Shown piece after piece: positions 1-64,000 of a stretch of 64,000 bases of DNA. How positions within the stretch are numbered: the stretch's first letter is position 1; every line of letters starts with the position of its first letter. The notes beneath the pieces are model-generated. The model was not told the origin of the DNA, searched no databases, and was given only the letters and a program-made list of their open reading frames with translations. The position numbers and the translations under genes are program-made. The DNA is from Grammothele lineata (taxonomy: Eukaryota; Basidiomycota; Agaricomycetes; Polyporales; Polyporaceae), in assembly GCA_002150815.3 (NCBI GenBank), contig NDFF03000389.1, positions 1 through 64,000 of the forward strand. Reading direction: 5' to 3'.

Positions 1-2470
1 CTTTCAATGCAAGAGATACTACATGACAAAAATCTGTCAGCCTGAGAGCCACTGGTCTAGAACGCAGGCTCTACGGACTTTTGACCCGGTAACGAGGGTT
101 TTGATCTTGCCGTGGGCGCGAGCTGGTGCTTTGCAGACAGCCTATCATTCCTGGATGTCGGTCGATAGAGAGCCGTTGGCTGGATGATACACGGCCGGAG
201 ACAATATGCGAATGCCCGCAAAGACAGCTCAACTGCCGAAATCCACGAGCCTGGGCTGAGCATTATCGCAATCCAGCCGGTTGGAATATTGCAGATTTGC
301 CAGCGCCCTGTACCCGTCGGGATCAGTCCGGCCAATCAGCAGCGCCCCGGCCCAACCATCCGACGGCGCTATGCCGCTTGGCAGGAATCCTGCCTGATTG
401 TGGTGGAGGCCTGTTCATCCAATGCCGGACTGACGCAGGTTTCATCTTCATCCGCAGGGACCTCATCCGATTCCACACCGGAAGGAGAACCCAGCGGGAG
501 CATTCGGGGGGGGACGCGGAAGGTGGCCGGAGCGCACACCAGGCAGCAGTATGAGCAGAGTGACTATGCCATGCGAGTATCCTGGAGGAGTGGAACCAAC
601 GCGTGCATTGACTAATGTACGGAGACACGTATGTTCATTGTTGACAAAACCGCGCAGCGAGTGAACGCAGCGGTCCTCCAGCCCCGTGACATCCTACGCT
701 CTCTCACTGAAGCAAGGCAATATAATTCAGGTCTATCAGAAGTAGGCAGCAGGCATAGTTGGACGAGGCCGCATGGTAATGGATACAATCGACACCCACA
801 ACCCCCTGTAGAACACCAACATCTTCGGGCCTGAGCCGAACAGTGTTGCCCCTCCGGATGTAGAACAGAAACCAGGCTCGCCAATCTCAGACTCTTACCC
901 CATGTCACAAGACATAGTTATGTTCTGCGCACGCTCTTCATAGAGCATGCTATCTTTTGTGGCTGAAACAGATAAGTTCTCGAGACCTCTAAATAGAGAT
1001 GATCTGGACAACAGCACCAACTACCTCTGCAGTACTGATTTTAACTGATGCAGACACTGTCTGTTCCAAGGCGAGAAACGTCTCACGAAACCTTGCCAGC
1101 TGAGCTCTCGGAAGCTCAGGAAGACTGTTTTATCATCTGACCGATTATGGTGCCAGGGTCAATGCCTGCGGCATGCGCATATGCGCAGTTTTTCATTTTT
1201 TGAACTGCAGCTCTCATCCGTTGGGCGCTCGTTTAACCCTACATCCGGAGGAGTTTTTTCAGCCCAAACAGAATTTGGTCCCAGAGCTGATTATCAGGTT
1301 TTATTAGTGTCACGAAATCACGAAGTTTTTTTTTTTTCATTTGGCATGCTGATTGGATTGTTAGGAAGCCAAGATAACATCCTGCCCTTTATTATGCACG
1401 AAAGAAAATACATCTTGGCCGTCTAACAAAGGAAGCCGTGGAAAGTGTTCCCGTCGTCGGATTTTCCCAATGTCTTATACGCCACGTCGGTATGATATGT
1501 ACGACACAATAGATGTTGCCAAATGGCGCTCAACGTCGTATATCGTGCCATATGTCACGGAGGTTCTTCTGGGAGGCAGACACGACTAGCGCCGCAGCCA
1601 CGTGGCATGAAAACCCCGCCCGCAGCATTACCCTCTGCACTCCTCGGAGATCCCCAGTCCGATTTCCCCCGATTCACCCCACAGATGCAGCTCTGGTCCC
1701 GATATTCTCGGAGGACGCGCGGGCGTGGGGGTATGCATCCAGGACACACGTCAGCGGCTTCCATCTAACCTGTAGCACTTTGCTTTGCTATAAGTATCGT
1801 CCTGTAGACCGTGTCAATGAATCTGCGCCAAGCCGGGGACCAATGCAAGCGTCGTTGACTCTCAAAAGCGTACAGTAGCAGTGGGTTTGCTCTGCAATCC
1901 AGCTTGCAGGGCGCGGTCGAGGGACCGACCGTACACTTCACTTGGTAGCCTCAGCGCAGTAGAAATGGGGCAAGAAGCGGCGGACACACGCGCTGCGTTT
2001 TTAAACGCGAGCTCGCTATGTATGAACAATCGCAGGGAGTTGGGAGGACGAGGAAGTGGAAACACAGAAACGAAGCAAACTGAACTCTGCCCGGCTTCTT
2101 CCAAGCAGATGCGCATAACGAGTAGTACCTCGCTGCTCTACAGTTGCACTGCGCGAGGGTGGATATGCAGCTACTAGGATAGGACTCAGAGGAAGGGATG
2201 AACCTGGCACGAGTGGGTAGCACTCACCGAACAATCATGTTGAACTCTCGTACCACGCTCCATCTGTTCCTTCAGAGTGAGCGATTGTAGGTGGTATAAA
2301 TGGCGGATGCTGTTGCTGATGAGCTACTCTGGTCGTGTGCCAGAGGAGGGACCAGGGTATGGACGTTGGCGAGCACCTAACGGTTTCGCGCCCCCATAGC
2401 GAGCTGCTTGCGTTCCACCATGCATGGAATGTCGCTGCAAGTACGCAGAGACAGGAGGGTAAGGGTAATA
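1..2470. other. No supported gene
   Basis: I see no reading frame with convincing protein character or splice structure here. The open frames are short, overlap on both strands and change composition along their length. A poly-T run of about a dozen bases lies near 1326-1340 in an AT-richer patch. No repeat shared with the rest of the window was noticed. Confidence 0.5.
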
Positions 2471-2806
2471 GATGGGTGAGCGCACGTGGCAGCAGGACCA
2501 GGTAAGAGGAGTCGATGCGTGTGGGGGGTCGAGAGCAGAGGCGGCCGCAGCGCCAGGAGCACTCGCGAACGCTACCTTGAATCGGACGAGTACGCCGGCG
2601 CCAGTTTTGCCCCATCCTCGCCGCGTCCTCTCTGCTCGTCCTCGCACTCCACTGCATTTCCACATGGGTACAGGATCTTCTTCCGCACGGACGCTGGCTG
2701 CTAATATTGACGCCTCCTTCTCCAGACACGAACAAGTCTTTCAACAACACCGGTATCCCTGCCGCCAGCGGCGCAAAATTGCACATGATACATACCAAGG
2801 GCGGCT

Positions 2807-3349
2807 ATGGAAAGTCTTCGCCGTCTGTGTGCTCAACCATTCCTCGAGGTACGCCTGCCTGTCTTGCATGTATTCAACACCCTCACCGGTATACGGAACA
2901 CCATATCTCACCCGGCACAACTGCTGGTCCCTGCAATCATTGGGGTAAGCACTCTACAACGTGCATGATGAACTCCCTAGAATCTAATGTAATTGATTGT
3001 TACAGTATTTGTGACTTGCCCATGGGTGCAACCCTCGAGCTCAGACGGGCTCCCCCTAGTTGAGCACGCCTCTCCCCACGAGGCGTCGAGCCTCAGCGGC
3101 CGTTTTACCCCGGACGCATCGACATCTCTTCCCGCTGACTACCGGAATGAGGCCTGCATCTCGGACCACTTCTGCTTCGCCGACGATGCTCCTGCGAGCC
3201 AGCCGTGCGAGGATTCAACCCTCTGCAGCGGCGAAACGGAGCATGGCGACTCGCCTGCGGACATGTCGACGTCGGCAAGCCCGCTGGACCGCGGTCCAAC
3301 CAACGAGCACGGCGTCCCTTTGGAAGGCATTGAGGATTCCTTCATGTAG
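2807..3349 (+). CDS. Candidate exon pair of a hypothetical protein
   Basis: A coding-like frame runs to a stop at 3347-3349 and is rich in Ser, Asp and Glu, as in a disordered tail. It is preceded by a good intron: donor GTAAGC at 2945 and acceptor TTACAG at 3005. Two frames upstream of the donor look plausible. The one starting with ATG at 2807 is hydrophobic and protein-like, but its phase does not match the acceptor; the frame that does match is less protein-like. The gene is therefore either misjudged or frameshifted. No family was recognised and the start is unknown. Confidence 0.25.
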
Positions 3350-3496
3350 CCCTAGACCTTAGAGAAGGTGTTGTTAACCATCCGATTGTCTTGACCCCTT
3401 AATGAAAGGCTTCGTATGCCACTTACTCTATTAGGGAACGCACGCGCTCTCCGCACGTGGGATAGCACTCGGCCGTTCGACGGCCTTACGTCACTC

Positions 3497-3733
3497 CACG
3501 GCAAGGATTCCCGATTTTTGGGACGAAGAAAAATGGCTGAGCAATTGCGGTTGGAGGCAACATTTCGGCGATATCCCTAAAACAAGGGAAATGTCGCGGA
3601 AAACGAAACCCTTTAGTCGCCCTTTCATCGATTTTTCTGCTACACTTGACTTGTTCAAGAAAAGGCTTCCCCGAGCCACGATTGTCCAGCGGTTTTTCCT
3701 TGTCCGAAAAACCGTTAATCCCCGCCCGCCGTG
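3497..3733. mobile_element. MITE, 237 bp, with inverted ends and 5-bp target duplication
   Basis: Both ends begin CACGGC and continue into related sequence that reads GGATT, then TTTTT, GGAC and AAGAAAAA (inverted at the right end, about 40 bp each). The element is flanked on both sides by the direct repeat CACTC (3492-3496 and 3734-3738), which is the expected footprint of a cut-and-paste insertion. It has no coding capacity. The centre contains a further inverted pair, ACATTT...AAATGT. A related end sequence lies at 13385-13455. The superfamily is not assigned. Confidence 0.75.
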
Positions 3734-3738
3734 CACTC

Positions 3739-5539
3739 CCCCAGGCCTCCCCCATCAGCCCATGTCGCGGCCCATGAATGTGCGTTATCACCTGATTCGC
3801 GGCTCGCGTGAGTCGCAGTCCCTGGCCCTTATGCTTTGCGTCCCTGGGCCAGCCACGTCGCGCAGACCCTGCGCAATGCCTAGGGAGGTGTCTACAGTGA
3901 CCAGTCTCATTCCAGGGGAACCGTTTGACCGTTCGGCCGGCACGTGAGCGGCTCGGCCATGCTCGCGCAGCTCGCGAACTGCGTTTTCGCGCCGTCGTTC
4001 CCCCAATTGCATATCCTCCAGAGATGTTCTGTGGGTATGTAATGTTATTAGTGCTCATACTCACGGTAAACTATATTTCGCAGGCGCGCAACCGCGATAC
4101 TAAGCACGACTTTTGAGTGCTATTAGCATCTGGAACTCCTTGATTGGGTTTGCGGCTGGAGCCGAATGCGGAGGGAATCGGGATAAAGACCAGTCTAAAC
4201 AGCAAGTTGAATACATCTCTATCTGCACGGTGCCGCGAGACTCGAGAGCGAGCTCGCGCGGCGCGGCGCTTGTCAGTCGATCACCTTGCCCGATTGAGAA
4301 ATCCCCCGCCCTCCGAATCCAGCAGGCGTATCAGTCGCTTCCTCCTCCCAAAACAATTCATCCGGTCCGCCTTCGGCGGACCTCCCTTGACACGACCGAT
4401 TTTCCGACGTCTGCACAGAGGCTCTGATACTTACGGCTCCCTGCGCGTTCCTCCAGCCGTCAGACGTAGACTTCGCCTGAGGTGTGCACGTGGCAGGATG
4501 ACCACCGCCCGCTTTTTGTCCGTGGCCCACAGCGACGCCGCCGACGTCAAGAGTCTATCGCGCCCACTTGAGCCGTCCCGGGGATTTCCAACCCTGTCAC
4601 GGCGCGTGCACTGCCCAAACCCGAAACGTACGCGCAGGATTACCCGCGCTTCACCGCGGACCATCTTTCGTGCGAGGAGGGAAGCGTTGGCTGTGGCTGA
4701 AGCCGCTGGCTTGTTTTCAGATACCGTTGAGTCGCTGCCCGTCTGTTGCCTCCTTCGGTACCCGCCGTCCTACTCTCGTGCGTACTCCACGGTATCGGTA
4801 ACGCGTGATCTGTGGTCTGCGCTCGCGGGGCAGCATGGGACTAGGCGGAAGATGTGGGCACGGACGCATGTCGGAGGCTGTTCCCGTCCGTTTGCTTCAA
4901 CGCCTCCACAGACATACCGATGAGTACAGCCGTACAGTGCTATTCCGAGCTCCTTTTTCTTGGAATCCTTGTTTATTGCCCGGAAGGGCCAAGCGCTATG
5001 GTAGGCAGTACGAAACCGAGTGGAAGCGTGGGTAGCGGTATGGGCCGGAAGGGGGGTCGCGGGTCGTTGGAGGGGAAAGTATCGTGATAGTCGGGCGCGT
5101 CGACCAATGCAATTAGTCGTGGAATGTAAAGTATGCGCGGTAGTGGTGGCCCGTGGTATAGCAGAGTTGTACATAAAGTAGTAGATGTTAGGCGTGAGTG
5201 CGCTAGTGTGTCGTAAGAGGCGGCTCCCAGCCGTGCGCGAGCCACGCCACCCCTGACCATCCAGTGGTAGGGAAGTGGGTTCTAAACCTGCCATCTTTGT
5301 CTGGAAGCGAATGCGCTCTCGGGCTGTTGCTTCTTGTCATGGTCAGGGGTACGGACGACAGTTGCCCCGTCGCTCGTCGGACCTCCCCCACCCCCGGGGT
5401 GTGAGGCTCGCGCCCGCCGTAGCCGAAAGGAGTCAGTGGCAGCACGAGGGTGTGGAAGCAAAGAAGGGGGGAGGTATCGTGTATAAGTAGGTAATCGTGT
5501 ACGAGTTCGTGTGCAACCATAGCTCGGGGCTGCGCGCGT
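3739..5539. other. No supported gene
   Basis: A 259-codon open frame at 4144-4923 is arginine- and serine-rich with no domain and looks fortuitous in GC-rich DNA. Nothing else in the interval has splice signals or conserved motifs that I could recognise. Confidence 0.4.
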
Positions 5540-6183
5540 TCAGGGGCTGTCGTCCTCATTGAGTGCTGGGAGAACTCCGAAGATGCGTCGGAAGCGCTCC
5601 ATGGCATTGATGTAGGCGAAGATTGGGGAAAGCGCACCCTGCGCGGCCGAGTGGGCGGAGATGAATCGCTCAGTGAATGCTATAAGCTGCGAAGCGGAAG
5701 TTGCGGACTGTTTCCGGCACATGTCGAACAGGTGTTGGTGAGTGCTTTGCCAATCCGGTGGAGATGCGAGTAGAGGCCGACGTGGCCTGTCCGGAGCTGA
5801 AGGAGGAGACCGGCGAGCCGGCGGGAGAGTGGACTTATACGTTCCGTGAACTTCTTCGATGGGAGACTTTCGTCAATCCGCTGCCAACCGGGTGCTCCGC
5901 AGGGAAGGGCACCATCTTTCCGCCACCGTACGGTCGAGCTCCTTCTTGTAGTTCTGACGTGCCCTTGTCGCGCTGAGTGGGAGCGGTTTCTGGAGTTCCT
6001 TGGGGAGTCTCCGAGATGCTGATGAGGTGCCGCCCGCTGCTTCATTGGCTGCCTTGTCTGCTGCCTCGTTCCCCGAGATGTCTGAATATCCTGGGACCCA
6101 TCGAAACGTGAGGCGCATGTTCGGGTGGGTGTTTTTGAGTCTGTGGCTGTGGCTGTGGAAGATGTCAGTGATCCTTCAGACAC
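5540..6183 (-). pseudogene. Broken 3' end of a LINE-type retrotransposon (RNase H and C-terminus)
   Basis: Three consecutive pieces lie in three different frames. The first (about 6183 to 5873) has the RNase H signature: a frame ending in RWVPGYSDISGNEAADKAA, which matches the fourth catalytic region (W-V-P-G-H-x-D-I-x-G-N-E-x-A-D) of the RNase H of fungal non-LTR elements, with H replaced by Y. The second (about 5890 to 5700) has the following LLLQLRTGHVGL segment, as in these polyproteins before the zinc knuckle. The third (5722 to 5540) has a terminal IFAYINAMERF motif. The frame changes mean it cannot be expressed. The reverse transcriptase domain is absent, as expected for a 5'-truncated and decayed copy. 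Confidence 0.8.
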
Positions 6184-7423
6184 CTAAACCGACCCGCGCC
6201 TATGTACTCCACCCTCCCGGACGCGTCCCGCTTTCCACCCACATTCAATGCCATCTATAACTCCCCGAATGCACATTTACTCTCCGTTGACACCTCGCGC
6301 GTTTTAAACGTATAGATCACAAATAGAACTCGGGCGAGCTCAGTAAGCAGTCTGTAGCACGTGCCAACGGCGGAGTGAAGGTCTGTGGTGCGATACGCTT
6401 GGAGACCAACGAAGGACGTTCCCTGGGCAATAACCATGAGTTCACGGTCGCACCGGAGCGCGTGGGGTCGGCATCCGCGCGAGCGAGACACGCAGTCAAT
6501 CTGACGGCGATTTAGTTTCTACGCGCTCTCCAATGTTTGACCGGATCTTACCTCGTCCGTTTCAGCTCGCCTCAGCCCATCTCTATGTCACTCCACAGTT
6601 CGGACCAAGCCCTTCCAGAATCACTGAGGACTTATAGGACTTGAGCGAGCCCAGTAGCCTATACACGGGTACTGAAAAGCGCGGCAACGATGCGGATCGC
6701 GCGAAGGTGGCAGGCGCGAGCGATTGGGTCAGGGATGAGGATGCGGAAGAGCGCGCGCGGCCCCGCCCCGTGTGCTACATGTGACGTGAGCGGCTTGAGG
6801 CAAAACGCGAGATCCTAGCCACCTTCTTCCATGCACGGTGCACCCCAAAGCGTAGGTTAGCAAATGTATCTTCTTCAACGTCACTGAGCGTAGCTGAGCG
6901 TGGACCGACAGCAACAACCGTGACTTCACGGATGCGCCTGGACTCATATGTGCCTCCTCAAAGCCAGAGGGCAGCCAGTTGATTCTAGGAGGATTTTCAG
7001 CTTGTTCATGGGCCCTGGGGGTGTTGATTCTTACCTGGTGCCCGAGATATTCATTTCTCCTCCCCCATCCTTTCAGCGTATGTATCTAGTTCTGCTCACG
7101 CTGGTGTCAGTGGCTCAAATGGGTTCCTCAACGCCGAGCCTCATACTTTCGTCAATATACCGCGCTTGCTCGGAATATAGGGTATGGGTGGAGGGGAGAA
7201 TGGCGTCGCATCGAATGACGAGAGTTTAAGCGCCCAACGAATCTTGTCAACAAAGCTCAACAAGGTCATATGACCTGTAGGCAGATTCGCACATTCCTTC
7301 AACCGGCCTAAGCGGCCAGGCCAACGCGAACTTTAAAGTGGCGGAACGACCTCACAGCAAGCGATCACGGCGACGCGGCCCGGTAACGGCAACAGCCGCG
7401 CGCTACACACAGTGGCAGCTCAG
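6184..7423. other. No supported gene
   Basis: Only short overlapping frames are present. A weak continuation of retrotransposon-like sequence may extend to about 6490 on the minus strand, but no motif confirms it. Confidence 0.4.
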
Positions 7424-7460
7424 CGGTGTTGCTCTTTGTTCCAAACAAAGAGCAACACCG
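7424..7460. repeat. Perfect 17-bp inverted repeat with 3-nt loop
   Basis: The arm CGGTGTTGCTCTTTGTT (7424-7440) is followed by CCA and then by its exact reverse complement (7444-7460). All 17 pairs match. It could extrude as a hairpin or cruciform, or be the joined ends of a palindromic element. It lies about 360 bp upstream of the 894-aa gene. No flanking duplication was identified. Confidence 0.9.
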
Positions 7461-7570
7461 CGTTGGCCGGCGTCCGGCCCCTACCGACCTGCATGTGCCG
7501 TCATCTACACAACATTTATATCAACGCTCGACGTAGGCGCACAGCAGGTTGCTCTCTCTCTTTGATCTGG

Positions 7571-7733
7571 TGAAGGATAGTTCCTTCTCAGACAACGCGC
7601 GCCAGCCTATTTTCGTACCCTCTGATAAGGTGAATATGTCCTTGAATATGCGTGAGTATTGAGCTGAGGCGCGTCCAAGTACTGCCAACGCCAGCGGGAG
7701 CATACGAACTGCCGAAGGATAGTTCCTTATAAA
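7571..7733 (+). promoter_or_regulatory. Repeated GAAGGATAGTTCCTT motif and TATA box upstream of the 894-aa gene
   Basis: The motif GAAGGATAGTTCCTT occurs at 7572-7586 and again at about 7715-7729, where it runs into TATAAA (7728-7733). The TATA box lies about 90 bp before the ATG at 7823. A third copy, GAAGGATAGTTTCCT, sits at 13643-13657 just before the pseudogene fragment of the same gene, so it belongs to the 5' flank that was copied with the gene. Regulatory function is inferred. Confidence 0.45.
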
Positions 7734-7822
7734 CTGGGCACACAAAACGACGATAGGAAGAATATCTGCGACAACTCTCCTGCGATCTTCGACGCTGCCA
7801 CTCATGTGGGTTGACGCCAGCG

Positions 7823-10556
7823 ATGGGAGGGGGTCACGCTAACGAGGAGATCAGGTCCAACACCATTCGTCACTTCTTCTATGAGAAGAACCTTTACACC
7901 GTAGTGAATTGGTCGCCCGTGGAATCGCTCCCTGGGTTGCTCATTGATAACCCGGAGCTGAATTTGAACCTGCGCGACATGCGCAAGGCTCTTTGGGCGG
8001 GCGCCACCGCCCCGGAGATGGGGTACATGCTGAAGAGGTACAGCTCAGAGTCGGCGTTTCTGGCCCGCTTGAGATCCCATGAGCGGGAGCTCCCAATAGT
8101 ACGAACGCAGCGGGGCTACACGCTTGTTCCAGAGATCATGAGAGCATGGGAGGAGATGGAAGACGGTTTCTCCTTCGTAGTCAAAGTCCTCTTCGAGTCT
8201 CAAAAGCGCAACCCGGAGGCACAAGACCTTCTCCCCCGCCGTTGGAACTTGCCAAGTGACTGCGGATACAAGCTGGCTCACCGGACGGCTTACGGGGCCA
8301 GAAAAGCCGCGCTGCGCGCAAGAGACGCGTGCGTGCTGCTGCTGGCTCGCTGCACGATGGCCATCGCCCTCTGTACGAGTGGAGAGGACGACTCCCGCGG
8401 CCCTCCTCTTTGGGTCAAGGTACTCGACGAGCACGACGTGCCAACACTCTGGGTCGACACATTGCGCGAATCCGTAGTCGCCGACCTCTCTGCGGGCCTT
8501 CGCGCTGGAGCGTTCGTCGAGCCGAGGGAAACGACGCAATGGATGCATCACGTGCCGTGCATGGTACGAGCCAACCTCCCTGTATACATCTCGTGGGGAC
8601 CCGACATCGGCGCAGTCGTGACCAAACATCCCTTCCTCGCCGCGTACGTGCCTTCGACGACCGCATTCATCCCTTGCGTGTATGAAGAGGACAGTCGTCC
8701 CAGAGCGCGTTTGTATTTCCGCTGGGATCGTGTGGGACTGCCGCCTACGGAAGGCTTTGCAGGTGGCGCCACGATATCATCCGTCTCTTCATACGGCTTC
8801 CCGACCCGCTTCGTAGATCAACTACTACCCGTGGACGCTCGGGACACGGCTCTGGCAGACGAGAAGAAGCCACATGGGCCGAGTCAACGCCCTGGTGAGA
8901 GTCGCGAAGAGTTCAAGGCCCGTCGGAAGCGAGAAGCGGACTCCCTCGCTACCCAGGCGACTCCGGAAGAATGGGCGAAACGTGAGGCTATGCAGAGGAA
9001 GGCTCTGTTTAGTGTGCGCCCTATCCGTCCCACAGTGGTCTATTTATGGAAGCAGGCGATCGACGTTGCTGGAGACTGGCCAGAAGAGTGGGCAAAGCTC
9101 GACTACCGATCACACGTGCCTTTCCCCGCGGTGGGGGAACTTTGGCCCAGGTATCAAAACGCGCTTAAGGTCTACGACCCTTGGAGAGATGAGTGGGATA
9201 TCTTTCCGGGACCGGAGGGTGGTCTGTCGGATCTAGACGACGAAGACGCTTGGGCTACGGGAGAAGGCGTTCCTGATGCGGTCTCCCTCCCGTGCGGTGA
9301 GGTACAGATCTCGAAATTCTTCCAATCCGATCTGTGCCAGTTCTACGAGGAGGAACAGGAGGGCGGATTTTGTCCGGCACTCGAGGCATTCTCCGACCTG
9401 TCGCGGTTCCGCTACGGACTTGTTCCTGTGGTGGTGGATGGGATGGGCATCGAGTACGAAAAGTACAGTGAGGCCACCGTGCGTAAGTGCTTTGGGCTCT
9501 TGGAGGAGGACATGGACGGGGCTGCTCGGGCAGCCGTAAAGCCGGCCAGCGGACTGCTTGCTGCACTTCTGGCGGACGCCTCGCACCCGGATGCCCCGGG
9601 TATGATTTGGGATCTTAATCCGGCCTGCGACCGTTTCATTTTGCTCGGGTTCGGAGAGTCCCCAATCTGTTTCTCGCGGCACGTGTTCAATGGCCAGGCA
9701 GTTTACCGCGTGCACTATCGGAACGACGTGGACTCCGAAGTGACCTGGGGCCTTTTTGTCAACGCAACTACAGCCCTGGAACTTAGCCGGCGCCGAGGTG
9801 TGGATACCGTTCAAGATGCAGCACACTTGTTAGTGGGGCGAGGCACGCGATTCTGTACGGCTTTCGTGCCGGAGCCAAGGGATCGCGCGCGCGTCAGCAC
9901 CGCGACGCCCATGCCGACTTATCTGGGCTGGAGACCAGCGGGGTTCCGACCAGATGGGAGGGAATATCAGGCATACGAGCAACGCGCGTACGAGCTCCTG
10001 TCTCAGCCTAGAGGGCGCGCTGCGCTGCTGCGCGGAGGTATTATCTGGCGATTGGCTGTGGAGATCCTCGGCGGAAGCAGCATCGACCGTGCAGAGGGAG
10101 GGCCATCTACGGACGTTTGGGAATGTGGGCACGAGCTGGTTGAACGGGGGTGCGACTCGTGGTACGAGGACGCGCTCTCGGACGACGAGCTTGATGTGAT
10201 CTGCGGTGTTTACAAGGTTTACACGGGTGAGTTCGGTTTGAAGAGCGCAACGCATAAGTTCTGACGCGATTACAGATGATTCGAAAAAACAAACCGCGGA
10301 TACATCGTGGTGGCCGAAGGCTAAGGTCTGGGAGTCGGGTTGTTACGACATAGGTCATTGGTCCTCGTTTGCGGAGCTGTGGTTCCAGAAGCGGCTCGAC
10401 AAGATAAGGTCGCATGAAGCGCTTCCGAAAACCGTCGTCGCTTGGAAGAATGACGTGAAGATCGCTCCTATCGCTAAGAGGGTGAGACTGGCAGTGGATG
10501 CAGCCAGTGAACACTTCATGGAGTCGCGAAAGGCCGTGTTGTGTGAGCAGAACTGA
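7823..10556 (+). CDS. Intact two-exon hypothetical protein, 894 aa
   Basis: Exon 1 is 7823-10226. A 49-nt intron (10227-10275, donor GTGAGT, branch CTGAC, acceptor TTACAG) then restores an open frame in exon 2 (10276-10556). Without the splice the protein would stop at 10264, so the second exon would be missed. Phase is consistent (1 base plus 2 bases), and exon 2 adds 93 residues beginning DDSKKQTADTSWWPK, including WFQKRL. I chose the ATG at 7823 because an in-frame stop lies upstream at 7754 and no earlier ATG is in frame. The protein is soluble-looking, rich in Trp and acidic residues, with no membrane segment. It resembles, from memory, a family of Agaricomycete hypothetical proteins that is greatly expanded and often found near transposons. 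No enzymatic motif was recognised. A decayed copy lies at 13.6-13.9 kb. Confidence 0.85.
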
Positions 10557-10997
10557 TCGTGCGCAGTAGTGCCCTCAAGGGATATGAGTCGCGCACCCTG
10601 CCATCGACATTGTAACGACATTAGCATATATTAGTGTACCGGTGGCTACCGCGGGATCTGCTCTATGTATGATACTACGCCCTATGAAGTGAGTTAAGAC
10701 GACTAGAACGCTTGTCATATAAAGACTCGGGGGTCTACGAGTTGTGGCCCTACCCCAGACAGACGGAAGACTACTGAGCTCGTACGCAGCACCTTCTAGT
10801 TGCTCACTCTGCTTAGCTCATTGGGCCAGCGAGGCATCCAAAACTTCCATAGGTGCAACGTGGCAATGTCCCACAGACACTACTCTGGAACACCTCTGTT
10901 AGATTGGGCTTAGGGCGGAGGTGAAGGGGTCCCTTAGGAGCTCATAGTATGGAAAGGGCATTAATGTCGTAAAGCTTATTCCTTGGAAGATATAGAT
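10557..10997. other. No gene seen between convergent genes
   Basis: This interval separates the 894-aa gene from the minus-strand frame beginning its 3' end at 10998. No coding frame, repeat or clear termination signal was identified. Confidence 0.5.
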
Positions 10998-11876
10998 CTA
11001 CATAGGACCAGCATCATCCAAAACATCCTCCTCCGATTCATGATCGCTGTTGTCGCTCTCATCCGGCAGATCCTCCGGCACTTCTTCATCGATATCCGCA
11101 GGATGACCATACAACGCTCGGTCTCGCAAGAGGAGGGCGACGAGAACATCAGCGCTTTTGAGCGCCCGCAGCCGTGCTTCATCTACCTGTGCCAGAGTGA
11201 ACCGGCGATCCTCCAGCAGCGCTCCCTCGACATCGGGACGGCCGGAGTAGGAGATCGGCCGGAGATACTGTGCCCGTGGAGAGATACGATAACATGCCAC
11301 AGTATCATCTCTCAATGCGAATGTTACATCTTTTGCTGCTTTATAGAAGGTTTTGATGGCTTTCTACGTGGTGGCGAGAAGGTTGACCCCCTGGATGGTT
11401 CCTGAGAAGGAAGTGCAACTCACTTTGGTGGACCGAGTGTAAATCCGTCCGAACGCGCAGCGACTCCTCCAACCACGGAATCCACCCCCCATACTGTGGT
11501 ACGGCGGAAGTCGTAGGTAGTCGGGAGAGTTGATATGGCTGAAATTTGGGGACTCTTCGCCCCAAGATGCAAGACTGAGGGGTGGACCATGTAAATGCCG
11601 TTCCACGAAGGATATGCCGCTCCCCAACGTTTCTAATGTCTCCGCTGGCCACATCACAGGCCGATAAAGCGGATGTGCGGGATGGAGGGAGAGGGTGCCA
11701 GACGGGTGGTCTGAATCGAGCGCGTTGTACGCCATGACGGGGCGTCGGATGAGAGGATGGCGATTTAATCGATAGCTGCAGGTCTGAAGCGGTATTTGTT
11801 GTTGGCGTCTATCTCTTCCGAGATGCGCCGAGATAGGAATGCCGGATGAGAGCTCAATGGAAGGACCGGATGACAA
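10998..11876 (-). pseudogene. Hypothetical protein frame interrupted by one stop codon
   Basis: Read on the minus strand, a single frame runs from about 11876 to 10998 with one in-frame TAG at 11364-11366. The part after the stop (from 11315) is protein-like and ends in a strongly acidic tail (residues EEVPEDLPDESDNSDHESEE). The part before it has normal amino-acid composition (LYRPVMWPAETLETL and similar). A second coding-like minus-strand frame at 11765-12208 (KSPLIVLLQTVQVCIKGYS) probably belongs to the same gene, but no splice pair with matching phase was found. It could also be a real gene whose intron I have not placed across the stop. No family was recognised. Confidence 0.45.
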
Positions 11877-12642
11877 ATACCCTCGCCGCTTCGGTGTTCG
11901 GATTCACAGACACCGAAAGAGCGAAACAGTGTACCGGCCTGGCAAATCATCTCCGATGACAACGTAACGTTCACAGAGGGCTTAGAGTACCCTTTAATGC
12001 ATACCTGTACAGTTTGAAGTAAAACAATGAGAGGGGATTTTGTAGAGACCTCAACTGCAGTGTGCGGACATATTTCTGGGAGCATCATAGTTCTATCCAC
12101 ACGCGCTTGAGTTGGGCGAGGATGAATTCCAGTCGCGTCGCCACCACTCTCTCGCGGGACCCCGGCGCGAGTCGCGTCGGTGCGACTCCTTCCCGGGGCC
12201 AAGCTCAAGCCGGCGGAGGCGAGTGTAAGTATATGAAGACGTAGCTAAATAGAAAGATACCAAGAATAGAGATAGCGGAAGGGCGGATGCGGAAAGGAGG
12301 AAGTACTGGAAGTCGAGGGATTTTCGAGCACGCGGGCGAGAGAGGAGGATGCGAGTAGTTATGAGGCATCGTACCTTTTGAGCACCCGGGCGAGAGAGAG
12401 GGTGAGGGACGAGAGTACAGGAGAAGGCTGTATATATACACATATCGAAACCTAAAGCGAAGTTTAGTGGCTCTATGAACGAATCCAAAGGCGGCCGATG
12501 TCACTGAGGGAGCAAGACGACGCTTTCTCTCGGGGCTCGAGGGGTGTCGGGCTTTAAGCATGAGGCTCGGAGCGGCGGGTGCTGACGCTTCGCGTCAGCC
12601 GCGTGGTCCTCAAGCGCCTCTCATAGACCCACGACAACAAGT

Positions 12643-13337
12643 ACTATCGCTACCCCAGTGTTCGGACAAGTCATTCTGAGAGCTCTGTCCCTCCCCCGAT
12701 AACAGTACAACTTTACTCTAAGGTACATCTACATGTCTTCTAAGTGCATACAAATTTTGGGAGGGATTGGTGAAGTGGTGTCGACGATCTCTCGGGAGGA
12801 GGCAGTACTGGTCAGTCCCCTCCGATCTTGTTCAGGATCGCTTCAACGCAATTCATGGGCGCTTGGCCCCAAACTTTCCAGGATTCATACTGACATATGT
12901 AGCCACCTAGGCCATAATTTTCCGAGACGGAACGCGAGACAGGAGGGTCAGGGTACAGATGCTGTCCGAAGACGTGACCTCTGGTGCCACAAGAGAGGCG
13001 TCGAGTTTTGATTTCCGCCCCGGCAGTCAATGCGGCAAGTGGCGTCTAGTCCCCGCGTCGCGGGCAGCGAGTCTGGCGCTAGGATCGGAGTTGGCGGCGG
13101 CGAACTCGGCACCGTGACAAGACCGTGACGGTGCTCCCAGACATGTGTCCGAACACTGGGGTTGCAGCCTCTATCACACCCCCCTCTCATTCTTTCCACT
13201 TCAAACTTTATACGTATGTTGTTTGAGCCCGTAATAAGCCATCTGTGAAAGTTTGGTTGTTATCGGTGATGTTTGCCAGACTTGCACTCCATTTCGCCTT
13301 TTCGGCGCTCGTTCATCCGAGCACTGGGTAGCGATAG
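12643..13337. mobile_element. Inverted-repeat element, copy A (about 690 bp)
   Basis: The left end reads CTATCGCTACCCCAGTGTTC and the right end is its near-exact inverse (CACTGGGTAGCGATAG), giving terminal inverted repeats of about 22 bp. The body is clearly homologous along its full length to 54337-55006 in the same orientation, sharing blocks such as GTGTCGACGATCTCTCGGGA and TCCGATCTTGTTCAGGATCG. It has no reading frame conserved between the copies, so it is a non-autonomous DNA transposon. No target duplication was found. Confidence 0.8.
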
Positions 13338-13384
13338 CCGCAAGGCGCGGACTATCATAGGCGCCGGGGCGAAAATCAAAACTC

Positions 13385-13455
13385 ACTCGGCGGGGATTCC
13401 CGACTTTTGGGACAAAGAAAAATCGATGAAAAACCATCGCTCGTGGCAACCCGCC
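13385..13455. repeat. Fragment related to the 3.5-kb MITE ends
   Basis: The sequence GGCGGGGATTCCCGACTTTT, followed by GGGACAAAGAAAAATC, matches the terminal repeats of the MITE at 3497-3733. It lies 50 bp beyond the right end of the copy A element. Only about 70 bp can be recognised and the second end is not seen. Confidence 0.6.
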
Positions 13456-13640
13456 GCGTCAATGTCGCTCTTGTGGCACCTCTCAGAGTCGGGACTCCTC
13501 AGACAACCTGGACACCGTGACCACCTCAGAATCGGAACTAATTTTGTGTTGCTGTCTGTTTGGCCTGTGTTCTGTAGCCGACACGCACGTTCCCACCGCT
13601 GACGTCTGTGCCACCTCCCTCATGCTCTCACCCTGATTCA

Positions 13641-13912
13641 GCCGAAGGATAGTTTCCTCTCAGACTCAGACTGACCTAGGTGAGGATACTAGACGAGCGC
13701 CCGATGTGCCAACCCTCTGCGTAGACACCTTGTGTCTTCGCGCTGGAGGATTGGTCGATACAGTCCAGAACACACGATGGATCTCCCACAATCAATATGA
13801 AACAACGACCATCGAGCCAGGGCCAATACAAAGCCTGAGTCCGTTAGTTCGAGCTCAAATGCCTGTATGAAACCAGTGTGGGGCATCGTTTCATCCCAGC
13901 GTACGCACCGCG
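13641..13912 (+). pseudogene. Decayed fragment of the 894-aa gene
   Basis: From 13692 the sequence follows the coding region of the 894-aa gene at about 8427-8655, with matching blocks in the same order: GATGTGCCAACCCTCTGCGT against GACGTGCCAACACTCTGGGT, CTTCGCGCTGGAG in both, then ACGATGGATCTCCCAC against CAATGGATGCATCAC, and GCGTACGCACC against GCGTACGTGCC. An internal stretch of about 28 bp is deleted and the frame is lost. The 5' flank motif GAAGGATAGTTTCCTCTCAGAC (13643-13664) matches 7572-7593, so the copy arose with flanking DNA and then lost most of the sequence between. Confidence 0.8.
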
Positions 13913-16399
13913 AAGTTCCCCCCCATGCCGCACGTCACAGGTGAGGAATGGCATCCTCTCCGAGTTGCATTCGACACGTAGAAGAGGGAAAAACATGCCT
14001 TTTTAAGGCAGTAGGAGAGACGCGTCAAATGAGGCGGCGGTCTTGCAACTGCCGGCGGGCGTGTCGTTGTGAAGTGCGGCTTGAGGCTGACCCACGCTAC
14101 ACAGTTGCGCAAATGCCTACGATACGCAGCCAGACGGATCTCGACACGAGAGCTCCTGTGTAGCAGTGTATCAACATGCTCAACACGCTGGAAGGCCTTC
14201 GAAAGCCACTACCCAGTGAGCCACCATCCACACTAGTGGACAGAGACTTCGAGAGCAACGTCGACATGCTCTCCGACAGGAACGAACTGACGCAGGCGTC
14301 TCCCTCTTCACCGCCTTTCCGTATATCCCGGGTGTGGACCATAATTCGATAACGAGAATCGTGGGCGGTTGTGCGCGTGGAGCGGCTGTTCTCCACAGAG
14401 GAGAGCTTAGGCGCGTCGAGGTCGTGCTGCACGGTATCGCAAGCATCCATGTGACAGGGGCGATCGCGTTCAACATCCTGGACTCCTGGAGGTTTTTGTA
14501 TATTCTTCCCCCAGGTTGTACCTTGTGGCCCTGCCGAGTCAACGGCCAGAAGATGGTGATGTGCGAATATCTGTGGATTCTTCCTGATCTTACGTAGGCT
14601 ACCGTAGATTTTCTGGTGGGCCCTTGTCATTACGATAGGGTTCGTGGCTGCGCTCCGGTACTTACTCATGTTCATACGGGGTAGTTTGCTTTGATACGAT
14701 AGTTACGTTACAGAAATATTACTTGGTCTGGATGTGGGTGGTCTGCCGGATTGAGCCGCTGGTCGTAATCAGCCCCCTCCTCCTCCTACCTAAGATAGGG
14801 CGCCGCGCCCACAAGGTCAGAAGAGAGGGATGTCGCGCGAACGGGGGAGCGGTGCGGTCAACGTGAGATGTGGCGGGTTCAGAGGAAGGGACCATGTGGA
14901 CAGTTCCTCGATAGGATGCTTGGCAAGGGTAAACGGACGGGCATAACGAAGAGGGTGCGCGAGGATGCATAACCAGCCAGGTGTGGGGGCGACTACTGCT
15001 TAGGGGCGCCGTCTATTCCTATTTAGCACAATAGTCTTCCCTCTCCAAGCTCTCTCGCCTTCAAGTTGAGCGGCCCGTCTTCGTGCTTACAGCTCCTGCT
15101 TACATACTGCCTCCCTTTCAGCTGAAGCCTTCAGTCGCAACTGGCCGAAGCGTAACGACGGCGTTTCTTGTATGTACAGATGGAATGGGTGTATATAATG
15201 TGGCTTACAAGACGATATCAAGCCGTTGAATGCCACTCGTATCACAGTATGTACTAGGTCAGACGACAGGATGCTCTTGGACCGGAGAATTTGAGTCTGA
15301 TAGAAATACTTCAATGCCTGTTTGGCTATGAGTGGGACACGCTTACTGGGGGATCCAGTTTGTGGTACACTGATCGTGACATACACTCGTGTTCGGGCGC
15401 ACTGCACCGCGCGGAGCTGCTTTAGGTGATATCGATGGGGACTTGCATGTCAAATGTGTAGTTGGCACTTGGATGGCATCAAAACAGAGCGAGCCGAGGT
15501 AGAAGACCGCCGCGGGCCTCAAGTAGGCATCAGTAAAAACCGAGCACACTAGCCATACGGATGCTGCGCTGCCGCTCTTCAACGTTATCGAGATGTCATA
15601 CTTGTAGCACAAAGACTTCGTTTGGAGATTGGGGTTTGCGGAGTCGCCGTCCATCACGTTGAGTGTTGTTCTGGTGTACGAACAATTGCAAACGGCGACC
15701 GCTGGAGTCAGCCGAAGAACAAACGCATCATCAGGTAGGAGGATCAGAGCTGGGAATTAAAAGACGCGCCTTTCATTGAGCCGCGCAAACGCTCAGCACT
15801 TAAACGGAGCGGCGGCACGGCAAGGGGACGAGGAGAACCTGGAGAAGTAACAAGTGGAAGCGAACGACCTCCAGGACGAAGGCCGAGGCGCCCAAATGGC
15901 GCTGCCGCGCTGACAGAGCAAATCTTGACGCTCAGTTGCTCTACCTTCACCACAATGTCCGTCTCTCTGCCTCCTTCCTCCATTGCTTTCCCTTCATCCT
16001 CCGACGTCCGTGTTACACAAGCGCCCGTTCCACATGTGTGGTGCGTCTCCACTCTATATCGTCTTCAAACATGCAGGCGACAATAGGAGTTAGAGAGAAT
16101 GTGCCGGTTGTGAGCTCAGAGGACATGGTAAGACCTGTGACATCATTCTCTTGTCTACGTTTATATAGGCCCCCTCGCTCTCCGCTCGTCATCCCAAAGA
16201 GGCGTCGAAACTTGCACGTCATACTAGCGAGCTTCGGCGCAACCTCCGATGGGACGTGCCCGTGTTCCCGCTTGATCGTGAGTGAATTTACCTTTGCTGC
16301 GCGCGAGGACCGCCTTATCCGCCCCGAGACGCCCCTGCATACTCGCAAGTGATCCGCCACTCTTCCAAAGAAGATTCTAACCGGGAGTGCTCGAATATA
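13913..16399. other. No firmly supported gene
   Basis: Two minus-strand stretches have a somewhat protein-like character: around 15660-15470 (a hydrophobic frame with SVWLVCSVFTDAYLRPAAVF) and 16050-15744. Neither has a recognised motif or a complete splice model. Confidence 0.35.
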
Positions 16400-16419
16400 T
16401 GAAGTGCTACTCATGTGTG

Positions 16420-16670
16420 TATTGTGAGGTATGTCCTCACCCTTACCTCCTTCTCGGCCAAGCTCTCCTGAAGCTCGTACCCCACGTGTCCCTGTTCTCA
16501 GTTGTTCTCCCCGCGCGGCTCCTCGGCCGCGTCCGCGTGGATTCACAAGTTCCGCATGGAAGAGCGCAAAGGCAGCACCGTGTTCCCTGACTTTCAGCGT
16601 GCCACCGAAGTACGCTATGGCGTCGTATAGTTCAAGCTCGGGCACGAGACATGAAGGATTGTTTCGTTCG
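16420..16670 (-). CDS. Coding-like exon, hypothetical
   Basis: The minus-strand frame reading PELELYDAIAYFGGTLKVRE has normal protein character and ends at a good donor (GTAAGG at about 16431). No ATG in frame begins it, and the next exon with matching phase soon meets a stop, so it may be a remnant. I do not recognise the family. Confidence 0.25.
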
Positions 16671-17938
16671 TGGAGTCAAACATGGCGTTGAGAGTTGTTT
16701 CTACGTATGTCCCAGAGGATGATGCGCTCGATGGGCACCCCACAGATAAGCCCGACGAACCCATCTATGAACCCGCCGATGATGGGAGGTCGGGGAGGGA
16801 TAGCGAACACGTCGCAGATGCAACGGGTACGCTCTGCTTGTTACTTTGGGCGCGTCGTAGCGGGTTGAGCTAATGTATCGATGCCCTCGCGCGTGGACAG
16901 TGTGGCTAGATGACGGTATTTGCCCACAAGCCACCGCAGCGCAGCCGCAGCAGCTCGCTGGAGGCATAGGTGCTGAGGGTGAGCACGCCTGGGCGTTCAG
17001 CCCGCGCTCGCACGAAGGCATGATGGAGTGGTGGAATACGTGTGAGTTTTCCACGCGTGCTACGTCGTCGCCTTGGAGTAAATGCAACGCTTATGCCCCG
17101 CTACCGCCGCGGTGCATGCCACAGGTATGCCCTGGAGGACGGCGCAGAGGGGACCGAGTGCGAGATTTCAAGTGCTGAGGTGCAAGTAGAGGGGCGCGTG
17201 GACAACGATGTCTAGTTCATTGAGGTGCGCCGCGCGGCTGCAAGGGCGACAGCGTCGACGGCTCTAACGTAACGTAGATATTGGTAGTCCACTGATGTAT
17301 CCGTAGTCGCACCTGAATGGTATCCGTTTTCGCAAGCTGTGTATCCGCTCACGCATTTCGCTAATTGCTCTTATCAGTCTTACTTGCAGTGCTTACCAGC
17401 ACTGGCGTACTTACGCTTACGGGTGGCCTTACATAGTAGAATAAGGGCGAAGAATTATTTTTCGAGAAGTTCTGGTCGGCGGCGGGACCGGTAGACGACG
17501 ATGGGGAAACACAAGACACAGAGAGATAGGCGAGACATGATGCAGGATGCGAGAACATCCACAACCTTTCCAGTTGGGACATGGAACATGAATAGTTGAG
17601 GGCACATGCGCGGAAACATAGGATTTTACAAAGTGAGGGCGCCATGAAAGAAATTTGTAGAACTTCCTACAGGCGTTGAACATGCAAGCTACTAGGTGCC
17701 AAGGAGCGACAAAGTGTAAGTGGATATCAGAAAGGGGTGGAGGGACGAGGCTAAGGATGAAGAACCATATCTAACCACTATCCATGTACTTCCTCATAGT
17801 GGCACAGAATTTGGTACACAAACGCGATGAAAGGAGGTGAATAGTCCAAGAAAAGATGGTAATGAGTGAAATGCCAGATACAACGACATGCAAAGGGATT
17901 CAGCAAAGCTGGCATGTCCATATCGCAGATCACCTTCG
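16671..17938. other. No gene seen; probable flank of the first KDZ element
   Basis: This stretch lies beyond the 3' end of the minus-strand KDZ-linked gene. I searched by eye for a terminal inverted repeat matching the region after 26591 and did not find one. Confidence 0.4.
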
Positions 17939-20900
17939 CTAGTCTTTGCCAAGTGCTTTCCGCGAGGGTACTGGCGCACGGGCAGACCGCCGGGGAGCCT
18001 CTAGCACCGCTGGTGCGTCAGGTACCTTCCTAGTACGTCCACGACCACGGGTCCTGCTGCGACCCCTACCGGTACCCCCCCGACCACGACCTTGGGGAGA
18101 CGCATCTGAAAGATGCTCATCCACTGCTTTCTTGCCAGGATCTTCGTCTTCGGATGAAATGACGATGTTGTGAGAAGTGCCTCTGGGCTTGCTATCTGAC
18201 AGCTTGGGCGCACGGCGCTGGATTGGAGGTGGCTTTAACACAGCTTGTGTATCGGCGGTGTTGTGGGCATCACGCCCCTTGTCCGATGTGGGAAACCGAT
18301 CATCCAGCCCTTCCTGGAGGACCGTAGGGATCGGAGCGAGAATGACCTCTGCAGCTTTCCCCTTGCGTTTAGCAGAGTCTTCGGCGAGCGCAGAGATGGC
18401 GGCGCAGAGAGCGTCAGAAACGTGCCGGTCACATAAAGGACTGCTCTTCAAGACATTGGGGATTCTAGGTATCTGCTCATCAGTGGTCCTCAGGCGTTGG
18501 GACAATTGACAATCTCTAAAGAAGAGCCCTAGAACCAGCAGATATCTCTGGATTGTGGCCGCACTCGATGAAAGACACGGAGGGCGAGCAGCGAAGGCGG
18601 AGAAGGCTTCATGCAACGAAGGAATGGCGTGAACGTATTCTGGGAGGAATGGAGATGCATAGGACCATGTGCCCCAATCCCAGGGCAGTTCCATGGGAAA
18701 CGTCACCACCTCTTGTACCTGCAGTTTTGTCAGAATAAGATTCACAGCACCATGGCAGATTACTACACAAACCTTGCCCTGATAGCTATCAACCAGTTGA
18801 CGCCACAATGGGTCAGTACATAAAGCTTGCAAGTACTGCGCCCTTTCCTTGATCGGGATATCCAAAGGGGCGTGCCTAGGATTGGAGCGAGGCTTAGGAC
18901 GGGGGCGAACCTTGGGCAGCACCGCGGAGATAGACTGCGCGAGAGGAGGGACCTCCATGCACAGCTCTGACTCGTCGTCTCTGGCATCGTGGGGAAGAAT
19001 GGGGTCGCTATGATCGTGTCGGACGTAATGATGGTCGGTGCGAGATCCAGCGGCAGTCTCTCCAACAGGATTTTCGGCAGGGATAGGAAGGGTAGGGTCA
19101 CCAAGGGGATGGGGTGGATTAGGATCGGTGGAAAGGGGGACTATAGAACTTGTGCACTGGTCGTGCTCGCCACCCATGGGCTCGTCAGGGTTATCATAGA
19201 AATCTTCCCAGTCGGTAGCCAGATCCGAAGGTGCGTCACTCTCCAAGAAGTCATCTACCTCGTCATCCGGAATGTGATCCGCGTCCTCGTCCTCAGCATG
19301 TAAGGAGGCAGAATGGCTAGGAGAATCACTGCGGATATCATCATATGCGCTGGACGTCTCGTGTTCCTTTTGTGACGGAGCTTTCCCCCGAGCTTCGCCG
19401 TTCTCCGGAACCTTGTCCTGGCGAGCAGTCAGCGAACATTCATAGGGACAAGTACACGTCACGCACTGTAGGATCGTTCTGTTTCTTTGTCTCTGTGTGG
19501 CAGTTCTTGTCTGTAGCCGTTGCGTCACGTTTTGCATTAGGGGATTCCGGCATTCCACGATACAGCGCCTTGACCAGCTTCCCGCCGACGACTACATGAG
19601 ACAAGCGAAAGGGAGTTCCTTGCCCCCGAGAAGAGGGATGCTCCATCTCCATGATAGCAGCGAATATGCCTTCCAGTTGAAATCTTTTGTAACGAGACAG
19701 GTCAAGAAGCTTTGGCATATCTGGCCAGATGTGCGAGGAGAGGACGGAAGACTTGAAGGGTTCTATTTGAGCCCAGGGAATCCTATCGGTATAGCGGCCA
19801 CTCGCCATTGCTGATCGGAGACAAACATTATTACAACGTCGCCCGCAAGACAGATCATCGTCACTTACACCAGTGGATGCAAAGATATTCATGCAAGACA
19901 GCCATCAAGCGGGCCCCATTCATTGGCGCTCCGTTCTCTATGTTGGTCAAAATAGGAAAGCCGTCGTCGTCGTACGCAAACACGTAGGGCGGTAGGCCAG
20001 GTCGCGGAGCCGGTTTAACAGCTAACTTTGCATCGAGGTCTGGATACAAAAGAGTAGTAGAGCAATCGGCCCACGATTCCTTTAGGGGGTTCTCCCAATC
20101 GTCGGATTTGTAGAGTTGGCGGAACGTGAACGGAACCGACTTTTCATCATGCAATACCTCGGATAGATCCATACTGGCAGGAAGAATTTTGTTAGTAGGT
20201 TGTGTACCCTAAAGAGACGTGTAACTGACGTCCGCCAAAGAAGTTGGCCCTTTGACTCCCCCGGACATGTAGCAGCAATGAAAAGAGCCATCCCTGCTTG
20301 CCGATAAAACATCTTGATTATAGCAGCCATCCAGGCCGCGCTCCGCTTAGCGGCGATACTATCAGCTGATGTTAGAAGACTGGCGCCATTCAATCCTGAC
20401 AAACAGAGAATGCGTACATGGGCTTCCATTTCGCATCTGGACCGTCGTTGTTCCAGCGGATGGCCTCTGCCACCAGCTCGTCTTGCTCGACTGTGGTCAA
20501 CCGGCCGTACGCCACATTGCACGCTATGGTCCAATACGCGATAGGCTTCTTGACATCGCCCTCAGCGTGCGACATCTGTCGAGCGGCCTCGCTGATATCG
20601 TCCCTGTTTTTCACGCCGTAAACTGACTGTGCTGTCCACTCGCGACGTAGCTTGAAGGGAACTTGGGCTCGTTTCGTTTCCAAACGGTTGCCGAACCAAT
20701 GTTTCACTTTCTGGAATGCAATGAGAAGTTTGCACTCACATGAGAACAGTCTACATTACCGTGTAGATAACCTCATACGCAAATGGATCGTTGACATCCA
20801 GTTTCCGTCGCTGTAGAATGTCCACAACCGCCTCCTCGCGAAGCGCCGCACGAACAGCGGCATTTCCTCGCCGGAAAGCTGCTTTCTTAGTCTCAAGATA

Positions 20901-20969
20901 TGCAATATCTAAGTCGGTCAGGTGGGTGCGAAGACGAGGTTGAGCTGGAGGAGGGATGTGCGGGGGCAT
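17939..20969 (-). CDS. KDZ-associated protein with WF and HMG-like segment, 919 aa
   Basis: Six exons on the minus strand: 20969-20760, 20710-20418, 20358-20230, 20173-19869, 19810-19467 and 19417-17939. The five introns are 49-59 nt with donors GTAATG, GTACGC, GTCAGT, GTAAGT and GTGCGT; most have a CTAAC or CTGAC branch site, and phases match at every junction. Exon 2 carries KHWFGNR followed by a basic helix and a segment (about residues 85-170, including PIAYWTIACN, TTVEQDELVAEA and IRWNNDGP) that resembles a divergent HMG box. Exon 5 has the SGRYTDRIPWAQI motif, as in Agaricomycete hypothetical proteins found beside KDZ transposases. The last exon is acidic and disordered, then Gly-Arg-rich near the C-terminus (GRGRGGTGRGRSRTRGRGR), suggesting nucleic-acid binding. 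The role in transposition is inferred. Confidence 0.82.
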
Positions 20970-21098
20970 GTTGGATAAAGTGCGGTGAGATACGAAGGCG
21001 ATTTCTGCCGCATCACCGGCTATGGGAGGTGGTATTTGTAGATGTCATATTGGCGCTCGCGCCTCTCCTTGTTAGTCATCCATCTCCATCTCGCTGTC
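20970..21098. promoter_or_regulatory. Short divergent promoter region
   Basis: Only 129 bp separate the ATG of the minus-strand HMG-like gene (20969) from the ATG of the TET/JBP gene (21099). Both must take their core promoters from this interval. A short palindrome (GCGCTCGCGC, about 21053-21062) is present but no TATA box. Shared control of the two genes is an inference from spacing. Confidence 0.5.
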
Positions 21099-22385
21099 AT
21101 GAATCGCTTGAAGTTCAACGAACTCGTGGCATATTATCTTCATGATATTGTCAGCTGGATGTCCAATCCACAGCGAGAGCACTCATCTCCCCCACGACCT
21201 CCAACGCTCGTGTCTTCTCAACTGTCGGATGACTGTTGGCATGCAGCAGGAATTGTGGTGGAAGCACGTCGGAAAACTGGTACGAGGACAGATGATTGAT
21301 AGTCAGAAACACGCTAAAGTCACAAGTTCCAATGCAGTGGGATGCTGACCGTTATCGCGAGGCCCTCCGATCGCAGAAGGGATTCAACGATGCAGCAGAG
21401 ATAGCCCTCATGACCAATTTTCCACCCATCCGAGGCTTGGAAGAAGTTTTCCGTCGAGAGGGAAGCGGGGAAGCTCTTCCGTTGTGCGCTCATCCGTGCA
21501 TTGTGCGGGACATTCACGGCCGGATCCTGCTCTGGAGTCTCCCCGGGGTAGTACCGCAACACCGCCAGGTGAGTACTGTATGCACCCCCACCCTGCATGA
21601 CAACACCTGATAGTGCAAAGGCAAGCCTCATCCGGCTGCAACAAACTCACCTCCAGCCTCTGTGCGTTATCAAATCGTCCTCGGCCAAGCCGGATTCCCA
21701 TTCTTCCAGAGATTCCGCTGGATGGCGGATGGGGCCGAGATACTTCCATGAAGGCCGCCAGTATGGAAGCGGTCAGCTGTCTCTCTCTGTGGGGTGGTAT
21801 GCTCAGGGACATCACGTATGTCATTGATCGCCTGATAATTACGACATCGCTGACTGTCAATAGAATGTTGACAAAGCCCCCGCTCCCTCCGCATCACTCA
21901 ATGGTAAACCCAACGTGCAATTATGGCTTTCAGAAATGTCAGAATCCTGCGCATTTCTAGATGCGTTGCTCTATGTCACGCATCCAGAGTTATGGCGCGC
22001 TGGCTTTGACGTGGTTCGCAGGTTGAAGGAGCCAAGAGATCAAGATGAAGATACTGCACCGGCAACAGCCTCATGGCCGTCTGTCTTTTCCGCTATTCAT
22101 GCAATTGTCAACAGATCCACCATCTATCACAGGGACAACAACGCTCAACCACCATGGTACGATATGCTCCTTACCCTTGGATCGTACGGAGAGAGGGGAG
22201 TCATGTCGTTTCGAAACCTCGGGTTTTGCGTTCCTTATGACAGCGGATCTGTCGTTTTCCTTTGCTCTAGAATTGTGGTCCACGGCGTCCCTGATGTTGG
22301 TGGAGATCGGATGTGTCTGGCGTTTACGATGGATGATAAAGTATTCCAACATTACAGGTTGCTTAGTCCCACTTGGGCAGTGTAA
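21099..22385 (+). CDS. TET/JBP-family 2-oxoglutarate/Fe(II) dioxygenase, 379 aa
   Basis: Four exons: 21099-21279, 21327-21568, 21621-21815 and 21864-22385, with phase-consistent introns of 47-52 nt (the last has branch CTGAC). The double-stranded beta-helix core is in exon 4. The iron ligands appear as Y-H295-R-D297 and V-H346-G-V, and the 2-oxoglutarate-binding Arg is R355 in GGDRMCLAF. Flanking family motifs are present: FSAIHA(I)VNR before the HxD, PWYDMLLTLG, and before the core a HPCIVRDIHGRILLW segment and a QGH motif. All three metal ligands and the Arg are intact, so activity is plausible. Family members oxidise 5-methylpyrimidines in nucleic acid. Upstream of a KDZ transposase is the classic setting for basidiomycete copies. 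Length is short for the family, but complete for this subgroup as far as I recall. Confidence 0.88.
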
Positions 22386-22451
22386 CATTTTACTACCTGC
22401 GAATGACATGTCTAGTGAACTTTACCGTCTTTTCACACCGTCGGTCCTAGG

Positions 22452-22458
22452 TATATAA
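22452..22458 (+). promoter_or_regulatory. TATA box of the first KDZ transposase
   Basis: TATATAA lies 129 bp before the ATG at 22587 and 67 bp after the TET/JBP stop. This position fits a transcription start near 22485 and a pyrimidine-rich leader (TTTCCTCTTCACCGCCTCAC follows). The transposase therefore probably has its own promoter. Confidence 0.55.
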
Positions 22459-22586
22459 GAGAAGTCCTGCGCGCCCATTTCCTCTTCACCGCCTCACTCT
22501 TTCATACAGATCTCCTCATCAGCCTGCAGCGGATTTCCACTTCGCCGTTTCGTCTTTACCTCACTTCTGTATCCCAAGCTACAGTT

Positions 22587-25500
22587 ATGGTTCACAGTTA
22601 CCGTCGCAAACGTGGCTTTGAACTTATCCAGGACGTTGCCGCTGTCGAGGGCGTCCGGAAGAAGGACCGTCGAGGCTGGAAAATCGTTGAACGTGTCACA
22701 AAGGTTCGCATTCTCGGGGCGCGGAAGCGTGCGGAACGACTAGCTGCGGCTGCTGCTGCACGCAAGTCTCCTGTCTTAGAGCCCGTCCCTCTCCCAGCCG
22801 TAATCGGTTCCGACGCATTTCATCCGGGAGTCGAGGTCGATCCCGAGCACGTCGTGCCCCCGCGAATGGTGCGTTCGCCTCTTCCGAGTCTGAGAGCGAG
22901 ATGCTAACGCAAGCTAGACCGCGGGCGATCATCAGAGGGAGTTTTTGCAGAGGCGAAATGGCTATCTCCAGCGCATTCTGGAGAGCGAAGCACCCCCACC
23001 GGATCTCAAGCCTTCTTGCCATGAGAATCACATCCTCCACTGGCGCTGCCTTTCTTGTCACGAACGACCTACATTTTGTTCTGCTTGTCTTAGGGTTGCA
23101 CACGTACGACACCCCTTCCACCGCGTTCAAGCGTGGACCGGCGCATTTTTCAGCGACGCCTGGCTTCGCCAGTCTGGTCTCACCGTTCATCTCGGCCACG
23201 GCGGCGATATTTGCAAGACCGTTCAGATGATGGCTGACGCGGCTCCAGCTTGGATGCGAAAAGAAGAAGAGGACGAGGTCGTGGAAGAAGAAGAGGCGTT
23301 CCTGGATCTGAACGTTGACTGGGAGGATGACGATATGGTCGAGGACGAAGAGGTGAGCAATCGTGAAAGGTATCGTAGGTCATGTCGTCGCCCTAAATGG
23401 AACACCCAGACTCTTTCAGAATCCGGAGAGGATGAATCGGGCCCAAATCCTGGCGCACATAACACCACGCGTGCTCCTGACTACCTCGATGTACGTCTCA
23501 TCTCCCGGACCGTATCAGCATGACGGCTTATGCCATGAACAGTACGCTGAAGCAGCAGACTTCCCTCGATTTGGAGAAGACTCCTTACATCCCTCATTTC
23601 CACGTTCGTCGAGCACTTCTGCCGGTTCGCGGATGCTGGTGATCATTCATTCCAACGGCATCCACGAGCTTCCCGTGGTATTTTGCAAGTGTCCCAATGC
23701 GCTCCCTGAAGACGAGCAACTCGTTGCTGCCGGATACTATCCGGCTACTGTAAAGAGGCCTAGGACGGCGTTCACACAGATTCTACTTGACGATTTTCTC
23801 CGGACCAATCGCGTTTGCAAGACTGCCGTGCGCGCCTTCTACGCACAGCTCCGACGGGCAACCAATTCCGCTTTCCCACATCTTGTTCCGGTACGTCCTA
23901 CTGCTCAATGGTGGCTCAGCAGTACAGCTCATCCGCTGATATACGAATTAGGACAAATACAAGGAATTCCTCAGAGTCACTCGGCAATGGCGTAATATGA
24001 AGCTACGCAAGTGGGCAGGTCTCGGTCATGAGGACCATCCAGTGAAACCGGGAGAATTAGCAGTTCAATGCCCAGCTTGCCCTCATCCGGGTGTCAATAT
24101 TCCGGATGACTGGCAGAATGACCCAGAGAAGTAGGTCACCCTCCTTTCCATGCAGTGCTAGCTAATCAGTTGGTGCAAACGCAGGTGGCACTATGGCGTT
24201 TCCGTCGTAATGGATGGCAACTTCACGGCACAACACCGACATACGAAGAACCCAGGAGACGACGTTGCCCTCGCAGATGGGCATCTTTTTATGGTAGAGG
24301 AAGCCCCATACCGACATCATCTTGAAACGGCCAAGCGTTTCAAAGAGGTGGGTGCATTCATACGGTTTGCAAAACGAGCATGACAGTCGTTGACGGGCCC
24401 TTCTATAACAGCGGCTGACGTGCAACGAACACCGCGCCGTCCTGGCGGAGGCAAAGAAAAATACTAGCCTCGAATCTACAGGTATCGGGGCTGCGGCGTG
24501 CTCGCGACACGGATTCTTCATCGGCCATTCCGCTGTGGACTTTCAAAAAGGGGAAGGGTGAGTTAAACAGTCCTGTGCATGGATTGGTAGCTGATTCAAA
24601 GCGTTGATATCGTTCTACAGACAGAAGAACATGGACTGGGCCCTCCATTGGGTTTTCGTCTGGATTAACGGAATTACCTGGCTCCTCGTGATGTACGACA
24701 TTATGTGCCAGTATTCCGTCAACGTCAAGCGCCGGTTTACAGAGAGTCCTGCTTTGGAATGGCCATCAACCCTCATCACATTCCTCGTCGGCATAGGTCA
24801 ATTCCACATTCATGGACATCAGCCCACCTGCTTCTCTCGATATTCTGTGAACTTCATTCAAGGGGCAGGTAATCAAGATGGGGAAATCCTTGAGACGCTT
24901 TGGAAGCCCCTAAACCCGGCATCAAGCAGCGCTCGTGGGATGACGTTGTTCCACCGCCGCGAGGTCATTGATGACCATATGAACCATTCCAACTGGACGA
25001 AGCTCACTCGAATTGGTCGGTGTTTTTGGATCTTCTCAGCCAATCTTCTGCCGGTTACTAATGCATCTGACAGCGTTTACCCTCAAAGTGAAATGGATCC
25101 GGGTTTTCCAGTTCTTAGGACCTGCTCGCTTAGCGTTTCAACGCCAGGACGCCGCAGCAGGTAACAACGCCGCAACGTGGCGCTACATGGCAGAGCGTGC
25201 AAACTCCTTGCGAACATCGCAAGTCGACGTCCTTGACATATACGACGTCGATAGAAGCCCGCGTATGTCCATCATCTGTACGCCCGCGGCTGTGCCGAGA
25301 TTCACTTCTGGCAGTGCCCACTCTGAAGAGCATCCAAGCGGATCTGATGAAGAAGGAGACCACCGAATACAGCACGAGCCTCGGGCGTGTGGGGTGGATT
25401 GCATCAGGCCTGAAGATCGAGGAGAAAAAGTATGTGTCCATTTCCATGACGTATTGTATTCAGCATTGCTGATAGCACATGTGCACAGGCTTCACGTTGC

Positions 25501-26591
25501 CCGTCTGGCCCGTCAGATTAAGAAGACATCCGGAGACACACAGAGGCTGACGCTCGTTCAGGAGAGACAACGCCTCATAGATTCGATCGCCAAGTTCCAT
25601 CTCATTGCTAGGAAATTCATCCCAGAGGCCAGCGAAGTTCCTCTTGACGTCGGTGACCTTGGGGCAGAATGGGACGTCGCAGATGACCAAGATCCAGAGA
25701 CAGCCCCGGGATCCTCGACTCCTGACTCAGCAAAACCTGTGGGAACAGTCCACAGCCGCCTGCACCACATCCTCGATGTCAGCCACGACACCCCAGAACG
25801 CCACGGCATCATGCTTCCGTCGACGCTCGGCTACGAGTATCTCCGCGCCCATAACCTTGAGGTCGCCGCGAAGGAGCAGCGGGACCTCGTTGTGGGCATG
25901 ATGAACGAGGCTTTGCAAAAGGTTCGGATAGGCATAGGCTACAAATCACTGCTCTATCGCACCAAAGTGCGCAACGCCACCGGCACACGCGCACGCCTCC
26001 GGAGCTTTGATGAGGTACACGCCGCAGAAGAAGGAATCCGACGACACGTCAGGACGTACATGATGGGACGCGGTATGCTCTATAATCTCTTTGATCCTGT
26101 TGACAAAGCAACTGTCAAAGAACGCGACGCGTTGCTCCTCAAATATCCTGCGATCGTCCAGAAGGATTTAAAGGCTGAGACGGCGCTTTTGGAGTCCTTC
26201 ATGGCTGGGCAGAGGCATAAGCATGCTAGTTGGATCTGGCATTTTGAGGACAAAATAGGTGGAGATGCAAAACAGTTCCTGGAAAACAGTACGTTTTGCG
26301 CTATCAACAGGATGCCCTGGCTGACACACAGTCCCAGCCCGCCGCAGCTTGTGGCTTCGCTCCTACGCACGCTGGTGTAGGTGGGAGGAGGAGCAGGAGC
26401 TAGTCATGCGGGAGATGAAATGGACGGTGAAGTATTTTTCTGTTATGGCGGATAAGTGGAAAGCTCGGGCCGACCTTCCCGCTCATCCGGGACACAAAGC
26501 CTACGCGCTACGGCTGACGGCTATGTGGTCCGGGCTTGCGCATCATGCCCAAGGCGTCTTCGATCAGGTCCTGGCAGTCTATCAGGTGTAA
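22587..26591 (+). CDS. KDZ transposase with CxC2 zinc cluster, about 1147 aa
   Basis: Eleven exons: 22587-22868, 22918-23490, 23543-23890, 23952-24130, 24185-24347, 24412-24557, 24621-25015, 25074-25262, 25315-25429, 25489-26288 and 26338-26591. All phases match; an extra in-frame 57-nt intron at 23353-23409 is optional. Near the N-terminus is the cysteine cluster (C128, C138, C141, C148, C151, then H156/H162) in LHWRCLSCHERPTFCSACL, followed by the conserved HPFHRVQAWTGAFF. The RNase H-fold core shows MDGNF (D471), CNEHRAV, CSRHGFF, VDFQKGE, NMDW (D569), MYDIMCQY (D590), GQFHIHGH, GAGNQDGEILETLW and DDHMNHSNW, in the order known for Kyakuja-Dileera-Zisupton transposases. The first Arg of the usual QKGER reads Gly here. 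The C-terminus has the coiled RWEEEQELVMREM segment. No frame break was found, so the enzyme may be functional. Confidence 0.9.
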
Positions 26592-27586
26592 CTTCTCGGA
26601 TATCTTCCTGCATGTGCATCGAGAACAGTTACAGTTGTAATTATACGCCCATTATTCTCCTTCAAGGGGGTCGCGGGATGTCAGCACACTGCAAGCGACT
26701 CAGGCCGATTTGTGTCGGAACAGCCTCTTACCTTAGACACGCTTACCTCAGATACTTGGAAATCATGACATCTTCTTGCAAAGTTGCTTCCTCCATCGAC
26801 ATCGATGATGCCTCTGGGGACGGTGATTCCTGCCATGTATCCTCGCGCTCCATCGTCAGCATGTACCATTGTGGGAGCGATATTGGAGCCCAGCCTCGAT
26901 CAAGCCTGAAGCTGCTTCGTTCGTCCGGCACTAACTCGACCCTTGCGGGGTCGTTTGACAGCGGGGAGATCCTCGATCGCGACGGCGGAGCGCATGGCGG
27001 GCACTGGCCTACAGGAGGATGGTCTCGATGCAGGTAACGGAGGGAAGAAGGTGCAGAAGATGCGCTTCTCGGGTGCTGGGCGAAAGCGACTCGCAGCACA
27101 ACCAAAGTACGACAGCGTGAAAGTCGTCGACGAGGGGATCAGCTGAGAGATCGCGCAGAACTTAGAAGGCGTTGCAATACAAAGAACTAACAGAATGATG
27201 GTCGTAATGGTTCGAGAACGTGCTCGGTGCCAATCGCACGGAAAGCGAACTGTGCCAGTCGACCCGCGTGCGCACGCGTATCCAGAGCAACACGAGCACC
27301 CCGCACGCGCCACTCGATGCCTGTCCGTCGGCAAGTCACCTCTTCCGAGCTTGCCTCGATCCCCATCATGTCTCGCGAGCTCAAAACCACTGCAAACACA
27401 TTCGCCGTAGCAGACCTCAGCAGCACGAAGGAGAAGCGCCTTGGACGCTCATATCATGTCCTGATTGTGGTGGTACAAGCTGGGCCTTGGAGACATCCCA
27501 GGCTCCTCGCCATCTCCTCTGTCACGCAGGCTGACCGCGACGCTGTTGACGTTTGGTCTCACCTCCGGGGACACGAGCGTAGTAAC
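26592..27586. other. No firm gene; downstream flank of the KDZ element
   Basis: A plus-strand frame at 26943-27146 ends with a basic, protein-like tail (KKVQKMRFSGAGRKRL) and may be a remnant or terminal exon of something unrecognised. No terminal repeat of the KDZ element was identified. Confidence 0.35.
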
Positions 27587-27587
27587 A

Positions 27588-29340
27588 CTGATCAGGAAAA
27601 AAAGGCTGTGCTCGAGGGCGCTCGAGAGTCTCGAGAGCAGCGCGAGCCGCCGAGCTTGGTACCCCAGTCTCGAGCCCCCTGCCACCGCTCGGGGCTGCTC
27701 GAGAGCGCTCGACGACTGCTCGACGAGTACGGCCGAGCAACCAAACAGACCGGGCTATTCTTTCGATCCCCTCCCAGACTCACAAAACACACAGAACAAG
27801 TTACTTCAACACGATATATTGATAACTACGTAGCATACATGTACAGTACAGGGTGTTCTCGTAAGGTACAATGGGGCGGCGCAGCATGCCGCTCGCAGGG
27901 CCCTTCCATTTGCCTCCCTTCTCCCTCGAAAGCCACGATCACACGCCCCCCGCATCACCCGCGCATGCATCCGGCGACCTGGAAGCTCCGCGCTCGTTCG
28001 CTGCAACGGCGTTGGCTACGGCAGCTTGCACCGCGTCTGTGTCGCAACGAACTCGCGGTACCCTGGCGCTGACGTTATTCCACGGGCCCGTGCGGGCGAA
28101 GACTGTGCGCGCGCAGACGAACGGCGATGTTGTACTCGCAGTTGCGACGGTCTTGATGGTAGCGTGTACGTCTGGGGGGTGGCGGCAGGCCTGGGGAGGT
28201 GGGTGGGGCATGAGTACGGGCATGTGGGGTTCAGATCAGCATGAGACGGAGTGGGTGCTGCCGGCCATACAGGACTTACCAGTCAACGCGCCCGATCTCG
28301 CCGGAGACTTCCTGGCTCCGATGTACGATATACGACTCACCCACCCTCCACCATAGCGTGCCACGTTGCACGCTGCCATCAATGGCGCAGACCCTTTGGG
28401 TAAGACTTAGTAGGATACGTGGTGACACAGGGCAGACTATGACATACCGAGTGACAAGCACCGTGTGTCACGAGGAGTGTCGTAGGGACGGGAGCGAAAA
28501 TGTGAGTTGTGCATTTTGGGGATGAGGCTGGCAGGCGGCGGAGCTGGCTGGTCTTCGCTGCTTACAGAAGACGTAGATAAAGAGGGGAATAAGATATGAG
28601 CGGGAGGGCGTTGTAGGGCGAAAGAGCATGAAGTTGCATACCAACGATGGCCTCCAAATCGCGGCATATACGAGGTGCGCAGGGTACGTATTTTGTATGC
28701 GGAAGGGAAGGTATGTCCCGTACCAGATGTGAATGACAATGTTCTTTTGGAGGCCGTCAGAAAGCATTGTGAGAGGTTTTGAGGATCTTGGCCTTGGGGC
28801 GAGCGCGAGAGGATGGGAGACTTGACGGAAGTAGACTCAGTATACAAAGCTAGTAGAGCAGTAGGAAGACCCCTCGCAAGACCTAGACCAGAGCGGCAAC
28901 AGGGTACAGAACCAAGGGGAGGAGCAAGACTCTCGAGACATGGGACTAGAGCGAGGCGTGGCGAGAGGGAATCTCAACCAACAGTGCGTGAAGGTGCCAG
29001 CGAGACGATGAGACGCGGCGCCCACTTGAGGGCAAGCCGCGCGAGGTTCAGGGCAGGTTGCGCGAGACTTCACGAATCGCGTCACGGCACCGGCGCTTCG
29101 CAAGTGCCTGTGCCGTACAGGCCAAAACGTCGTCTGACGGATCGATTCGCGGCTCTGAACAGTACAAGGAGGTAGTAATATGACGTACAAAGGGATGGCA
29201 CACAATCTGAACATGCTGCCTGAAGCTACCTCGGCTCGGCATGCTCGAGTCTGCTCGCGCGTGCTCGAGAGCTGTGCTGGCGTCTCGGGAGTCTCGAGAG
29301 CCGCTGCGTCTCTCGAGCAAATGGTTTTTCCTGATTGGCA
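27588..29340. mobile_element. Possible element bounded by CTCGAG-rich inverted sequence
   Basis: ATCAGGAAAAA at 27590-27600, followed by TGCTCGAG and a cluster of CTCGAG motifs (to about 27730), is mirrored on the other side: CTCGAG cluster (29244-29317), then TTTTTCCTGAT at 29325-29335. The inverted relation extends over roughly 60 bp with mismatches. The 1.7 kb between them has no convincing gene. No target duplication was found, so this may also be two inverted copies of one short repeat. Confidence 0.4.
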
Positions 29341-29688
29341 GGTGATTCGGATACCGACTTCCAGAGCGCACAAGTACTCGAGTTCCCGCGGGGGCGGGAG
29401 CCATGAGTCCTTCGCCTGCAGCGCCGACGCCGACATTCAGGATGAATCGCAGGGGATGCCGACTGCGCTCACACACCTCAATGACTTTGGGCCACGCATG
29501 GCAGGGCGGCCAACGACGAGCTGCATGTATTGTCGGCCGTCGCCAAAGGCCGCGAGCGCAACTTCAACACAAACGGGACAAAGACAAACGTAAGTACATA
29601 TTACATACCGACCTCGATTGGGCGCTTATTTCTCGCGACCCCCTTACTTTCCTCCGTCATCCACGCGTCCTCTGCCTGCTCGAACACG

Positions 29689-30466
29689 ATGTCCATTCGC
29701 CAGATGCATCTTCCGGAGGAATCGCAAAAGGCCCTCATAGCTGCACGATTAGAGGTGTTTGCAATCAGCGCTCGCATTGTTGCGGCTTTACAGTGTCTAC
29801 CGAATCCTGCTCGAGACATCGATCTTGCTCGCTGGGGATGCGGGCTGAGCCGCGAGATTGTGAGTTAAATCTTTTGCTTCGTCTGGGGGGGAGGAAAGTT
29901 GAAATAAGTATCCTACAAGTGGGCCGCCGTTCAAGCCATGGGAATGGCGACAGCCGCATCTATGACTGGGGCTCCAGACCTTGACCCGACGAAAGAAGAT
30001 TCGCCCACGACTGCACCAATTGCAATCCTATTATCGAAAACACGCTGTGTCAGTCGTTCTTTCGTTGTACGCTTGGGGCCCGGAGACCTCGACCCGGTTA
30101 CGATTCAGAGAATTATTCATTCGGTTCCGCCTGAAGAGTTGAGGAGCTTGTCCCACTTTCTTGAGGTCGACAATTGGTGGACATGGCCTGATTGCGGACC
30201 TCACAACTGCCCTGTTCCTCCATGGTGGATGAACCCACAAGATGTGCTGGTAAGGGAGGATCTTCTGGTACAGCCTAATGTCGAATCATAACTTCTTACA
30301 GGATGTCCCTGTCCCGGCTCACTCATCAGACTTCCAGGAGGTGCATAAACGCGTCTTCGGCGCGGGGGAGCAGACCAATACCGCAGCGCAGCACTTGGAG
30401 GGAAGCATGCAGACGATTGAGACATTGATTCGCACGTTGGAAAGGAGGTCTCTTCAATCAGTGTAA
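29689..30466 (+). CDS. Small three-exon hypothetical protein, 221 aa
   Basis: Exons 29689-29859, 29920-30249 and 30302-30466 join in phase 0 through introns of 60 and 52 nt (donors GTGAGT and GTAAGG; acceptors ACAAG and TTACAG). The protein has a helical N-terminal part (LPEESQKALIAARLEVFA), a central Trp- and Pro-rich segment (DNWWTWPDCGPHNCPVPPWW, residues about 140-160) and a C-terminal helix (EGSMQTIETLIRTLERR). The start is uncertain: an upstream exon ending at a GTAAGT donor near 29589 may exist, in which case 29704 begins an internal exon. I recognise no family. Confidence 0.6.
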
Positions 30467-32250
30467 TCATACCTGCTTGCAACAAGCTACGAGGACTTTT
30501 TCCCGGACTATGGCAGCGATGCAACTAAATTCAGACAATATGTCCTTAATCTCAATCTCGTATTACGCAGTCGATGCAGTCACATTAGTGAGGACCCACA
30601 AAAAGGATATAACTTAAGGACCTTGTGATGCGATGCGATGCGAGAGGAAGTGGCAAATTAGAGATAGCTTAGAGGCTTTAGTGATGTATGACATCAGCGC
30701 AGGATCGAATTTTGAGTAGAGACGGGGTGTAGGGCAACTTAGTCACAGGGATAGGTAACCAGAGGATCATGACGGACGAGGTTATCTAACGACGCACCTC
30801 AGCATCGCGATCGAGCTGTCCTGAAATCTGGCGCTACCCCTCAAGCCTATGGTAGCCTGACTGTGGTGTCTTGTTGCTGGGCAGGGCCCTCATAAGTAAA
30901 TCCGTAGCAGCGGCGAATAGGCGAGACGTCGAAAGCTGTCTACGTTGTTGTAAGTCGATACCCCTAGTACGCGCGTATTACCAGTCCAACGTTCAACCCG
31001 TGAGAGGACCATCACAGCTTGACTGTTGTTCTGTCGGAGGAGCATCGGGTGAGCAATCGAGCGGAAGACCTCACTGAGACCTCACGTATGATATGGAGTG
31101 GCGGCGGGGTCACTGATAAATTTCCTCTTTCGCGAGACGCAGCACCACGGGACTTTGTCGTCGAGAACGTCGCGAGTTCTTCTTGAGTCCCGGGAGACCG
31201 CTCCGCTGCAAGTGGAGAAGGCATTCCCCGTAATCAGAAGTCAAGTGTGCAGCTTGCTTAGGGTGTAGAGGAAGGCGGTGGGATAGTACAGTTGGGATGT
31301 CGGACTTGAGCCCCAAAGACTAGCTTGTTGAGCTAAACGACGTTCCAAAGTAAGATCCCGCACGTTGTGGCCACAAGAAGAGCCTTTAAGGCGAATAACC
31401 TAGGATTTTATATAGTCAATGCGCATAGCAAACCATGTTACACCGTGTTAGGCTGCGGCCGCTCTCGCGAGGAGTCCCGCAGACAGGGCACATTCAATAT
31501 GACATCTAGCGGTAGACATAGGCGGAGTGTCAGACGTGTATGTAGGCGGAGGGGGGACAGACTATACTCCATGTGTTCCGAACTTGAACATCTATTCGAG
31601 AGTTGCATGGTCCACGGGTGGCTCGAGGGGCAACAGAAGGACGTTAAGAGGTTGTTGAACATTTTCGACGTGGACCGAGTATGATACGACGAGTCGAGGA
31701 GAAGGTGAGAACAGACAAAAAGAAAGAGTATGCCAGAAGGCGCGGGCGACAAGAGGTTGGCACGGAGTAACACAAGTCCTGAGGTTGTCTACGGCGAAGG
31801 ATAGAGCTCTCGAGTCGTGAACACGGTCTGAGCGTCGGCGAGGAAATTGGACCCATCGGATGGCGGGCGGCTCCGATGCGGGGAGCCGTCTCCGGGCCGG
31901 CCGGCGGTGTTGAAAGTTCCTCACTACCACCGTCACTACTGCTCCAGCTTCTCGACATCCTTTTTCTGCGTAATGCCCAACGAGTGCATCTCCTTCCTAG
32001 GCCAGGCTCAGTCTCTTCAAGCTGTCTTGCTCTCTCCTTGCATATTCAGTACAGGCTGAGCGTGTCGTCTACAAGAGCACACCCGAGTGCGGTATGTCCT
32101 CAGTGAAGGAGGTAACGCGCTAGAAAATTGTGGTAGTGTCAGTATGTCATGACACCACTTCTGATCTAGATTAACTCCCAGTTCGTCATGGTCCTAGTCG
32201 GATGGGAAGCTCTCTGAGACGGGCCTTGTTCGATCGAAGTTGGGCGATCC
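30467..32250. other. No supported gene
   Basis: Short overlapping frames only. A small direct reiteration of GATGC occurs near 30625-30645. Confidence 0.4.
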
Positions 32251-32844
32251 ATGGACTCTCTTGGAAGCCCCACGCGGCGTGGATATCCACACACGCGTAT
32301 ACGGCGAGCCCATGGCCGGAGCTCAAGGCCCAGAGTACGTCGTGAGCTTGCAGTGGACCCGAATTCGGATGAGGATGTGCGTTCGCGCTTGTCGGATTCT
32401 GACGCACTCTCTTTTGCTGGAGGCTCTTACATTCCCCCAAGATTCGGAGGTCCTGATGTAGCGGAAGCTCTAGACGACCCCGGCGGCGAGTACCACCTGG
32501 ACGAAGGGCCTGCCACTGGCGCGAATTAGCGAACGCAGTCGAACGTGTTGCGGCCAATCATCAAACCCCTAGACCGCGATGCCGTCCACGCTCTCCCAAA
32601 CTCAGAGTCGTTGGAATTGGATGTGAACGGGACAAGCCACCCGAACCGCGTTGGGGACTCTGAGGACGGATGTATGCGCTTGAGCAACATGGAATCACAA
32701 CCAGGACACGTCACAGCCAATCCCACCCTCAGAGGCACCTCCTGCTTACGGCTCCGACGGAGGGTAAGTATGGCATGAAGAACTTGACCAATATGGGCTA
32801 CGAGCAGGATCTGAAACTCCTGTCATACTTCGCAGTGCACGTCC

Positions 32845-33205
32845 GTGCGCGCACAATCCGGCCCCCGCTCGACGAAGCGCAAGCCGGACCCTCCCCTCGG
32901 GGTAGACGACATCGGCGTGCAGTTCGACGCCGCGGCGTACCGCGGCGTACGTGCCCACGCACATCTCCCAAATCCCCCCAAGTGCCGCTATTCACTTCGA
33001 GGATCTCGTCGACAAGTGGCGGATCGCGCTGTGGCACATTCTGGGAATAAGGCCTCCTGGGTCTTTGGCGAGCGAGATGGACATCGACGTCGAGAGCGGC
33101 GCTTCGCGATACCAGGGCTTGACGAGTTTCCTTAGGCCAATGGCGAGCATGATGGACGCTACCAGCATCAACGACATTCCCTTGCCGTATTCTAGTGCTG
33201 TAAGT
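32845..33205 (+). pseudogene. Hypothetical protein frame broken by a 10-bp tandem duplication
   Basis: A protein-like frame (KRKPDPPLGVDDIGVQFDAA) runs into an exact tandem duplication of CGCGGCGTAC (32931-32940 and 32941-32950). The frame that is open after the duplication (THISQIPPSAAIHFEDLVDK and on to about 33200, ending at a GTAAGT donor) is shifted relative to the one before it. Removing one repeat unit would make them continuous. The upstream part at 32330-32529 is acidic and also coding-like. The family is not recognised. Confidence 0.5.
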
Positions 33206-33901
33206 CTTCCAATCTACGGCGTTAGTTGATGAATGCGACATCTGATGTGTATGCTCAAGGAACGGCGGGCGCATGGCGTTACTCGGCGGTAAGAACAGTT
33301 TCGCTGTCGTACATTCAAGTAGGCGCAGCGCCTGGGTGACAGGCCTGACGATTCGTCCGTTGAGTACCGGGTGTCTTATTTGTGCTTCCTGTCGAAGCGA
33401 TATAGGATTTTGACTAGTGTCCCACTGTTGAAAGTGGAATATTTGCGGCGTCTCGGCATGCAAACTCCGCGAATTCTGAGCTGTGCTGTGTGATAGACTG
33501 AGATATAATGGATCGCCGTTGAACGCTGAACGTTGGCGGTGGTGGGGCGAGTATAAGCAAGGACTCGGCCAGGGCAAGACTAGACAAGACTGCGGCCCAA
33601 CTCAGGCGGCCTGACTCAAGTCCGCACCTCAGGCAAGGTCGCAGTACTTGCCATCAAGCGCCGGCGCTGGTTGGGGCGACGCGTGGCGTGCGCTCTTCTC
33701 TCCGCACCATTCGACTCCGTTTCTCCACGTATTGGCCTGGGTGGCCGTTGCTCTCTTCACGCCCTGTCAACGCCCGCCGTACTCCAAGTATTCACCGCGC
33801 CATGGATCAGAGGGTGGAATGGAATATCAGGTATGTGTTTCTAGTGCTTTACTATCCCCTACCTTCATCATATCGTCCACTCTACCGCTACGTCTTCGTT
33901 T

Positions 33902-34434
33902 GGGCCCTGGCCGGGTACGCAGGCTGTCGAGTGTGTTCTCGCACTCCGATACCAGCATCGCCGCGTCGTTCATGGGGCCCTAGCCGGGTACGCCGTGTCG
34001 TCGAGTGTGCCCTGCACACTCCAATACCAGCATCGCCGCGCTGTTCTTCATTGGGGCCCTGGCCGGGTACGCAGGCTGTCGAGTGTGTTCTCGCACTCCG
34101 ATACCAGCATCGCCGCGTCGTTCATGGGGCCCTAGCCGGGTACGCCGTGTCGTCGAGTGTGCCCTGCACACTCCGACACCAGCATCGCCGCGCTGTTCTT
34201 CATTGGGGCCCTGGCCGGGTACGCAGGCTGTCGAGTGTGTTCTCGCACTCCGATACCAGCATCGCCGCGTCGTTCATGGGGCCCTAGCCGGGTACGCCGT
34301 GTCGTCGAGCGTGCCCTGCACATTCCGATACCAGCATCGCCGCGCTGTTCTTCGTTGAGCCCTGGCCGGGTACACTACGTCGTCGAGTATGCTCTGCATA
34401 TTGGCACTAGCATCTCCGTGCCATCGTTAAGGGC
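33902..34434 (+). repeat. Higher-order tandem repeat, 152-bp dimer of 73- and 79-bp units
   Basis: Seven units start at 33902, 33975, 34054, 34127, 34206, 34279 and 34357. Odd units share GTACGCAGGCTGTCGAGTGT, even units share GTACGCCGTGTCGTCGAG, and all contain GGGCCCTRGCCGGGTA and ACCAGCATCGCCGCG. The AB dimer repeats at exactly 152 bp. The last unit is diverged. The dimers are nearly identical, so the array is young. Open frames through it exist only because stops are absent from the unit. Confidence 0.92.
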
Positions 34435-37400
34435 TCGCCTACTCCTTCACCTTTTTCCTTCTCTACTCGATCCCTTGCACCCCTGTTTGCCTTCATCGTA
34501 TAATCATTTCTTTCCCAATGTTCTGACACATCTCTTGCATATCCCCCGATCGCTCAGCACATCGTCCCCCGCGATGGCTCGCCTTTCGCTCGTTCTGCAG
34601 GCAACTCGCCCTGCTTGTTGAGGATAACAAGACGTTGTGCAGATCAGGCGTGACGGCGCTGGAGTTTGGAGGATCGAGACGGACGGAGACGAGGCGGATA
34701 GTGCTTAAGGTGCGCTGTGCTGTTGCTGCTGCTGATCATCAAGCGTCTGACTGAGGTCCACAGTCTCGTGAAACGAACTTCCACATCCATCAAGAGTCCC
34801 TAATTTTCGAGCCAGCGTAGTCACGGAGGTTGGACGCATCGCGGTGGACATCCTAATGGGCGCGTTCTCGTGCACTGCCAGATCATCCCCAACTGTTTCT
34901 GCGCTTTCTACTGGTTGTGGTTGGATGTAAACATTTGGAAGGATTGAAGGGCCCGCGAGTGGGGTGAGCTCTTCATACGTATGTATCCAGCTCGACTGCC
35001 GCTTACATGGCATCTCTAAATCCCTCGCAAGGCGTCCTGCGGCACCAGCACCCACACCATCTCCCTGCAGTCGAGCGATGGCTCTTCCTTATCCCCTAAG
35101 CTACGCTCAGGTACCCCATGCTTCGTTTTCCCAACTCTTCAACTCGTCCGAGCGCGTATCCCGTCACCGTCCACAGAAGCTCTGTTCCTCGCCTCGCTCT
35201 TCCGGCGGTCCCTCCCGTTGCATGTACTGCTTCCCGCGCTGGCTAAGCAAGACGATTCCGCCCTGTTCTGCATGTCCGTTCACTCAGCACCCCAAACCAA
35301 CGGTGGCGTCTCCCCACAAGTTCGATCCAAATGTGGGTACTCTTACGTGCGCATTGCGGCACTTTTCACTCTAATAGTCTACTTTGCAGTCCAGTGAGCC
35401 TCAATGATCTCACCCTGCGCATCTCCTCGCGAAATTCGGCTTCGCCTACTGAAGAACAATCGAAGGCCGACGCTCATCGACAAGTGCGGCGGCGCGATGT
35501 GCACGCGATCATGACACCCGTGCCGGGGGACACTGAAGCTACATACTCTCAGGGTCCGTCCATGCATCGTGTGCGTCCTCCAATGGAAACTGATCCAGGA
35601 TCAGGTTCTACAGCTGCTTTCAGGATACGTGCACTCTTCTTGGGCGAGACCGTTCGCGTACGAGCCTCTGCTGAGCTGCTACGCCGAGGCTTGTGTGTTG
35701 CTGGCTTGCACGACACATCGCAAGAGCGTTGATTCCACTGGAACAAACCACTCCCGGGATACGGTACGACGTGGGGCCAGATGTAGGCGTTGAAAACCAG
35801 GTATAAACATCACGGCGCGTGAGCTGCCATCGAACGCATGTTTGCTGACCACTGCTATAGAGCGTATAGCAATCGACGACTCCGCGTTATCGAACGAGGT
35901 GCGGCCGATGTGGGAGAATTGGGGACAGAGGCTGCGTTTGGTAGTTCGGCGTTCGAGGTTGTAGCTTGCCTGTTGCCAAGCTTGTCAAGTCGGTCACGCA
36001 ATATATTTGTTCGCCATCGTACGGCTCTATAAAGAGGCTTTGCGTCTGGCATGGCTCAGGAACACAGCAAGCAGCAAGCACAATTGTGCTCCTAAGACAA
36101 GATATTCCGATTCATGCTTAGACTCCTCGCCGCTCGTTGCGATACAACTAGCCTGTTCTCGCGAAGCAGTCGCGGAGCGTCATCGAGCACCGCTGACATC
36201 CTAACAGGAGGAACACCGAAACAACTATATTTACATCATGTACTACACACTACAAAAACGCCATGCTCGTCCCAGGCACGCACGACACGGGCAGCCGCAG
36301 GCCCGGGGCGCCCTACGCAAGGGTGGGTAGTGAGAAACCTGTCGCAAAGCATGACATCTACAACGCTCGATGACGAACGCGCGTTGCTCCGGGCGCCTCC
36401 AGAAGTCGGGACTGGAATCATTCGAGTTTTTCGCGGAGTCTGCGAAGTGTGAGCCACTAAGGAGCTGCCTTGTCGGGCTGTATCGTACATACAAGGGCGG
36501 TAGAAATTGATTTGGAGAGCTGGGGGAGCTTGCGTCGAACGTGGTAGCAAAGACATACATCGGTAGCTGGGTGCCTCGAAGGACCCAACGTGGGGCACGC
36601 CGCACGCCGCACGCCGCACGCGCAGCTGAGGTTCGTGCTAGCACTGTGCGCTCCATCCACTCGGAACGGTCGGGCAAGGGGCCTGCGGCGTCCACCGCAA
36701 GACTTCGCGCGCCCGTGAATCTCAGGGCAGATCCTGGGTGCGAGAGTGCGGATAATCATCAGCATCCAATTGACGCAACAGAAAGAGGAGAACGGGTGCT
36801 AGGTTAAAGCAACACAGACTTACCCTCCACGATATCCTTCAACTTGCCCCTCGCATGTTTTGAAGAAGTGATGTTGAGGTATTCAGCCAGGAGATGTGCC
36901 CCATCGCTGGCGGAGCAAAGCTGAGTCGAACCGCCGAGAAGGGGGATGGCCTGCCGAAACCCGAACTACGGCTGAGCAGGTGGGATACATGCTGTGATGC
37001 CGACTGTCTAAAGCCGATTGCGAGCCGTTACTGGAACCCGGCACCATACGTCCTCCTTCCGCACGCTTCCACGAGCCTTGGAGACTGTCGAGGGGCTGAC
37101 GAGAGGGGATGAACCGCCTGTGACGAGCAACATATCAGTAAGATTGGTGCGCAACTCGGTCGAATGTGACATACGTACCTTCCGTAGAGCATCACCCATC
37201 CGTCTCGACAAGGCGTTGTGCTCCAGCGAGGACTATGTTATCTCCGTCTTGGTTCATAATCTGACACTATGGGAACGGAGGCTCACAGGGTGTAAGACAT
37301 TGCACGAGTTATGATAGATAGCCCCGTCGCAAGTGTGAGGATCGAGTTGCTCGCTACAGGGTAAGTAAGCGGTGGCTTGATCTTATGGTCACGCCGGACT

Positions 37401-39300
37401 ACAGCGCACGGTAACCACTCGTCCCGACGTGCGTAGACTCCGGAGGATGGGCCTTTCAAGACTAGTCGCGCATAGTAAAGCGGCAGCGGCCGTCGAAGAT
37501 CTTAATCGAGGACGACAGACAATCTTCTTGGCGCTCGTCAGGGCCATTCTAGACAAAGACAAGTGACCTAGCACATTCACAACACGGTGAGTCATGTACT
37601 AGTATCATGATAGATAGACTCACAGCTTTCTCCTGGCCGTCTTCCAATATCGCATCATGTTTGCCTAACTCCAGCCAGCAGCCTTTTGACCCATCCTACC
37701 CTTCCCATACCGTGTCCGATCACACAGCCGCGCCCGTTATCGGCGAGTTCCTGATGTATGAGCTGAGCACGGAGCCATATGAACGTGTAGGAGGAAGGGC
37801 AACCTACGGGTGACCGCGCCCCCACAAGGCTCTGCGTCAACTGCACGTTGAGGAAATGTGTCGACAGAAGCTGGTACGTTGATAGAAGCATGCTGATGAA
37901 TGAAGGTACAACCTGCGCGAGCAAGCGATGGGCTGAGATCGGGTGCGGTAAAGATCGCAGAGCTCGTACGTACAGGTCGGAAATGCACTTCAACTTCTTC
38001 CTTGTCTGCCTCGTTAGCGTATCGAGACTCGATTACCGTGTGGATCATTGTCGTATATGTCTATGAATCTCGAAGACGTCAAATTTTGGAGGTGTAGGAA
38101 TAACGACGATCAGTACCTCGACTTCGTCTGGAGTATCTGCTGGACGCGTCCATCATCCTATGTGGACAACCCGGCGGGAGTGTGGTGCATGGAGACACAG
38201 TATCGCGCGTGACTGTCGTACGGTTCGCGTCATTCTTGCACGATGACTAGAGGAACAAAGGGTACAGTTGAGTATCACGCAGCAGGGCAGAGACTGACGG
38301 GAGACGCGTGTAGCGTAGCAGACCTTACTTACGCGATGAGAAGTAGTCAGCCGTCTCTCGCATATCCTGCGGATAGAGTCCCGGAATCGTTCAGGTATAC
38401 TAAGGACTGCGTACCAGACGCAGCGTAAGATTCTTGTCGAAGGAACGGAAGGAGAAAGCTGGAAGTAGCTCACATGTACACCTGGACCTTCCACTCCCAA
38501 CTGCAGCGCCACGCGTGTGGCCGCTCCATCGCATTGACTCCCCGCCCACGAAGCCGTTCCAAGCTTGACGAAGTAGGCCTATGGTACATAGCGTTGAGAA
38601 TGAAGGGTGCTGTTTGACTTGACGGGATGCATGATGGGTCGGCATTGATGTACATGAGGCAGGCACAGGAGAGGGTAGAGTCGGGTGTAAGCGGAGGGTG
38701 AGGGAAGACGAGTCGGCATCGCGGGCTGGAAGTCTGTGGAGGGTATTCTACGCAGTCGTTGCGGGAGCACAAGAGAGAAAAATGGAATGTGGAGAAGGAA
38801 GAGACAGAATTAATTGTAAATTATGTCACCAAAGAATTGGAGAACGCACTGGACGGCAGCCCGAGTCTGCAGCAGACGGCCTCGAGGATCTTATGGCAGA
38901 AATGATGTTCGAGAGGAGCCAGCCTCGCAAAAGCAGCGAAACGTCGGATGATCCATATTGATGGCGCAATGTGACTGGGCAGGTGAGGAGACTGACGGAG
39001 TGGACGGAGGTGTGGAGGACAGCTTCTGGCAGAACGCGCGTTGCGCACTCCTCAATAGTATTAGTACTCGACGCGGGCTTGCAATTGTCTCCTGAGGACG
39101 AGCCGGCGCAGAGGCGCTGCCGGGCCGGTTGGGGCCGGTCGGGACCTCCCGCCCTCTCCTGCCTCTCCGAGTCCCGTTCGTCCTCTTTGCAGTCCCCCGG
39201 ATCCCTGCCAGCTGCCCTCCTGTCGCAACCACTCAAAATGCTTGACGCTTCCTCCCTCTAGAATTTGAACGGACATGAGTCGCACCAACCGTGTCGCCCG
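34435..39300. other. Decayed repeat-like DNA, no supported gene
   Basis: Several short frames are locally protein-like: 34705-35055 minus, with a poly-Gln end from a CAG/CTG run, and 37405-37566 plus, with RRLRRMGLSRLVAHSK. None could be extended into a gene. Confidence 0.35.
35520..35760 (+). repeat. Dispersed repeat, copy 1 (partner at 41.77-41.99 kb)
   Basis: Sequence around GATCAGGTTCTACAGCTGCT and TTGATTCCACTGGAACAAAC is matched, with many substitutions, by GTTCAGGTCCTACAGTTGTT and TTGATCCCACTGGAACGTCC at 41.84-41.97 kb in the same order. In both copies one frame encodes a related peptide (KLIQDQVLQLL against KLTQVQVLQLL), so this was once coding. The source gene is not recognised. Confidence 0.6.
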
Positions 39301-39914
39301 TCAAGTGTTCTGGCGGACGAACAGCTCTACTTAGCACGCGCGGTCGCTAGGGTGGGGAGAAGTGACTTGCGAGGACTTCGGTACGCTACGTCTGGTTCGC
39401 GTTCATGCCCCATCTAACTAGTCAATGGCCCACAGTCTTCACGTCGCCACGCTTTGCGGGCTCTGCCTCGATGGCGGACGCCTTGGGCCGCGATGTTCGT
39501 CCAGGAATCGCTTCTACCACGCCTCCGGATCCCGCGTTTTGCTCGTTTCCGTCCCGCCGCACCCCACCCTCCGTTCGCCCCTGGTCAGTCTGTGCACACA
39601 GCTAGCGCCACCTCATCTCGAATAGGCTCTGGCACAACCCAAACTTCCTGTCGTCTGCCACCCTCGACACAACTCAGTCACGTCGTGCGAGTGAGCCGCT
39701 GTCAAGACTCGAACGCAGGAATTCACGATATTCCTCGGCCGGTCCGCGGCTTGCTTGAGCCAACACGGGACCTCCATCTTTCGGCTGTAGTCGGTTCTGG
39801 GATCAAGGGGCTAATAGCTTGTAAGTCCCCCTCACTCGCACGTTACCGATGTAGACAACCTTGACGTTCCGACGTTCCCTCAACAGCCCTCTGCCGTGCC
39901 GATTTCCGCTGCCC

Positions 39915-41200
39915 GCCCCTCGACCATCACTCTGCTCTTACCCTTAGCCGCCATCCCTACCGCTTTACAGCATGTTTCTCGCACGTCCCGCTGTTGTGCC
40001 GCACGTCGTCTCTCATGATGGCCTCGTCTTCCGTCGAGTCCGTTATGATCCTCCAAGCTCGTTGACAACAGCCACAACACGGGAATGACGGTGATAGTGC
40101 GTAGATGCTCGAGATAGATGGAGACCAGGCGAACAGTACCTGAGGCACGTCATATTCTTTCCCGCGTACTTGGATTTTCTAACGGAGTTTCATAGCCCGA
40201 TCTCTCTCCCGATCACGGCCTTTCATGGACTCCGTGCTCATGAAGAGTGTGCCAGTCTTGTACATTTGTAGTCCCCTCGCAGCCCTCTTCTCATGTCTCT
40301 ATTCTCCTCACTCGTCTAGCTCCCGCCTTACGTCTCAATTCCCGATTCCAACGTGGAAACTGGAAACTCCTTTGTTTGTTTCCACGTCTCGCGCCTCCTC
40401 CAAGCGGAATCAGTATTCCTGAGCGTCCTGCAGAGACGGTGTAGCCGCGGAACGCCGATGCTCCGCGATGAATAATGAAACAGATGCGTCTTCCTGCACT
40501 AGCTCACTCCCAAGCGTCACTGCGAGCTTTGGACCTGTGGACGGATGGATTCGGAGAATTGGCATCGGCATCGGTGATGAGCAAGGTGAGCTCTCCGTCT
40601 TCCAATAGATCTCGTCTCAGAGTCGCTGACTTGGCCTTTCTGCATTTCCCCCGAATGCTCTCCAATACATTAGTCCTCACATCGTTTCAACTCCCACCCT
40701 TGTATAATCGCGCTTCTCGTTCCCCCCAACGTCGCCTGTAGACATCACCCGCCATCTCTACACTACCTCCCTACTCATACCCTTGGTATTCACTCCTTCG
40801 GCTTCCCTGCATGCCTGTCGTAAGTCCCGCTGTTTCCCTGCATGTCGTTTTTCGTGACGGCCCTGACTTTCTCCCAGCTTCTTGAGCACAGAAAAACGCC
40901 GTGTAATGTGGGCTTTCTGGCGCTGGAGGTTGAGGATCAGGATAACCGGAGGCAAGGACAAGAGTACTGAAGGTGCGTCATGCTCCTCGCACTCGCAAGC
41001 GTCTTACTAAGACTCACAATCTCATCTCTACGTCGTATTGTCTCATACAACCCGCACTCGTCGCAAATGTGCCAATATGCTACATCTCAAGTCCCGTCGT
41101 CGCTTTTCGCCTCGTTTTAGACCCCTCGCTCTTCTCGAACCGCATCCGTGTCTCCGGGTCCTGCTTCAAACATGGACTCTGACTACGACCGCCCGGTTTC
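39915..41200. repeat. Diverged direct duplication
   Basis: The segment CGTCCCGCTGTTGTGCCGCA...TGATGGCC (about 39985-40024) is echoed by AGTCCCGCTGTTTCCCTGCA...GTGACGGCC (about 40824-40863), with the same following CTCCAAGCTCGTTGA / CTCCCAGCTTCTTGA. A further pair near 40250 and 41070 has the same spacing. The unit is about 0.85 kb and both copies are heavily mutated. Confidence 0.5.
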
Positions 41201-41769
41201 ACGCCTCATCCAGCGTAAACTGACTTCATAATACTCCTACAACCTTCGGGGCAGTGTGGCCGTGAAGCTTGGACGCGTCGTGGCGAGTATCTGAACGAAC
41301 GCGGTACATTAAATCATTTCCAAGTGTCTGCGCGGCTTCTAGTCGTTGAATGGAAGAGTCTCGAAACATCGAGTGGATCCCTGGTAGAGTGAGTGCTCCG
41401 TCTTCACATGTATCCAATCTGAGTGCAACTAACAAAGAGTTTCTACTCCACGCCCCCACACCCAAGGCATTCCGTTGTGCTCGCTTTCGCGTCTGCTTCC
41501 TACCCCTTTGAGCGATCGGCCTTCCCGTCTCTGCGCGGTGCCTCTAGTATGTGCACCTACATAACTTTGTTGTCATGGTTGATTTGATTGAAGTCGGGTT
41601 GTTAAGGGTCTCAATCTCACGCCGTGCATCGGTACGCAAGACTTAACTCCGACCTCGTGCTACCGTAACGCATACGAGCGTCGTCAAGCACCCCACGAAC
41701 TCGCACCACACGGACGTGTTCGCCAAAACGTGTGTCAGCCCGGCTGACGTTCGACGTGTCGGAAACTTG

Positions 41770-41995
41770 AAACAGTGTCGTCACGCGCGCTCAGGTTCTT
41801 CTAGGCATCGCGCGCGCTCTCGAACGCAAGCTGACCCAAGTTCAGGTCCTACAGTTGTTGTTTGGGACGTACATGTCCCCATGCGAATGAGCCTGCTCAT
41901 GCTGATGAGCAGCCACGCTCGCACACTACGACATCTCACGAGTGGCTAGAGGGGCATTGATCCCACTGGAACGTCCGTCCTATCCATAATGTCCC
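41770..41995 (+). repeat. Dispersed repeat, copy 2 (partner at 35.52-35.76 kb)
   Basis: See the copy at 35520-35760: shared blocks occur in the same order and orientation, with the shared peptide QVLQLL. Confidence 0.6.
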
Positions 41996-42589
41996 CCGGG
42001 TTCCATAACCACGCTCAGCAGGAAGGGAGATGCCAACAGGAGTGGTGCACGCACGTCTCGGTTCGTACGACGTAGCGTAGAGATCGACGCGTTCGAAGTG
42101 GACAGTGTAACTATAAGAGTAGGCTAATTACATCGCATTCAGTAGATCGATGTACGAGACGGTTGCAGAAACGAGTTGCCTTGTCTATATTCTTGACTGT
42201 CGTTGGCCCGCGTCGAGGAGCGGTCGTGCATCTAGCCAGCTCAGACACACAACAGCAAGCTAGGAGCACCACTTCCTTCAATGTTCGTTCAAAGCAGCTT
42301 CGCAACGAAAGATCGGAGGCGTCATCGAGCAGGAACGTCGCCGAGACAAATCTATTCACTTTTATCGACTACATACTACGATGATCTTATCTTCGTTCTA
42401 GACATACACGGCACGTTCACCTGCAAGGTGACCCGTGAGCTTCCACGCACAAGCCCACACAAGAACCTTCTGCGCTCGCTCCCATGTACGCCGTAATCCA
42501 ATAGCTATTAACTTGGGTGTCTTGGAATTGCTGCTTATGCCGTGGACCGCCACGAGAGCGATCCAAGACCTGTCCCTTGGGCGTAAGCG

Positions 42590-43140
42590 CTAAGTGGCCT
42601 CCTCCAGCGCCGCTCCTCGTCGCGCGCCAACGCTCACGTCGTCTGCGTCACCATCGTCGTCGCCCGCATCGTCCGCATCGTCGCCGCCGTCGTCCACGTC
42701 GTCGTCAGCCGCTCCGTCCACGTCGTCATCACGGCCCCGCCCGCCGTCGTGCAACTCACACTCGTCATAGCACAACTGCGCGAGTCTTCGCATTTGCCGC
42801 TGCCGCGCGACTCGCGAATGCCGCCCGCAGCTGCTTCGTCGCGATACACCAGCGACGTGTCCGCGGGCTGCGGGGACTGTTCGTGTATCGCCGTGCCGCC
42901 CGTCGTCATTGTTGTCATCATCAGCCACCCCGCCCACGTCATCGTCACGGATCCGCCCGCCGTCGACGTGTCACTCACTCGCCAGCTCGTCGTCATGGTC
43001 GGGATACATCAACGATGTGTCCGCGGACAGCGGGGGTTGTTCGTGCGTCGTGCTCGTCGCCACGGCCATCGCTCACGCCTTACTGCCGCGGGAATCCTCG
43101 CTCGTCCCGCGTGGTTACTGCAGCACTGAGACTGAAACGA
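42590..43140. repeat. GC-rich degenerate simple-sequence and duplicated tract
   Basis: From 42628 to 42735 the sequence is dominated by CGTCGTC/CATCGTC triplet-like runs. Beyond it, GATACACCAGCGACGTGTCC (42842) recurs as GATACATCAACGATGTGTCC (43002), about 160 bp on, followed by GGGGACTGTTCGTG and GGGGGTTGTTCGTG. Open frames here are Arg-, His- and Asp-rich on opposite strands and are products of composition, not genes. Confidence 0.75.
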
Positions 43141-43348
43141 TGTATCGGTGAGCACGTGTTAGGAGGCAATTTGATGTAAGACCTCGCTATGTATACATTC
43201 AATACTCCCCTTGTTCATCTAAGTCTTCACTATCGAAACAGAGGTGAAGCACTGCAGGTACAGTAGGAGTATCGTTCATTCCGCCATCTACACGACTGCC
43301 GTTCGAATCGCCATCGATCATGGCCTGTGCTCGGGAGCGGACCTCAGC

Positions 43349-45991
43349 CTACTGTTGTTCAACAACGTCAGCAAGGGCAGACTCCATGACAGCTTGCTCG
43401 TCTGCGTAAGCCTTGAGGCCTTCGTCCAGCTCGTCCTTGACAGGTTGAGTGGGGGCAGCTTGCCCCTGCCGCTTCGAACGACGCAGGTTCCACTGGGTCA
43501 CCTCGTACCTGGTGGACTGGATGACGTGACGCATCTCCTCGTTGAGGAGACGCACTTGCTCCTTCCAGCGTGCGGCTCTTGCTCTAGCTTTCGCCCAATC
43601 GGTACGAAGCGCTGACCACGAAAGCTTTAGTAGGATGCATTGTGTGAGGCGCTAGATCCAGCACTTACCATCCTGCATCCCCCAGTCGTTACCGCCTTCA
43701 GCAGGGCCAGTAGAGGTGTACCATATCCATGAGAGACAACGTCGACCTTCTCTCGGGGCGACTGCGCCGGAAATTGGGGCCGCCGAGGGTGTCGAGGTAC
43801 TCGTCTTGCCGCCCATGGCGCGGACGTGATCTATTTTGGCATTCTCTTGGGCGGTGAGCATACGCTGGCTGAGGCCTACGAAGCCAACGTCATGAAGAGG
43901 CTGTAGAACCTTCTCCCGTGTCATCTCCCGAGTACTGTTGGCACAACCCTGCAGGTAGGACCAAAACCGCTCTACTTGCTCTCCATCCCAGCGTGCAAGA
44001 TAGGGGGTGTAGTTCGGGGAGAAACGGCCCTGACAATCGAGCTTGTGCGCGCTGATGTGAAACTCGGGAACTACGAAGATCCAGGCGTCCTCAGGGAGGT
44101 CGAGCCGGATGTCTGGTGGGAGCTCGCTGGCACAAATGAACAAGCCTTTCTGGTGCTCGCATGCGACGTCGTACGAATTTTTCATCATCCGTACGCCCTT
44201 CCCCTTGACCGCAGATGCAAGGACGAAGCCCACGTTCGCCCACCTGAAAACGTTGGCTAGGACAGCCCAGAGACATGGCGGATCACACGCACCTCTCCCC
44301 CTTCTGCTGATCGCCTAAGCCGTTGTTGAGGAACAGCTCATGTTGGCAGCTAACGGCGATGACGCCGGTGGTGTACAGTCCTTTGGAGTTTCGTGCGAGC
44401 GCGTTCAGCAAAACTGCGAAACCAGAGCAAGCTCGTATCTGCAAGACGAATAAGTGATGTACGGGCTGCGCTAAGGGGAGCACGTACGTCTTCGTCGTTG
44501 ACAAACTTCCCCACGTACTCGGCGTACGCGGAGGGATCTACGAAGTAGGCGAGACCCGGGCCCATCCAAACGTCCTCCTGCTTGCTCGGACGCATGCGGC
44601 TTTTCAGCTTGAAGTTAGCATCCTGGGAGACCATTAACTGGTGAAGCCACCTGTTGACGTGCGATGAGTATCACATAAGAGTATAGATCATATCAGAGTA
44701 CACTTACGCGTCCTTCGGAAGTGCGTTCTCCCAACCAGGCGGAAGATTCTTATTAGGTTGCGGGCAAGCGCGACACATCACCGCGAGCCCTCCTCGAGGA
44801 GTGCCACCAATTCCAGTCGCGTCATGGCCTCTACCAGCGCGTTTCGCCATGGTGATGTGCCGCCACTGGCGCACTATCATTGAGAGCGCGGCGCCCCGGT
44901 CCTATAGCACACGTGAGTTTTTCAACGAAGCGATTAACTGGGCACGTACTGGAAGGCGATCGAAACCGACGTTGTCGGTCATAAGTTCGAGGGCTTTATA
45001 GAAGTCGTACACGGTCATCTTGCCCTGAAGGTTGAATAGATGGAACGCTTTAAGAACTTCGAACGTCGCGCACGTCCGAGGCTTTATGGGAGTGGCCGGC
45101 CACCACAACATACGGAGGAGAGCGGTTCGACGGCCAGGCCCGCGACATCCGCAGAAGGCGACCTTAACGACGTGGATTCCGTTCACATGAATGACGGTCA
45201 TGGGGATGGTTTGTCCGCTGCCGCTGAGATAGACTTCCCCACTGTCGTGGGATGGGCGAACTACCAGACCGAGCTCACGGAGAGAAGCCTGCTTGAAGAA
45301 CGTGCCGTCCCATACCTGGAGAACAAAACATAAGCAAGTGCATTGAACCCGGCACGACGTGCTCACCTGCAACCGATGCAGGGGAAGAGAGTGATGACGC
45401 GCGAGAACGCATGCATCACATAGGACGCTACTCCCCAAGCAATCGCGACAGCGGAAGCGGGGGACAGCTTGAAGACAAGCTGAACAGACCGCAGACAGTG
45501 CGCTGCGGCAGCGTCCTTCAAGGCGGAGGACTTCATCCAGATATTCGTCTTGGAATGGCAGCCAGGTTCTCAGAGGTTCGTCCTGCATCAAAGAACGCCA
45601 AGTTAGCATAGATACGTTGACGAAGTCATATACGTACGGTGCTGGCATAGCGCTTAGACCGTTCTTTTGCTACAACGGAGACACCGCTGAGGCCCGCAAC
45701 CGGTTCGGGTGATACCGGCTGGTCGAACGCAGAGTCTTCACCGAACCACCCGGTGGTGAGAATCGTCGGCGTCGAGCTCATAGCTGTCGCAGTTAAGGTG
45801 GAGGAAAGAAGCTGTTCGATCTCGGAGGGAGTCAGGGGAGGCGCCGTAGTCTCCTGGCGGACGCGAGAGGTGCTGGCAACGATGCGGGGACCGTCCTGCG
45901 AGGCCACGTAGGTACGGGTGACGGCGCAAGGAACGAAGAACGGGTCGGTGCCCCCCTTGCCTTTCGCTGCCTTCCGAGGGTTCGGTTTCAT
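43349..45991 (-). CDS. Second KDZ transposase, 758 aa
   Basis: Eight exons on the minus strand: 45991-45638, 45582-45367, 45315-44950, 44901-44708, 44650-44488, 44438-44293, 44243-43669 and 43611-43349. Introns are 48-57 nt and phases match throughout. The CxC2 cluster is at residues 151-187 (CSACLQAVPRFRCRDCLGSS, then LCDACVLARHH and PLHRLQVWDGTFF). Core motifs follow in order: RQWRHITMAKRAGRGHDATG, DANFKL (D387), GDQQKGER, SYDVAC (D505), VVPEFHISAHKLDC, RWDGEQVERFWSYL, STREMTREK, and the terminal RWKEQVRLLNEEM. Departures from the usual pattern: C-x-R-H-E is shortened to CQHE, DLQKGER reads DQQKGER, and the expected N-M-D reads NVG (G485). It is clearly a different lineage from the first KDZ. 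The ORF is intact but activity is doubtful. Confidence 0.87.
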
Positions 45992-46033
45992 GGTGAGAAG
46001 CGTGTGTGGGCGTCGAAGGCGAGTCCCCCGCCC

Positions 46034-46040
46034 TTTTATA
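46034..46040 (-). promoter_or_regulatory. TATA box of the second KDZ transposase
   Basis: On the minus strand TATAAAA lies 43 bp before the ATG at 45991, a normal distance for a TATA-driven start with a very short leader. Confidence 0.6.
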
Positions 46041-46181
46041 CCATGGCGGACTTAGCACACAAAAACGATTCAATTGCAGGCACTGCGTCCTATCAATCAA
46101 CACAGATTCCTCAAGCAGCAGGAGAACGTCATACCACGAACACATGAACGACCGCGACGCTTCGCTACGGCCTGCCCTACA

Positions 46182-47589
46182 CTACCCCTGGACGGCTTCG
46201 CCGAAAATCGCCCGCAGGTGTGCGCGCTCCGCCGCCAATTCGTCCCAACGAGAGAACACACGCACCAGATCCTCCGCACGGCTGGCAAGAGCAGCGTGAA
46301 ACGCCGCGCTGCCCAGAGGATCTTCCGCCTCGAAATCCGAGTAGGTGCGACGCCCGCACGCAGCCCAGCGAAGGAGCCCGCCCGCGCAGTATTGAGTGAA
46401 GGATTGCCTTGTCTCCCCGGGTTGAATAGGGGTGTTGCCGTGCGCGATGATGACGGAGGGAATGAGAATGGTTGCGCCCAGCGGAAACTCGATTACCAAT
46501 CTTGATTCGTGTAAGATAATGTGGCCGTCTTTGGTTGCGTCGAAGTAGCCTAGCGCAGTAATTTGACACCAGTTGCAGGCGTCGTTGGAGCTGTCCACGC
46601 GCGTGGCGCATTCCGTGACTGGCCCGAAATTTACTGTCATGGCGGAGTAGACGATGTTTTCGAAGTTCAACTCAAGGCCTTCCTCATCTCGCCATAGATG
46701 CCAGCCGCGAACGAGGCAAGCATCGCTGCCGTAGAGCTGAGAGCGCATTCGGAGAAACCTCAAGAAACTATTCAATTCCAAACCCAGCGAACCTCCGGAT
46801 CGACCGCTCCTGGATAAGCTGCTTGAGGACCGCCGCCCGACGAGGAGGATTGCTCGCAGCTGGGGGCCTCTGTGTAGGGGACGTCGAACACGACCCAGAA
46901 CACGACGAGCAAGGACGTACCTTCTGCCCAGTTCCACATGAACCGCCTCGCCGCGCGTTCGGAAACCTGCCCCGTCGATGCCAATGCATGACCTTCTTAA
47001 GCCGCACGCGACACGTGCCTTCTCGATGACGAGGGATGCCTTCTTCGTGTTTTTCGGCCAATCAGGATCGTTCGGCGCCGAACCTGCGTCACAGACCAGA
47101 ACCCGATCGTCTCTGCCAAGGATAACAAACGTTGGCCTGGGACGAATGAGACTGGATTCATGGAACGACGAAAGCGAAAACTTACCTGCCGTCCCACTTC
47201 TTCACGGCATACCGGTGCCGTTTGGCACGCTCAAACTCCCGGATATCTGCTCCTTTCTCACCACGACACTTGCCAACGAAAGCTTCCCGGGCGATCGAGA
47301 GCGTTCGTGGGTCTATGGGAATCTTCATGCGGTGGACGTCGGACAAGTCCTTGCTCAGGCTGGACTGAACCTTGCCGCCGAACGCGGCCTCGTTTGCTTG
47401 CCGCTTCCGCCGAGCCTTTGCTGCCTTGTTTTGAACCCTCTTTCGTTCATCAGCGTTGGTTCTGTGACGCGGCAAGACGCTGGAAGGGGTTGGCTGTGGC
47501 TGGATACTGCACCGACTGCCCAGCCGGGGGAAACAGACTCTTGAGATGGTGGTCACTCTGATGAGTCCGCGGAATGACGGGCAGCGCAT
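46182..47589 (-). pseudogene. Tet-like 2OG-Fe(II) oxygenase-fold gene, frameshifted
   Basis: The 3' part (46770 to 46182) has the core of a large Agaricomycete family: VYSAMTVNFGPVTE, NWCQITALGYFD, IEFPLGATILIPSVIIAHGN, TPIQPGETRQSFTQYCAGGL and LRWAACG. I take this as the Tet-like 2OG-Fe(II) oxygenase domain. The distal His and the Arg are present, but the His of the HxD is replaced (TRVDSSN where PHxDxxN is usual). Upstream pieces are a basic N-terminal segment ending in KKWDG, a GRDDRVLV...DPDWP segment, then WHRRGRFPNARRGG and, after an intron (donor GTACGT at 46920, acceptor ACACAG at 46874), a segment ending RSIRRFAGFGIE. The frame changes near 47000 and near 46775 and no intron explains this, so it is probably dead. 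It sits just upstream of the second KDZ transposase, same strand. Confidence 0.72.
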
Positions 47590-47599
47590 TTCTTGGCGT

Positions 47600-49000
47600 G
47601 GCGGCGGACCCTGCGTCTTTGATTACCGGTTTGCTTGGGAGCAGGGCCCCCCGCCTGCTCCGGGACGTCCGACAAAGGTTGTTGCAGACCGGGAACAGGA
47701 AGAAGCGACGGTACGGGGGCTGTAGAGGTGGATGAGATATGCGAAGACCGAGAGCTTCGAGGGACATACGAGAGGATGCGGGGGAATGAGACTTGCACGA
47801 TAGAGGGGAGAGATCTGAAACTTGCTCTTCGGAGACCCAACCCGGTGGCCGAAGGACGGGGGAGCTGAACGGGGTGCTTAGTGGACTCAGGTCTCCCAAG
47901 TCGACCTCAAAAGTACGCAGCAGCGCCAACTTGACGAGCGCGACCGTATCGAAAATGGTCCTAATAGTCTCGGGGAAGACGCGTCTGAGTGCATGGTCAG
48001 ATGTGAGAAACAGAACGACGATAATAGGACGCACCGGAGCGGCTTCCATCATGCAATCCATCCTGGCATATGACCGTTCGGATTTGTGTTGAAGAAGCGC
48101 GGTCGCACAAGGGGGTAGGTAGCCCCGTCGCATTAGAGCGCACGTCAATCCTCCCCGTCACGGTAGTGCGTGGAACTGGTCTGCCTAGGGGAGACTAGGC
48201 GCATGTGTGGACGCCGAGGCGCGTGCGGGCGGCGGCGTAAGTGAGGAGGCAGGCGTTGATATTGTTGGAGGGGTCGGTTCGCTCTTCACCGCTAGCGAGA
48301 GATGCTGTGGCTCCGACTCGTTCTCAGCCCTGACAGACACGTCGGGCAGTTGGGGGACGGGAATCTTGACGGATTCAAGGAGATATCTCACTCTCCTTTG
48401 TATCTCAGTTTTCTGCTCCTCGTGCGGTGTTCCGAAGGCGTCGACTTCGCTGTCGGAGAAGATATGGATGTAGTCATCCTTTTCATCGGAGACGTGGGCG
48501 ATCCGGCTGGGGCGGACGCACGTCCTGTCTCCCGAGTCTTCAGACTAAGTGTCAGAGAAGTTTGGAGCACAATAGACGAACCACATCACTCACGGGATGC
48601 TCTCTTTATCACCAAACACGCTGACTTACGAGATTTCCCTCTGCTGTGCCCCTCTCATTCTTCATTATCCTGGAACAGAGACCTCTTGCGGCGCTTGAGG
48701 GCTGAGGAATAGATTCAAAGAGGTAGACTAACGTAGTTGACCGGCGGTTGTTGGGCTTGAGTCTGACGAGCCACTTCCATCCATTCGCAGGGGTAGCGGC
48801 GGCAGTCAATGGTCTCCGTAGGTGTGGGGCAGGAGCAGAGTGACGAAGATAACAGGACGTCGATGAATTTCAGGGTAAGCCAGGAACGAGAAACTCGGTG
48901 GGAGATCCAACGGCTTTGGAACTTGTTTGAAACTGAACGCGCTGGAGCGCGACGCGCCTACGTCAGGTGCCAGGCGTTCCTCGATTGACGCCTATTTAAC
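47600..49000 (-). other. Coding-like minus-strand fragments, gene not resolved
   Basis: Several stretches have strong protein character: about 48090-47800 (RPIIVVLFLTSDHALRRVFP), 48490-48185 (HIFSDSEVDAFGTPHEEQKT, continuing into a Pro/Ser-rich tail with a stop at 48185) and 48990-48813 (YPEIHRRPVIFVTLLLPHTY). The first and third look like related sequences, perhaps a duplicated domain. I could not join them with consistent phase. They may be remains of the third gene of the second KDZ element. Confidence 0.4.
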
Positions 49001-49421
49001 GAGTAGACACTGAAAGCCTTCCCTACCGTACTTGCATCCAATGTTATCTATCCGTCGGGAACCGCATCAATTGGCCGTAAAGGTATTTCAATGCACTTGA
49101 TCAACTTATGAGCACTCATTTGAACTCTGGAGACAAGAGCACGTGTGGATCAGAAGAAGGCTCAAGGAAGGGGCCAATACCGCAAAACGCCGACGACGAT
49201 TCAACTTGAACTCAACACGCGTCTTCAACGCGGCAGCTCTGAGCGTCGAGGCGTTGCGGGAGTCCAGGGTCCCTTCGCGCGCGCACGGCCCAACTTTGTC
49301 AAACGCGAGTCAGTCGACGATCCTTCAACCACAAGGTGAGCACGCCTTTCTCCTTCCTCCTGCCTCACGGCAAAGCGGAGGGCCCTCTCATCGACCCCCT
49401 ATAAACCCAGTGTCCCCGGAC

Positions 49422-50670
49422 ATGGCGTTCCACCGCATTTCTCGTTTCCTCCACTTCCTTTGCTCGCTCCTGCCTGGCATGTCCCGCACTTCCATCACAA
49501 TATATGACATCATACGGTCCCCTAGGAACGACAACACATACACTCTCAACGAGCTGATTGATCGATTTAGTCAGCACGTCGCTGCAAGGACCGTCCTCGG
49601 TGCGCAGACCTTGACGACGGCGACGCCCGCAGATACTTTCCCACTACTCTGCAATGCCTTTATCACTCGGATCTACATATTTGAAGTTGCGAACTCACGC
49701 TCGAAGCACGAGTATCTCGGCGTGGAGTTGTCGCTCCCATCCACCCAACCAAACATCGACGATCCCCCCTCACTCTCACCCATCGGTTGCATGAAGGTTG
49801 AGCGAACTTTTAACTTCGCGGAACCACGCAGCTCGAACGCTATCCTTCGGGCCTCCAAAGAGGTTTCAGCCTCCATCGTTTCTGCTACTGGCGAACGCAG
49901 TGATTTGGTCGAGGCTCTCGACCGCGTCGTGGTGCACACATCCATGAATAGCATCCGCGGCAACTGTTTGGAGGACAGCGGAAAGGTGAAGATTCCCATT
50001 GCAAAGTTTATCGCCTCATTCGCCATCCTCCATAACAACGAGAAGCATTACACGCTACTGCGTTTCAATTGCTACTGGTTTGCGCGGAGCATGTATCTCC
50101 TTGCCACGGGAAAAGACTTCGAGTCCCTCCCTAGTGAAGCGTTCAAGGCGAGAGATGTCGACGAGTCAGAGATTGCACGTCTTCCGGAGGAGGATAGGCG
50201 GGAGCTTGTCAAGCAGTACCAGGAGGATCTGACAAAGCCCCATTATGTCCCCGACTTGCCCGCGCTAACGGCCTCGCCTACCAAGAAGAGCGGGCTAACG
50301 TACTACGTCAGCAACACCATCGTCAAGAAGGATGCCAGGGAGAAGTACTCAGCAAAGGTCTCCTCACTTGCCGATGAACTCGAACAGAGTGCAGTTCAGG
50401 TCCGCCGCGACTTTCTGGCACCATTTCGCGCGGACGCCGCCGAAGCCGACGCAGCGGCCGCCAACGCAGCTCGTGCGGATGCAGAAGCTCGCGCTGCTGC
50501 AGCGGAGCGCGAGAAGCAGGAACTCCAGGCGCAGCTCTCTGCCCTGCAGCTACAATCTATGGGTTCGTCCAGTAGTACGTCTTTCACATCCCTCGTGCGT
50601 CTGCCTGCGTTTCGACAATAGCTGACGTTTGACTATGGTTGCAGTAGCAATCTCGTCTATCAGGCCGTGA
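49422..50670 (+). CDS. Hypothetical protein with coiled-coil C-terminus, 392 aa
   Basis: Exon 1 is 49422-50574; a 70-nt intron (50575-50644, donor GTACGT, branch CTGAC, acceptor TTGCAG) leads to a nine-codon second exon ending at 50670. The ATG at 49422 (GACATGG context) is the first in frame; a TATAAA at 49400 is too close to serve it, so translation may begin at codon 20 (49479) or the TATA is chance. The protein has a central mixed alpha/beta region with H209-Y and N-C217-Y-W-F, recalling the NC-W/F-F signature of papain-like folds, but a catalytic assignment is not justified. Residues about 310-375 form an Ala/Glu/Arg-rich coiled coil. It resembles hypothetical proteins of Agaricomycetes as I remember them. 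Confidence 0.7.
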
Positions 50671-51490
50671 GAGATCTCACCGTCAATGTGGGGTTTTTAC
50701 CCTCGGAGGCTGGTGCAAGCCCTAGCAGCACCCCTTCGAGCTTCAAGCCAGGCGGCCATGACATCCTCGCCGGAGATGATGGGCTGATGCATGCCTGATA
50801 GAATCACACCAATCTTGTATTGATTTCATGTTGTTGTATCACACGTTGACCTCAGGCTTGTCGGATCCTACTTTGCCCGTTGTCCTTCCAGTCTTGAATT
50901 GGTTTCCCGTATCCTCGTCTCCATATGGACTATGCCTTCCGACTATGCAATGGCCATTTCCGCTTTCGCACTGCGCATACTCTACGCTGGGCTATGTGTC
51001 TCAACAATACACTACACATAATATACACTTTTGACCAGCGTCCTAGGAAGCCACCTTTCTTTTCCAGGAGTCGATATATCTCTCAACACACAGATACTAA
51101 AGAACAGCAGGAGGCAGGTAATTACAATACACATTTGCACGATCATCTAACTTCAACAAGAAGATGATGTGGCCCTGCATACAGATACGGCCAGGCCTCA
51201 TCCAACGTCTAAGACGCACTCGCGCGTACAAGCCTGAGCGCACTTACGTAACGTTCATCCCGTGAGGATGCGCACGTTGGCAAGCCTCACGTCGGCACGT
51301 TGAACGAGAGGGACAATCCGCGCGACGGCGCCGACAAGAGGCTCTAGTCATTGTGGACATGCGCATACTCCGCGAGAGCTCCTCACGCACAAGCTTAAGT
51401 AGGTGTGCCACAGTGCGCTACTACAACGCCCAAACCGGCCTCGCGGAGGCTGCTTTCCATCCGACCTATGGCCGCGTCCGACGAGAGCTT
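50671..51490. other. No gene seen
   Basis: Region between the 392-aa gene and the repeat nest. Only short frames are present. Confidence 0.5.
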
Positions 51491-51499
51491 CTATAGCGC

Positions 51500-52545
51500 C
51501 TTCATACGCGCCTCGTCGATGATCCCGACTTGCATATAGCAGATTAAGTACGAGACGGATGAGACTTTCAGACCTTCAGAGTTTTCTGGAGCGACATGTG
51601 ACACGCGGGAAGACTCCGATCTTCCGACGCATCTTCCGACCAGGTCTTCCAGCCTTGTAAGCGCTCGCGGGCCGTCGTACTCCGGGTGCAGAGAAGGGCA
51701 TCTGCTTGACTGTACACCACCGTCAACGATAGCAATTAACGTGAAATGGCAGTTCAAGGCGCATACCGTCCTTCCATGTTCATTTACATCGCTTCTGGTG
51801 AATGATGTTTCGATACAGAGAGTTATTTCCATGTTCTGAACTGTTGTTCCGCGAGTAATTATATGCTTAGCTAGTCCAAAATTCCTCTCAAAAATTCTGT
51901 ATGTGTACTAATGCATGAAAAACCACTTTGGAGTCGCGCCGACCTGTGAACCTCACGCTGACATGCAAATGAGGTGCATAGCCAGTCTCCGAGCTGCCCA
52001 GCTTATGGGCGCCCAAGTGCCCGAAGGTTGCGGCGGAAGATGCGTCGGAAGATGGGAGTCTTCCAGCACCTCACATGTCGCTCCAAAAAAACCCGGTCAC
52101 TCTCATCCATTTTGCAAACTGCTGTAAAATGAAACGGCTTCATAAAGGGTATATCATCCTTCCATGTCCAGTTACAACGTTTCCGATGAATGGTCATTCA
52201 ACACAGAGAGTAATTTCCATGTTCTGGACTGTTGCTTTGCGAGTAATTACGTGCTTAGCTAGTTCGAATTCTCTCTCAGGAATTGTGCATGTGTACTGGT
52301 ACGTGACGAATCACTTTGGGGCCACGCTGACCGGTGAACCCCATGCTGACACGCGAACGAGGCGCATGGCTTTGAGCTGATGGGGCGCCTAAGGGCCGGA
52401 AGCAAGAGGTCGGGATGCGGAAGAGGGCGGAAGATGCAGACTCGGAAGAGGTCTGAAGATGCAGATTCGGAAGAGGTCGGAAGATGCGCTGGAAGATCAG
52501 AGTCTTCCTGCTTGTCACACGTTCCAAGCATTCGGTCAGTCTCAT
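51500..52545. repeat. Nest of short direct and inverted repeats
   Basis: A 215-bp segment at 51770-51985 recurs in the same orientation at 52159-52374 (offset about 389 bp; shared blocks TTTCCATGTTCT, GCGAGTAATTA, TGCTTAGCTAGT, AACCACTTTGG/AATCACTTTGG). The sequence GGAGCGACATGTGACACGCG (51590) is inverted at 52043-52086 (CGTCGGAAGATGGGAGTCTT...ACATGTCGCTCC), and a third partial copy lies at 52475-52530. A 24-bp GGAAGATGCAGATTCGGAAG-type tandem occupies 52425-52490. The arrangement looks like repeated insertion of one MITE-like family. Confidence 0.75.
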
Positions 52546-52590
52546 AAATCTCGCAACTGTCAGATTATGTCGTTCAGATTGTACAAATGA

Positions 52591-53810
52591 TATACCGTTC
52601 GGATTGGACAAAAAATCAAGCCACCCCCCGCGCCAGGTGAACACCACCCCGGGGGCTTATATCCCTCGTTTACTGCACTTACCCCGCGTTTGCAGCTCTT
52701 TCCCGCGGTTACAAGTTAGCCGATGCGCGACTTGTATCCCGCGGTTGCGGCTCGAACCCCTGTTTTGGGGTTTACGGACTAGCCGCCCGATGACAGAGGG
52801 GCGCTTCCATGGACGCCAGTCGCCCTCCTGCGGGGGCTGGGAAACTTGTTCCACATGGTGTTCCGTGCAACACGCCCGCCACCCTCCCGTGATTTCTCCT
52901 GTGACGGAGTGTTCCAAGGGACAACCTTGCGATTTCCGGCGTCTGCCTCGCGGCCTCGCGGCAGCCACTCGTCCCGCCTCGCGCCCTCGACACCCGCAGG
53001 TAGCCTACCCGCACGGCCAGTCCGCGGAGACAAGCTTCGCGAGTGGCCTCTGTAATTTGCGGCTTGCGAAGAGGCGAGAAGATTGTGGGGTGCGCGCGGG
53101 AAGCAGAAGCACAATCAGAGTCGTCACAGCTATACCACACCATACGAGCAAGGGAGCAAGGTCGCGCGAAGGCGTGCTATCGGAAAGTAGTTCATACTGA
53201 AATGAAGTCGCTTTGAGATAATCTGTACAACAGAACTCTGCTTGCGCGGCCAATATCTGAGCTCGCGGTCGCCTCCGTCTCAAACCCCGACGCGCGCGAA
53301 GTTCGCACACGTTGGGTCCCCACCCGCAGCCAGCTCCTTGTTATATGCTCGCCAGTGCGTGAAGCTTGGCCGCGCGCTATATCGCCTACATAACGCTCTC
53401 GCGCGCAACTCCTGCGGATTTATTCGGCGCGCTACCGTTTGGTCGAGAGGTACCTCGGGCTTGCCGCTTGGACAGTGTTCAGTGAGCATTGGGGATTCAC
53501 GGGATCCCTTGAGACTTTGCAGAAAGCCATATAACCTTCAGTCAGTGCCTCAAATGAATTTTCTATGTTTCCGGAGGCGGTGACAGGGTCCTGCTCGTCG
53601 TCGTAGTCCGACCGGATGGGCAGCGACTAGCCTAGCTGCCGCCGTTAGCAGAGTCCGGTGCTTGCCGGAGGAGGGGCCGGAACTGCACCGGGCCGAGCGG
53701 TTGGGCGCTTCGTGGCCCAGGTCTGGACCGCCACGGGCGTCTCGTCCGCATCCGCGGGAAACGTCATCCGCCGGGTGTGATTTGATTTTTTGGACAATCT
53801 GAACGGTATA
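52591..53810. mobile_element. Inverted-repeat element of about 1.2 kb, non-coding
   Basis: The left end TATACCGTTCGGATTGGACA (52591-52610), continuing AAAAAATCAA, is the near-exact inverse of the right end TTGATTTTTTGGACAATC, then TGAACGGTATA (53782-53810). About 26 of 29 positions match and similarity continues for roughly 10 bp. The junctions read TA|TACCGTTC and GAACGGTA|TA, so a TA target duplication, as used by Tc1/mariner-type elements, is possible, though the palindromic TATA makes it ambiguous. The interior is GC-rich with no transposase. Confidence 0.8.
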
Positions 53811-54336
53811 GACGCACGCGATTTTGGCTCACAGCTCGGATGAGAAGGGCTACAATGTGCGTTGCCATCCGAAAGTTCGGAAATAGGTAAGCACTTAGCA
53901 GGAGGTCATCCGAGAGAGCGCCTACAGCTCCCCGCTTTCCGAAGTTACCTAAAACGGGAATTTTACCAGTCGGAAAATCCGGGCAGCGCTCGAAACCAGT
54001 GCAGACATGAATCCTTCAAAACCTGGATGTCTATCGGACGGCCTCTCCTGCCACCTCTCAAGGGTCCCGTTGCCGAAGGCGTCTGTTAGGGCGCGGGTAC
54101 GCTGGAAGAACAACTCGCCGGAAGTGCTGCACCGAGGCTATGACTTAATGACCTCCGTCTGCGCCAGATAAGGATCGGATGGGTGAGGCTCGGGGAATAT
54201 CTCCGCCGGTGAGAACCGCCGAGGGCAGATGGAAAAATTGAAGGATCATGCCGAGGGGTAATGAGACGAGCCAGGACTAAATGCCTGAGAAAGGAAGTTA
54301 AGCGAGCAGAGCGAGTGGTCCGAGGGAGAGCCTACC
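53811..54336. other. No gene seen between two elements
   Basis: This stretch has a mixed, structured-RNA-like appearance near 54080-54320 but no recognisable RNA family or reading frame. Confidence 0.4.
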
Positions 54337-55006
54337 ATTATAGCCCAGTGTTCGGATGACTCTCAGCGTTCGTACAAGTCGTTCTGGGGGCTCTGTCCCA
54401 CTCCCGATAACGGAGCAACTTTACTCTAAGGTATGTCCTCTACAAATTCTGGCAGGGATTGGAGAAGTGGTGTCGACGATCTCTCGGGAGGAGGCAGAAT
54501 TGCTCAGTCTGCTCCGATCTTGTTCAGGATCGCTTCAACGCCGCTGTCTCCCAAACTTTCCAAGATTCATACTGACATATGTGGCCACTTTGGTGATAAA
54601 TATGCGAGGCGGAACGCGAGACAGGAGCACCAGGGTACATATGCAGTCCGAAGACGTGAATCTGGTGCCACGAGAGGCGTCGAGTTTTGATTTCCGCTCA
54701 GTGCGGCAACTGGCGTCTAGTCCCAGCATCGCGGGCAACGAGTCCGCCGCTAGGATCGGAGTTGACGGCAGCATGACAAAACCTTGACGGCAAGGCTCCC
54801 AGAGATTTGTCCGAAGTTAAACACTGGGGTTGCAGCCTCTACCACATCCCCCTCTGATTGTGTTCACTTCAAACTGTACACGTATGTGGTTTGAGTTCTT
54901 CCAAGCCCTATTTGAAATTTCTGTTGTTATCAGTGGTAGTTTACCAGACCTGCACGCTGTTTCGCCTTCTTGGCACTCGTTCATCCGAACACTAGGGTAG
55001 CGATAG
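54337..55006. mobile_element. Inverted-repeat element, copy B (about 670 bp)
   Basis: Same orientation as copy A at 12643-13337 and homologous throughout, with many small indels. Its right end (CCGAACACTAGGGTAGCGAT, then AG) inverts to its left end (CCCAGTGTTCGGATGA), although the first few left-end bases are lost. Shared internal landmarks include CAAACTTTCCA, GACATATGT, GGAACGCGAGACAGGAG, GGCGTCGAGTTTTGATTTCC and TTCACTTCAAACT. Confidence 0.8.
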
Positions 55007-56280
55007 TAAAACGAAAGAGCCCGGCGAACTTATAATAACATAAGGGCTTCAGTACCCTCGACGACCAGCGTATTCCGGCTGAAGCGCTGGGCAACGTGGC
55101 GGCTGCCCGTCGTTCTCTGCCTTTTCTCTCAGGCTCTCGTCATTCTCTCTGCGCTATGGTCGAAAGAGCGCGTCTATTCGTGCAAGTCTTATCTCTTGAC
55201 GTTGGTATTAGAATCACAGGGGCTAACTTGTGAAGATCAGCCCCTCGTCTCATATGTCACGATTGAGGTATGACTCTCATTGTTACGTTCCTCTTGCATC
55301 CTGCTCGTTTCTCCGAGTCTAGTAGCGATATCTATAACTTGAGTCATACCACAGCGAGCAAACGGCGAGTACCGAATTTACCCTAGGCCTCTAACAACTC
55401 TTGTGCTTACCTGGATTCGTCAAGACAGGCTCTTCACAGGCTCGTACATCATCCTGGACGTCTCACGGTGTCGCCGACACGCCGTAAGAATCCGCTCATC
55501 GTATATCTTGTATAACTTCGTGCTAGCTGGATCGTCTCATCCCATCGCCCGTTACCTCGCCGTGTATCCCGAAGGTGCACACTTTGGAGTTCTCGCTCTT
55601 GTTCTCCGTCTTACCTTTACTCCCTTCTCTCGGTAGGTGGATTTGTGATATCGCTCGCACATATGGAGTATTGTAGAGTGCTGCACCTCCAGCACATCGA
55701 ACCGGCGGGGGCTCCGTGGGTGATGTCGCGCTCCTGCACATGCTCGTGCTGTGCTCGGAGTCGCCGAATATCCTCCCGTCTTTCGCGTTATCATGCCCTC
55801 GTGCGTTACGATACCATGTTCTGCGTGAGACCCGCGGCTCGCAGGACTCACTTTCTACATGGCACGCGAGGTCGTGAACTGCCGTATTTGACGCGTAGCA
55901 GTGGCCAATATGGTACCTCATTCATGTACTAGAATTACGTGGCAGCGATATTATTCGTCGGAGGTCTGCGATCTGGCATATAGATTATGAAAGTGTGCAA
56001 AGGGCAGCTACGGAAATATATCGACCACTGATGTCACTATAGAGCGGACTGGCTCATGGTGGTGATGCCGAGGACCTCTGGTTCGCTCACCGCATCCATC
56101 AGTGGTAATGGTCTTGCAGTGAACGTAACAACATAATTGAGTCTGAATATCGGTGGAAGATAATCAGGTCTCTGAGGGTAAGTTGTTGTTAACGCAAGGA
56201 GTCTGACGTAGTAAGGCGTACGGCAAAGGACATACCATGGATACGACAGATACCTAGACAAAACTGACGAGATACTCCCA
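55007..56280. other. No supported gene
   Basis: Short frames only; no repeat shared with the rest of the window was noticed. Confidence 0.4.
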
Positions 56281-57265
56281 TCATCGCCGATCCTGTCCAT
56301 TAGGTCCGGCTTCCGCCCGCTTGCCGTTTGTTCCTGCATGGGATGCCCATAAGTCTTCTGTCATTCTCCAGATCGCATTCTGGTATGCACGCCCACTGAG
56401 ATGTCGATGGAAGTAGTAAGAACTCTCAAGCGAATACAGCTCGCCGCAAGCGCCGCGAAGGGGTGCCAGGGCCAAGTTGATGAGGGCCAGGTCGGACCGC
56501 AGATGACTAATGTGGGCGTCCAGAGTCAAGACGCTTTGCGCGTTCGATGATCGCGTGGCGGGAACAAGTGACCGATGGGTAACGAGCCTGCCCGCCGGAA
56601 GCTGGCTCAATTGAAGACCTGGATCGACGCTTTAAGAGTATTTCGTCAAGCATAGGAGGGCAGTGATTCTCACCCTTTGCGTCAAACTGAGAACCTTGGC
56701 TGGATCCGGCTATTGTGGGACTCCGGCGTATTGGCGATTTAGAGCGAGAGTTCCTCCGGGAGCGATGCAAATGATTGTGCTCCGCAAGTCCACGTGTCGC
56801 CTGTCTAAAACATTCCCGCCTGATCAGACAAGGTACTTTCCACACGGCGAGAACACAGTACCCAGAAGACTCTGAGGGTAATATCTTGACTTGGATCAGC
56901 CTGTGGGGCAGGGGAGATAGCGGGAACAGAACGGACCTGTTGCACAGGAGGTGGCTCCTGTGTCGATGTGGTCGGGGATGGTTCATCTTCGAGAACCCAT
57001 CCCATTATGCGAGGGCAGTTCTGTGAGTTACCTTGCTGGGACGAGCCAGACAGGTGATCGCTGGCCTCAATCTCTTGGGATGGTCCTACCGCTGAAAAAC
57101 GAACTGCGAGTACGGGTGCTTCGTAAGTCGACGTGTGGAGGGACCATTGCAAAGACACGGCTTACCCTTCTTAGCAGTTCTCGCACGATCCGGTGGCAGG
57201 TCTGCAAGGTGCTTAATGAGTAGCCCTCCACGCTGGCGAAGAAGATCATGCGAACTCTGCGTCAT
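56281..57265 (-). CDS. Divergent hypothetical gene, several exons, model approximate
   Basis: It starts at the ATG at 57265 (MTQSSHDLLRQRGGLLIKHL). Exon 1 (57265-57166) joins exon 2 (57118 downward) in phase through a 47-nt intron with donor GTAAGC. The frame continues through a Pro/Ser/Gln-rich stretch (TTSTQEPPPVQQVRSVPA). A later exon pair, joined at a GTGAGA donor and a GATCCAG acceptor, encodes SRSKSPIRRSPTIAGSSQGS and then a helical domain (TLDAHISHLRSDLALINLAL, LESSYYFHRHLSGRAYQNAI) ending at 56281. The middle junction is not solved. The gene is divergent from the 1361-aa gene, with 255 bp between starts. No family was recognised. Confidence 0.45.
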
Positions 57266-57520
57266 TTTGCCACTGGTCTTGACCGTCGTGGTTCGTTGCC
57301 AACTGCTTCGGGACAGAACGTGGAACGCTGAGCCAAACCGTGGAATGCTGAGATAAGCGTTTGATTGGCGCCAATAGATCGAGCGAGTGATTGGTTCGGT
57401 CTGGCGCTGCAACGTCGACAAGGAGTCAGGACTAGTCAGGGACGGATCTTTTGCTGCTCAAACGATCCAGTGCCAATTCCCCGTCGCCGGTTTCGTGCCT
57501 CTTGTCGTCCTTTCAGCCTC

Positions 57521-60500
57521 ATGATCGACACGGCTCCTGACTTCCAGTTGCTCTGCCCGTACAAGCTCACCAACTGGCTCGACTTCCCAGATCCGAGTAT
57601 CGCTGAGCAAAATGTCATCCGCAGCCTCATCCGGGAGCTGGAAAAGGCCTGGAACGATCGTCCACTTTCTGCCCATTCGACAGGACCGCAATGGGAATGC
57701 CGTTTTATGTCGCGTTTGCTTGTCCTGGACGCGTTCTTAGGCCGCTGCAACTATTCCACTCTCCCAGCAACTACGCTTGGAGGTATCTGGATGTTACACT
57801 ACTCAAGGGCGGCAAGAGTCAGCGAGCTCGCCTCTTCAAACATTGAACCCTACGGCCCCAATCATTTCCTCTATAAAACGGCAGTTCCTCTCCCCCGCTT
57901 GCTGGAACGACAATCAGAGACGTTTACAGACCAGAACTTGTGCCGGACGTCGGGGTGGTGGCAGGACTTGGGTTTGTGTAGCACTCCTCCGTTTCACTCT
58001 GCTAGTGGCTGATGAATGAACATGTTTCGTCAGACACTTCCGATCCTGAAGTATTTCTTCGTCCCAGATTGCCCCCGGAGTTTGCAGAGGCGTGGCAAAT
58101 GAGAAACGGTGAGTAATCTCTTCCTTCCGATATTCTACTTACTGAAGGCTTCTACTAGAGACTATCTGGAATTCTCAAGCATTTACGACTCCCATCCCGG
58201 ACTACAGCATTGAGATGGCCATCCGCTACTGTGACGTCGAGACCCTAAAGGAGTGGGAGTTGTCTAACTTAAAGCAACGTATCCCTTCCCGGATAGACGC
58301 TGAGGTGAGTGTTGAAGTATTCATTGCTGCACTCCCATCAATGGATGCTTCGGAATGGGCAGGAAAACGATAGTTCTCGGGGTCAGCTGCGATTCCAAGC
58401 AGATCGGGGACAGCAGAAAGCGAGAGCGACCCTTGCCTCTCCTCCGCTGGACGTGCGATCTATAGCGGGGTCCGGAGCACCTTCTGCCAGATCTCCATGG
58501 GGTGACGCAACCACAGAAATAAATGCCGCTACCGCAAGTGGTACTTACACATCCCTATGCGAAACAGCAAAGAGCAACTCCTTCCGATCCGACGGTGAAA
58601 GTAGGCCGCACAAACGCTGCAGTTCACCTACCGGGGGTCGCACCCTGCCGAGGACGACTGCACAGGACCTCAGCGTAGAAGACGCTGTGGCGGCACTCTC
58701 TAAGCATCTTCTGGGGGGTCAAAAGAGGATTAAACTCAGAAAACTCTGGGCGGAAATGGTAAGGCGCCGTTTTATGCTTCGGCCTAGGATCTAAATCATT
58801 TGTTCCAGCCGCATCGTTGTGCGAACTGCACCTTGTTAGGGTGTCAGTGTTTCATGTCCTTCGCCGCTTTATCGACATGCATGGGGTGCATGATGTCTAA
58901 GAAGGCCTGTTCTCTGAACTTTAAGTCAGGAGAGGGCCGCCGCGGCACCCCGAGCATGGAGGACAACTTTCGTTTGTTCCTATTCATAGCGTGCAGTAAG
59001 CTATGTCCGCGTTTCCATCTTTCCGATGTTCCCACGGATATTCCGGTATGGCCATGGTTTGAGGAGGAGTTTTCGAGTCTCAGAAAGGACGTTCTCCAAC
59101 CTACGGCAGACGAAATCCGCCGCACAAAGAAGTCATCGCCTTTCGCGAAATCCTACCAGGATCTTGTAAACATTGTTCAACCTATGTCCAACGCATTCCA
59201 CGATGACATCCTCGACATGTTACAAGATCTTATTACCGCATACGCCTTCCCAGTTCCTCCCATTTCTACGACAGCATCGATGACATGCGACCCCGTATCC
59301 TCGCCCGTCGCCGTATCCTCGCCCGTCGCCGTATCCTCGCCCGTCGCCGTACCCTCGCCCGTCGACGCGGGAGGGGACGCCAAGGGGCTGGCGGCGGCAA
59401 CCAATGACAAAGAAAGCTCCTCTGGCTCAACGCAGCTGTTCGGGGGTAGTGACAAACTGCATGAGAAGTCTCCCACGTTAGGGCAGATCGCAGGTGATGA
59501 TGACAGTCGCATGATTCTCGATTGCCAGGTCAGCGATCCCCTCCAGACGCCCGTACACTTCCCGAAGACCACCGAACTGATGGCTCTTGCACTGCAGGAT
59601 ATCGAAGAGGCGATCGCGAAATCTTCACCTCCAGCCTTTACTGGGGAGGCCGGTGCGTAATCGAAATCGCGTCCTTTACGCTGATATCATCATTGAAATA
59701 CCGTGACTAAAACCAGAACAATATGGTCGGTCGGCAGATGAGGATCGTTCCTTAGGAGGATCTCCGTTGCAGTCCGGGCCCGGTGCGTAGGACGATTATC
59801 GCCTGGAACAATATCCACCTGATCATGTACCATAGGAATAGTAGGTACATTGCAGATCGTTAAGCAGACTCTCTCCGGGAGTCGACGGCCTTCACAGGAT
59901 ACCCTGCCTCAGCCTCTTGACGCTGTACCGTCCGACTGCCTCTCCCCCGGATCACCTCGCCGCACCTTGCATCTCGTCTCCGCAAACCCCGCAGCGGGCG
60001 TCCCTCATATCTCGAGTCCCATGGCGATATCACCAGCGACACTCCGAAACCCCGCAGAAGACGTTGCTCGTCCCTCTTCTCCAACTTCCCTTGGCATGCC
60101 CCTAGCCGCCAGTAGTAGCCGATCACCAGTCCCTATTCCGGGGATACTGCAGGCCGCTTTTCACGATGCTGGATCGGGTGTGAACAATCAATCGCTACAT
60201 GGCGATAGAATGAAACACTTCCATGAATGGGTACTGGCAAAAAATAATGGTACGACCCCGGGCATAGATGGGTGGCTGACGATGTGGGGAGCTCACAGAC
60301 AGGAGATGTTGCTGATGCTTGACAATGCGGTATCCCCTACCGGCGGTGGCTTCGAGGACCCAACCGATCTCCGCCAAGCCCCTTCAACTTCCTCCCTTCT
60401 CCGCGCCCACGTCTCGCCACCTAGTTATCCCTCTGAGGATTCTGGAAAGTCCCCTGCAAGAGCGACGTTTCACGACCTCCTTTCGGTAGTCTCGGAGCAG

Positions 60501-62107
60501 GTTAATGCCATTAAGCAAAATCAGGCGCATCTGCTGGAAAAAGATAAGCATATGGGGGAGCTTTACTGCCGTATGTACCCGAACCAGAAAGGAGCGAAGC
60601 TCTTGGAGGAAAGATTTACGGCACTGCAAGACACTACGCTACGTCTCGCCAACATCCTCCCAGATGTTCTTGAAGTCATCCGCTCGCTCTCCGACACGAC
60701 TGCGTCGTCCTACCTCCCCTCGACCATCTTCAAGTTCTTGGTCGAACATGGCAGGTCGTGCGATGTTCCGGACATGCACATGCCATACAAGGAAGAGCTT
60801 CGAGGCCTCGCTGAGGAGGATCTAGGACGTATGAAGCGGGTGCGGAACGCGTTGGACTCGATGATAGGCAGTAACGTTTTCATGGCTGAGGAGGTTCGAC
60901 GGGGAATTGTGGAGACGCAACAGATTCTCTCTCATGTCCTAGAGAATGATTGCGAAGACGTTTTGGCTAAGGGACTCGGTGTTCCCGTAGGCGACGCTGG
61001 AAGCCGTCACATTGCCGCCCTACGTGGACTCTTCGGTCCAGCTCCGGCCGACATCCTAGCCTGGTCGGAGATCATCGATGCCAAGTGTCAAATGTCTTCC
61101 CCAACTCCTTATCCCCCTGGTCCAAACAAGGGGAAAGGAAAACAACCCCAGAAAGTACCAACGCCAGAAGACGCAGCTTACACTCTCCTTCATCCTACGC
61201 ATCCCCCGGAACTCACAATCGATTGGATCGTTGAACGTGTGCTGAAGCTGGACAGGGCACGGCTCGCCTCGACGTCAGGCGCTGGAGCATCGTCGACACC
61301 GGTGTATAGAGAGACATCGAGCGGCTTTGATAAGGATACAGTAAGCCATCCGGCATGATGTTTAAATAGACGGACTATTCTATTCACCGCATTCATTTTC
61401 ACTCAAGGCGAAGGGATTTCACGACCGACTGACGGCATTGGAAGAGGCAATATCGCAGCGTTCTCCGCCACGGCCGCCGACCGGCCAAGAGATCATGCAG
61501 TGGCTAACTGTTGCCGGAATCGACATTAGGCAGCTGCCTACGATCGCGCGTGAGCAACCTTCTGTTAGGACAAAAGCAAACGCGCTTACTCTTAACCGCG
61601 AACCACGTAGACGTCGATCCACAAATCCCTGCGGTCACAAGTCCGTCAAATCTGCCATTACCTTTTGCAACTCCACCCTCTATATCAAATACATCGTCCC
61701 ATGCCGCTCGCGTCACTATGGAGCATCAAGGTTTGTGAGTCCTGGAGTCCTCGTTCGGGGCCACAGCTCATTGGAGTCCGCCAGCGATGGATGTTGACGC
61801 CTCGCCCCACGCAAGTACCTGTGACCCATGCACTGTCTTTCTCGAGACGAATGATGTTGCCGAAGATGGGGCCGACACTCCAACTCAATCCTTCGACAGT
61901 GGTAGCATTAGGGAAGACGCTCCCATGTCCAAGCGACGGGCGGGGCAGAGGACAGTCTCACTGTCTGTGGGGTCAGAAGACAAACAAGAGGAGTTTGAAG
62001 CGCAGAGGGCTAAAGAAGGCGTCCCTGGTTCACATCAGATCACCATGCCGACGGAGGCTCCTTCGGTGAAACGTCGGAAGGTGGTATTGCTTGTGAAACA
62101 ACCTTAG
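57521..62107 (+). CDS. Large hypothetical protein with Zn2Cys6-spaced cysteine cluster, 1361 aa
   Basis: Ten exons: 57521-57971, 58034-58108, 58159-58304, 58363-58758, 58809-59652, 59717-59782, 59836-61340, 61408-61549, 61611-61730 and 61767-62107. Every junction keeps phase and the introns are 36-67 nt, which strongly supports one gene. Exon 5 begins with C360-x2-C363-x6-C370-x9-C380-x2-C383-x6-C390, exactly the fungal binuclear zinc cluster spacing, but without the usual basic residues between cysteines. After it come a helical region, an imperfect (SSPVAV)n repeat, a long Ser/Pro-rich linker, a helical domain (about residues 760-1000, with HDLLSVVSEQVNAIKQNQAH) and a C-terminal basic patch (VKRRKVVLL). 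A nuclear or DNA-binding role is possible. It could be two fused genes. The start may lie in an earlier exon, because TTTCAG precedes the ATG. Confidence 0.72.
59295..59366 (+). repeat. 18-bp in-frame minisatellite, four units
   Basis: GTATCCTCGCCCGTCGCC is repeated exactly three times (59295-59348) followed by a fourth unit with two changes. It adds V-S-S-P-V-A repeats to the 1361-aa protein without shifting frame, so copy number may vary between strains. Confidence 0.9.
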
Positions 62108-64000
62108 TGTATTCTCGCATTGTACTCTGTCGGACCCTATTACTTGTAGATTACACATTCGGGCGGCCCATTGAGGCCATGATAGACAATGCGGAGGTTT
62201 CTCATGCATGGCATTGGGTCGACCGTGGTATTGCGATGCTTGACACTGAGGACAGTCCTGGAACGGGGCTACGTGGGGGGCTGGGGCTCGTCCGTGGATT
62301 TGACGAGCTTGAGTTCGTGTACTAGACTTCGAACTCGAAGACGTTGCGGTTGCCCGGGTTAAGAGCGTCGTGCGACCATGTTGGCTTCTCATTACAGATG
62401 GTCACATTGTTCGTTGGACTGAGACGGACGAAATGCATTGGATGATTAGAACAGGTGAGCACGAAGGCGAGCTGTCGTGGTCATGCAGACACATTATATA
62501 CATAGATCACAAGGCGTTGTTACACTGAAAGTGTGTATGCCTGAAGATGAGTGTGGATACTACGAGAGCACGGGCCCTGAGGGGAATGAAGGAGATCGCG
62601 ATCGAGTATTGCGTAGCATGCTTCACAACAAAGTTTAGTCGCATTCCTGTGCCTCCTGTTCATACGCTGGAACCCTGAGCGATCCTCGCAGATCGCGATG
62701 GTGTTCGAGACATGCAACAACTTTTCAGTACACGCTGGCCAGCGCGTCATGAGCATGATCACAGCTGCAAGACGCGCAAGCCGCGGGCGTCGATCCACTT
62801 TACTCCATATGTCTGGTGAAGAGATCTGAGGATGGGAAGGGAAGATGCTCGGTGCTCCGTATCCATTCCAAACAAGCGCAACCATCTCGCCACACCGCCA
62901 GGGGTGCAACGGACTCGCGCGGAGCACTTCCTCGAGCATAACGCGGTCGAGCCCGCGGGGCTCTCAACGCCAATCGACTTCGTGAAGTTCCCAGATGATA
63001 CTGGCGCGTAATGCCACGTCCGTGCGCATATCATCGAGGGTAACGAACATCGTACTCCGCACAGTCGTCTATGCAGGATCGTAGAACGATATGCGGCTCG
63101 CGCTCGCAAACAAGCGGCGCAAGCTCGCCTTGCGCTCGAGCGCCCTACAGAGCACCCAGCACGTTTTAAGTATTCCCTGCATGGGCCTTGATCTCTGGGA
63201 GGTCGTTGTTCCCGTACAGTGCATCGTTCCACACCTCGAGACAAAGGGGGTGCCCGGCGAAAGAAACGTTGACCAAGCGCTGCTTGGCAAATACGCGGAT
63301 GCTGACCCAGTTATGGGCGTACTACGCGGTCGGCTCTGCCTGCATCTGGGCGAGAACAGAAGGCGGGGTAGTACACTGCCGCGATCTTCGGCGTGTCTGG
63401 ATAGCGGGCAACCTCTTGTAACGCCCGCTGCCGGACGAAAGACAACGCGGGAAAGGAAGGGGGATACAGCATGTACCGGAGCGCGGGATGAGGTGAGCGC
63501 AGGTTCTGTCCAAGTAAGCTTAGGCACCGAGGCATCTTCATCTTGGTCCAGCCTTGAAAGGGCCAGCAGCCCGCACAGGACCCTCGATCTTGAGATGTTG
63601 GGTAGAGCGCTCTGCAGCATCCGCAAGAGTTGGAGCGGAGTTCTCGATGATAGGTAGAGAGGCGGACGCGGAGCAGAGCGAGGACGGAAGGAGCATTATA
63701 CTCGGCCGTTTGGAGGGATCATGCGGAGCGCAAGTAGGGATCGTACATCGCGTTCTCGAGAGAGGGGAACGCGGGCCCCACGCGCAGGGAAGGGAAAATG
63801 AGACGGGCTTCCCTGATAGCGTTAACAATCGTGATGTTGTGCTTGTATTGCTAGAAAAGCCAAAACAGCACTGATTAAGCTCGTCGAAGGGTTCCCTGCG
63901 AACATCGAGGGGGTTTCGAGCAGCATATTACGCAGGCGTCGTACGTGGGCGGCAACCACCGGAAGGATCCGGGCGGCCTCTTCAGGTGTCGTATGCCGTT
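62108..64000. other. No firmly supported gene to window end
   Basis: A minus-strand stretch near 63540-63310 is locally protein-like (LRYMLYPPSFPALSFVRQRA, EVARYPDTPKIAAVYYP), and minus-strand frames at about 63830-63700 are similar. They may be exons of a gene continuing past the window, but the frames shift relative to each other and no motif was recognised. Confidence 0.35.

What the first reader, a model, noticed from the sequence alone, without database searches (positions are those of the whole stretch)
17939..26591. Apparently intact KDZ transposon carrying a TET/JBP dioxygenase and an HMG-like protein
All three genes are open through 18 proposed introns with matching phase, the dioxygenase keeps H295, D297, H346 and R355, and the transposase keeps its zinc cluster and core Asp residues. 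Such an element could be mobile and could at the same time change DNA methylation marks at or near its insertion sites. Gene content agrees with the published basidiomycete KDZ-TET/JBP association.
Basis: partly seen in the sequence, partly recalled or inferred. Interest (0 to 1): 0.92.

Follow-up and report, generated by a model that had tools for sequence, protein, structure and literature searches.

The report
Nested four-gene KDZ–TET transposon
This stretch of a likely mushroom-type fungal genome carries a transposon-like element whose four open genes include a predicted transposase and a DNA-demethylase-like enzyme with changed residues at positions that read the base in a known relative; two other mobile elements have landed inside it, and because a sister copy keeps the other three genes but has a dead demethylase gene, the enzyme is likely helpful rather than essential to such elements.

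Summary
21099-22385(+) is TET/JBP (Tet_JBP E 4.7e-17; nearest solved relative CcTet); 22587-26591(+) is a KDZ transposase with a CxC2 zinc cluster; 20969-17939(-) is open and conserved, but no HMG relationship could be shown. The unit is larger than reported and not intact: a fourth gene (29689-30466) follows, cut off in the window by a ~3 kb insert that holds a second insert. The fourth gene was found at 5 of 5 loci where KDZ sits within 10 kb of TET or its remains, and at none of the other 39 KDZ loci. No near-identical copy was found (C217, 69-74%), nor CA..TG ends with an exact 7-bp duplication, so recent mobility is not supported. In C217 the TET gene is dead while the other three stay constrained, which argues that TET is not essential. 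The window TET and its C152 sister keep the Fe/2-oxoglutarate residues but differ from 7 other AG-like copies at base-contact positions (Ala; Thr/Ile; Asp/Gln). Known kind (TET+ KDZ elements; Kojima 2025, Iyer 2014 recalled); the variant features are the fourth gene, the altered pocket and the TET-dead sister.

The parts
17939..20969 (-). Third gene, 6 exons: 20969-20760, 20710-20418, 20358-20230, 20173-19869, 19810-19467, 19417-17939; 919 aa; conserved N-terminal part, acidic middle, Arg/Gly-rich tail; function unknown, HMG relationship not shown
   Evidence: Splice model open; relatives at C217, C152, C154; no Pfam hit
21099..22385 (+). TET/JBP dioxygenase gene, 4 exons: 21099-21279, 21327-21568, 21621-21815, 21864-22385; 379 aa
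   Evidence: Tet_JBP E 4.7e-17; CcTet E ~9e-27; residue table
22587..26591 (+). KDZ transposase gene, 12 exons: 22587-22868, 22918-23352, 23410-23490, 23543-23890, 23952-24130, 24185-24347, 24412-24557, 24621-25015, 25074-25262, 25315-25429, 25489-26288, 26338-26591; 1128 aa
   Evidence: Model checked against C217/C152; PF18758 E 1.7e-48, CxC2 E 3e-22
26663..29646 (.). Insert A, with 12-base inverted ends AAGGGGGTCGCG/CGCGACCCCCTT; not part of the KDZ unit, absent from C217; a copy in C19 has an 8-bp duplication (hAT-like, inferred)
   Evidence: C217 lacks it; C19 copy matches both ends
27588..29338 (.). Insert B inside insert A; borders good to a few bases; member of a dispersed family
   Evidence: Window 27587 and 29339 are neighbours in the C19 copy of insert A; family matches at C219, C41, C231 and others
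29689..30466 (+).
   Evidence: Model; same place 3' of KDZ in C217, C152, C176, C172, C230; family alignment

Best explanation
Window 17939-30466 is the gene-bearing part of what is likely an old KDZ-family DNA transposon, with four open genes (a predicted transposase, a TET/JBP dioxygenase, a third gene on the opposite strand and a small fourth gene); the transposase would have moved the unit, and the dioxygenase likely oxidises a modified base in DNA so that the element would escape silencing. Shown: gene content, open frames, codon-position constraint on the genes, the two nested insertions, no near-identical copy found. Shown: in the sister locus C217 the TET gene has decayed while the other three genes stayed constrained. 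Inferred from this: TET is an accessory that helps, or can be supplied in trans, rather than a part needed for transposition. Inferred: since the Fe and 2-oxoglutarate residues are kept but base-contact positions differ from CcTet, this sub-lineage likely still oxidises a base but reads it differently. Inferred: the fourth gene is a partner specific to TET-bearing KDZ elements. The window copy is probably no longer mobile as one unit.
For: Profiles and nearest solved structure. The fourth gene was found in 5 of 5 KDZ loci with TET or its remains within 10 kb and in 0 of the other 39 KDZ loci, with three query proteins. C217-only changes by codon position: TET 88:82:60, KDZ 57:38:165, fourth gene 18:9:37, third gene N-part 36:29:54; TET differs from each (p 6e-16, 5e-6, 0.001). 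C217 TET: 7 stops in 349 compared codons; KDZ 0 in 1120, fourth gene 0 in 220, third gene N-part 0 in 424. Window-only changes in TET 26:16:49, p 8e-5 against flat. Pocket table with the mutants of PMC11040006 (passages). Nested inserts.
Against: No ends or 7-bp duplication found for the window, C217 or C230, and no more than chance for C152 and C172, so that it moved as one unit is not shown. CpG content does not follow TET: window genes 0.96, TET-dead C217 1.03, 7 TET-free KDZ loci 1.00-1.19, so protection from methylation by this TET has no support here. Gene order differs between lineages, and C2 has TET and the fourth gene without KDZ nearby. C152 third and fourth genes give 3 apparent stops each in the alignment, which I take for alignment slippage, but the C152 third gene may be damaged. 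No expression data.
Confidence: 0.68

Rival explanations
1. One reading: an intact, still mobile KDZ-TET transposon that changes methylation marks at its insertion sites.
For: All four genes are open; Fe/2-oxoglutarate residues kept.
Against: No near-identical copy found, two nested inserts, no ends found, pocket residues changed.
Confidence: 0.12
2. A former transposon now kept by the host: the genes are held for a host function and no longer move.
For: One copy, window-lineage constraint in TET, KDZ, the fourth gene and the N-part of the third gene, normal CpG content.
Against: The same gene set recurs at C152, C172 and C230; the counts of change cover time as a mobile element too; the unit is broken by inserts.
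Confidence: 0.12
3. The window TET is losing its enzyme function: the changed base-contact residues mark decay and not a new preference.
For: In CcTet R393H drastically reduces activity (PMC11040006, passage); the C217 sister gene is already dead.
Against: C152 has an open TET gene with changes at the same positions, and window-only changes keep a third-position bias (p 8e-5 against flat).
Confidence: 0.2

Closest known systems
TET+ Kyakuja DNA transposons of Agaricomycetes (Kojima 2025, PMC12730594; text parts 1-5 of 7 and figure legends read)
   Same: A KDZ-family transposase gene together with a CcTet-like TET/JBP gene.
   Different: The CA..TG ends and 7-bp duplications described there were not found here. 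Ala stands where Gly or Ser is reported. A fourth gene is present; I saw no mention of it in the parts read. Placement in Kyakuja rather than Zisupton was not tested.
CcTet of Coprinopsis cinerea (PDB 7vpn, 7w5p, 8jkk; PMC11040006, passages seen)
   Same: Best match in the PDB (E ~9e-27); Trp204, Arg205, Arg321, Thr323, His326, Asp328, Asp337, Tyr361, His376 and Arg385 are kept.
   Different: Gly331 to Ala300, Phe391 to Thr361, Arg393 to Asp363, Ser330 to Asn299.
KDZ elements with an HMG-like protein (Iyer et al. 2014, recalled; paper not held)
   Same: Transposase, TET/JBP and a further gene beside them.
   Different: No HMG relationship could be shown for the third gene. Whether the fourth gene is among their 'additional proteins' could not be checked.

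Membership tests
KDZ transposase family (PF18758) | Full KDZ domain above Pfam's cut-off | tested here: met
   165.7 bits against a cut-off of 26.6, profile 3-217 of 217
KDZ transposase family (PF18758) | Associated cysteine cluster (CxC) | tested here: met
   CxC2 79.3 bits against a cut-off of 27
KDZ transposase family (PF18758) | Conserved acidic residues of the RNase H-like core (motif reading partly recalled) | tested here: met
   D452 (MDGNFTAQH) and D571 (YDIMCQY) have counterparts in C217, C152, C172 and C230; that they are the catalytic pair is inferred
Complete Kyakuja transposon (Kojima 2025) | 5'-CA..TG-3' ends flanked by a 7-bp target duplication | tested here: not met
   0 exact pairs over 16500-17938 x 30467-32200, 0.65 expected by chance; 3 pairs with one mismatch over a narrower range, about 4 expected by my arithmetic. 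An old copy may have lost the duplication, so I do not file it as a complete Kyakuja element
Complete Kyakuja transposon (Kojima 2025) | Transposase groups with Kyakuja in a tree | not tested
   No named reference set was at hand
TET/JBP dioxygenase (PF12851) | Domain above cut-off with HxD, distal His and Arg | tested here: met
   62.1 bits against 34.9; H295, D297, H346, R355
AG-type TET of Kyakuja elements (Kojima 2025) | Asp at CcTet 337 | tested here: met
   D306
AG-type TET of Kyakuja elements (Kojima 2025) | Gly or Ser at CcTet 331 (reported, not a strict definition) | tested here: not met
   A300 in the window, Ala in C152; among 7 other copies Gly 5, Ser 1, Asn 1
HMG-box proteins (third gene) | Detectable sequence relationship to an HMG box | tested here: not met
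   No Pfam hit; no HMG chain among 3 PDB profile hits up to E 10; hhalign probability 0.6-0.7%, and 6 of 40 column-shuffled controls scored higher
hAT superfamily (insert A) | 8-bp target duplication with short inverted ends | tested here: met
   GCGAGAGC on both sides of the C19 copy; window flanks agree at 5 of 8 bases. That this marks hAT is recalled; other groups, Zisupton among them, also make 8-bp duplications
hAT superfamily (insert A) | hAT transposase | not tested
   No search was made for one

The most novel reading that the evidence does not exclude
A sub-lineage of transposon-borne TET/JBP enzymes has kept its oxidising core but rebuilt the pocket that reads the base, and works with a tryptophan-rich fourth protein tied to TET-bearing KDZ elements: an optional anti-silencing module with a new base preference, added to a transposon that can live without it.
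Probability: 0.27. Interest if true: 0.75.

Novelty: new variant of a known kind. Interest (0 to 1): 0.52.

Why it matters
Why fungal transposons carry TET enzymes is open; Kojima 2025 (PMC12730594) says their function is not experimentally validated. This genome offers a natural comparison: related elements in one nucleus, one with an open TET gene and one whose TET has decayed while its transposase, third and fourth genes stayed constrained. That makes the question 'does the element need TET?' directly testable. The changed base-contact residues point to a specific enzyme to assay, and the fourth gene is a candidate partner.

Tried and rejected
HMG assignment of the third gene was tested by Pfam, PDB profile and profile-profile comparison and is not supported. 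A faint match to the Lhx9 homeobox (E 0.78) is not significant.

An 8-bp duplication at C172 16330/27640 looked like element ends (0.42 expected by chance) and was rejected because homology between C172 and C194 runs further left. The exact 7-bp window pair 17710/26873 has its right end inside insert A and was rejected.

CpG depletion as a sign of methylation was tried: 7 TET-free KDZ loci and the TET-dead C217 are as CpG-rich as the window unit, so it does not support protection by TET. Those 7 are among the eight best-scoring of 71 KDZ matches, so well-kept copies are over-represented.

In-frame stops in the C152 alignments of the fourth gene (3 in 214 codons) and third gene N-part (3 in 418) were put down to alignment slippage at 56-58% identity; the spliced C152 fourth gene is open (219 aa). 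The C152 third gene changes frame further on and may be damaged.

A first KDZ model (9 exons up to 26591) read through introns and was replaced by the 12-exon model; its Pfam result was repeated. The C152 and C217 KDZ models have wrongly read exons in places and were used only to find the window introns; codon counts come from alignments.

Profile search with the fourth gene gave no solved relative below E 0.6. A first placing of C230 had one piece reversed and was redone.
Full report
SETTING. The window is 64 kb of contig C239 in an unnamed 41.8 Mb, 252-contig genome.

THE THREE GENES. A splice-site model gives TET 21099-22385 (4 exons, 379 aa), the third gene 20969-17939 on the minus strand (6 exons, 919 aa) and KDZ from 22587. 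Comparison with relatives moved the KDZ model to 12 exons and 1128 aa, all open, ending at 26591. Pfam places TET in Tet_JBP (E 4.7e-17) and KDZ in PF18758 (E 1.7e-48, profile 3-217 of 217) with a CxC2 cluster (E 3e-22). The best solved relative of TET is CcTet (E ~9e-27). The third protein has no Pfam hit at E up to 1 and no match at E 0.001 among the 7994 candidates scored in the protein collection. Its N-terminal part with three relatives (C217, C152, C154) gave no HMG signal by PDB profile or Pfam. Profile comparison with three HMG boxes gave 0.6-0.7% probability, and 6 of 40 column-shuffled controls scored higher. The HMG label therefore rests on the literature for such elements (recalled), not on this sequence.

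A FOURTH GENE AND TWO NESTED INSERTIONS. DNA comparison with the closest relative, C217, matches the window in order through the three genes and again at 29677-30446, only 125 bases beyond the previous match in C217 but 3.1 kb beyond it in the window. That block is a 221-aa gene in three exons. The extra DNA at 26663-29646 is an insert: a copy in C19 has ends CAAGGGGGTCGCG and CGCGACCCCCTTG between two copies of GCGAGAGC; the window flanks agree at 5 of 8 bases. An 8-bp duplication suggests hAT (recalled; no transposase was sought). Window positions 27587 and 29339 are neighbours in the C19 copy, so 27588-29338 is a second insert, of a family with partial matches in other contigs.

WHERE THE FOURTH GENE OCCURS. 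The window protein gave 12 matches in 6 contigs: C239, C217, C152, C176, C172 and C230, in each case 3' of KDZ sequence on the same strand (for the window itself). Queries from C172 and C2 added C2, where it lies beside TET, the nearest KDZ match on that contig being about 97 kb away. C230 has two copies in tandem. The 71 KDZ matches merge into 44 loci under a 5 kb rule. Five of them lie within 10 kb of TET or its remains (C239, C217, C152, C172, C230), and all 5 carry the fourth gene; it was detected at none of the other 39. Limits: the searches score only the best candidates, distant forms may be missed, the loci are related, and TET remains too worn for the Tet_JBP profile were looked for only in C217. 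The Fisher value (9e-7) is thus only indicative. The family shares a WW-W-P...P-WW signature, has no Pfam match in any of 8 members scanned, and its best PDB profile match is E 0.6. In the protein collection 4 proteins matched at E up to 0.01 among 7999 scored candidates, all from contigs of about 1 kb or less; one, P0003, repeats part of the C172 protein letter for letter. Gene order is third(-), TET(+), KDZ(+), fourth(+) in C239, C217 and C152, but TET, third, KDZ, fourth in C172 and C230, with the third gene opposite to the rest (the third-gene matches there are weak, E 1e-3 and 9e-7).

A NATURAL TET KNOCK-OUT. With C152 as the comparison, changes found only in C217 fall on codon positions 1:2:3 as 88:82:60 in TET, 57:38:165 in KDZ, 18:9:37 in the fourth gene and 36:29:54 in the N-part of the third gene. 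TET differs from KDZ (p 6e-16), the fourth gene (5e-6) and the third gene (0.001). C217 TET has 7 in-frame stops in 349 compared codons and many frame-breaking gaps; the Tet_JBP profile does not find it and its HxD is gone in the frames shown. KDZ (1120 codons), the fourth gene (220) and the third gene N-part (424) have no stops, and all their gaps are multiples of three. In the window lineage the same measure is 26:16:49 for TET, so there the gene is constrained. The simplest reading is that the C217 element lost TET early and went on without it, or was helped by another TET in the same nucleus.

THE TET POCKET. Aligned to CcTet, the window keeps W204, R205, R321, T323, H326, D328, D337, Y361, H376 and R385. 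At base-contact positions it has Ala for Gly331, Thr for Phe391 and Asp for Arg393; C152 has Ala, Ile and Gln. The other 7 AG-like copies compared have Phe at 391 (7 of 7), Arg or Lys at 393 (4 and 3 of 7), and at 331 Gly (5), Ser (1) or Asn (1). In CcTet, Gly331 makes room for 6mA, changes at Asp337 abolish 5mC oxidation, Phe391 stacks on 5mC, and R393H drastically reduces activity, while F391Y does little (PMC11040006, passages). Kojima reports Gly or Ser at 331 in Kyakuja (PMC12730594; figures not held). Iron and cofactor chemistry should therefore work, while base preference is likely changed. This is a prediction; decay is the rival.

MOBILITY AND MECHANISM. No near-identical copy was found: the long DNA matches to C217 are 69-74% and those to C152 68%; the DNA search skips very common words and scores only the best candidates. 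No CA..TG ends with an exact 7-bp duplication were found for the window (0, against 0.65 by chance), C217 or C230; C152 (1, 0.54 expected) and C172 (3, 1.7 expected) are at chance level. Repeats matching the left flank stop at 17474-17480, so the left end probably lies between there and 17938. CpG ratios are near 1 in the window genes (0.96), in TET-dead C217 (1.03) and in 7 TET-free KDZ loci (1.00-1.19), but 0.10 and 0.26 in the two loci examined of another Tet_JBP-like gene class and 0.43 in the C176 remnant. Methylation-driven decay thus probably acts in this genome, which also has cytosine methyltransferase-like matches in three contigs, but it does not track TET presence in KDZ elements.

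WHAT IS KNOWN. TET+ KDZ elements are published (PMC12730594, text parts 1-5 of 7 and figure legends read; Iyer et al. 2014 recalled, not held). Kojima proposes escape from methylation-based silencing and says the function is not experimentally validated. I saw no mention of a fourth gene in the parts read, and the titles and abstract starts listed by searches for KDZ, Zisupton, Kyakuja/Dileera and TET/JBP/HMG terms show none. Iyer's 'additional proteins' (recalled) may include it, so I do not claim that it is unpublished.

VERDICT. It is of a known kind, with three features worth following: the fourth gene, the altered pocket and the TET-dead sister.

Noticed in passing
window 43652-45669, minus strand: A second, broken KDZ element of another family: partial KDZ domain (100-211 of 217, E 2.9e-23) at 43652-44314 and a CxC2 cluster (E 1.4e-33) at 44902-45669.
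   Followed up: partly
C201, C109, C247, C195, C99, C10, C90, C115 (L017, L019-L025): Eight weaker Tet_JBP matches of a different class (GHRD...HFN). The two examined, C201 and C109, sit in DNA of GC 0.40-0.41 with CpG ratio 0.10 and 0.26, a sign of methylation-driven mutation.
   Followed up: partly
L015 (C164) and L016 (C69): Two AG-like TET copies whose surroundings are 93-97% alike over most of 3.4 kb, the closest pair seen; no KDZ match on C164 and none within 30 kb on C69. What moved them was not worked out.
   Followed up: no
L014 (C2:193677-197069): TET followed by a fourth-gene relative on the same strand with no KDZ match nearby, and Cys in its H-x-D motif (HCD), Asn at CcTet 331.
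   Followed up: partly
L011 (C194:16596-20015) against C172: Mosaic similarity: about 75% across the TET region but 91% over the 1.3 kb that follow, as if by exchange between copies.
   Followed up: no
L045 (C176:2445-5729): Truncated KDZ and fourth-gene remnant with GC 0.43 and CpG ratio 0.43, unlike the better kept copies.
   Followed up: partly
window 33893-34398: Tandem array with a 152-base unit, 3.2 copies, 96% alike, made of two half-units of about 75 bases.
   Followed up: no
window 7757-10264, 49101-50621, 59823-61358: Long open frames (835, 506 and 511 aa, stop to stop) without a Pfam match at E up to 0.01.
   Followed up: no
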